Source: a virus. Taken from it: a DNA stretch of 35,264 nt. The notes below the pieces were generated by a model. That model did no database searches and was not told where the DNA came from. It saw only the letters and a list, made by a program, of their open reading frames with translations. Location: positions 1 to 35,264 of the IMG/VR virus record IMGVR_UViG_3300042484_000442; one strand, 5' to 3'. Shown here one piece after another: positions 1 through 35,264 of this stretch (within the stretch, counting starts at the first letter, position 1; each line of letters starts with the position of its first letter). Position numbers and translations under genes: made by a program.

Positions 1-364
1 CAGCATCAGAAAGTTCTGCTGCTTTCTTATTAGACTGAACCGTTACCGTAGGCGGAGCCATACGGTTCGTAGCCTGCAGATACAACTGTGCAGATTTAGT
101 GTCACCATCAAGAGCCTTGGCATACAACGTGTCTAGGAGTCGCTGAGTGCGCTCAGGCGACCCCTGAACTTCGTCAACCGCCTCTTTCCACTGACTGAGG
201 AATACTTCTTTCTTTTCCCATCGGCGGAGTGTCTTGACATCGACGCCTACGTGCACAGCCATCTGCTTCTTGGAGGGCGGTACACGCTCGCTAGGGGCTG
301 TGAGAAGCCAATCAAGGTACTCCTGCTGTTGGCTTGTAAGCGTCAGTTCTTCGTTCTGTTTCAT
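1..364 (-). CDS. Terminase small subunit (partial, runs off left edge)
   Basis: The reading frame starts with ATG at 362-364 on the minus strand and stays open to base 1 (121 codons). Residues about 24-45 (KKQMAVHVGVDVKTLRRWEK) form a homeodomain-like helix-turn-helix, and the following part (LLDTLYAKALDGDTKSAQLYLQATNRMAPP) is typical of DNA-recognition small terminase subunits (phBC6A51-like). The role would be to bind the packaging site and load DNA onto the large terminase. If the ends of the window join, the frame continues at the right edge and stops at 35167, giving about 153 residues and placing it just before the holin-like gene and the large terminase. No clear Shine-Dalgarno sequence precedes the ATG. 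Family assignment is from recall of the pattern, not a search. Confidence 0.72.
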   Translation of the reverse strand, partial: MKQNEELTLTSQQQEYLDWLLTAPSERVPPSKKQMAVHVGVDVKTLRRWEKKEVFLSQWKEAVDEVQGSPERTQRLLDTLYAKALDGDTKSAQLYLQATNRMAPPTVTVQSNKKAAELSDA

Positions 365-433
365 TGCTATAAAGCCGTTTCGTTACGACCACTGTGAGTG
401 GTGTTGTGAACGCAGAAAGATATGTAACGGAAT

Positions 434-457
434 GGGGGGAAGGGTAGGGATGGGGGG
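434..457 (+). other. Potential G-quadruplex motif
   Basis: Four runs of three to six G separated by two-base spacers (AA, TA, AT) lie on the plus strand in the divergent intergenic region. This meets the usual G3+ N1-7 pattern. Function is unknown; it could affect transcription start, replication start or packaging-site recognition. Confidence 0.45.
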
Positions 458-471
458 AAGGCAAGACATGT

Positions 472-500
472 CCAACCTCGCTCCTAAGAGCGAAGGTTGG
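472..500 (+). other. Leader hairpin upstream of first early gene
   Basis: The arm CCAACCTCGCTC (472-483) pairs with GAGCG-A-AGGTTGG (488-500) across a CTAA loop, with A493 bulged, giving a 12-bp GC-rich stem. It ends 37 bases before the ATG at 538 and has no T-tract after it, so a structured 5' leader is more likely than a terminator. Confidence 0.6.
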
Positions 501-537
501 CTCGCAGGCTACGAACACAGTTTCAAAAGGTAAAGAC

Positions 538-819
538 ATGGCAACGAAAAAGAAAACTGCTGCATGGCAACGCAAGGAAGGGAAAGACCCTAAAGGGGGC
601 TTGAACCGTAAAGGTGTTGCGTCTTACCGTAAAGAGAACCCCGGTTCCAAACTGCAGATGGCAGTCACAACACCGCCCAGCAAATTGAAGAAAGGCTCTA
701 AAGCAGCCAAGCGACAGAAGAGTTTTTGTTCCCGTATGGGTGGCATGCCGGGACCAATGAAAGACGAAAAAGGTAGACCAACCCGCAAGGCTCTTGCCTT
801 GAAGAAATGGAACTGCTAG
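538..819 (+). CDS. DUF6321-like conserved hypothetical protein
   Basis: A 93-residue, strongly basic protein. The segments AAWQRKEGKDPKGGLNRKG (about 8-26), a central VTTPPSKLKKGSKAAKRQKSF and the C-terminal RMGGMPGPMKDEKGRPTRK are the conserved blocks I associate with DUF6321, a family seen in aquatic phages and viruses. No function is established that I know of; high charge suggests nucleic acid or virion binding, as inference. An AAAAGG SD-like sequence precedes the ATG. Its stop overlaps the start region of the next gene, so the two are probably translated together. Confidence 0.75.
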   Translation: MATKKKTAAWQRKEGKDPKGGLNRKGVASYRKENPGSKLQMAVTTPPSKLKKGSKAAKRQKSFCSRMGGMPGPMKDEKGRPTRKALALKKWNC

Positions 820-1211
820 TGGCGTACACAAACCCAGCCAAACGAGAAAGAATCAAAAACAGAATCATGGCTGGTTCCAAAGGTGGCAAACCCGGACAAT
901 GGTCAGCACGCAAAGCACAACTACTAGCCTCAGAATACAAAAAGGCTGGCGGTGGTTACTCTGGTGCCAAAACAGCAGCCCAATCGAGTCTCACAAAGTG
1001 GACTGGAGAAAAGTGGCGCACATCAGATGGCAAACCAGCACAACGTGCAGGTGGCACAACACGCTACCTACCAGACAAAGCGTGGGACAAACTAACACCC
1101 GCCCAAAAGTCCGCCACCAACAAGAAAAAGATAGCCGCATCCAAGCAGGGTAAGCAATTTGTGGCAAACACAAAGCCAGCAAAACAGGCTGGCAAACAAG
1201 CACGTTCATAA
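807..1211 (+). CDS. DUF5872-like conserved hypothetical protein
   Basis: A basic protein of up to 134 residues. The pattern YTNPAKRERIKNRIM ... GGKPGQWSARKAQLLA .. YKKAGGGY ... SLTKWT...W.TSDGKPA.R ... RYLPDKAWDKLTPAQK is what I recall for DUF5872, found in phages and large DNA viruses. Function unknown. The start is uncertain: ATG at 807 overlaps the previous gene by 13 bases, while GTG at 819 shares one base with its stop codon and would begin VAYTNPAK, closer to the family start. Ends with a Lys/Ala-rich tail. Confidence 0.75.
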   Translation: MELLVAYTNPAKRERIKNRIMAGSKGGKPGQWSARKAQLLASEYKKAGGGYSGAKTAAQSSLTKWTGEKWRTSDGKPAQRAGGTTRYLPDKAWDKLTPAQKSATNKKKIAASKQGKQFVANTKPAKQAGKQARS

Positions 1212-1232
1212 AAATAGAATAAAACCTATATT
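1205..1232 (+). promoter_or_regulatory. Possible sigma-70-like promoter
   Basis: TTCATA (1205-1210) and TATATT (1227-1232) are spaced by 16 bases in an A/T-rich patch right after the DUF5872-like gene and before the gene at 1486. This is a by-eye match only. Confidence 0.25.
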
Positions 1233-1239
1233 ATATAAG

Positions 1240-1256
1240 GAAAAGGTACCCTTTTC
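1240..1256 (+). terminator. Candidate terminator hairpin
   Basis: A perfect 7-bp stem GAAAAGG/CCTTTTC with a 3-base loop, followed by TTCTTCT. It lies downstream of the two basic DUF proteins. Stem and T-rich tail are modest, so this is tentative. Confidence 0.35.
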
Positions 1257-1334
1257 TTCTATCCCCCACCCCCTTTCTAGAAAATCAGTTGTACGGCTCT
1301 GTCTTATCGCCATCCTTTTAATCGCTGGGTACCC

Positions 1335-1351
1335 GGGGGGGCCACCCTCCC
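1335..1351 (+). other. G-tract hairpin
   Basis: G7 (1335-1341) faces CCCTCCC (1345-1351) across CCA; all seven pairs form with one G-U. No T-run follows. Purpose unknown; similar G7 tracts recur at 8435-8451 and 7990-8008. Confidence 0.4.
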
Positions 1352-1485
1352 CTCTGTCCTGTGCACGCAAAAGCCCAATGAAACGAGCCTTATTCGCAAC
1401 AAGCCCATTTCGCAAATGTGACCCCACAATAGATACAGAAGGCAAGTCCACAAGGGCTAGTCATACATAAACAAACGGAGAACCT

Positions 1486-1644
1486 ATGAGTGTGCAATAC
1501 GAAGATGGAACGATAATGAGTGACGAAGAAGTAGATGCAATGGTGCTACTTGTAAAGCGTGGCGAACTAATCACTAAAGAAACTGTGCGAGCAATTGCGT
1601 GGGCTTGCGTTGAGCATGGTGTCTTTGGTTGTCATTGCGATTAG
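1486..1644 (+). CDS. Small hypothetical protein, 52 aa
   Basis: An acidic 52-residue protein (begins MSVQYEDGTIMSDEEVDAMV, ends with GVFGCHCD). GGAG (1477-1480) precedes the ATG at 1486 by 5 bases, after an A/C-rich leader. Not recognised. The stop codon is followed 18 bases later by the first of the six AACTGATA hairpins, so it appears to be a single-gene unit. Confidence 0.65.
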   Translation: MSVQYEDGTIMSDEEVDAMVLLVKRGELITKETVRAIAWACVEHGVFGCHCD

Positions 1645-1662
1645 TAATTACTTAGTACCAAT

Positions 1663-1690
1663 GCAAACTGATAGATGCGTATCAGTTTGC
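1663..1690 (+). repeat. Stop-associated hairpin, copy 1
   Basis: The arm GCAAACTGATA (1663-1673) pairs perfectly over 11 bp with TATCAGTTTGC (1680-1690) around a GATGCG loop. This is the longest stem of six copies that all share the exact core AACTGATA-N6-TATCAGTT. It follows the gene ending at 1644 and has no long T-run, only TTTGCGTTGTC. Confidence 0.85.
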
Positions 1691-1697
1691 GTTGTCT

Positions 1698-1732
1698 AGT
1701 GAGTAATCACTCGGCGTGTTACCGACTAACAC
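1698..1732 (+). other. Tandem leader hairpins before gene at 1758
   Basis: AGTGA-GTAA-TCACT (1698-1711), a 5-bp stem with a GNRA-type loop, is followed by GTGTTA-CCGAC-TAACAC (1716-1732). Both lie between the stop-associated hairpin and the A/C-rich SD region, so they would be in the 5' leader of the next gene. Confidence 0.5.
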
Positions 1733-1757
1733 AAATACAAACACAAGGAGAGCCATC

Positions 1758-2282
1758 ATGGCAACATCAAAGAAGAAGAGCAATGCAAAGGCAAAGACAA
1801 CATCAAAGACTGACTTCCGTCTAGTCCATGAGAAGAAGATAAAGGCTGGCACTAAAACTGAACTAGAAGGTTGGTTAGGTGCGGCGCAAGAGTGCATTAC
1901 CGATTACAAGTCAGTTGCAAGTCGTTACGCAAACGCTTCACTGTCTGCAACCGTTCCTGCAAGTGACGGTAAAGCGGTAAGCACTTTGCACTCAACGGAC
2001 ACTATCCGTCAGTATGTCGGTATCTGCGTTACCGCCATCAAGAAAGAGGGCGGTGTTGATGAAGTAGTTGCACGACTGAATAAGGAATACGGCTACGCAA
2101 ATATTTCAGACTTGCGTGTGTTTTATTCGGGTAAGGGACAGCGTGGCAAGACTGACAAGAAGAAGCAGAAGCCTGCAAAGAAAGTTGATACAACCGTTCT
2201 ACGCAAGAAGATGAAGAATGCTGGAGTTCCACAGCGTTACATTGACTTGACATTGTTCATCATTGAGAACGAAGGCAAATAA
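1758..2282 (+). CDS. Lys-rich hypothetical protein, 174 aa
   Basis: The start is ATG 1758 with a strong AAGGAGAGCCATC leader; an upstream in-frame start at 1716 would run through the leader hairpins. The protein has a basic N-terminal 20 residues, a central helical region including GWLGAAQECITDYKSVASRYAN, then IRQYVGICVTAIKKEGGVDEVVARLNKEYGY, a basic linker (KGQRGKTDKKKQKPAKK) and a C-terminal helix. This looks like a small nucleic-acid-binding protein, but I do not recognise the family. The TAA stop (2280-2282) overlaps the second AACTGATA hairpin. Confidence 0.75.
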   Translation: MATSKKKSNAKAKTTSKTDFRLVHEKKIKAGTKTELEGWLGAAQECITDYKSVASRYANASLSATVPASDGKAVSTLHSTDTIRQYVGICVTAIKKEGGVDEVVARLNKEYGYANISDLRVFYSGKGQRGKTDKKKQKPAKKVDTTVLRKKMKNAGVPQRYIDLTLFIIENEGK

Positions 2283-2302
2283 CTGATAGACATCTATCAG
2301 TT
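2281..2302 (+). repeat. Stop-associated hairpin, copy 2
   Basis: AACTGATA (2281-2288) and TATCAGTT (2295-2302) pair around GACATC, where GA/TC could extend the stem to 10 bp. Two bases of the preceding TAA stop are in the left arm. Confidence 0.85.
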
Positions 2303-2355
2303 GTAACTCTGTGTGAGTTACCGCAACATCATGTGACCCTCTGCATGGTGTTGCG
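2303..2355 (+). other. Two leader hairpins before the gene at 2404
   Basis: GTAACTC-TGTGT-GAGTTAC (2303-2321) is a perfect 7-bp hairpin immediately after copy 2. Directly after it, CGCAACATCATG (2322-2333) pairs with CATGGTGTTGCG (2344-2355) over 12 bp with one G-U. Three stacked hairpins thus precede the A/C-rich SD region of a 62-residue membrane protein. Confidence 0.6.
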
Positions 2356-2403
2356 TCATGTTCACACAAGTGGGCAATACAAACAACAAACAAGGAGATA
2401 GTT

Positions 2404-2592
2404 ATGAATTGGTTCGGGTTATTTACTATGGCAATGATTGTGGTGCTCGCAGTTTGGGGCTTCGCATTTGAGTTTGGTTACGAGAAAGCAGAGAAGGATT
2501 GGACTGTGAGCAAGGAATGGCTTGACCGTCTGGAAATGGAAAATCAGAATTGGTCTAAGCGTAATCACCCAACTAACAAGGACTGGAACTGA
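2404..2592 (+). CDS. Small membrane protein, 62 aa
   Basis: One hydrophobic segment at residues about 5-23 (GLFTMAMIVVLAVWGFAF) is followed by a charged, Trp-rich tail (KAEKDWTVSKEWLDRLEMENQNW). This suggests a single-pass inner-membrane protein with the tail in the cytoplasm; family not recognised. AAGGAG (2393-2398) is a good ribosome binding site. The TGA stop lies within the left arm of hairpin copy 3. It could be a host take-over, superinfection-exclusion or lysis-modulating peptide, which is speculation. Confidence 0.7.
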   Translation: MNWFGLFTMAMIVVLAVWGFAFEFGYEKAEKDWTVSKEWLDRLEMENQNWSKRNHPTNKDWN

Positions 2593-2608
2593 TAGACCTC
2601 TATCAGTT
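2587..2608 (+). repeat. Stop-associated hairpin, copy 3
   Basis: AACTGATA (2587-2594) pairs with TATCAGTT (2601-2608) around GACCTC; it continues with TTCG. The left arm contains the TGA stop of the preceding gene (2590-2592). Confidence 0.85.
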
Positions 2609-2650
2609 TTCGTACACAAACAAACACACAAACAGAAAAGAGAAACAGAC

Positions 2651-2902
2651 ATGAAATCGATATTTATTCTTTATTGGGACATATTTCTAGGGACTGATTA
2701 CGGTATTGACCTGCATCCAAAGTTCTTTACAAGCAGAGAGAGTGCATCTGCATTTGCAGAACAATTTTTCTCTGAGAACAAGCAGGTAATCTTTGATTGG
2801 TCTGATGAAGAAATACTTGAGGCAATCGCAGATGGTGTTGAGCCAGAGCGTTTTACTTGGAATAGGTTCATAAAAATACTGGAGATGGGAGAACAGCAAT
2901 GA
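2651..2902 (+). CDS. Small hypothetical protein, 83 aa
   Basis: ATG 2651 follows an A/C-rich leader containing AGAAAAGAGAAAC; upstream in-frame codons would read through hairpin copy 3 and are rejected. The protein begins with a short hydrophobic stretch (MKSIFILYWDIFLG) and then SRESASAFAEQFFSENKQVIFDWSDEEILEAI, an acidic helical body. Not recognised. It ends MGEQQ because the SD of the next gene (GGGAGAACAGC) is its last codons; the stop and next start overlap as ATGA. First gene of a coupled run of small ORFs to 3859. Confidence 0.7.
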   Translation: MKSIFILYWDIFLGTDYGIDLHPKFFTSRESASAFAEQFFSENKQVIFDWSDEEILEAIADGVEPERFTWNRFIKILEMGEQQ

Positions 2903-3018
2903 AAAAATGCAAAGAGTGTGGACAGAAAAACCAATATGGTTATCACAGTCTGAATTGCAAAGTAATCACTTCTTATTGGACAAAAGCATTAGCACAACTA
3001 AAAGGAGAACAGAAATGA
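2899..3018 (+). CDS. Zinc-knuckle-like microprotein, 39 aa
   Basis: This short frame starts at ATG 2899 in an ATGA overlap with the previous stop and ends in another ATGA overlap. Cys4, Cys7, His16 and Cys20 form a C-x2-C-x8-H-x3-C pattern suited to binding one zinc ion. The C-terminus reads AQLKGEQK. An SD (GGGAGAAC) lies 5 bases upstream. A nucleic acid or protein adaptor is plausible; function unknown. Confidence 0.65.
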   Translation: MKKCKECGQKNQYGYHSLNCKVITSYWTKALAQLKGEQK

Positions 3019-3164
3019 CTAGTAGTTACATCAAGATGCAACTCAAGCAAATCAGAGCGACATTGGATAATGCTGAGACTGACATTGACTTGTTGCGTGA
3101 AGAAAATGAGCGTCTGCAGAAGATGCTTGATGCAATACGAGCAGAACTAGGAGAACAGAAATGA
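3015..3164 (+). CDS. Coiled-coil microprotein A, 49 aa
   Basis: Starts at ATG 3015 (ATGA overlap, SD AAAGGAGAACAGAA). Residues about 9-44 are a leucine-zipper-like coiled coil (TLDNAETDIDLLREENERLQ and following). It is clearly related to the 54-residue protein at 3695-3859: both share YI, I..TL..A...I..L..ENE.L...L and a terminal EQ. It ends in GEQK, encoded by the SD of the next gene. Probably a dimeric adaptor; no known family recognised. Confidence 0.7.
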   Translation: MTSSYIKMQLKQIRATLDNAETDIDLLREENERLQKMLDAIRAELGEQK

Positions 3165-3538
3165 ATTATTACATCAGTTACACGGTCAATAACAGATACG
3201 TGAATTACAAAAACAACAGCGAACTTGATGATGATGATGACTATTATCCACAAAATCTTGGTGGTCGCAGACCAAACAATGGTGAGTGGAATGATTACAT
3301 CAGTGAAGAACAGGCGTTTTATTTGTCTGGTCTAATGGATGGAAGCATCAGCACTAACAAGAAGAAACCACAACGACATCATACGCCTGATGAAATTGTG
3401 GAAATGCTTGAGCATTATGATGTTCTAAGAAAACAAGGCGCAGACAAGAACACGGCGTTTTGGTGCTTGGGTATTAGTGAGTCGACATATAGAAAATGGA
3501 AGAAGTTTCACAAACAACTAAAAGGGGAACAGAAATAA
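3161..3538 (+). CDS. Small HTH protein, 125 aa
   Basis: ATGA overlap with the previous gene. The N-terminal half is acidic and aromatic (SELDDDDDYYP). The C-terminal half, from about residue 75, resembles the helix-turn-helix of transposase/resolvase OrfA proteins: DEIVEMLEHYDVLRKQG, then TAFWCLGISESTYRKWKKF as turn and recognition helix. Likely a DNA-binding regulator encoded among the early microproteins. It ends KQLKGEQK; the junction to the next frame is GGGGAACAGAAATAA, so the expected ATGA is replaced by ATAA. Confidence 0.65.
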   Translation: MNYYISYTVNNRYVNYKNNSELDDDDDYYPQNLGGRRPNNGEWNDYISEEQAFYLSGLMDGSISTNKKKPQRHHTPDEIVEMLEHYDVLRKQGADKNTAFWCLGISESTYRKWKKFHKQLKGEQK

Positions 3539-3564
3539 ATTACATACAGGACTTCAAGTTATTC

Positions 3565-3702
3565 ATGGATAAACATGAACTAACAAAAGAACAAGAGATG
3601 CAACTTATCCAACTGATAATGAATAAGCATTACCACAAATGTGGTAAGTGCAACTGGTGTAAGAGAAACAAAACAGAAAACAAGGGAGAAACAAATGAAT
3701 GA
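3565..3702 (+). CDS. Cys-rich microprotein, about 45 aa (start uncertain)
   Basis: The frame ending at 3702 has a C-terminal HKCGKCNWCKRNK motif (C-x2-C-x2-C), suggesting metal binding, preceded by a helix (LTKEQEMQLIQLIMNKHY). The first ATG with a reasonable context is 3565, but no strong SD is adjacent. By analogy with its neighbours, translation could begin at the ATA at 3535-3537, directly after GGGGAACAGA, adding ten residues (INYIQDFKLF). It overlaps the start of the next gene by 8 bases. As with the 39-residue protein, it is followed by a coiled-coil microprotein. Confidence 0.5.
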   Translation: MDKHELTKEQEMQLIQLIMNKHYHKCGKCNWCKRNKTENKGETNE

Positions 3703-3859
3703 CATATACATCTCACGCATGATGCAGAACATCAGCGTGACATTGGCTGAGGCAACACGGGAAATACTCAGGTTGCAAGCAGAGAATGAAAAATTGAAAG
3801 ACTTACTGGGCTTTGCTATTGTAAAGACAGGTGATGTGAACGCAGAGCAATCAGCGTGA
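3695..3859 (+). CDS. Coiled-coil microprotein B, 54 aa
   Basis: ATG 3695 has SD AAGGGAGAAAC. Residues about 8-40 form a leucine-zipper-like helix (ISVTLAEATREILRLQAENE). Paralogue of the protein at 3015-3164, so the pair Cys-rich microprotein plus coiled coil appears twice in this run. The stop is followed 14 bases later by hairpin copy 4. Confidence 0.7.
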   Translation: MNDIYISRMMQNISVTLAEATREILRLQAENEKLKDLLGFAIVKTGDVNAEQSA

Positions 3860-3871
3860 ACAACGCTCATA

Positions 3872-3897
3872 CAAACTGATAGATGTGTATCAGTTTG
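3872..3897 (+). repeat. Stop-associated hairpin, copy 4
   Basis: CAAACTGATA (3872-3881) pairs with TATCAGTTTG (3888-3897) over 10 bp around GATGTG. It is nearly identical to copy 1 including flanks, and closes the microprotein run. Confidence 0.85.
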
Positions 3898-3901
3898 CGT
3901 G

Positions 3902-3963
3902 GGCGAGAGTGCATCAGTGTCCCCCATACATTGGTGCATTCTCGCCTATGGCTTCGGCTATGG
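3902..3963 (+). promoter_or_regulatory. Structured leader of the amidoligase gene
   Basis: GGCGAGAGTGCA (3902-3913) pairs with TGCATTCTCGCC (3935-3946) over 12 bp with one G-U and a 21-base loop. It is followed by a hairpin with a C-UUCG-G tetraloop (3946-3963, CTATGGC/GCTATGG with two G-U pairs), sharing or abutting C3946. Then comes an A/C-only stretch and AAGGAGGG before the ATG at 4001. The arrangement resembles the leader before 2404. It may stabilise the mRNA or act as a regulatory leader; it matches no riboswitch class I know. Confidence 0.55.
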
Positions 3964-4000
3964 GGCAAATACAAACAAACAACAAACAAGGAGGGCTATC

Positions 4001-5056
4001 ATGCCTGCAAGTGAAGAAGAAGAACCAACATACATTGAGTGCCACAACTGTGGTGACACAATGGAACAAGACGACGCCTACAGCAACGAGTGGGACAGCG
4101 CTTATCGCTGTTGCGGTTGCAATGAGGATTTCGTCTGCGAAATGGAAGAGCAACAGAACGAAGATGAAGACGACAGTTTGATTATGTCGTACTCATCTAA
4201 GCCGTCACCAATCTTCCTCAATGATGATGGGCATAAGTCGTATTATGCAAGCGTCATTGACAGCAACACCTCAAGCCGTACACCTTTGTACATGGGCTTT
4301 GAGTTGGAGTTGGAGACTGGTCGTTTCCCTCGTGAAGATTGTGCACGTTTCGTGCTTGACACAATCAACACACAGAGCAACGACATTGTGTATCTCAAAG
4401 AAGATGGCTCACTCAATCATGGGTTCGAAATTGTTTCGCACCCAATGACATTGGGCTTTGCAACTAATCACTTTGATTGGAACGGTATCTCTGGTCTAAT
4501 CAAGAAAGGTTGCAAGTCGTGGGACACAAGCACATGTGGTCTGCATGTTCACTTGTCACGCTCTGCATTCCGAGACGAAAAGCATCTATTCAAGTTCTTC
4601 AAGTTGATACTTGATAACTCTGCAGATGTAAAGCGTTTCGCAGGTCGTGACAGCGAGCGTTGGGCTAACTTTGACAAGTCCTACTTCCTCAACTCATGGA
4701 ATGATTATGATGTTGATGGCAACTATGTCACTCGCACGACTTCTTCGTTGATGAAGTTCGCTAAGAACGAGGAACGCAACAACGAGCGTTACTGTGCTGT
4801 GAACTTGCAGAACCGCCACACTGTTGAGTTGCGTTTCTTCAAGCCATCACTCAACCCCAAGACTGTTCAGGCTGCCTTGCAGTTCTGTGATGCAGTCTTT
4901 ACTTACACCGAGACAGAGTGTGACACTAAGAAAGTTATGTCTGGCAACGCTTTGGCGTTCCGTTCATTCCGTTCATGGGTCAAGACGCAAGAGCGTTATT
5001 CCATTCTGTCTGACCGTATCGCAGAGCGTTGCTCTTCTCACGGTGACGACAACTGA
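4001..5056 (+). CDS. GS-fold amidoligase (Amidoligase_2-like) with N-terminal zinc ribbon
   Basis: 351 residues from ATG 4001 (AAGGAGGG SD; a longer frame to 3899 crosses the leader hairpins). Residues 14-46 hold CHNC ... CCGC ... C, a zinc-ribbon-like segment, then an acidic linker. The catalytic part shows the hallmarks of COOH-NH2 ligases of the glutamine-synthetase fold: GFELELE (99-105), YLKEDGSLNHGFEIVSHP (131-148), CGLHVHLS (179-186) and NRHTVELRFF (271-280), providing acidic and His/Arg residues for ATP-Mg and carboxylate. Such enzymes join an amine to a carboxylate through an acyl phosphate. The next gene is a class II glutamine amidotransferase, a plausible ammonia source. The substrate is unknown: cell-wall peptide, a host protein or a small metabolite are options. 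The TGA is inside hairpin copy 5. Confidence 0.85.
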   Translation: MPASEEEEPTYIECHNCGDTMEQDDAYSNEWDSAYRCCGCNEDFVCEMEEQQNEDEDDSLIMSYSSKPSPIFLNDDGHKSYYASVIDSNTSSRTPLYMGFELELETGRFPREDCARFVLDTINTQSNDIVYLKEDGSLNHGFEIVSHPMTLGFATNHFDWNGISGLIKKGCKSWDTSTCGLHVHLSRSAFRDEKHLFKFFKLILDNSADVKRFAGRDSERWANFDKSYFLNSWNDYDVDGNYVTRTTSSLMKFAKNEERNNERYCAVNLQNRHTVELRFFKPSLNPKTVQAALQFCDAVFTYTETECDTKKVMSGNALAFRSFRSWVKTQERYSILSDRIAERCSSHGDDN

Positions 5057-5072
5057 TACATGTCTATCAGTT
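5051..5072 (+). repeat. Stop-associated hairpin, copy 5
   Basis: AACTGATA (5051-5058) and TATCAGTT (5065-5072) around CATGTC, the only loop not starting with GA. It contains the TGA stop (5054-5056) of the amidoligase gene and lies between it and the amidotransferase gene. Confidence 0.85.
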
Positions 5073-5121
5073 TCCTAACAACACAAATCAAAACAAACAA
5101 CAAACAAGAAAGGAACACAAT

Positions 5122-6129
5122 ATGTGTTTACTAACATTCATTCCTGATTATGTCTCTCCTGACATGGACAGGTTCAAAGTTGCAGCCAAAGCCAATCCAG
5201 ATGGTTTCGGTTTTGCAATATCAACAGGCAAGACCATTGTGACTTGCCACAGCATGAACTTCGATGAAGTTGCAAACAAGTTCACGGACTTGCGTCGCAC
5301 ACATCAAGGACCTGCTGTGTTTCACTTCCGTTGGGCAACTCACGGTAGCGAGACTGTTTCTAATTGTCACCCATTCTTCTTGGGTAAAGACAACCAATCA
5401 GTCGTTGGTCACAACGGCATACTTCCAGTTGCAATACCAAAGGGTGATACTCGTTCGGACACAAAAGTGTTTGCGCAAGACATCATGCCTAGCGTTGGTG
5501 GCATCACTTCACTTGATAATGATGATTACTACAAGAAACTAGAAGCATGGGCTACTGGTTCTAAGTTGGTATTCCTCACCACTCATGATGAAGCCAAGCA
5601 AGACTGGTACATTCTCAATGAGAAGTCTGGTCACTGGGATAAAGATATGTGGTGGTCTAACTATTCATACGAGGAAGTCACTTACAAGCCTTACGCTGGC
5701 ACTTCATATAAGTCCAGTGGCAGTCTTTGGGGTTATGACGATTGGGATTACAGTTACGGTCGCACGTCATACGCTTCGTCATGGGATAAGCAAGACAATG
5801 GTCTAATCATTCCTGATTATGATGACGAACTCGAATATCTTGCAGAAGAACAGATGCAACAGTTCAATGTGTTCACTACACACATTGACGACACGACACA
5901 ACTCATTGAGTGTTACAACTGTGCTCACGCACATAAGACACCAGATGGTGTTATGGAAACTCATTGTGATGAGTGCGGTGGTTGTCACTTCTGTGGTGCA
6001 CAGTATCCATGTGCTTGTTGGTCTGCCATCTATCAGATTTACGACCTTGAGGCATTCAATGACGACATCTACGCTGCAAATGCCGTAGTTGTTCCAACTC
6101 AATCAACCACTCACCCAAGTTACAACTAG
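5122..6129 (+). CDS. Class II glutamine amidotransferase (Ntn hydrolase) with C-terminal Cys-rich segment
   Basis: 335 residues. Cys2 directly after Met is the expected N-terminal nucleophile. Further family motifs are NPDGFGFA (25-32), FRWATHGS (69-76), NCHPF (81-85) and VVGHNGI (94-100), matching the glutaminase half of GlmS/PurF-type enzymes, which hydrolyse glutamine and release ammonia. A Tyr/Trp/Ser-rich linker follows (about 190-230), and residues about 263-300 contain around ten Cys plus His (CYNC, CDECGGCHFCGAQYPCACW), probably binding zinc. There is no synthase domain in the chain, so it should work with a separate acceptor, most simply the upstream amidoligase. SD AAAGGAAC precedes ATG 5122 after an A/C-rich leader. 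Confidence 0.88.
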   Translation: MCLLTFIPDYVSPDMDRFKVAAKANPDGFGFAISTGKTIVTCHSMNFDEVANKFTDLRRTHQGPAVFHFRWATHGSETVSNCHPFFLGKDNQSVVGHNGILPVAIPKGDTRSDTKVFAQDIMPSVGGITSLDNDDYYKKLEAWATGSKLVFLTTHDEAKQDWYILNEKSGHWDKDMWWSNYSYEEVTYKPYAGTSYKSSGSLWGYDDWDYSYGRTSYASSWDKQDNGLIIPDYDDELEYLAEEQMQQFNVFTTHIDDTTQLIECYNCAHAHKTPDGVMETHCDECGGCHFCGAQYPCACWSAIYQIYDLEAFNDDIYAANAVVVPTQSTTHPSYN

Positions 6130-6136
6130 GAGAAAC

Positions 6137-6271
6137 ATGAACTGTAAAAAGTGTAGTGACGAGTTATATACGCTTCACGAAATGGATGAGTATCAAATGT
6201 GTGATGCTTGTTACTGTGAGGTATTTGACCCAGCAAACAAAACAAAAACAAAAACAGGAGAAACAAAATGA
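6137..6271 (+). CDS. Zinc-ribbon microprotein, 44 aa
   Basis: ATG 6137; the SD TAGGAG overlaps the amidotransferase stop, so translation is coupled. Cys3-x2-Cys6 and Cys22-x2-Cys25 (with Cys27) form a zinc-ribbon pattern (MNCKKCSDEL ... MCDACYC), followed by a Lys/Thr tail encoded by an A-rich SD region. Located directly after the amidoligase/amidotransferase pair, whose members carry similar Cys-rich segments; it may share a partner or substrate with them (inference). Confidence 0.7.
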   Translation: MNCKKCSDELYTLHEMDEYQMCDACYCEVFDPANKTKTKTGETK

Positions 6272-6420
6272 AAAATAAAACCATTGACGGTTACAAGTTT
6301 CGCACAGAGTTGGCGAAACTCATACCCAATTACTACCTTGACGAAGACTATGAGGGTCAAGTCATCATTTACACAAACCTAAAAGAAACCAAAAAAGAAA
6401 ACTACAAGGAGATGAACTAA
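6268..6420 (+). CDS. Small hypothetical protein, 50 aa
   Basis: Starts in an ATGA overlap with the previous stop, with ACAGGAG upstream. Reads MKNKTIDGYKFRTELAKLIP, then an acidic patch NYYLDEDYEGQVIIYTN and a Lys-rich end. Looks like a small alpha/beta protein; not recognised. AAGGAG near its 3' end serves the gene at 6423. Confidence 0.65.
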   Translation: MKNKTIDGYKFRTELAKLIPNYYLDEDYEGQVIIYTNLKETKKENYKEMN

Positions 6421-6422
6421 TC

Positions 6423-6956
6423 ATGACAACAATCAAACTAATCCCATCAACAATGGAATTTGAGGTATCTGTAGATAGTGCCTCAATGCCATCACTATTC
6501 AGTCAGTCAATGGAGACACAAATCATTGAGGAAGTTGAGCGACAGGTAAACGGTCGTATCCCAAACTTGCAGATGGTTGTTGATGATGTGTCTTCAACAA
6601 TGATGGAAGACCGTGATTACACACGCAAGGTGCGTAACTGGGTTCTTGAAAGCATTGACTACACTCAGATTGCGAGTGAGGTTCGTGACAACATTGACTA
6701 CCAGCAACTCATTGACCTAACAGCACCGTTGTGGGAAGACGAAGCGTTCTTGCGTCATCTGATGAACAACAATCGTTTCAGAAATCTTGTCAATACTCAA
6801 TGCACTTCAATTATCACTGGAACACTCAACACAACGTTCATCAAAGAGATGGTTGATGACAAGGTTGAGTCAATGACCAGCAATCTTTCTAACGAGATTG
6901 CAGAGAAAGTGCTCAAGGTTATTCAGAACCGATTGACAGCGGGCTCAGATGTTTGA
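6423..6956 (+). CDS. Helical hypothetical protein, 177 aa
   Basis: ATG 6423 with AAGGAGATGAACTAATC upstream. The protein is acidic and mostly helical (IIEEVERQVNGRI, YTRKVRNWVLESIDYTQIAS, TFIKEMVDDKVESMTSNLSN), suggesting a long helical bundle or coiled coil. No membrane segment or motif. Not recognised. Overlaps the WhiB gene by 8 bases. Confidence 0.75.
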   Translation: MTTIKLIPSTMEFEVSVDSASMPSLFSQSMETQIIEEVERQVNGRIPNLQMVVDDVSSTMMEDRDYTRKVRNWVLESIDYTQIASEVRDNIDYQQLIDLTAPLWEDEAFLRHLMNNNRFRNLVNTQCTSIITGTLNTTFIKEMVDDKVESMTSNLSNEIAEKVLKVIQNRLTAGSDV

Positions 6957-7200
6957 GCCTGTGACTGTAGACTTCACTAGAGCAAAGTGTAAGTCCCAAC
7001 CAACTGTGTGGTGGTTTCCAGAATGGCCACCTACAAAACAGAAAATGAAAGAATGGAAGCAAGCGAAAGCAATTTGCTCTGAATGTTCCATGAAAGTTGA
7101 GTGCCTTGCCTACGGTAAAGCAACCAACTCATGGGGCATTTGGGGTGGTATCACACTAACCAACGGCAAAGCCGACTACAGAAAGAATAAAAAGAAATGA
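6949..7200 (+). CDS. WhiB-family iron-sulfur transcriptional regulator
   Basis: 83 residues with the four cluster ligands Cys14, Cys43, Cys46 and Cys52, the WWFPE segment (21-25) and the diagnostic turn GIWGG (63-67), followed by a short basic tail. WhiB proteins bind a 4Fe-4S cluster and act by contacting the principal sigma factor of actinobacteria; phage copies can redirect or repress host transcription. The family is restricted to actinobacteria and their phages, so it is the best host marker in the window. Overlaps both neighbours (8 bases upstream, ATGA downstream), so it is part of the 5122-8371 unit. Confidence 0.92.
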   Translation: MFEPVTVDFTRAKCKSQPTVWWFPEWPPTKQKMKEWKQAKAICSECSMKVECLAYGKATNSWGIWGGITLTNGKADYRKNKKK

Positions 7201-7730
7201 ACACAGCAATTACATACACAGAAAAGTTTGAGCAAACTCTCAGAGAGATTGACCAAGCAGTAACAAGCAAGGTGGAAAGTCTGACCACAGACCCATTCAA
7301 CTTAGGCAAATCAATTTTGTTTGCTGTTGATTATGTTCGTGGTGAAGTCCCGGCAATCAAGAACATTGATGAGCAGGGAGACATCTACGAAATGCTCGAC
7401 GATACATTGAATGCTGTCAGGTTGTTCAGCATGGGTTACAACGGCTTTGCTGTTGTGACTACAGGTTGGGCTTCACCGATTGATAAAGACAATGATGCAA
7501 ACAATGAAATTGCACCATCACAACACCCTGAACGTAAGCGTGTTCGTCTTATGACAATGTGCCATAACGGAAAAATGGGTTCGTCTATCCGATTTACGGA
7601 CAGCGAAAACGTTACATACGACGAAGGTAACGCAAAAGGCTCATTAGCAAGTGCCATGCAAGACATGTACGACGTTGTTCGTGCGCTGAAAGTCTCATCC
7701 GCAAAAGAAAATGAAAGGCAACTACCGTGA
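7197..7730 (+). CDS. Conserved actinobacterial/phage hypothetical protein, 177 aa
   Basis: ATGA overlap with WhiB. The central block GFAVVTTGWASPID ... PSQHPERKRVRLMTMCHNGKMGSSIRF resembles a conserved hypothetical family I associate with actinobacteria and actinophages (G-W-A-x-P, then P-S-x-H-P-x-R-x-R-V-R-L). No function known. The N-terminal 70 residues are helical. Its stop overlaps the next GTG start (GTGA). Confidence 0.75.
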   Translation: MNTAITYTEKFEQTLREIDQAVTSKVESLTTDPFNLGKSILFAVDYVRGEVPAIKNIDEQGDIYEMLDDTLNAVRLFSMGYNGFAVVTTGWASPIDKDNDANNEIAPSQHPERKRVRLMTMCHNGKMGSSIRFTDSENVTYDEGNAKGSLASAMQDMYDVVRALKVSSAKENERQLP

Positions 7731-7948
7731 GCAATCGCAAAGATGAACCAACCCTTGAGGTGACACTAACTCTTTCTGAGTTACGTGCTGTCGTCAAGTC
7801 TCTGGCTATCGGCGTAGACCAACTGGCAAAGAAAACCCAGCGTCTAGGTGATGGTCGGAGAGCCGACTCAACTCATGCAGAGTTGGAAGAACTTCTGTCC
7901 GCTAAAGGCGAGATGGAAGAAGTCCTATTGGAAGCACTAAGGGGGTAA
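7727..7948 (+). CDS. Small helical hypothetical protein, 73 aa
   Basis: GTG start at 7727 overlapping the previous TGA. Composed of a beta-like start (EPTLEVTLTLSELRAV) and a long charged helix with heptad leucines toward the end (HAELEELLSAKGEMEEVLLEAL). Its final codons, TAAGGGGGTAA, provide the SD for the TTG start at 7952. Not recognised. Confidence 0.7.
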   Translation: MSNRKDEPTLEVTLTLSELRAVVKSLAIGVDQLAKKTQRLGDGRRADSTHAELEELLSAKGEMEEVLLEALRG

Positions 7949-7951
7949 CAC

Positions 7952-8371
7952 TTGATAGCAAAACTACTAATCTCAATTTCATTAGGTGTGGGGGGCTTCG
8001 TGCCCCCCACTTCTATTACCAAGCACGACAAGCCAGAACCAGTAGATATTTCTGCTTCTGCCTTGTGTCCTCAATGGTGGCAAACCGCTGTTGATGCAGG
8101 GTGGAGACCGTCACTACTACCGACATTGGATTATCTGATGTGGCGTGAAAGCAGGTGTGACCCTGCTCAACACAACACAGACGACCCAATGGGTGGTTCT
8201 AGAGGCTTGGTACAAATCAATGGCTTCTGGACACCGTGGCTGGCTTCTAAGGGCATTGTGAAGCGTTCTGAGGGGCTGTTTGGCCCTAAGCGCAACCTGA
8301 GGTCAGCACTTGCTATTTACAACTACGCAGACGCCCGATATGACAACGGATTTGGTCCGTGGGGTCTGTAA
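7952..8371 (+). CDS. Exported lysozyme-like/SLT transglycosylase-like protein
   Basis: TTG start with GGGGG 7 bases upstream. Residues 1-18 form a short Lys-containing hydrophobic signal-like segment. The domain from about residue 38 shows WRESRCDP with the likely catalytic Glu66, then MGGSRGLVQINGFW (80-93) and a terminal NYADARYDNGFGPW, matching the SLT/lysozyme-like fold that cleaves the glycan strand. A second wall enzyme beside the late endolysin (13764-14276), and encoded with early genes: possibly a wall-remodelling or exclusion factor, or a virion or lysis component. A perfect GC hairpin (7988-8010) lies within codons 13-20. Followed by hairpin copy 6. Confidence 0.75.
   Translation: MIAKLLISISLGVGGFVPPTSITKHDKPEPVDISASALCPQWWQTAVDAGWRPSLLPTLDYLMWRESRCDPAQHNTDDPMGGSRGLVQINGFWTPWLASKGIVKRSEGLFGPKRNLRSALAIYNYADARYDNGFGPWGL
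7988..8010 (+). other. GC hairpin inside the transglycosylase-like coding region
   Basis: GTGGGGGGC (7988-7996) pairs perfectly with GCCCCCCAC (8002-8010) across TTCGT, followed by TTCTATT. It looks like a terminator stem but lies 36 bases into a coding frame that has no later good start, so it may modulate translation or attenuate transcription. Confidence 0.6.
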
Positions 8372-8373
8372 AA

Positions 8374-8395
8374 AACTGATAGACGAATATCAGTT
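8374..8395 (+). repeat. Stop-associated hairpin, copy 6
   Basis: AACTGATA (8374-8381) and TATCAGTT (8388-8395) around GACGAA, starting 2 bases after the TAA of the transglycosylase-like gene. This is the last copy; none was seen in the replication or late regions. Confidence 0.85.
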
Positions 8396-8418
8396 CTGAC
8401 CACCCCAGCATTCCCTCT

Positions 8419-8492
8419 CATTGTCTGTCACAATGGGGGGGAAAGGGGGGGTCTAGCCAGTAGTTATGCGCCTGTTGCTTAGGCAACGGCGC
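8419..8492 (+). promoter_or_regulatory. Structured leader of the replication module
   Basis: Three elements lie between hairpin copy 6 and the start at 8530: CATTGT-CTGTC-ACAATG (8419-8435), two G7 tracts separated by AAA (8435-8451), and a strong hairpin GCGCC-T-GTTGC (8468-8478) with GCAAC-GGCGC (8483-8492), a 10-bp stem with one bulged T and a TTAG loop. An A/C-rich segment and AAAGGAAAAAC follow. This 158-base gap (8372-8529) is the likely expression boundary between the early and replication units. Confidence 0.5.
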
Positions 8493-8529
8493 AAACATGT
8501 ACGTACACAAAAACAAACAAAGGAAAAAC

Positions 8530-9402
8530 ATGAGAATAGAAAACAGTACTGGGACTAGTAGCGCAACAAAAGTATTTATCCGCCAGTCATGGCTTGGTGA
8601 TGCTTTGATGTGCCCCGAACGAGCAAGACTCACAGCGTTACACCCTGAAACACGAAAAGAAAACGACTCGGCAATGATGGGCACGGCTGTGCACGCAGGG
8701 ATTGAAAATTATCTGCGTGCAGAGATTGACATACAAGACATTGCCGAACGCTCTGTTTTCGCTTTTCGCACCAAAGAAGCGCATCTCAAGGCTGAAGGCA
8801 AGTCAATCAACATCACCAACACAGACCCAAAAAACTGGGACAAACACATTGCATCAATGGCAGAAGCATGGGCACGAGACATCATGCCTCATGTTCCTGA
8901 AGGTGGCGAGTGTGAGTACAAGTTTGCAACTAAGGTTGCGAATGTGGACAACGAACTGTTTGAGTATGAACTCTGGTTTGAGGGCACGATGGATTACTTC
9001 CACCCGAAAGGTATTTGGGACTGGAAGACAGCGGCTCGAAAGTATTATCAAGCGGAGAAGCAAACACAGAATGTTCAGTCATCTGTGTACGCAGAAGCAT
9101 CCCATGCAATGGGGATGATTGAGTACCCGGTTGAATTCAATTTTGGTGTTATGATTAGGAACGCTTCGTCAACAGGACAAATCGTTTCTATTACACGAAC
9201 ACCAGAACACGGTCAATGGATAATTGACCAAACAATCGCACTCGTCAACAACCTGTTGACGGTTCAAGCGAAAATGCCATCAACACGATGGATAGTAAAT
9301 GACCAGCATTACCTATGCTCACAGCGTTGGTGTCCTGTATGGTCAATGTGCAAAGGCTCGTACATCACGAGCGAAACAACAAATGCCGAGGAGGCAAACT
9401 AA
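8530..9402 (+). CDS. Fe-S RecB/Cas4-like PD-(D/E)XK exonuclease
   Basis: 290 residues from ATG 8530 (AAAGGAAAAAC SD; an earlier in-frame ATG at 8497 has no SD). Nuclease motifs in order: GTAVHAGIENYL (His motif I, about residues 51-62), FEGTMDYF with Asp155, WDWKTA with Asp164 and Lys166, and QNVQSSVYAEA (Q/Y motif). Cys28 together with Cys263, Cys268 and Cys274 matches the split four-Cys iron-sulfur cluster of AddB/Cas4-type enzymes. The likely role is end processing in replication or recombination. First gene of a tightly packed DNA module; its stop overlaps the next start as TAATG. Confidence 0.88.
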   Translation: MRIENSTGTSSATKVFIRQSWLGDALMCPERARLTALHPETRKENDSAMMGTAVHAGIENYLRAEIDIQDIAERSVFAFRTKEAHLKAEGKSINITNTDPKNWDKHIASMAEAWARDIMPHVPEGGECEYKFATKVANVDNELFEYELWFEGTMDYFHPKGIWDWKTAARKYYQAEKQTQNVQSSVYAEASHAMGMIEYPVEFNFGVMIRNASSTGQIVSITRTPEHGQWIIDQTIALVNNLLTVQAKMPSTRWIVNDQHYLCSQRWCPVWSMCKGSYITSETTNAEEAN

Positions 9403-9860
9403 TGGATAAAGACAGAGCAATCATCACCCAAGTCTCAGCAAAAATCGCTGCAGACCTCACCAACAAGACCACAGATGTAGACGCCCGTTTGGGTGAGTTT
9501 GCAACTTTGTTCTCATCAATCAACGAAATCATGATGGACACCATTTACGGTGGCACAACAAACAGTCAGGCAGTCCAGCAGAACACCGCTGTGATTAGCA
9601 TGTTGAAGCAAGAACTAGGTGCTGAAGAAGTTCAAGCACCAGCGAAGCAGTTCTCTTCTTCATCATCTTCCTCAACTGCAACTGTGACCGTAAAAGGAAC
9701 ACAGCATGGTCCACTTCCAGACTGGCTCATCAAGGCTTGCAAGCGTGACGGTGTAACCGTTGTGTACGACAACCGTGATGGTCTAGCCGAGAATCCAAAG
9801 CGCCCTTCATTCCGTGCAGTAGATGCGGAAAAGGCTTACTGGCCACCACGAGCCAAGTAA
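9402..9860 (+). CDS. Conserved actinophage hypothetical protein of the replication module, 152 aa
   Basis: The N-terminal part (1-80) is helical (AIITQVSAKIAADL ... INEIMMDTIYGG), followed by a Ser/Thr-rich linker (SSSSSSSSTATVTV) and a C-terminal domain HGPLPDWLIKACKRDGVTVV-YDNR ... NPKRPSFRAVDAEKAYWPP. I recall this C-terminal domain following Cas4-like nucleases in other actinophages. Function unknown; the linker plus small aromatic C-terminal domain would fit a DNA- or ssDNA-binding accessory, which is a guess. Starts in a TAATG overlap and ends in one. Confidence 0.7.
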   Translation: MDKDRAIITQVSAKIAADLTNKTTDVDARLGEFATLFSSINEIMMDTIYGGTTNSQAVQQNTAVISMLKQELGAEEVQAPAKQFSSSSSSSTATVTVKGTQHGPLPDWLIKACKRDGVTVVYDNRDGLAENPKRPSFRAVDAEKAYWPPRAK

Positions 9861-10888
9861 TGCGACTATCAGCAGAAGAAATATCTGCTGGCTGGGAGAA
9901 TGTGGGGCGACCATCCGCGGTCGCTCCACAACTCTCTGAGTACCGAATGTACACACCTCTTTCAGAAGCGGCTGACTCATTTGTGCGTTGGGCACAGTCA
10001 CCGCAAGACAGAGTACATCTTGGTATCGGTCGGATAGATAAAGAACTACGAGGCATTGCACCGGGCGAAATTGCCATGATGTTGGGATTTGCACACGGCG
10101 GTAAGACACTCTTACTGCTTCATGCACTTCGCAACAACCGTGACAAACACATTGCAATGTTCATACCTGACGAGCCACGCCAACTCGTATTGACCAAACT
10201 CACCTGTATGCATCATGGAATTGATGCACGAGAACTGGAAGCACGTGTTGCAGCCGATGACCAAGAAGCCATTGACTTGCTACGCCGAACAGCAGAGGAA
10301 GATTTTCCAAACCTCGCTGTGTTTGACCAGCCACTGACAAGTTCCGACATGGAACGTGCCTACGGTGAAGTTTGTGATGTGTGGGGACAAGTACCTGAAC
10401 TGGTTGTGGTTGACTACCTAGACCTAGTTGAAGCAGGGGAAACAGTTCCAGACAAAGCAACCTTCCTCAAAGGATTCGGTCGTCGGCATGATGTGCCGAT
10501 TCTCGTGTTGCACCAAACATCACGCCATGCTGGCGCTGATGGTGCGAAACTCACCATGTCATCTGGTTCATTCGGTGGAGAACAACAAGCAACATCAATC
10601 ATCGGTGTCCGTCGCAAGAAATATCAGATTGCGCACGAGATGTACGAACTGATTGAGAAACTTGACCGTTCACATTCAGAGCGTGCACAAGACAGGCTCG
10701 AATTGCTACGCCATGAAGCCAAGGTGCACGAACACACAGTCACCGTGTCACTACTCAAGAACAAACGACCAGCAGGGCAACTTGTTGACGACATTGACTT
10801 TGAGTTAGACACAGCAACTGGTCGTCTTCGTGAACTAGATGGTGAACTGCCAGAGCAATACCTGCAGATGGGGATGGCTTATGACTGA
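9860..10888 (+). CDS. RecA/DnaB-like (SF4) helicase or ATPase
   Basis: 342 residues. Walker A is GFAHGGKT (76-83), preceded by a DnaB-type GIGRIDKELRGIAPGEIAMM. Walker B is ELVVVDYLDLV (about 185-195), and LVLHQTSRH resembles the motif-3 Gln-containing strand of replicative helicases. There is no separate N-terminal primase-interaction domain, so it is a short, single-lobe form; the phage primase is on a separate chain directly downstream (8-base overlap). Predicted to be the replicative helicase; a RecA-like recombinase is the alternative. Confidence 0.85.
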   Translation: MRLSAEEISAGWENVGRPSAVAPQLSEYRMYTPLSEAADSFVRWAQSPQDRVHLGIGRIDKELRGIAPGEIAMMLGFAHGGKTLLLLHALRNNRDKHIAMFIPDEPRQLVLTKLTCMHHGIDARELEARVAADDQEAIDLLRRTAEEDFPNLAVFDQPLTSSDMERAYGEVCDVWGQVPELVVVDYLDLVEAGETVPDKATFLKGFGRRHDVPILVLHQTSRHAGADGAKLTMSSGSFGGEQQATSIIGVRRKKYQIAHEMYELIEKLDRSHSERAQDRLELLRHEAKVHEHTVTVSLLKNKRPAGQLVDDIDFELDTATGRLRELDGELPEQYLQMGMAYD

Positions 10889-11777
10889 AGTAGAGATGTT
10901 CAAGACACTGTTTGAAGGTCGCACAGATGCTTACGGGACTTGGGAAGGTGGTGCTGTCAAGTCAGTTGTGACCGCAGAAACATTTGCCAATCATCTCAAT
11001 GGCAAAGAACTCATTGGTATCTACCCGCTCACACTTGGAAACACAGTCAAGTGGGGGTGTTCAGATATTGATGTTGATGACATTGACTCTGCACGCAACC
11101 TACAGACAGCACTAATGGTCAAAGGCATACCATCATTCGTTGAGAAAACCCGCAAGGGTTTTCATGTGTGGGTGTTTGCCAGCGACTGGATATCTGCGGC
11201 AGTAATGCGTAGAGCATTCCTGTCGGCACACGAAGCCATTGGTTTACCGCCAAAGGAAGTCAATCCAAAGCAAGAAGAAACAACCGGACTTGGGAACTAT
11301 GTTCGCTTACCGTATCCAAACGGTATGCATGTGATTCCAGAGAATCGTTATATTCTTTTTGATTCAGATGATGTTCCGATGACGCTCAGTACTTTTCTAA
11401 ACTCTGCTTTGATAAGCAGGGTTTCTGTAAAGACGCTGTTGCCATTGGCAGAGATGCACAGACCAAAGAGCAAGGCACAACTTGACAACCTTCCAGTTGG
11501 TGTTTCCGTTCAGGAAGCACTTGACCATGTTGATGGATATGTTGCAACCATCTGGAGGCACGGACCTCTCGATGGAAGCGACAGGTCAACAACGCTGGTC
11601 AGGATGGTGCACAAGATGCGCAACCTAGGTACTCCAATGAACCATGCATATGTAATACTCGTTGACGCTGACAAGCGTTGGGGAAAGTTTCATCTGCGTA
11701 CTGATTCAGTAGAACAGTTAGTGAAGATAGTTGAAGACGTTTACGGATTAGATACGACTGGAGCATTTAGACCATGA
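10881..11777 (+). CDS. AEP-type primase (TOTE/PrimPol-like)
   Basis: 298 residues from ATG 10881, overlapping the helicase by 8 bases. The N-terminal motif FEGRTDAYGTW, then IYPLTLGNTVKWGCSDIDVDD with the catalytic pair Asp62/Asp64, FVEKTRKGFHVWVFA with His95, and PKQEETTGLGNYVRLPYPNG match archaeo-eukaryotic primases of the group found in TOTE systems and in actinophages. These make primers and in some families also extend DNA. No DnaG-type zinc motif is visible. Since no DNA polymerase gene is recognisable, primer-polymerase activity here is of interest. Confidence 0.85.
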   Translation: MTEVEMFKTLFEGRTDAYGTWEGGAVKSVVTAETFANHLNGKELIGIYPLTLGNTVKWGCSDIDVDDIDSARNLQTALMVKGIPSFVEKTRKGFHVWVFASDWISAAVMRRAFLSAHEAIGLPPKEVNPKQEETTGLGNYVRLPYPNGMHVIPENRYILFDSDDVPMTLSTFLNSALISRVSVKTLLPLAEMHRPKSKAQLDNLPVGVSVQEALDHVDGYVATIWRHGPLDGSDRSTTLVRMVHKMRNLGTPMNHAYVILVDADKRWGKFHLRTDSVEQLVKIVEDVYGLDTTGAFRP

Positions 11778-12130
11778 AGCCATTCCATCAGATAATTGCA
11801 CTTCGCCCAAGAGCGAAGGGCAGACCACGAGTAACTAAGACTGGTCATGCATTCACCCCAAAGGAAACCAAGAAGTATGAGCAAGACTTTGCCGAACTGT
11901 ACGAGGGCCCTCTTTACGAGACCGAACTACTGTCAGTAAAACTTGCGTTCACAACAGCGGGAACAGAAATATTCATTGAACCCGTGAAGCAGAATGTGAA
12001 CGTAAACCAACCCAAGGGGAAACTCACAGGGGACATTGACAACTATGCAAAGGCTGTACTTGATGCCTTGAATGGCGTAGCGTACACAGACGACAAACAA
12101 ATCGTTTGTCTGTATTTGGAGAAGGCATGA
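11774..12130 (+). CDS. RusA-like Holliday junction resolvase
   Basis: 118 residues; ATGA overlap with the primase. PRAKGRPRVTKTGHAFTP (12-29) is the RusA entry motif, and GDIDNYAKAVLDALNG ... YTDDKQ provides Asp87, Asp89, Lys93, Asp97, Asp106 and Asp107, the acidic set of RusA. Cuts four-way junctions or branched replication intermediates before packaging. Length is normal for the family. Its stop overlaps the start of a 19-residue hydrophobic peptide. Confidence 0.92.
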   Translation: MKPFHQIIALRPRAKGRPRVTKTGHAFTPKETKKYEQDFAELYEGPLYETELLSVKLAFTTAGTEIFIEPVKQNVNVNQPKGKLTGDIDNYAKAVLDALNGVAYTDDKQIVCLYLEKA

Positions 12131-12186
12131 TAAAAGTAATGTTTGTTCTTGGCGCACTCATAATCGCAACTGTGTTGTTCACATGA
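12127..12186 (+). CDS. Putative 19-aa membrane microprotein
   Basis: A 20-codon frame precisely bridges RusA and the next gene, with an ATGA overlap at each end (12127-12130 and 12183-12186). It encodes MIKVMFVLGALIIATVLFT, which is one full-length hydrophobic helix. GGAGAAGGC lies just upstream as SD. The precise coupling at both ends supports real translation, though it is below usual gene-calling limits. Role unknown. Confidence 0.5.
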   Translation: MIKVMFVLGALIIATVLFT

Positions 12187-12617
12187 AAGAGTCACGCTGG
12201 GACTTCCCAGCAGAACGCAGATACAACTTCTCTGACGACTTGAAGTTTGGAAAGAAGGGTGAGGAACTCACCCGTGATTTCCTACAATCAATTGCTGATG
12301 GTTCATTTGAAGTCAAGACAGACCGCTACCGCAATGGTCGCATGGTCGTTGAGACTGAACAGAACCCAAGAGGCAATGGTTGGAAACCAAGTGGTCTTGA
12401 AGTAACAGAAGCAAAATGGTGGGTCTACATCTACTGTCTTGATGGTGCGATGCTTGCCGTTTCAGTTGAAAGACTGAAGCGGTATATTGCAACACTTCCT
12501 AAGAGCAGAATGAAAACATTTGCTTGGAACTCTGCCAACCCAGCAAAAGGTTTTTTGCTTCTACCAGAAGAAGTAATGGACATGATGATAAACCCGGAGT
12601 ATGACCTAAATGAGTAA
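12183..12617 (+). CDS. PD-(D/E)XK-like endonuclease, 144 aa
   Basis: KFGKKGEELTRDFL (21-34, Glu27/Glu28) followed by SFEVKTD (41-47, Glu43-x-Lys45) is the E ... E-x-K arrangement of PD-(D/E)XK enzymes, and SGLEVTEAKWWVYIY resembles the strand-helix after the active site. I could not assign a subfamily; a resolvase or small restriction-like nuclease acting on replication intermediates is plausible beside RusA. Starts with ATGA and overlaps the next frame by 8 bases. Confidence 0.7.
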   Translation: MKESRWDFPAERRYNFSDDLKFGKKGEELTRDFLQSIADGSFEVKTDRYRNGRMVVETEQNPRGNGWKPSGLEVTEAKWWVYIYCLDGAMLAVSVERLKRYIATLPKSRMKTFAWNSANPAKGFLLLPEEVMDMMINPEYDLNE

Positions 12618-12702
12618 TGCAAAACTTTGTTGTTGTGTTTATCGTGGGGTAGTTCCACGTAATCCATCCTGTGGAGATAAGCCAGACGACTTTGAAGAAT
12701 AG
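12610..12702 (+). CDS. Cys-rich microprotein, 30 aa
   Basis: The ATG at 12610 lies inside the end of the nuclease gene (8-base overlap). It encodes MSNAKLCCCVYRGVVPRNPS followed by CGDKPDDFEE. Three adjacent Cys and one more could bind metal. No strong SD is present; support comes from the compact, gap-filling position only. Confidence 0.4.
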   Translation: MSNAKLCCCVYRGVVPRNPSCGDKPDDFEE

Positions 12703-12712
12703 AGAAGTATCG

Positions 12713-13075
12713 ATGACTCCGTTCCACGAAGCAAACCTTCGTGGAACTAGGAGACCAGAAACGCCGATGGAGGCGTTGATGATGGCTGCCAGCGGTGAGA
12801 ACCTTGTTGAGTCTGTAGTAGAACTCCAACCACTGCGAGAGGCAATAGCGGAATGTATTGAACAACTTGGAGACCAAGACCGTTTCATCATTGACGCAAT
12901 CAACTCAGAAATGATTTCACTTGAAGAACTTGGGGGAAGGCTTGGCGTGTCCAAACCTCATGCTTGGAGACTAAGGAATGCTGCTTACGAGCGGTTACGA
13001 TTCCATCTCTTAGAGAATCCTATTATTAGAGAAAGGCTCGGACTTGAAGACACGACAGATAACGGTGGGTTTTGA
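12713..13075 (+). CDS. Sigma-region-4-like HTH protein, 120 aa
   Basis: ATG 12713 is preferred over a GTG at 12671. After a variable 35 residues, LREAIAECIEQLGDQDRFII ... SLEELGGRLGVSKPHAWRLRNAAYERLR (41-96) has the helix-turn-helix layout of sigma-70 region 4, which contacts the -35 element. There is no region 2, so it cannot be a full sigma factor; it may be an anti-sigma, co-regulator or phage switch protein that biases host RNA polymerase, perhaps together with WhiB. Confidence 0.7.
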   Translation: MTPFHEANLRGTRRPETPMEALMMAASGENLVESVVELQPLREAIAECIEQLGDQDRFIIDAINSEMISLEELGGRLGVSKPHAWRLRNAAYERLRFHLLENPIIRERLGLEDTTDNGGF

Positions 13076-13220
13076 TGTTGAAGTTAGCCCGCAAGCGATT
13101 GCTACGCTTCTTGCTTCTGTGTATGGCGACGTTACTGTGGGTACGGGAGTACAGGAAAATGGTCTGCCCATCGGGAGTATATATGTTGCTAATAAGAAAA
13201 GAAAGAAAAAAAATGTCTGA
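13044..13220 (+). CDS. Small hypothetical protein, 58 aa (TTG start)
   Basis: A TTG at 13044 with AAAGG seven bases upstream opens a frame ending at 13220. The first residues are MKTRQITVGFDVEVSPQAIA, then LLASVYGDVTVGTGVQENG, and a basic KKRKKK end. The composition is protein-like (alternating beta strands), unlike the Arg/Leu/Cys-rich product of the competing frame starting at 13072. It overlaps the sigma-like gene by 32 bases and the next gene by 8. The A-rich Lys codons hold the SD of the next gene. Confidence 0.5.
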   Translation: MKTRQITVGFDVEVSPQAIATLLASVYGDVTVGTGVQENGLPIGSIYVANKKRKKKNV

Positions 13221-13491
13221 CCAGAACGATTGGATTTACAGCATCATTCCCAAAGAGCAAGCCGATGACATGCACGAAAGAATGGAACAGATTGAACAGC
13301 GTTCACAGAACGGTGTAACAATCGTGATGAGTGCCAACGATGAATCCGCTATAGAGATATGTCGCACATGGCAAGAAGCATTACATGGTGATGCAATGTC
13401 TTGGATAAAAATAAGTTCGTTCGTATCGGGAATAATCGGAACAATAGAGGAACATCTAAACGAAGAAGGAATAAATCCTTATGAGGACTAA
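13213..13491 (+). CDS. Hypothetical protein, 92 aa
   Basis: ATG 13213 follows an AAAGAAAGAAAAAAA purine tract. It is acidic and helical (IIPKEQADDMHERMEQIEQR, VTIVMSANDESAIEICRTWQ). No motif recognised. A longer frame beginning 13072 would add an unlikely Arg/Leu-rich segment. Overlaps the next gene by 11 bases. Confidence 0.65.
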   Translation: MSDQNDWIYSIIPKEQADDMHERMEQIEQRSQNGVTIVMSANDESAIEICRTWQEALHGDAMSWIKISSFVSGIIGTIEEHLNEEGINPYED

Positions 13492-13894
13492 ACCAGTCAA
13501 ATCAGAATGGGCTCTCGTTGCAATCCACTGGATGGATGCATTCGATGGAGAGAACGGTTGGACAGACCTAGAAAAGTATGACCCCAAAGAAGCAACGGTT
13601 GTGACCGTAGGCTGGCTAATCCCAGACGTGCTTCAGGGGTACATCACTCTTGTCAACTCATACTTTCCAGATGAAGTTGAAGACCCTAAGACTGTTGGTA
13701 TGCCAATCCACATCCCCGTAGGGATGGTGATTGACACAAAGATACTGGAACAACCAGTTGTGTTTATTCAGAATCCTGAGGAGTCAAATCTGGAATCACA
13801 AGATTCGCAAACACTTCCCGCATTTTTGCCGGGTTATCCGCCATCTCAGGTGAAATCTCAAAATGAATCCAGTCACCCGAACCTCCACCGCTGA
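13481..13894 (+). CDS. Conserved phage hypothetical protein, 137 aa; overlaps endolysin gene antisense
   Basis: WALVAIHWMDAFDGENGWTD ... TVVTVGWLIPDVLQGYITLV ... GMPIHIPVGMVIDTKIL follows a pattern seen in small actinophage proteins of unknown function: a start rich in Trp/Asp, a central V-x-T-V-G-W strand, and a P-I-x-I-P-x-G-M-V end. The last 44 residues (Ser/Gln/Pro-rich) run 131 bases into the convergent endolysin gene, and their low-complexity composition suggests they are tolerated rather than structured. Last gene of the plus-strand block. Confidence 0.7.
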   Translation: MRTKPVKSEWALVAIHWMDAFDGENGWTDLEKYDPKEATVVTVGWLIPDVLQGYITLVNSYFPDEVEDPKTVGMPIHIPVGMVIDTKILEQPVVFIQNPEESNLESQDSQTLPAFLPGYPPSQVKSQNESSHPNLHR

Positions 13895-14276
13895 TAGTTG
13901 CCTTTTTGTAGTTTGACCAAGCATTGCGGTCGCACTTCCATGCACGCCCGTGTGGCTTGACGATGTAATCAAAAATTGCTTCAACGCCTAACGCATCAGC
14001 GTTGGCAACAATAATCTTCAAAACCTTTACCGCTTCCAAGCGACCATTCTTTACACCCTTCTTCGGTGGCATGTGCCTGTAACTCAAGTCGACGGCCCTA
14101 CCCGTTGCGTGCACAGACAAAGACTCCTTGCCACGCATTGGGCGAACGCCCCAGTCGCCATTATTCCAGAGTGCACCGTTAGACAACTTTATTGTCTCTT
14201 CAATGAACACTTTCATGCCGGGGCGCAAACCTTTTGCAGCCCCGTCTTTGTTCCCTGTGTATTTGCGCTTTGCCAT
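13764..14276 (-). CDS. M15/VanY-like peptidase endolysin
   Basis: 170 residues from ATG at 14276 (SD AGGTGA; a GTG at 14285 would overlap the upstream stop). VHATGRAVDLS (His56, Asp63) and GDWIHFEIS (His138) are the three zinc ligands of LAS-type metallopeptidases (M15, D-Ala-D-Ala carboxypeptidase/endolysin group). It would cut peptide crosslinks in the host wall at lysis. Last gene of the late block. No separate wall-binding domain is visible and no signal peptide, so release should depend on the holin-like protein at the other end of the late block. Confidence 0.85.
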   Translation of the reverse strand: MAKRKYTGNKDGAAKGLRPGMKVFIEETIKLSNGALWNNGDWGVRPMRGKESLSVHATGRAVDLSYRHMPPKKGVKNGRLEAVKVLKIIVANADALGVEAIFDYIVKPHGRAWKCDRNAWSNYKKATISGGGSGDWIHFEISPEMADNPAKMREVFANLVIPDLTPQDSE

Positions 14277-14277
14277 G

Positions 14278-17200
14278 TTATTCACCTAGTGCTTTCTCTC
14301 GTGATGTTATTTCCGATATGTTCCTTCTTCGCCTTGCAAGTTCAGATTGAATTTCCTGTTCCTTGACTTGACGACCCGGAACACCAAGGAATCCGAGTAG
14401 TGGGTTCACATATCCACGTTGTTGATATGTGTCAATTGATGGTGTCAATCGTTCTGCTGTTCCAAGGAATGGAACCAAGTTTCTTATTGCGTAGTAAGCC
14501 TTGTCATCAACAAACTGTTTGCCACCTCTGGTTTCACCGTAACCAGCCAATGCGAGCAATGGTTGCAACAATGCTCCAGCACCATCACCAACTTCAACTG
14601 GCTTGTCAGAGAATTGACGGTTGTTGTACAACTGTCTTCCACCCGTCAACTCAAGTGGAACTCGAATCAACGGGTTGACGTTTGCTAACAAACGCTGTGG
14701 GTCCGACAACTCTTGAATCTGTTGACCAACACGGTTGAATCCAAAGTCTGGAGTTGCATAAAGGTTGTTACCGAATGGCAACTTGAATGCACCAATCTCT
14801 CTCATCCATTGTGGAATAACAGCATCTTCTTCTTCGCTGTTAACATTTCGCTTGATGGTGTTGTAGACAGCGTAAGCCTTTGGATTGAGCCACATGTTTC
14901 CAAGTTGCAAAGGAAGGTTGCGACTTGTCCACATCCAGAACGGAACAATCTGACGCATCAACTGGTCGCCAGTTGAAACGTCTGCGTAGTCAATCAGATA
15001 CTTTCTTACACGTGTAGATGCCGCATTCATATCTAGTCCTTGTGAAACACCATCCCATGCGAGCACAAAACGGGAATGGTTTTCAACCCACTTACCAAGT
15101 TCTTTTGACTTCTTTGTTCCACGAGGTACACGACTGATGTCAAAGAAGTCCGTTGACATACCACCACCAGATGCAAAGAACGCTTCCATTGCAGTCCTTG
15201 CTTTCTCCTGCATGTTCGCTGGGAGAGAAGCAACCCACTGGTCAACGGTCTTTGATTGCCGTGAAGCGGCAAGCCAAGACCTACTCATGTCAAGTCCCTC
15301 GTTCATCCACTTCAACTTTGCACCTGCTGCAAATATCATGAATGAGTTTGACATTGCGTTGCGTGCGTGGAATCCGGGTGACAACGTTGCGTAAGCCTTG
15401 AAGAAGCGAGTGTACTTACCGATGAACTTGTTCATCTCACGAACAACCTGAGGTTCGTTCAGTCTGTGTACGCTCTGAACAATAGAAGCCAACTCTTCCC
15501 TAACACCAATGGTTGGGAAGTATTTGCTGAGTTGCACAAATCCCTTATCAAAGATTGGAACAATTTCGTATGCATCTTCTGGTATCTCATCACGGAATGC
15601 AATAGGTGCTCTCGTGTCAAGTTTGCCAGCAGCATCAGTACCAGCAATCCAACTGCGACCTTTAAGACCCTTGGCAAGCATCAGTTCCTCTTGTGCTTCA
15701 GTCAATCTTGCAGACTGCTTGAAGTACTCTGCCTGCTTGTTGGTGTAATCAGTAATGACAGAACGAATACTATTCGGTATGTCATCACCATCAATACTGT
15801 TGAGAAGACCGGAAGCATCCTCAATGAACTTGTTCACTTCAGCGTTCCATGCAGTATTACTCTGATTGATTTTTGCTTTGACCTTACGACCCTCAATTGC
15901 CAAGTCCTTCAGAGATGTGACCGTATTGCGTGCATCTTCAAGAGCCTCTGGTGCCCACTCAGCAAACTCAACAGCACTATCGTAAGCCTGCTGTGCACCC
16001 TTTACTGTCTCCTGTGCAGAAGCGAGTTCTGAACGACGCTTCGTAACAGCACCAAGCAACTTCCTCTTATCCTTACCAGCGTCAAGTTTCCATTGAACTT
16101 TTCTTGCATCTTCCAACTGACGAACAGCCTTCATCCTGTTAGCAATTATTGAGCGTTGTTGGTTGGTCATCTTCGCAAGTGAATCAATTGCTTCTTTCTC
16201 ACGACCTTCTTCAACAATCTTCTTGAACTTCAAGCCTTCAATCAATCCAAAGATTTCATCTTGCTTGGATTTCTGTGCTGCAATCTCAATTTGTGCTGGT
16301 GTTGTTCCAGCCTCAATGGTCCCAGAGTCAGCCCTGAAGAACTTGCCTTCTCTTGACGGACCAGTCTCAACACCCATGCCACCAAGTTTTGCTTCAATCT
16401 CTGCAGGTGAAAGACCTTCCCACTCTGCACCAGCAATAGGTTCTTTTGGTCGTGTACGCAACGACTCTGAAAGAGTCTTTGCTTCTGTAGCAAGTTTCTG
16501 TCCACCCTTAGCACGAGTCTTCAATCCTGTTGGTTCAAGTTCATCAAGAATCTGTTGCTCAAGTCTTGCAATGTTTACTTCTTCTTCAATGTTGCGACCA
16601 CGAAGCGAGTCAACCTTTGAACGAATTCTGTCTTGGAAAGCCAAAACGTTAGAGCGCTGGTTAGCCCACTCTCTCTGCATCTTGAAGTTCAAAGTCTGCT
16701 CAATGTCTTTGTATCCCTTAAGAGTCTTGTATTCATCGCTTGCAAGTCTTGTCTTCTGCAAATACTTCAGACGTGAATCAACATCTGTTGAGAGCGCACG
16801 TGAACCAGAGTTATTCAACAACTGTTGCAACGCTTCATCAGCACCAAGGGCAATCTCCCCATCCGGTCCAGTCTTGAACTTGAGTGGGGCGCTACGCTGT
16901 TCTGCGAGCACAGCACTAATCTCTTTCTGCCCATCCAAACTACTGAAGTTGTCGTACAGTCTTGACAACTTTTCAAGAGCAGAACCAGAAGCATCATATG
17001 AAAGAACTTCTTCTTCAACCTGAAGAAGCAAGTTCTCAACTCTTTCAAGTTGAACATCTAAGTTAGTTGCAGCAAATTCATTACCATAACGGCGAACCAT
17101 CGCATTGCGACGACCAACAAGTCGTGTCCTTGTCTTCTCCAGCGTGTTCAACTGTGAACGCAGAGCATCAATGTTCACCTGCTTGAGAGGGTTGTTCCAT

Positions 17201-20200
17201 AGTGCTTCAAACTCTGGGCTAGTGAACCCAAGTTCACGTGCAGTATCACTATCAAGTTTTGCGAGAACCATCGCAAAGCGATGTTCTCCTTCACGACGAA
17301 CAGCACGGGCATACTCTGGTGTTGCAGCCAACTCATCAAGTTGCTGCAATACGGCATCATTCTCTATTTCTTCACGAATCTTCTGACGCATGATTCTGCC
17401 TTGGTCTGGTATTTCCATCTCAACTTCATCAGACAACCTTGCGGTAAATGGCTTACCAGTTTTTGGTTCACCAATAAACGGAAGAGCAAACTGACCTTCG
17501 AGTTTCTGAACCTCACGGGTGGCTGTTCTTTCTGCAGTATTGATAGTTTTCTTTGCATCAATACGTCGTAGTAGTTCATCGGCGTATTCTTCCAAGAAGT
17601 CTGCAGAAGCATTAGCACCACGCAACTCTGTTCTTAGCAACCAAGAACCCGGTATGTACTTACCACCAACAGAGTGACCCGGATTACCTTGCAACAAGAC
17701 ATCCAATGGGATGTTTGTTTCATCAGTCAAAACACGGAGACCCTTCACACGACCAGATGTTCTTTCCATCAGTCTGCCAAAGTATGAGTCGGCTACTTGC
17801 ACATCTCTATACTGGCGCACACCACGAGTTGCTGCGAAGTCGTATGTTTGACCACCAAGAAGTTCTGCAAACAAATCAGCAACGCCTCTTTCGCTTCCAC
17901 TAAACACAGAGTTAAGCATCGAGGAAAAGCCGTATTCTTTTCCACCCTTGATTGCTTTGTTTATTGTCCTGTTGATGTCTTTGATTGAACCCTTACCGGT
18001 AAGACGCTTGCCTGCTTCCTGTGCAATTTTTTGGTCTATTTCAGTTTCTCTTACAATTTTTTCATAAAGGTCTTGAAGTTCTTTTATTTTTTGACGAACT
18101 GGATTCACCCTTTTAGCCGTGTAAGGAATTGTTGCAGTATTCAACTCCTGAATTGCGGCAAGAACATTGCCACGAAGTTTGTCGTACTGTCCAGCAGCAC
18201 TAACGCCTTCACCCTTGTACATCGGAATCTCGCTACCCGATGACTTGCCACCACGCATGCTGATTACTCTTGCCTGCCTATTGGTTGGTCGGCCCCATAC
18301 TGGTCTCTTGCCATACTGGCGAAGAAGTTTCAATACTTCTTCTTCAAGATAGTTTGAATCTGGATGACGATAAAAAAGTCTGTCAGTTGTAGCAATATTC
18401 TGACGTGACCAAACAGCCTCTAATTCTGGGAGATGTTCACGAATGAGTTCCTGTGTACGCAGAGCAGTAGCAATTTCTTTTGGTTGGAACGAACCCGGAT
18501 TGCCCACTGGCTTAACACGGAAAATCTTTGCCAGTTCTTCCTGAACAATGATTGACCTAGTGATGTCCTGCGAACGACGAGTCTGTCTCTCGAAGAGTTC
18601 CTGCTTTCGTGGACCCCACGAACCAGCCTTTTCGGTAATCGTCTTACCACTTGGCTTGAGTATTTTCTTTGCTTCACGAGATTCAATGCCAACAATATCT
18701 TGCATTCTGTCTGTTGCTTCAGCCCTAGCACGAGTAATACTCTTGCCACCACCACCAGTAGAAACCTCAACCATCTCTGGGAATGAAAGTTCTTGATTAA
18801 GCAAGTCTTCTCTGATTTCTGCCTTAGCAGAATCAGAAGTAGCACCCTTGCCAATAGCGTTCACACGAGTACGAACACCGCTAAAGAACTCTTCTAGTTC
18901 CAACAATCCCTGTTGGTATTTGATTGTTTGTTCCAACTCCGGTTTCGCAACATCTGCAAGAATTTTGTTGTACATTTTTTGGTCAACAATAATTCCAGTT
19001 GTAGCCAAAGCATCCTGTAGCGACTTCATACGATGGTATGTTTCACGATGTAAGTAATACTCAGATATACCTGCACCAAGGTCTGCAATCACATCACGAA
19101 AACCGTTTAGTTCGTTTGCTTTTGCAATACCAATTGCTTCAAACTGATTTGTCTTTGGAAGCAACTTGGTAAGTCTTCTGTTCCAGTCGGTAATCTTTGC
19201 TTCTTCTTCAGCAATACGTGTAAGAATAACTTCTTCTGGCACTTCTCCAAAATATCCAAGTTCATCAGAGTTATCTGCAAGACCATCTTTCAGGTCTCTA
19301 ATCATTGTTTCTGAATCGTCAATATTGTTTTGAAGCGAAATGACAGCAGGTGGTTGACCCTTTTCTACTAAAGGGTCAAACATGTATCGCTCTGTAGCAT
19401 CTGCTTGACGCAACAATTCAACCAAGTTTGCATAACGTGATTGAGTCGCACCTTCAACGGTGCTACCAATGTTCTTAATGTCTTTAGCAAGAGCAGAAGC
19501 AAACTGTGGGTCGTTCACAGCATCACGAACAATCAACCAAACACCAGCCTCACGCAACTCCCTAAGATTCGAGGCTGATGTGACAGCACTAGAAACACGC
19601 CTTCTTACTTCTTCAATGGTCAACTTGGACAAGGTGGTGTTCTTTATTTTTCCTGTTGGGTCAAGAACAGATTTGATTGCACGCATGTCTGGAGAGATTT
19701 TTCCATCACTCCAAACACTGGAAATATTTCTTGCGTTCATTACCTTCATGTCTGGGATTTCAATTCCCTCACGGAGAAGAGCCTGAGTCACGTTCTCCAT
19801 GATGTCATCCATGCCATCATTCTTCAAATAACTTTCAACAATACCGTTAAGAACATTGTCAAGTTTTTTTGTTCTCTCAAAACTTTCTTCAAGAACTTTC
19901 AACGCATTTGCTGCACGCTGATGCTTTGCATCAAGACTCTTAATCAATTCGTCATACGTGTAGTTCTTGCCGTTATAAACAATTGGTGTTCCACCAGCAC
20001 CCTGACCCATGTTGAGTCCATCCATGATTGCTGGATGGTCAATGATTGCCTGATTGATTGACTTAGACAAATCATCCCACGCTGCATCCAAGTCATCAAT
20101 CATTGAAGACAAACCATCAATTACCGATGTCGTTGTATTGCGTGCCTTAGTGAAGTTATACCAAGCCTTCTTCTGTTGCTCTATTGCCTTGTCAACAAGT

Positions 20201-22341
20201 TTCTGTGCTGCTTGCAGTTTGAGCAAACGCTGTTCCGGTGTTCCAACCTCCTTGAGTCCCTGCTTCAAAGCAGCCAACTCTTTACCAGCCTCACCAGTCT
20301 TAGAGGCAAGACCATCCATGTATTCGGTAAAAGCACTAATAGAAGCCCTGCCAGCATTAGCCATATCTCTATGAGCATTCTTCATTGCGTTCTCAACAGA
20401 ACGTGCATAGTCAGCAGTTGACTTCAACCAATCTTTTGTGACCGAACCCATTTGCTTTGCCTCTGCGAGAATTCCACCATCAACAGCAAGACGCATAAAC
20501 TCGGCAGTTCCAAACTGCTGAGCATAATGCTGTCCATACTTAGACATAATTCGGTCAATGTCTGTCTCGAAGAACTTTCCACTAAAACCAGTTCCCGGTC
20601 TAGTAGCAATCTCATTCAAACCAGCAACACCCTTAAGCATGTCTTCTTCGTCAAGAATCTTGCCAAAGAAATTTGCATCCTTAATCAAACCACGAGATTT
20701 GAACGACGATGAAGGGTCAGTCATGTTTATTTTCAAGTACTGACGAATCTCTTCTGCACGCTGAGTGGACAAACTGTTCAACCAATCACGTGCCTCATCC
20801 GTCATCATGTGTGGAAGATAGTTCTCCACATAATTCATCTGGAAGTTAGGGTCAACCGTCTGGTACCTTGCTTCAACCTCTGCGTGAAAATCCTTAAAGA
20901 TTTTCTGAATCTTGTCATACGCTTTTTGCTCAACATCAGTAAGTTCACGTTCCCAGTTCATTGTTCCATCTGGCTTCAACCGTGGAGTATCCAAGAACTT
21001 ATACACCTCTGTGCCCGCAGCCTTGATGTCTTCTTCTTGCAAGAACGGAGCAACACGCTTACCGTAAGTATCCATCATGATGCCCTCTATCGAACGAGCA
21101 GCATTGTCCATTGCTTCCAGCCGAACTGCATAACGTGCAAGTTCGGCATCCATCCTCTGCAACCTGCCATCAATAACCAACTTGCCAGTACGCAAACCAC
21201 GACGAAGTGGTTGCATGTTTCGTGAAGCAGATGTTCCCTTAGTCGTAAAGTTCTCAGCAAGCCATTCAGTTGAACGACTACCCATAATTCCAATACGGCT
21301 ACCGACAAGACCACGCTCAATCGTTTCGGCAATAGGACCCGTGAACGGAACCTTTACTTGTGTTCCCATTACATACAAACCAGATTCTGGCAATCCAATC
21401 TTTCTTTTAAGTTGAATTCCTTCTTCTGTTCTCCCAAGTGCTGTTCTACCACGCAAAGCAATGTCTTGTATTAATTCAGGTGATGCACCCATCTTGTCGG
21501 CAAGACCGGCAAGATTGGTTGCAAACCCACGGCCACTCTGTCTCCTGCCCAAGAGAGTGCGAAGTTTTACTCCCTCTTTAGAAGCAGCAACTCTTGCTGT
21601 TTCTTCTGCAGCAAGTTTCGCAAGAGCAGTAGGACCCATTGCTGCAAGTTCGTCTGCACTCATTGCAGCACCCCTCATCAAAGCGTTTGTTACACCCTTA
21701 GAGGCAAGACTCTTTGGAATGCTTGCACCAAGTGTCAACCAGTTAATTGGGTCTAACGCCAAGTCACCAACAAGACCAACAATTCTTCCACCCCAACCTT
21801 TCATTGGGAAAGCAGTACCAAAACCATAAGTCACATCTTTTGTTTGGTCAAACCAATCACCAAAACTTGCAGTTGTTTTTTCGTCAGTATCAAGGATGTC
21901 TGCGACTTCACGGATACCAGAAATAATTCCACGACGACCAGTATCAAGAACAACTAATGGTGCAAGAACAGTTTTTGCAATTGGATTATCCAACACATTG
22001 GCAACAACACCAAGAGCGCCAGAAGGTTTTGATTGACCTTCTTTCGCAGCCTGAATCTCATCAAGAACGTTCGGATACCTTGCACCCTGTTTCCTTGCGT
22101 ACACATCCAAGCCACGGATTGCGGTACGTGTTTTTGCGTCACGAGGATTTGAAGCCATCGTGCTTGATTGTTTTACAACTTGGTCAAACAGGTTGGGCGC
22201 ACCGCCAGCACCAACCCTAGGTGGTGCAGAGGTGCGAGTTGTCGGAGCAATAGCAACAGGTGCTGGAGCCCTACCCCTTGACGCTGAAGACTGTTGTGAT
22301 AAACCCTGAAGTGCTGAAAGCAGTTCTTGCTGAGAAGCCAT
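14278..22341 (-). CDS. Giant 2687-aa virion/ejection-type protein
   Basis: A single open frame covering about 23% of the window. Residues 1-60 are Ser/Ala/Pro-rich; a hydrophobic, Gly-rich patch with LALDPINWLTLGASIP lies near 200. Most of the middle is long charged helices and coiled coils. Near 2310-2340, TLSPGFHARNAMSNSFMIFA, and near 2465-2490, IVPFWMWTSRNLPLQL, are motifs I recall from giant proteins of other short-tailed aquatic phages. Size, position between internal-protein genes and the endolysin, and absence of a tape measure suggest an internal ejection protein like T7 gp15/gp16 in role. I found no recognisable lytic domain. It starts in a TAATG overlap with the previous gene. Confidence 0.8.
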   Translation of the reverse strand: MASQQELLSALQGLSQQSSASRGRAPAPVAIAPTTRTSAPPRVGAGGAPNLFDQVVKQSSTMASNPRDAKTRTAIRGLDVYARKQGARYPNVLDEIQAAKEGQSKPSGALGVVANVLDNPIAKTVLAPLVVLDTGRRGIISGIREVADILDTDEKTTASFGDWFDQTKDVTYGFGTAFPMKGWGGRIVGLVGDLALDPINWLTLGASIPKSLASKGVTNALMRGAAMSADELAAMGPTALAKLAAEETARVAASKEGVKLRTLLGRRQSGRGFATNLAGLADKMGASPELIQDIALRGRTALGRTEEGIQLKRKIGLPESGLYVMGTQVKVPFTGPIAETIERGLVGSRIGIMGSRSTEWLAENFTTKGTSASRNMQPLRRGLRTGKLVIDGRLQRMDAELARYAVRLEAMDNAARSIEGIMMDTYGKRVAPFLQEEDIKAAGTEVYKFLDTPRLKPDGTMNWERELTDVEQKAYDKIQKIFKDFHAEVEARYQTVDPNFQMNYVENYLPHMMTDEARDWLNSLSTQRAEEIRQYLKINMTDPSSSFKSRGLIKDANFFGKILDEEDMLKGVAGLNEIATRPGTGFSGKFFETDIDRIMSKYGQHYAQQFGTAEFMRLAVDGGILAEAKQMGSVTKDWLKSTADYARSVENAMKNAHRDMANAGRASISAFTEYMDGLASKTGEAGKELAALKQGLKEVGTPEQRLLKLQAAQKLVDKAIEQQKKAWYNFTKARNTTTSVIDGLSSMIDDLDAAWDDLSKSINQAIIDHPAIMDGLNMGQGAGGTPIVYNGKNYTYDELIKSLDAKHQRAANALKVLEESFERTKKLDNVLNGIVESYLKNDGMDDIMENVTQALLREGIEIPDMKVMNARNISSVWSDGKISPDMRAIKSVLDPTGKIKNTTLSKLTIEEVRRRVSSAVTSASNLRELREAGVWLIVRDAVNDPQFASALAKDIKNIGSTVEGATQSRYANLVELLRQADATERYMFDPLVEKGQPPAVISLQNNIDDSETMIRDLKDGLADNSDELGYFGEVPEEVILTRIAEEEAKITDWNRRLTKLLPKTNQFEAIGIAKANELNGFRDVIADLGAGISEYYLHRETYHRMKSLQDALATTGIIVDQKMYNKILADVAKPELEQTIKYQQGLLELEEFFSGVRTRVNAIGKGATSDSAKAEIREDLLNQELSFPEMVEVSTGGGGKSITRARAEATDRMQDIVGIESREAKKILKPSGKTITEKAGSWGPRKQELFERQTRRSQDITRSIIVQEELAKIFRVKPVGNPGSFQPKEIATALRTQELIREHLPELEAVWSRQNIATTDRLFYRHPDSNYLEEEVLKLLRQYGKRPVWGRPTNRQARVISMRGGKSSGSEIPMYKGEGVSAAGQYDKLRGNVLAAIQELNTATIPYTAKRVNPVRQKIKELQDLYEKIVRETEIDQKIAQEAGKRLTGKGSIKDINRTINKAIKGGKEYGFSSMLNSVFSGSERGVADLFAELLGGQTYDFAATRGVRQYRDVQVADSYFGRLMERTSGRVKGLRVLTDETNIPLDVLLQGNPGHSVGGKYIPGSWLLRTELRGANASADFLEEYADELLRRIDAKKTINTAERTATREVQKLEGQFALPFIGEPKTGKPFTARLSDEVEMEIPDQGRIMRQKIREEIENDAVLQQLDELAATPEYARAVRREGEHRFAMVLAKLDSDTARELGFTSPEFEALWNNPLKQVNIDALRSQLNTLEKTRTRLVGRRNAMVRRYGNEFAATNLDVQLERVENLLLQVEEEVLSYDASGSALEKLSRLYDNFSSLDGQKEISAVLAEQRSAPLKFKTGPDGEIALGADEALQQLLNNSGSRALSTDVDSRLKYLQKTRLASDEYKTLKGYKDIEQTLNFKMQREWANQRSNVLAFQDRIRSKVDSLRGRNIEEEVNIARLEQQILDELEPTGLKTRAKGGQKLATEAKTLSESLRTRPKEPIAGAEWEGLSPAEIEAKLGGMGVETGPSREGKFFRADSGTIEAGTTPAQIEIAAQKSKQDEIFGLIEGLKFKKIVEEGREKEAIDSLAKMTNQQRSIIANRMKAVRQLEDARKVQWKLDAGKDKRKLLGAVTKRRSELASAQETVKGAQQAYDSAVEFAEWAPEALEDARNTVTSLKDLAIEGRKVKAKINQSNTAWNAEVNKFIEDASGLLNSIDGDDIPNSIRSVITDYTNKQAEYFKQSARLTEAQEELMLAKGLKGRSWIAGTDAAGKLDTRAPIAFRDEIPEDAYEIVPIFDKGFVQLSKYFPTIGVREELASIVQSVHRLNEPQVVREMNKFIGKYTRFFKAYATLSPGFHARNAMSNSFMIFAAGAKLKWMNEGLDMSRSWLAASRQSKTVDQWVASLPANMQEKARTAMEAFFASGGGMSTDFFDISRVPRGTKKSKELGKWVENHSRFVLAWDGVSQGLDMNAASTRVRKYLIDYADVSTGDQLMRQIVPFWMWTSRNLPLQLGNMWLNPKAYAVYNTIKRNVNSEEEDAVIPQWMREIGAFKLPFGNNLYATPDFGFNRVGQQIQELSDPQRLLANVNPLIRVPLELTGGRQLYNNRQFSDKPVEVGDGAGALLQPLLALAGYGETRGGKQFVDDKAYYAIRNLVPFLGTAERLTPSIDTYQQRGYVNPLLGFLGVPGRQVKEQEIQSELARRRRNISEITSREKALGE

Positions 22342-23585
22342 TACCCACCCATTGCTTTGTTGAGAATAATCCTATTAAGCATGTCTGTGTTAAATGGGGT
22401 TTCTCCTCTGGCTCTCAAACCTTCCTGCACTTTCTGTGCAACTAAATCCATCAACTTCTGTTGTTGTAATACAGGGTCACGAAGATTTTCTGTCGGAATC
22501 TTTGTGACCGAACCTTGAACCGCTCTGGACATGTCAACATCTTTACCAGTATTTGGGTCTTTCAATCCAGCAACATTTAAGGTGGCAGTACGTTGAGGAG
22601 CAGCACCACCAGCAAGTTCTTTCTGGTATGCAATGGCTGCTTTATTCATTGAAGTAGCACGTGCATCAACTTTTGGTGCTTCACCCTTTTGCTTCTTTTC
22701 ATAATCCTTAAGAGTGTTTTGTTTCATGATTTGGTATTTGCGACGTGCAGCCTGTGCCTGTGGCGAATTACCAGTCAACACCTGTTGTGGTGAAAGACCA
22801 GAACTTGAAGCAGTAACTCTTAAATCTGAATCGTATTCAGATTCCAAAGAACCATCACCCTGTGTGCTTATTGCGTTAAGAATTGACCTCATACCAGATG
22901 AGTAACGGTTTCCTTCACCAATGCCAACATCTCTGCGTCGTTGGTCTTGTTTGCTCTGCTTATCTGGAGAAGCATAAACAGTAGGGTCTCCAGCAGCAAC
23001 ATCAATATCCTTCATGCGCTTATCAACATCTTTTTGTGTTGAAGCAAGACGGTCAATCATCGGATTGAAAACCTCTGGGAACAACTGAGTAGGGTCGTAA
23101 TCCTCATTGGGATTACGCATGCCAGCCTTCTCAAAGATGGTGTCTTGGTTCTGAATCTGATAACGCTTTTCATCAACAGTTTTGCTTTCAGCAAACAAGT
23201 CATCAACAAGTTTGTTGTACATAGTCAAACCACCCTCAATGTCGTCACCAACATCCAAGGTTCCAGTCTTGTATACACCGTCGCTCAGGATTCTTTTAAT
23301 CTGAACAGCGGGATAACCCCTGTTGATGTACTCAAGAATCGAGGTTGAGATTGGGTCATCGCTACCCTGAATAGCCAAAGTTTGTGGGGCATACAACCTG
23401 ACAATTTCCTCATCAGACATCTCAGACGGTGCTGTGTACGAATTAGAGAAAAGACCCAAGGTTGGATTCATGATGTTGCTCAAATCGCCAGAGTTGCCAC
23501 CGCCCTTGCGGTTGGCATACATAGCAAGGATTGGTAACAGCGAGTTGAAATCCATTTGCCCAGAAGGGTTTGGTTGCATGCTCAT
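22341..23585 (-). CDS. Probable internal virion protein, 414 aa
   Basis: Begins MSMQPNPSGQMDFNSLLPIL and has YAPQTLAIQGSDDPISTSIL, then a helical, Gln/Asp/Lys-rich body and a C-terminal region with KVQEGLRARGETPFNTDMLN. No known domain. Its position between the adaptor/nozzle genes and the giant protein, and its composition, fit an internal core or ejection protein. The weak SD AAAGGG lies about 12 bases upstream. Confidence 0.6.
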   Translation of the reverse strand: MSMQPNPSGQMDFNSLLPILAMYANRKGGGNSGDLSNIMNPTLGLFSNSYTAPSEMSDEEIVRLYAPQTLAIQGSDDPISTSILEYINRGYPAVQIKRILSDGVYKTGTLDVGDDIEGGLTMYNKLVDDLFAESKTVDEKRYQIQNQDTIFEKAGMRNPNEDYDPTQLFPEVFNPMIDRLASTQKDVDKRMKDIDVAAGDPTVYASPDKQSKQDQRRRDVGIGEGNRYSSGMRSILNAISTQGDGSLESEYDSDLRVTASSSGLSPQQVLTGNSPQAQAARRKYQIMKQNTLKDYEKKQKGEAPKVDARATSMNKAAIAYQKELAGGAAPQRTATLNVAGLKDPNTGKDVDMSRAVQGSVTKIPTENLRDPVLQQQKLMDLVAQKVQEGLRARGETPFNTDMLNRIILNKAMGG

Positions 23586-23602
23586 ATAACTAAAGCCCTT
23601 TG

Positions 23603-24766
23603 TTACCTTCCAGAACCGAATCCCGGACCAAACATGTTATTCAAACCAGAGAAGTCAATCCCTGAAAAATCTGGAAGATTTTGAGGGGTATCAACTGGTG
23701 CTTGTGGAATGCTTCCACCAGCCGCAATAATCGCATCAATAATGCTTTGCTTACGACCACCAGCAGCCTGTTTCTGTTCAAATCTGGCTTGATTAATACG
23801 TTGAGCCAAATCGGCCAAAGCCTGCTGACGGGCATTGCCCGCCTGTGATGTGTATGAAGCCCTCTGAGCGCCCAAACCAGTGTTTGCCATGTTCTGTGCC
23901 ATTCGAGACTCAGCCAAGCGTGACAAGTCGTTAGACTTGGCATTAGCGTTAAGCACGTCAAGAAGGCTCTGGAATGCTCCAGCGCTCTGCTGACCAGCAA
24001 ACTGCTCAGCCTGTATCTGACCAGCAACATCTGGCGACATTGCACCATAAGCATTTAGATACTCTTCCATCGGGTTGGTGACTGATGGCATCTGTGCAGT
24101 AAGCCCAGCGTATGGGTTGTTTTGATTTTGGGTCAGATATTGTTCTAATCCACCGTAACCCCTATCCAATAAACCCTGAGCGGTGTTATAACCTGCTCCG
24201 ATATTTTCAATTGCGGTATTGTAAATATCGTTGATATTTGCAGAACCAGTTGTATTCATTGCATCAATTTCTGCAAGAAGGTCATCAGTGTTTCCAGCAT
24301 AAGAACCACTAGTAATTTGTTTAATCATTTCTTGAAGTGCATCTTGTTTGGCTTTTGCCGCAATTGCATCTTGTTCTTTTTTGTAATTAAACTCATCTCT
24401 AGCAAGACGGTCTGACGCTTTAGGTCCAGTGGCTTTGCCAGTACCTGTACCACCACCAGAAAGCATTGATAATGCATTTTGGAATGGAGTAGTGCGAGTA
24501 CCAGTACCACCATAACTTTGACCACCAAGAATTTCTGCAGTAATTTTATCAGCCTCAGCCTGTCTATCTGCTTCTTGCTTTGCTTTGGACACAAAAGGAA
24601 TAGACGAGGCGTAAGCCTCTCCAGCACGAATGTTCTGTTGCGTGTTCATACCAGCAGTTGGAACATACGGCTTAGGTACAGTTGCAACAACTGGTCTGTC
24701 AGCACTACCACCCCATGTGCGTACACGAGGATTCTTTGCACGATTTGGATTTGCCTCATTAACCAT
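23603..24766 (-). CDS. Probable internal virion protein, 387 aa
   Basis: A Gln/Ala/Gly-rich protein: a low-complexity N-terminus with Pro and Gly, central helices (FNYKKEQDAIAAKAKQDALQ), repeated AQ-rich helices (LADLAQRINQARFEQKQAAG) and a Gly/Phe/Ser C-terminus ending GPGFGSGR. This composition is typical of internal core proteins of podoviruses. No enzymatic motif. Start overlaps the upstream stop (TAATG). Confidence 0.65.
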   Translation of the reverse strand: MVNEANPNRAKNPRVRTWGGSADRPVVATVPKPYVPTAGMNTQQNIRAGEAYASSIPFVSKAKQEADRQAEADKITAEILGGQSYGGTGTRTTPFQNALSMLSGGGTGTGKATGPKASDRLARDEFNYKKEQDAIAAKAKQDALQEMIKQITSGSYAGNTDDLLAEIDAMNTTGSANINDIYNTAIENIGAGYNTAQGLLDRGYGGLEQYLTQNQNNPYAGLTAQMPSVTNPMEEYLNAYGAMSPDVAGQIQAEQFAGQQSAGAFQSLLDVLNANAKSNDLSRLAESRMAQNMANTGLGAQRASYTSQAGNARQQALADLAQRINQARFEQKQAAGGRKQSIIDAIIAAGGSIPQAPVDTPQNLPDFSGIDFSGLNNMFGPGFGSGR

Positions 24767-25197
24767 TAGAACCCACTCCTTAACCTCATTAACTCAAGAG
24801 CATCCTGCTCAATCTGTCTTGCCTTTTCTGCTTCCAAATCCTGTAGACCAACTTTGTATTCATCACCAAGTTGCGCCTGACCTAAATTAAACATTGAATT
24901 CTGTTGAGCAAGGTCTTGCTGTGCACGTGATGTTTCACTAATTCTTTCCTTTGCAAAGTCCTGCAGCGCTTTCTGAAAAGCGCCAGTCTTTACGTTTGGA
25001 GTAAAAGAACCCCTCTTACCAAAAGAAGTTCTAATCTGTGGCAGAGCCTTCTCAAAACCCTTGTTCATGTCAGCAAGATTGCGCTGACCCCTTTGCTGTG
25101 AAACAAAGTTACCGTAAGTATTGGCTGAACCAATAGATGCGTACTTGTCCATAAGACCTCTACGACGTGCCTCGAAAGCACTTGCATCATACGCCAT
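24766..25197 (-). CDS. Probable internal virion protein, 143 aa
   Basis: Small helical protein beginning MAYDASAFEARRRGLMDKYA; the C-terminal half is a Gln/Glu-rich helix (RAQQDLAQQNSMFNLGQAQL). Similar in style to its larger neighbour and probably packed with it inside the head or at the portal; not recognised individually. Overlaps the upstream gene by 11 bases and the downstream by one. Confidence 0.6.
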   Translation of the reverse strand: MAYDASAFEARRRGLMDKYASIGSANTYGNFVSQQRGQRNLADMNKGFEKALPQIRTSFGKRGSFTPNVKTGAFQKALQDFAKERISETSRAQQDLAQQNSMFNLGQAQLGDEYKVGLQDLEAEKARQIEQDALELMRLRSGF

Positions 25198-25369
25198 ATT
25201 GTTTTAGAGCCTTTCTATCTTCAGAAACTCTTTTGCGAGTGGCTTCTGCATCATCTAATCGTTTGTTAATTTTGTCAATCTCAGAAACCAAAGACGAGAC
25301 AATCTGACGGATGACAATGGCATCCGTAGATTTCAACGCAGTTAGTGCCGGGATTGAAAAGGAATCCAT
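25187..25369 (-). CDS. Coiled-coil structural protein, 60 aa
   Basis: Residues about 20-55 form a heptad helix (SSLVSEIDKINKRLDDAEAT). Located directly after a fibre-like protein with which it overlaps (TGATG). Could be a fibre stalk or attachment chaperone; not recognised. Confidence 0.6.
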   Translation of the reverse strand: MDSFSIPALTALKSTDAIVIRQIVSSLVSEIDKINKRLDDAEATRKRVSEDRKALKQYGV

Positions 25370-25647
25370 CAGCCAAATACCTGACTCGACAAAATAATCT
25401 GGTCATCTACCGCCAAAGAGGTTGAAACATCTACGTTTAACTTTGCATAAGTCACAGCACCGTCAGCAATTTTTGTTGTGGTAACAGCATTTGTATCTAT
25501 CTTTGCTGCTGTTATTGCGGAAGAATCAATGTTTGCTCCAGTTGACAAACCATCAACATAAAGTTTTACATCAGTAAAGTTGGCGTTAACCTCTGATGCT
25601 TCAGCAATAGTTCCGTTTGTAAACGAGTGTGTAATAGTTATAGCCAT
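25369..25647 (-). CDS. Short tail-fibre-like protein, 92 aa
   Basis: The opening MAITITHSFTNGTIAEASEV-NANF is the typical start of phage fibre and collar proteins (N-G/T-x-A-x-A-S-x-V-N-x-N-F). It is followed by pseudo-repeats of SAITAAKIDTNAVTTTKIAD type, which form beta-rich trimeric shafts. Short for a receptor fibre, so it may be an adaptor or needle-like piece. No long receptor-binding fibre is obvious elsewhere. Confidence 0.65.
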   Translation of the reverse strand: MAITITHSFTNGTIAEASEVNANFTDVKLYVDGLSTGANIDSSAITAAKIDTNAVTTTKIADGAVTYAKLNVDVSTSLAVDDQIILSSQVFG

Positions 25648-27260
25648 TATCCAGTTACCTTTCGTGCATTAAATTTGTATGAGATACTGTCAATACCCCA
25701 AGAGAGTCCATTTGGACCAGTGAATAAAAGTTGAACAGAACGTGCTAAACCCAAGTTTGAGCCACGCACAACCTGTGCACCTTCAGCCTGAACACCCCAT
25801 TTACCAACACCCCAATAACCTTCACCCCACAACATTCCAGAAGCAGATGCCTCAATAGAAATATCAAACGTTTTACGCTCGTTACCAGTTGCTTCCTCAA
25901 AGTTATGAAACACCTTGACATTCACGGTTCTTGCAGTATCTGACTGTTTAATAACAATGTCTGGTCTGCGCCACATTTTCTTTGCAGAATACGAACGACC
26001 ATCAACCCAACCAGTTCTATAATAAGAACTAAAGTTGGTTTCAACTGTTGCAAGCAAATCGGTTTCATCTTCAAAGGCATCAACTCTTAACACTCGTGGA
26101 ATACCCGGATGTATTGCAAGACCGAATGTTGTTCCTGCAGATGAAGTAAAGTCGCATCCACCAATAACACCACGGCTGTCCGCAGTTGAGAAGATTGTGT
26201 ACGCACCACGCTGCCCAATGGTTGGGTCAAAAACAAAGTTAACAGTTGCATTAGATACAGATGTAATTTTAGAATAAGGCATTGACAACCACACACGACG
26301 ATTTATGTACGAAACAGAAATCGTTGATGTTGCAGAATCGTTAACATAGTTGTTTGGATAAATAGAGTTAAAGTTATCCGACAAATCAATAATGGATGAA
26401 CCATTATAAAAAAACAAACCATTTGGATGTGAATAAAAATACACACCATTTTCTGCTACAGCAATCTTGGTTGGAGCATCAACACCAAGCGCTGAAGTCA
26501 ATTCAACAACAGAAAAATCTGCTGTTTCATAACCGTAAACAATATAAATAGAACGTGGCTTAAACACAATCAACTGACCTGCGTACACAGCAAGACCGGT
26601 TATACCGTCACCACCACCAAGGAAGTCAAAGTAGTCTGTTTCAGCCCAGTCTTGTGGTTCTGCTTCATGAGAGTAATGCAATCTGTTTTTGTAGTTTGTG
26701 CCATCAACGTCAATCCCTGCAGCAAACATTTTGTTTGCATGAACAATAATATGTTCACTTTTTGGGAATCTATTTCTTGTTGGAGAGTTGTAATTATTAT
26801 TCCAATGCGAACTGGTTATGGTATTAATTGCAGTTGCGTATGTATCACCAGTTTCCCAAACATAACTTTGCGTACCATCATAACCAGTAGCAATATAAAG
26901 TTTGGCACCCCAGTTAGCAAAAGAAGCACCATTAACATTTGAAGCAACAATGTTGTTCCCAGATGAATAAGCAAGTTGTGTGAAGTTTGTTCCAGTTGAA
27001 TGCCACACATCAGTACTGTTAGCCAACATAACTCGTGGAGTTGCACCATAAAATGGATGCAACTTGTACGGATTCCACGTACCAGACACAGCAGTAGAGT
27101 TAATTTCACGCATAGCACCACGAGTAAACAAACCACCACGAGGGTCAACCTCAACATTCAACATGTCAGGTGATTCATTTCGAGCCAACTGAAACTGGTC
27201 TGCCCTAAGGTTTAGACCACCAGTGAAGTCGTCGTAGCGTTCAACGGATACATTGCTCAT
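25647..27260 (-). CDS. Tail nozzle protein (T7 gp12-like tail tubular protein B)
   Basis: 537 residues. The start VSVERYDDFTGGLNLRADQF, with NESPDMLNVEVDPRGGLFTR, is the common opening of phage nozzle proteins (F-x-G-G-x-N, then S-P-D-x-x-N-x-x-x-D-x-x-G-G-x-x-x-R-x-G). The rest is beta-rich with repeated FYNGSS/YGYE-like turns, consistent with a beta-propeller-like body. It forms the tip of the short tail. ATGA overlap with the adaptor gene upstream. Confidence 0.82.
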   Translation of the reverse strand: MSNVSVERYDDFTGGLNLRADQFQLARNESPDMLNVEVDPRGGLFTRGAMREINSTAVSGTWNPYKLHPFYGATPRVMLANSTDVWHSTGTNFTQLAYSSGNNIVASNVNGASFANWGAKLYIATGYDGTQSYVWETGDTYATAINTITSSHWNNNYNSPTRNRFPKSEHIIVHANKMFAAGIDVDGTNYKNRLHYSHEAEPQDWAETDYFDFLGGGDGITGLAVYAGQLIVFKPRSIYIVYGYETADFSVVELTSALGVDAPTKIAVAENGVYFYSHPNGLFFYNGSSIIDLSDNFNSIYPNNYVNDSATSTISVSYINRRVWLSMPYSKITSVSNATVNFVFDPTIGQRGAYTIFSTADSRGVIGGCDFTSSAGTTFGLAIHPGIPRVLRVDAFEDETDLLATVETNFSSYYRTGWVDGRSYSAKKMWRRPDIVIKQSDTARTVNVKVFHNFEEATGNERKTFDISIEASASGMLWGEGYWGVGKWGVQAEGAQVVRGSNLGLARSVQLLFTGPNGLSWGIDSISYKFNARKVTG

Positions 27261-27952
27261 TGTCCAAGTGTCGCTCCAAGCGTCTGCAACCAGCGCTTCA
27301 TAGTTGGATATTGGCGACCAGCAGACATAATAACTGGTTGTGCACTTGATGCCTTCATCAAGTCACGACGAGCAAGACCAACACCCTCTTCAAATGAGTT
27401 CATGTACATTTGTGACAACTGTGCATCTTCTTGGCGTTGGTAAACACGGGCGAGCACAAAATAGGGAAGCAAGGCGTGGAACCACTCATCAAGGTCAATT
27501 GTCTCTTCTGTGTTCGTCAACCATGTGTAAACAGGATTACGGTAAGCACGAACCACCATTGGGTAAACCGCATCAGGTTTAGCCCACAGGTGAATTTTCT
27601 TATCCCAGAAAGCATAGAAGTATGGTCTGCTGGGAACATCCGTGTTCCCCAGCCAAATCTCTTCAGCATTGTCATACGGAATCAAAGTAAGACGAGCACC
27701 AGAAGTACTACTGTCAATTACGGAAATGATTTCTCGAATATCTCCGATTGTAGATATTGTGTATTCACGCTGGTTGGCAACCGTGTTGAACGTGTAAGTC
27801 TCCTGAAGGAACGGCCACCTACGCTCTAGCGAAAAGATGCGTTGAAACCCTTCACGGGCAAACTGGTCAATGATGACATCAGGCAAATCCACCTCATCCA
27901 AGTCAGCCATGTTTCTGACTTGTGTACGCAGAGTGGTGAGGGTTACGCTCAT
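27257..27952 (-). CDS. Head-tail adaptor (T7 gp11-like tail tubular protein A)
   Basis: 231 residues. The N-terminus LTTLRTQVRNMADLDEVDLP and FAREGFQRIFSLERRWPFLQ, then YTFNTVANQREYTIS, fit the adaptor family of short-tailed phages: N-terminal helices embracing the portal, then a beta barrel. Located directly upstream of the nozzle with a 4-base overlap, the order seen in T7-like phages. Confidence 0.82.
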   Translation of the reverse strand: MSVTLTTLRTQVRNMADLDEVDLPDVIIDQFAREGFQRIFSLERRWPFLQETYTFNTVANQREYTISTIGDIREIISVIDSSTSGARLTLIPYDNAEEIWLGNTDVPSRPYFYAFWDKKIHLWAKPDAVYPMVVRAYRNPVYTWLTNTEETIDLDEWFHALLPYFVLARVYQRQEDAQLSQMYMNSFEEGVGLARRDLMKASSAQPVIMSAGRQYPTMKRWLQTLGATLGQ

Positions 27953-28161
27953 TTAGCCTGACCTTGTGACCTTAGATGTCCGATGCAATAGTCCGTGCCC
28001 CTAGCCTTCGGACCCTCACAGGTGTCCTCATTGGCGATACAACGGTTGCGCCCGATATACGGCGCAGATGGAGCAGCAATCTTTGCTCCCGCTGTTGGGG
28101 CTAGGCGGAACCCAGATACTGGCGTTCCGTAATACGATTGGGCTTGTACGGCGTTTTTCAT
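27949..28161 (-). CDS. Small Cys/His protein, 70 aa
   Basis: The ATG at 28161 is preferred over a TTG at 28167; neither has a good SD. The C-terminal part has NRCIANEDTCEGPKARGTDY followed by CIGH, four potential zinc ligands (C-x6-C-x10-C-x2-H). I associate this pattern with small conserved actinophage proteins between capsid and adaptor genes; role unknown. Overlaps the adaptor start by ATGA. Confidence 0.65.
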   Translation of the reverse strand: MKNAVQAQSYYGTPVSGFRLAPTAGAKIAAPSAPYIGRNRCIANEDTCEGPKARGTDYCIGHLRSQGQAK

Positions 28162-28187
28162 ATACAACTAACCCAATTTGTTACATA

Positions 28188-28220
28188 TCCCCCACCACAG
28201 AAGAAGTCTGTAGTGAGGGA
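28188..28220 (-). other. Late-region intergenic hairpin
   Basis: TCCCCCACCACAGA (28188-28201) faces TCTGTAGTGAGGGA (28207-28220). Transcribed leftward it forms a 14-bp stem with two G-U pairs; read rightward those two positions become A-C mismatches, so the fold favours the minus strand, the direction of the late genes. There is no T-run after it in that direction. It sits in the only sizeable gap (28162-28232) of the late block and may be an RNA-processing or partial termination site separating head from tail genes. Confidence 0.5.
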
Positions 28221-28232
28221 ATGTAGATTTAT

Positions 28233-28547
28233 TTAGTAAGTGCGACGGTTGCGGTCACGAGCACCAGTTGGCTTTGCAGCCGCACGTGGAGCCTTGCTAC
28301 TTGTCTTTGCACGAGTTGAAGGACCAGCAACACGCTTTTCCTTGCTTGCACCAGCCATGCCAGCAGACTTTGAAGCCTTCTTGCGGGTTTCTGGTTGAGC
28401 CTTAATCATTCGACCAGTTGAGAACATTCCACCCGGTCGGAAATCTCCAACCTTCTTGAACTGACTTGGCTTGTCGTTTTTTGATGGCTTCTGTGCTTGC
28501 TTCGTCATACGAAGCGTGTAAGCCTTATTCGCTTTACTGTTTGGCAT
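28233..28547 (-). CDS. Basic small protein, 104 aa
   Basis: A very Lys/Arg/Ala-rich chain (SKANKAYTLRMTKQAQKPSK at the start, TRAKTSSKAPRAAAKPTGAR near the end). SD AAAGGA is good. Its charge suggests DNA binding within the virion or a head-internal protein; not recognised. Lies between capsid and tail genes. Confidence 0.65.
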   Translation of the reverse strand: MPNSKANKAYTLRMTKQAQKPSKNDKPSQFKKVGDFRPGGMFSTGRMIKAQPETRKKASKSAGMAGASKEKRVAGPSTRAKTSSKAPRAAAKPTGARDRNRRTY

Positions 28548-28559
28548 TTTGATTTTCCT

Positions 28560-28709
28560 TTACTTCTTGTCTGAATTTGGTCGAACTTTGTAATTTGCGT
28601 CTTGCTTTACAGGAGTTGGACTTTTACCATACAAGCCGGGGGCTGTAACGGTTCCAGACTTCTTTACTGCATCAGCGTGACTGTCAACTTGTGGGTAGTT
28701 GTAAGGCAT
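28560..28709 (-). CDS. Small hypothetical protein, 49 aa
   Basis: ATG 28709 with SD AAGGAG; a longer frame to 28763 crosses the intergenic sequence. It reads MPYNYPQVDSHADAVKKSGT then a Pro/Lys-rich end. Not recognised; possibly a minor head component by position. Confidence 0.6.
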   Translation of the reverse strand: MPYNYPQVDSHADAVKKSGTVTAPGLYGKSPTPVKQDANYKVRPNSDKK

Positions 28710-28767
28710 TATTGCTCCTTTTGAAATAGGGGAGTGGGTTTCTGCCCACCCCCCCAGATTCAATTAC

Positions 28768-29190
28768 TTACTTGCGGTAGATGGACACCGTGTTTGCTGC
28801 AGTGAAAACCGCAACATACGATGCTGATGATGCTGCTGCAACCGAGAAGGTTGCTGCAACACCAACAAGTGTTACTCCCGAAGCACCAGCAGTTACCACG
28901 ATTGGGTGGGTTGCTGCTGCTACGTTCACAACAGTGAACTCAAACGAAGAGCCAACGCCCTCATCTGTGAACGCTGCACCCAGTTCCGCACCAGTTGGTG
29001 TGGTCAAGGTACGGCTTGCTGTTGGTGTCATGGTGTAAACAGTCTGTTGTGCACCAGCAAGAGTTGCTGCTACTTGAACAGTTGCTGCATCGGTGGCGGC
29101 AACAACAGTTACCTTTTCCATCTTTGCTGCCCATGTTTCAAGACGCTTGCGTGTTACCGCACCGTCTGTGTCATTTGCTAATAGTGGCAT
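28768..29190 (-). CDS. Head decoration-like protein, 140 aa
   Basis: After a short helical start (DGAVTRKRLETWAAKMEKVT), the chain is an Ala/Val/Thr-rich series of beta strands with no charged clusters (SFEFTVVNVAAATHPIVVTA, ending ANTVSIYRK). This composition and the position directly after the major capsid gene fit a beta-sandwich capsid decoration or stabilisation protein. AAGGAG SD. Not matched to a named family. Confidence 0.65.
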   Translation of the reverse strand: MPLLANDTDGAVTRKRLETWAAKMEKVTVVAATDAATVQVAATLAGAQQTVYTMTPTASRTLTTPTGAELGAAFTDEGVGSSFEFTVVNVAAATHPIVVTAGASGVTLVGVAATFSVAAASSASYVAVFTAANTVSIYRK

Positions 29191-29218
29191 TTCATTTTCT
29201 CCTTGTTAGTTAGTGGTC

Positions 29219-30163
29219 TTAGGCGGTCTTTGCCGTGAGTTTGCCCTGCTTCGCACGGTTGCGACAGGTCAAGTTGCCGTAGCACATGATGAGCGCATAG
29301 CGAGCATCGGTGTCTTCTGGCTTGATGAAGTCCGTCTGAGCGAACCACTTGTTGCTGTGACCGACCAAGGTGAGGTACTTCGTGTTAAGGAAGTAGAACA
29401 CGCCAGCGGTGCAATGCACGTCGTACATTACAGGAGCAGCCTTGAACAACAGGTTCTGGAATCCAGCATCTGCAGTCTTGGTGTCCGTGTAACGAAGGTT
29501 TGGCTGAAGCAATGCTTCGTACTTCTCAAACAACGTCTGAGTTGTCAACAAGGTGTCTGGGTGGTCATTACCAACCGAAACGCTGTTGTAAGCGGTGCTC
29601 ATTTGTGCAAGAGTCAACGCAGTTGCGGTGTTCTCTTCGTATGAACGCCAGAACTCGTTGCCTGAAGTTGCTGAGTTGATTCCACCAACGCTGTTGCCGG
29701 ACTCAACCAAGTTTCCAAGGCCGTTCCAGTCTTTTCCACTGTTGCCAGTTCCGTCAGCAAAGAACATCTGGTTGAACGATTCACGCATTGACTCTTCTGC
29801 CTGCATAATCTTGGCTTCGAGCAAGTTGATGATTTCTTGTTCACCGTTGTTCTTGGCTTCTTCAATACCGCTGATTGCGATGGATGCAGCGTACTGCTTC
29901 CATTCGTACTCAGCAGCCGAGATGCCTTCTTGTGGGGTCAAAGCAAGTGAATCGTAACCGCTGTATGAAGCAACAGTTGAGTTCTTGCCGTAGATAAGAG
30001 GTTCAACAATCTTCGTACCGCCGTTAAGCATACGAATGCGACCCTTGTCCATGAGTTGGTAGGTGAGTGGGCGTGCAGTGAACACGTTGTCTGTCAACTG
30101 GCTGCGGTAGTTCGCAAGGGTCGTTGAGAGCAACTGGTCAAAGTTACTATTGGCTGATGCCAT
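29219..30163 (-). CDS. Major capsid protein (HK97-fold, actinophage type)
   Basis: 314 residues. FDQLLSTTLANYRSQLTDNV then ARPLTYQLMDKGRIRMLNGG and TKIVEPLIYGKNSTVASYSG are the recognisable N-arm/E-loop region of this capsid family; the helix LLEAKIMQAEESMRESFNQM is the spine helix, followed by a DG/GLGNLVES domain. Forms the icosahedral shell around the scaffold. Strong SD (AAGGAGAAATCATC). Gene order scaffold, capsid, decoration supports the call. Confidence 0.88.
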   Translation of the reverse strand: MASANSNFDQLLSTTLANYRSQLTDNVFTARPLTYQLMDKGRIRMLNGGTKIVEPLIYGKNSTVASYSGYDSLALTPQEGISAAEYEWKQYAASIAISGIEEAKNNGEQEIINLLEAKIMQAEESMRESFNQMFFADGTGNSGKDWNGLGNLVESGNSVGGINSATSGNEFWRSYEENTATALTLAQMSTAYNSVSVGNDHPDTLLTTQTLFEKYEALLQPNLRYTDTKTADAGFQNLLFKAAPVMYDVHCTAGVFYFLNTKYLTLVGHSNKWFAQTDFIKPEDTDARYALIMCYGNLTCRNRAKQGKLTAKTA

Positions 30164-30187
30164 GATGATTTCTCCTTAGTTAGAACG

Positions 30188-30973
30188 CTAAACGCTTAGT
30201 TGCCGTTTTGCGGCTTCAAATGCGTCTCGCAATGATTTAATGGGTTGTGCTGATACATCCGCACTTCCAGCCGAGGAAGTAGTGGAAGCAACAGATGCTT
30301 GACGCTTTGAGTCCGTAATCTGCTTGTTCTCATTTGCCCGCTTCTCACGAAGTTGACGAACAGCCGAAGCATCTTCGTACACCTTGTCAAACGCCGTTTG
30401 CTTGTACACCGCTTCCAAATCAGATGAGCCAATGGCTAAAGCCCTTGACACAACTTCATTGGCATCGAAGTCCGAGCCGTATCGTGTTTGCAGCGACTGT
30501 ATTGTCCGCTCAAGTTCTGCCCTTGCTTTTTCTTGCTCAAAGGCTTGAACCCGACTTTCTAATTGTCGGTACTGTTTCTCAACTGGGTCCATGTACAATT
30601 CCTCTTCTTCAGAGGGTTGTTGTCCAACGCCGTAATGCTGTGAAAGCAGACTTAAAGTACCCTGTGGGTCGTTTTGCAAGGCTTCTTGCAAAGCGGCACC
30701 AAATTGCACTTGTCGCCGTTGCTCTCCAAGTTCCTGTGTCTTGCGGGTATAGTCCGCTTGACGCTGGTATCCAGAAAGCGCCTCTTTGAGTGGCACACTA
30801 ATTTCCTCGCCGTTAACAGTTACAGAAACATACTTGTCTCCGTACTCATCAACAGGGAGCAAATCAATTTGTTCCTCGGTTAAGGCATCAACTACATCCG
30901 CAACTTCTTGTGATTGTCCCAGTTCTTCTGGGGTCACATCGGCTGTGATTTCATTGCTATTTATATCGCTCAT
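30188..30973 (-). CDS. Capsid scaffolding protein
   Basis: 261 residues. An acidic N-terminal third contains VSVTVNGEEISVPLKEALSG followed by YQRQADYTRKTQELGEQRRQ, a signature I associate with phage scaffold proteins. Then come long charged helices and a short basic C-terminus (KSLRDAFEAAKRQLSV), the usual coat-binding end. Sits between portal and capsid genes as expected. Confidence 0.85.
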   Translation of the reverse strand: MSDINSNEITADVTPEELGQSQEVADVVDALTEEQIDLLPVDEYGDKYVSVTVNGEEISVPLKEALSGYQRQADYTRKTQELGEQRRQVQFGAALQEALQNDPQGTLSLLSQHYGVGQQPSEEEELYMDPVEKQYRQLESRVQAFEQEKARAELERTIQSLQTRYGSDFDANEVVSRALAIGSSDLEAVYKQTAFDKVYEDASAVRQLREKRANENKQITDSKRQASVASTTSSAGSADVSAQPIKSLRDAFEAAKRQLSV

Positions 30974-31019
30974 TTTTTAGGAGTCCTTTTCGGGTTGCTC
31001 TATATGTTGGGATTTTTCG

Positions 31020-32867
31020 TTACATACCCTGAGGAGGCATGCCCCCGCCTTGTTGCATTTGTTGCATGAGTTGCATGAGAACCTCAGGTGGCAATCCTGC
31101 CAACTCTGGTGGTAATCCTGCTGGCGTTCCACCTTGCGGTGGTGCTTCCTGCATCATTGCTTCTGGCGGAGGTCCCTGTGGTGGCATACCCGGTGGCAGA
31201 GCGCCCTGAGGCGCTCCAGCCATCTCTGGTGGCATCGGAGGAGGTGCTGCGGTCACAAACGAAGCGGCGGTCTTGATGCCGAAACCGTATTGGAGAACAT
31301 AAGTTGCCAACTTCGGCATGTCAATAATTCCAGCCGAAGCAAACGGTGCCATTGCATCAACAACTTGCAAAGCCATCTGACGACGGAATGATTCGTTGAC
31401 TGGCTGAGTTGAGCCACCTTCTACTTCAAAGTCAAAGTCGCCCTGAATGTAGTCACGGTCAAAGTTTACCCAGATTGGTTGTGCATCTTTGCCAGCCACA
31501 CGAACAGCACCTTCTGCTGTCATGTACTGCTGTGCAAGCATCACCAAGCGACGGGCGCATTCACCAATACCACGTTCAATGATTGCCAACTTGTCCGAAG
31601 AACGAGCGTTGGATGCATCTTGTGAAATTGCTGCTTCAGTTGCGGTACGACGAATCTCTGGCATTCCACCACGCTGGTATTCAGAAATACCTGATACACG
31701 GTCAATGTCTCCAGAAATAAGATTCGACTGGTTGTAGAACTCTGGTGGACTGATTACCGCTGGCATTGGTGTAATCACACCGCCAAGTGGTTCTTCAGAG
31801 ATAACCGGAACCATTACGTTATCTTCATCTGATTCCAACGCTGCACGACCATCAGCGTCAAAGGCTGATTCCTTGTATAACCACTTGCGTGAGAAACGCT
31901 TGCGATGGTTCATCATCTGTGTACGTGTTTGGTTGAGTTCCATTTGCAACGGTTCAATTGCTTCTAGTTCACCCATTGGGTAGAAGTGCTCTGGCACTTC
32001 ATAGTTGCGCAACATGACGAATGGATGTCCAAACGAGAATGGGATTGTTGTTGGGTTGACAAGGAACTTGTCACCACCGTCACAGAACACAGACATCTTG
32101 CCTGTTTCAATGTCGTAGTATTCCCAGATTTCCACATAAGCGTCATCTTCGTTTTCACTACGGCGTGGTCTTACTGACCCACGCCAGTCGTCAATTCCCC
32201 ACTTAGAATAATGCGAAGGTGCTGCTTCATTTCGTGCAGCAGAGTTGTAACGCTTGTCTTTCTTTACATCTTTCAAAGGGCGACGGACTCGCTGAGCAAT
32301 CCATCGCATGTCTTGCATGGATGTTGCATCAGCATCAACAAAAACATCAAATGGTGAAATGCGCTCAACAAATGGTCGGTCTTCGGTAATGATAAAATCA
32401 GACTCTGTAATTGATTCTGGTGCTGCTGAAGCAAGTTCATCGGATGCTTCGTAATCCGAACCATCCTTTTCCACGAAACGATAACCAGTCTTCAAGAAAC
32501 CATGACCAATAATGAGCATGTCTTTTACTGCTGTACGGAATTCTTTCTGACACTCATAGTGTCTCCACCAGTAGTTAACTACGGCTTCGGTCACAACAGC
32601 ACGAGGAGCATCTTCATACTTTCGGGCATTAACAGTAATCTTTGGGTAGTTAACAGAAACGCTAGGTGAGATTACGTTGATGGTTGCAAAAGCAATGTTG
32701 ACAAGCAGACGGTCTTCTTGGGTTTCGGTCTTGAAATGTTTTCCACGGTACATGTCAATCATTCGTGCCCAGAGGTCGTCACAACGTTCTTCACGCCTCC
32801 AACGCTTTGTTTGTTCAATCTTGTTTCTGTAACTTGTAATGATTTCCGAATTAGATTTCCGAGCCAT
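31020..32867 (-). CDS. Portal protein
   Basis: 615 residues from ATG 32867 (SD AGAGGA; an upstream frame from 32894 overlaps the previous gene). The N-terminal part SYRNKIEQTKRWRREERCDD and MYRGKHFKTETQEDRLLVNI, then a domain with VERISPFDVFVDADATSMQD and QRVRRPLKDVKKDKR, matches podovirus-type portals. Near the middle, MGELEAIEPLQMELNQTRTQ is the usual portal helix. The last 80 residues are Pro/Met/Gly/Gln-rich, a disordered tail that may face the core proteins. It forms the dodecameric DNA gate at the packaging vertex. Confidence 0.88.
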   Translation of the reverse strand: MARKSNSEIITSYRNKIEQTKRWRREERCDDLWARMIDMYRGKHFKTETQEDRLLVNIAFATINVISPSVSVNYPKITVNARKYEDAPRAVVTEAVVNYWWRHYECQKEFRTAVKDMLIIGHGFLKTGYRFVEKDGSDYEASDELASAAPESITESDFIITEDRPFVERISPFDVFVDADATSMQDMRWIAQRVRRPLKDVKKDKRYNSAARNEAAPSHYSKWGIDDWRGSVRPRRSENEDDAYVEIWEYYDIETGKMSVFCDGGDKFLVNPTTIPFSFGHPFVMLRNYEVPEHFYPMGELEAIEPLQMELNQTRTQMMNHRKRFSRKWLYKESAFDADGRAALESDEDNVMVPVISEEPLGGVITPMPAVISPPEFYNQSNLISGDIDRVSGISEYQRGGMPEIRRTATEAAISQDASNARSSDKLAIIERGIGECARRLVMLAQQYMTAEGAVRVAGKDAQPIWVNFDRDYIQGDFDFEVEGGSTQPVNESFRRQMALQVVDAMAPFASAGIIDMPKLATYVLQYGFGIKTAASFVTAAPPPMPPEMAGAPQGALPPGMPPQGPPPEAMMQEAPPQGGTPAGLPPELAGLPPEVLMQLMQQMQQGGGMPPQGM

Positions 32868-33067
32868 TATTTGTCCTCTTGTCCTTCGTGCCAACCGATA
32901 TGGTTGTCAAGCCTGCTACCAATTTTGTCAACCTTAGTTCCAATTATTTTGAGCAAGATTCGACCTTCTTCGTGTTGCTCGGTATTCTCTTTCCGCAGTC
33001 TTTGCAAAACGACCACGAGGGGTCCCGATATGATTGCAACAACAATCGGTACCCATACCATCTCCAT
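32867..33067 (-). CDS. Small membrane protein, 66 aa
   Basis: ATG 33067 lies one base after the stop of the upstream gene; a start at 33100 would overlap it by 32 bases. MVWVPIVVAIISGPLVVVLQ is a single membrane segment, followed by a charged helix (RKENTEQHEEGRILLKIIGT, ending HIGWHEGQEDK). I recall similar proteins in actinophages near terminase/portal genes, sometimes annotated as holin-like or DUF2746-like. Could be an accessory lysis or spanin-type factor. Confidence 0.65.
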   Translation of the reverse strand: MEMVWVPIVVAIISGPLVVVLQRLRKENTEQHEEGRILLKIIGTKVDKIGSRLDNHIGWHEGQEDK

Positions 33068-33068
33068 C

Positions 33069-33296
33069 TCAAATCCAACGACTTCCGACAGGCTCGGCAT
33101 TGATACCGGCTTCTTTGGCTACACGAACCTGCTCATCTGCACGTTCTTTTACGGTTGGGCCGTGGAAGTCTTCTTGCCCATAAGTAAATCCAAGACGGAC
33201 TGACTTGATATGGCATTTGAAACAAATTGAACCACGACGGGGCAATTCATCTGCTTCAAAAGTCGTCAAACACTCTAAACAGCGGAATTCTTTCAT
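33069..33296 (-). CDS. Zinc-ribbon protein between terminase and portal, 75 aa
   Basis: FRCLECLTTF (Cys6, Cys9) and GSICFKCHIK (Cys25, Cys28) make a C-x2-C ... C-x2-C zinc ribbon. The rest, GPTVKERADEQVRVAKEAGI then EPVGSRW, is a conserved tail seen in actinophage proteins at this position. Possibly a packaging or head-assembly accessory; no biochemical function is known to me. Confidence 0.75.
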   Translation of the reverse strand: MKEFRCLECLTTFEADELPRRGSICFKCHIKSVRLGFTYGQEDFHGPTVKERADEQVRVAKEAGINAEPVGSRWI

Positions 33297-33314
33297 AACT
33301 ATAGGCTTTAATCG

Positions 33315-34901
33315 TTACCCTCGGATATTAAACGCACCAATAGGTAAAGTTTTCTCCTGTTTCTCTTTGATTATGTGTTGTTCCCACCATCCTAAAGTGT
33401 TTTTAGGTGGTGCTGGGTCGTATCGGTATTCTGGCAACCAAACATACTTCAACATCTGGTTGGCAATGGCTAACGACATAACACGGTCGTCATGTGGGGA
33501 ACCATGCATCTTGCCATTGGCTTCACGCACAAATGAACGGAGTTCAGCAATGGTCTTGAAGTCGTACAGCAAAATAGCCTCATCACGGATTGACGCATTC
33601 AACTCGTCAATTGCCAAAGGCTTAGAAACCGAAGTAGTTCTCCAACCCATAGTCTCACTTGCCACTGGATTGCGGGCATTCATCTTGCGCTGGCGATAAG
33701 TGTTGCGATAACCAGCACGCTGAAGACCTTTGATTGTCGTCAAACCGTGGTTGTTTGACTCAACCCCAATAAGAGCATGATTGTAGTAATAACCCAAAGC
33801 CCGAAGAACATCTTCCCCAAAGATGTCGGCATCAACATGTCCATGCCAATGAGCCACAACCAAACCTGTGTCCGCAGAAATAATGTGGGCAGATGAATAG
33901 TCACCATGTCCAAGACCTTCTGCAACGTCAGCCCCAATTACATAGTTTTCATTAAGAGTTGGAAAATCCCAGATTGACAACTCTCCACCATCTTTAATGA
34001 AAGTATAAACATTCTTGCCTAACTCATTTTTTAGATAACCACAGTCTGGGTCAACTGCTTCTATCTTCCTTAATGATTCAAGGTCAAATACTGGGCGACC
34101 AGAACGGATAAAGGCTTCCTCGGCATTGTCCGGGTATTCCTGTGCCAACTGCCAGTCAGGAAGGTCACGCTTCTTAGCCTCATACCAATCCTCGTCACGG
34201 TCTCCAGCAGACCACGGAAAGAACACACCAGTAAATCGGTTTACACCAGTCTGCGAACCAACCCACAACTGATGAAAGATGTTGCCTTCACCGTTGGCTG
34301 TGCTCAAACAAATAACACGACCACCAACGTCTGCAATTGGTTCAATGGATGCCCACGCTTCTTCAGCGTTGGGCAAGAACGCCATTTCGTCAATGATTAC
34401 TCGATACACAGACTCGCCACGAGCAGGGTCATTGCCAGATGGCAAAGACTCAATAGCAGAGTCATTAGCAAATACCATCTTCAACTGGTTATCTGAGAGT
34501 AGGTCTGGTCCACGCACACGCATCCACGCAGGAAGCATCTTGTACCCATATTTAGTCTTCTGCAACAACTTGGATGCTTCACGCTCGGTACGTGAAAGCA
34601 TGACCGTAAAACGGTCAGGCCAAAAGAATGTTTCCCAGAATGTGAATGCAGCAGCCAGAGTAGAGAACCCAATCTGTCGTGCCTTTAGAACAATGCTGTA
34701 GCGAGAGTCAATCCAAACTCTTACAGTTTCTTCTTGTGCTTCACGCAAGGCAAACTTGATACGACCCCGCTCAGGGTGTCGAATCATCCAATGGGTAGAA
34801 CAAAAGTGTGAAAATGCAGCCACCAATTCCTCGGTGGTTGCACCCTCACTACCTTTGCATTTCCTCCACTCCTTCTCGTTGAGAAGGTCAGTGAGTTCCA
34901 T
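33315..34901 (-). CDS. Terminase large subunit
   Basis: 528 residues. Packaging ATPase motifs: VLKARQIGFST (Walker A variant, 71-81), VYRVIIDEMAFL (Walker B with catalytic Glu, about 165-176), and ICLSTANGEG (coupling motif). The nuclease domain follows with VIGADVAEGLGHGDYSS (first Asp), IGVESNNHG and HDDRVMSLAIA (last acidic pair). It translocates and cuts DNA at the portal. The start overlaps the holin-like gene stop (TAATG). Confidence 0.93.
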   Translation of the reverse strand: MELTDLLNEKEWRKCKGSEGATTEELVAAFSHFCSTHWMIRHPERGRIKFALREAQEETVRVWIDSRYSIVLKARQIGFSTLAAAFTFWETFFWPDRFTVMLSRTEREASKLLQKTKYGYKMLPAWMRVRGPDLLSDNQLKMVFANDSAIESLPSGNDPARGESVYRVIIDEMAFLPNAEEAWASIEPIADVGGRVICLSTANGEGNIFHQLWVGSQTGVNRFTGVFFPWSAGDRDEDWYEAKKRDLPDWQLAQEYPDNAEEAFIRSGRPVFDLESLRKIEAVDPDCGYLKNELGKNVYTFIKDGGELSIWDFPTLNENYVIGADVAEGLGHGDYSSAHIISADTGLVVAHWHGHVDADIFGEDVLRALGYYYNHALIGVESNNHGLTTIKGLQRAGYRNTYRQRKMNARNPVASETMGWRTTSVSKPLAIDELNASIRDEAILLYDFKTIAELRSFVREANGKMHGSPHDDRVMSLAIANQMLKYVWLPEYRYDPAPPKNTLGWWEQHIIKEKQEKTLPIGAFNIRG

Positions 34902-35170
34902 TATGCCTTCTTAGCGGCTACTTTCTTGGCTGCAATCTTTTTAGGACTTGCACCAAATGCTGCATCAATTTCATCTTTGGTGAGAACACCATCAATGCTT
35001 GCCTTGGCAAGACCCTCTGCAACCTTAAAGATGGAAACTGCGCCAGCAATCAAAGCCGACTTCCATACTTCCAAGTCAGGAGCGATTACCGCAGCACCAG
35101 TCACCACGCCGAGAGCGTTGGTGAGGAAAAGTGCAACAATTCTGCCTGCAATATCTTTTGCCTTATTCAT
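34901..35170 (-). CDS. Holin-like protein, 89 aa
   Basis: Two hydrophobic segments (about residues 9-32, IVALFLTNALGVVTGAAVIA, and 37-50, KSALIAGAVSIFKV) are followed by VLTKDEIDAAFG and a Lys/Ala repeat tail (KKIAAKKVAAKKA). This is the layout of actinophage holins, which open the membrane for the endolysin. SD AAGGAG lies 6 bases before ATG 35170. Unusually, it sits between the two terminase genes if the ends are joined, far from the endolysin gene. Confidence 0.75.
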   Translation of the reverse strand: MNKAKDIAGRIVALFLTNALGVVTGAAVIAPDLEVWKSALIAGAVSIFKVAEGLAKASIDGVLTKDEIDAAFGASPKKIAAKKVAAKKA

Positions 35171-35264
35171 TGTTCTCCTTGAACATTACGCCGAGTAAAT
35201 GGATTATCACGGCTATTACGGTGATTCCCCAACCCAAAACCTTGGTCTGACCAGACAACGTAAT
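35167..35264 (-). CDS. Probable C-terminal part of the small terminase (across the window ends)
   Basis: If base 1 follows base 35264, the terminase frame from 364 continues here for 32 residues (DYVVWSDQGFGLGNHRNSRD ... VQGEQ) and stops with TGA (35169-35167) in an ATGA overlap with the holin-like gene. The last codons GGA GAA CAA form both GEQ and the next SD, the same cassette used between the early microproteins, which supports this frame. The competing frame ending at 35163 encodes a membrane-like stretch (ITVIAVIIHLLGVMF) and cannot be excluded. Confidence 0.5.
   Translation of the reverse strand, partial: YVVWSDQGFGLGNHRNSRDNPFTRRNVQGEQ

Follow-up and report, generated by a model that had tools for sequence, protein, structure and literature searches.

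What do two adjacent genes predicted to encode a COOH-NH2 ligase and a stand-alone glutaminase do in the genome of a freshwater phage? They are found in a 35.3-kb virus record, whose whole length of 35,264 nucleotides is hereafter called the window. The left part of the window carries the early and replication genes on the + strand, with products including an exonuclease, a DnaB-like helicase, a primase, RusA and a sigma-like protein. The virion genes, coding for the terminase, the portal and the major head protein, are on the - strand in the right part. That side also codes for a 2,687-residue protein (14278-22341, - strand) that has no Pfam match and takes up nearly a quarter of the contig. 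Searches of positions 1-14000 against Rfam gave no match. A WhiB-like gene (6949..7200, + strand; PF02467, E=4.8e-10) is part of the context, outside the pair. As whiB has been described as confined to actinobacteria and serves as an actinophage marker (PMC10202952, PMC6802176), its presence indicates an actinobacterial host.

The first gene of the pair (4001..5056, + strand) starts with an ATG at 4001, immediately preceded by AAGGAGGG, ends with a stop codon at 5056 and codes for a protein of 351 residues. A purine-rich ribosome-binding site precedes each of the two ORFs. A first-pass annotation had proposed that the pair consists of a ligase of the glutamine synthetase (GS) fold and a class II glutaminase. 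We found both ORFs, adjacent to each other, and all the motifs that it had quoted, those of the ligase being GFELELE (residues 99-105), CGLHVHLS (179-186) and VELRFF (275-280). The ligase matches PF12224 (Amidoligase_2) with E=2.1e-7 and 31.5 bits, above the curated cut-off of 22, and phrog_16683 with 6e-32; 53 of the 58 aligned ligase members match PF12224 at E<=0.01. Its AlphaFold model, built from 58 sequences, has a pLDDT of 91.5. Foldseek analyses of this model returned only members of the GS superfamily at E<=0.001 (best hit 7e-5, probability 1.00), namely GS, YbdK and its Salmonella homologue, plant glutamate-cysteine ligase and gamma-glutamylmethylamide synthetase, followed closely by PafA and Dop. 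The TM-scores are low (0.3-0.4), which makes the ligase a remote member of the superfamily. No PDB chain matched it by sequence, and a scan of bacterial genomes with the ligase alone yielded zero relatives. At least 518 relatives were found in a scan of viral contigs, many of them on phages with a WhiB gene.

The catalytic core motifs of the ligase (4295..4837, + strand) are G99-x-E101-x-E103, D135, S137, E143, H182-x-H184, T274 and E276-x-R278. They are invariant in all 58 members, as is G141. A profile alignment to Escherichia coli GlnA places CGLHVHLS on GSGMHCHMS and VELRF on IEVRF, with an E-value of 0.0096 and an hhalign probability of only 4% against this single GlnA sequence. The GlnA counterparts of the HxH and ExR motifs in this alignment are H269 and E357/R359 (E. 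coli numbering without Met), which are known metal and substrate ligands of GS. With the core positions invariant and the HxH and ExR motifs in register with GlnA, nothing points to a dead enzyme. Thus, by its sequence and predicted fold, the protein is a member of the GS superfamily, with ExE, GxHxH and ExR positions of the metal/ATP type. Both genes of the pair are under purifying selection, with dN/dS values relative to near relatives of 0.17-0.30 for the ligase and 0.08-0.14 for the glutaminase.

Six contigs code for a second, shorter ligase paralogue (~216-271 residues) upstream of the pair (L017:3134-3940, L018:3617-4423, L021:3632-4447, L023:3145-3957, L029:3742-4392 and L155:3593-4309; L024 is a near-copy of L023). 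It has no Cys module but has kept the ExE, HxH and ExR motifs. Its absence from the window indicates that it is not required.

The second gene (5122..6129, + strand) starts with an ATG at 5122, 65 nt after the ligase ORF, has its stop at 6129 and codes for 335 residues. Its product matches phrog_25883 (3e-39). With PF13230 (GATase_4), it scores 19.9 bits, 3 below the cut-off of 23; all 57 aligned family members match that profile at E<=0.01, the best at 2.5e-9. When the family profile was compared with PDB sequences, GlmS came first (1.6e-8), and EgtC was not listed at E<=1. GlmS was also the best match of the model by fold (1.5e-7), with EgtC in a second tier (1.2e-4). The predicted glutaminase domain (5122..5661, + strand) harbours the nucleophile Cys2, FRWATHGS (residues 69-76), VVGHNGI (94-100) and Asp113. 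Cys2, Arg70, Thr73, Gly75, Asn98, Gly99 and Asp113 are invariant in 57/57 glutaminases, and His74 is present in 54/57. This is the complete active-site set of GlmS (R-x-x-T-H-G, N-G and D). The assignment of the second gene product as a class II glutamine amidotransferase, a predicted glutaminase, is therefore well supported. Both enzyme assignments of the first-pass annotation are thus well supported.

The annotation had also pointed to Cys-rich segments in the ligase, at its N-terminus, and in the glutaminase, at its C-terminus. They are real and conserved. The ligase module contains four Cys residues in a zinc-type arrangement (Cys14, 17, 37 and 40; 4040..4120, + strand), each kept in 52-55 of the 58 members, and is modelled with a pLDDT of 94-97 over most of its length. 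In the glutaminase, a low-confidence linker (residues 193-233) separates the catalytic domain from a folded, zinc-type module with eight Cys residues (Cys264, 267, 282, 285, 288, 291, 297 and 299; 5911..6018, + strand). Each of these is kept in 54-57 of 57 sequences, and the modelled pLDDT is ~82-92. The number of Cys-rich modules per ligase varies from one to about four, and distant ligases have up to eight CxxC motifs before the catalytic core, with one match to the Pfam LIM family. The glutaminases of phage Marvin and of plasmid pGD21-2 likewise harbour a C-terminal Cys module, and those of phiEco32 and UFV-P2, otherwise very divergent, have Cys-rich stretches at their ends. The modules look like metal-binding domains; they would bind zinc and possibly dock a partner or a substrate.

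Small zinc-ribbon-like ORFs were observed near some of the pairs. In the window, a 44-residue ORF directly 3' of the glutaminase gene (6137-6271) codes for a C-x2-C...C-x2-C ribbon. Similar ORFs of ~50 residues are present ~200 nt downstream of the pair in ~20 of 72 distant loci and in none of the window's close relatives. The idea of a small LysW-like zinc-ribbon carrier as the substrate was dropped because those close relatives have no ribbon ORF.

We determined how constantly the two genes occur together, using profile-based scans that started from the ligase side and from the glutaminase side. Among 105 further IMG/VR loci, 101 contain the pair, always in the order ligase-glutaminase and with -107 to +82 nt between the genes; the remaining four are at contig ends. 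With the glutaminase alone as bait, 47 loci were found, and all 44 contigs with upstream DNA have a ligase gene directly in front. The pairing is thus obligate in the IMG/VR contigs. As many of these loci belong to one phage lineage, independent cases count for more, and these include phages Marvin and MEP402, the records MW202733, MT835576 and MT839723, and mycobacterial plasmids (NZ_CP065286 and NZ_CP025548). The plasmids with the pair include one of Mycobacteroides abscessus. Marvin-like pairs were observed on large mycobacterial plasmids, pGD21-2 (L177:4758-6456) and a plasmid of M. paragordonae (L176), and the mycobacterial plasmids with the pair may be phage-plasmids. There are two exceptions, Bifidobacterium phage BP742P1, with a glutaminase but no recognisable ligase, and Clostridioides difficile phage AR1086-1, with a ligase but no recognisable glutaminase. 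Thus, the two proteins are not always inseparable. Ligase and glutaminase distances are correlated (r=0.89), and the partial correlation given the WhiB distance is 0.68, which indicates a correlation beyond shared ancestry. WhiB genes are close to the pair in 54 of 81 ligase clusters by profile and in 49 by neighbour clustering; the latter revealed no constant third partner beyond WhiB in the 81 clusters. None of the contrary results that the first-pass annotation had named beforehand occurred: the amidoligase match, the acidic residues (58/58) and the co-occurrence of the two genes in related phages are all present.

The early region also contains a dispersed palindrome, AACTGATA-N6-TATCAGTT, with six perfect copies of 22 bp each in the window (at 1666, 2281, 2587, 3874, 5051 and 8374) versus 0.02 expected. 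The copies are found only in this region, between genes, and often overlap a stop codon. One is upstream of the ligase gene (3874..3895, no strand assigned), and another overlaps the ligase stop codon ahead of the glutaminase gene (5051..5072, no strand assigned), with positions kept in relatives. Palindromes occupy equivalent positions in many related phages (L003, L004, L033, L036, L043, L083, L103, L104, L115, L122 and L166). Several of them share the same arms, and others have different arms that are alike within one genome. The latter genomes have 3-6 copies each, versus ~0.1 in shuffled-arm controls. These observations suggest operators or processing sites that are particular to each phage and evolve jointly with a factor. 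Moreover, a leader, ACAAACAACAAACAAG(G)A(G), is found at 2379, 3975 and 5093, just before three start codons (2404, 4001 and 5122). Together with the palindromes, this leader is reminiscent of the start-associated sequences known from mycobacteriophages of cluster K.

We consider it probable, albeit far from certain, that the pair is a split glutamine-dependent amide synthetase that acts early in infection on a carboxylate of a peptide or a protein. The two genes would code for one split enzyme. Its class II glutaminase would free ammonia from glutamine, using Cys2 as the nucleophile, and the GS-fold ligase would use ATP to activate the carboxylate of the substrate as an acyl phosphate. Ammonia, transferred from one subunit to the other, would then resolve the acyl phosphate to an amide. 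The terminal zinc-type modules of the two proteins would most likely keep the subunits in contact with each other, with a macromolecular substrate, or with both. Amidation with glutamine-derived ammonia, as the first-pass annotation had proposed, is well supported by the predicted enzyme activities and the pairing of the genes. Early synthesis is suggested by the location of the pair on the + strand, on the early and replication side and opposite the late genes, and by the immediate expression of related cassette genes in PSA-HP1 infection (PMC7082346). As to the substrate, the variable arrays of Cys modules make a protein or peptide carboxylate the best guess. Three observations count against the split enzyme: no natural ligase-glutaminase fusion was seen in the 105 further IMG/VR loci, only one of the two partners is recognisable in each of the phages BP742P1 and AR1086-1, and a related glutaminase is naturally fused in some phages to gamma-glutamylamine cyclotransferase (GGACT), which fits the removal of gamma-glutamyl groups at least equally well as a supply of ammonia. 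Our literature search found no biochemistry for this family.

What the amide synthetase would modify can be narrowed down in two ways, neither of which we regard as likely. The pair might serve for host takeover or counter-defence in actinophages. The array of Cys modules would then address a particular host protein, of which a Glu, Asp or terminal carboxylate would be amidated early, and a function or a defence of the host would be shut down. Should this hold, the wall reading would apply to no member of the family. If a host protein is indeed the target, an annotation that has been copied many times would have to be given up, and a new mechanism of phage takeover would emerge. Relatives of the pair are common among viral contigs, and Marvin in Mycobacterium smegmatis mc2 155 is a convenient system.

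The other narrowing, to which we give a similarly low probability, is a special case of the amide synthetase with a named substrate. The pair would amidate glutamate or diaminopimelate in peptidoglycan precursors, alter receptor or lysin sensitivity and block superinfection. In host cells, peptidoglycan precursors are amidated by MurT/GatD and LtsA/AsnB. Actinobacterial hosts, as indicated by WhiB, agree with such a role, and the murT-gatD genes of Staphylococcus aureus are a precedent for a two-gene ligase and glutaminase that amidates the wall (PMC3267633). The idea has been published for phage amidoligase and glutaminase genes, and later papers (PMC10580990, PMC5498523, PMC11945000) name Iyer et al. 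2009 and Hardies et al. 2013 as its source. There, the phiEco32-type genes are called a peptidoglycan-modification cassette against superinfection (PMC5498523, PMC11945000), which is repeated for the OM43 phages (PMC10580990). In the literature found, which represents the 2009 and 2013 papers through those that cite them, the peptidoglycan role of the phiEco32/LUZ24-type cassette is deduced from gene content and is putative, and a direct test was not found. The cell-wall label repeated in annotations thus goes back to genome context. Several observations speak against it. The pair is also present in phages of Methylophilales and other Gram-negative bacteria, and MurT/GatD (Mur-type and CobB/CobQ-like) belong to other families than the proteins of the window. 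Variable arrays of Cys modules, which usually dock macromolecules, would not be needed on a ligase acting on a lipid-linked precursor, and a lytic infection would leave time to alter no wall but that synthesised during it. Finally, related cassettes include GGACT or fuse it to the glutaminase. The glutamyl group required by GGACT-type enzymes must have its alpha-amine free, which is not the case in intact wall stem peptides. Therefore, the wall reading should not be taken for granted, and the larger cassettes are more likely to deal with gamma-glutamyl amines or protein side chains.

The same GGACT proteins bear on a different chemistry, which we hold to be quite improbable for the window pair. 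In it, the ligase would join the gamma-carboxyl of glutamate to an amine, which could be on a lysine or on a small molecule. The class II Ntn enzyme would remove the glutamyl group. EgtA and EgtC form such a ligase and hydrolase couple in ergothioneine synthesis. The second-tier structural matches, EgtC for the glutaminase and YbdK and glutamate-cysteine ligase for the ligase, agree with it. Gamma-glutamyl chemistry is also indicated by the natural fusions of a class II glutaminase with GGACT, annotated only as GGCT, in MW202828 (L192:4001-5218; PF06094, 7.5e-18) and phage C75C1 (L193:4001-4897; 2.7e-21), the latter with an amidoligase gene upstream, and by the GGCT of the UFV-P2 and phiEco32 cassettes. 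A GGCT-like gene is likewise present close to the glutaminase gene of StenR_269. However, the window glutaminase is closest to GlmS. GGCT (GGACT/AIG2) was found in none of 16 whole IMG/VR records, the window included, nor in Marvin or MEP402, in searches that did detect the positive controls UFV-P2, phiEco32 and MW202828. The fetched flanks of the IMG/VR pair loci contain no relatives of the ATP-grasp protein or of the separate COOH-NH2 ligase either. Moreover, a two-gene unit that installs a cap and then removes it, with nothing in between, makes little sense. Lastly, that the pair makes a modified base protecting the phage DNA is barely credible: the pair adjoins the replication genes (helicase, primase, RusA and exonuclease), but we recognised no thymidylate-synthase-like, deazaguanine or base-modifying gene in the window, and no third gene of this type was conserved across the 81 clusters.

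Compared with proteins of known function, the window ligase shares the fold and the metal/ATP-binding signature of GS, YbdK, glutamate-cysteine ligase and PafA/Dop. It differs from them by its low identity (11-14%), its N-terminal zinc-type module and, if the amide synthetase model is right, its need for an ammonia partner. The glutaminase has the Cys nucleophile and the RWATHG, HNG and Asp motifs of the GlmS glutaminase domain; in contrast with GlmS, it stands alone, and its C-terminus is Cys-rich where GlmS has the isomerase domain. It is closer to GlmS than to EgtC by both sequence and fold. The murT and gatD genes are also a co-transcribed ligase and glutaminase pair, but MurT is Mur-ligase-like and GatD is a CobB/CobQ-like amidotransferase (PMC3267633), whereas the window proteins have GS and class II Ntn-type folds and no homology to either.

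Among phages, the closest parallel is gp105-gp106 of Marvin, found with 18 further Marvin-group records, with the same gene order, 35% identity for both ligase and glutaminase, an N-terminal Cys module on the former and a C-terminal one on the latter, and no GGCT. Marvin differs in being a siphovirus, with a C-terminally extended ligase and with the pair at the genome's right end. The OM43 phages MEP401 and MEP402 (Zobellviridae) also have adjacent genes for a PF12224 ligase and a glutaminase ahead of the replication genes. However, their ligase is longer, their glutaminase has no C-terminal eight-Cys module and their host is Gram-negative. The phiEco32/LUZ24-type cassette likewise encodes, in the early region, an Amidoligase_2 protein and a class II glutaminase with a Cys-rich C-terminus. 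Unlike the window, it has an additional COOH-NH2 ligase, an ATP-grasp protein and GGCT, so that all five are encoded together in UFV-P2 and phiEco32. Its proteins are only distant relatives of the window families, as shown by the ligase profile (E 3e-7 for phiEco32 and 0.04 for UFV-P2) and the glutaminase profile (2e-7 and 4e-6, respectively). Thus, the pairing itself was already known from other phages, and the Marvin-type two-gene unit is distinct from the larger phiEco32 cassette.
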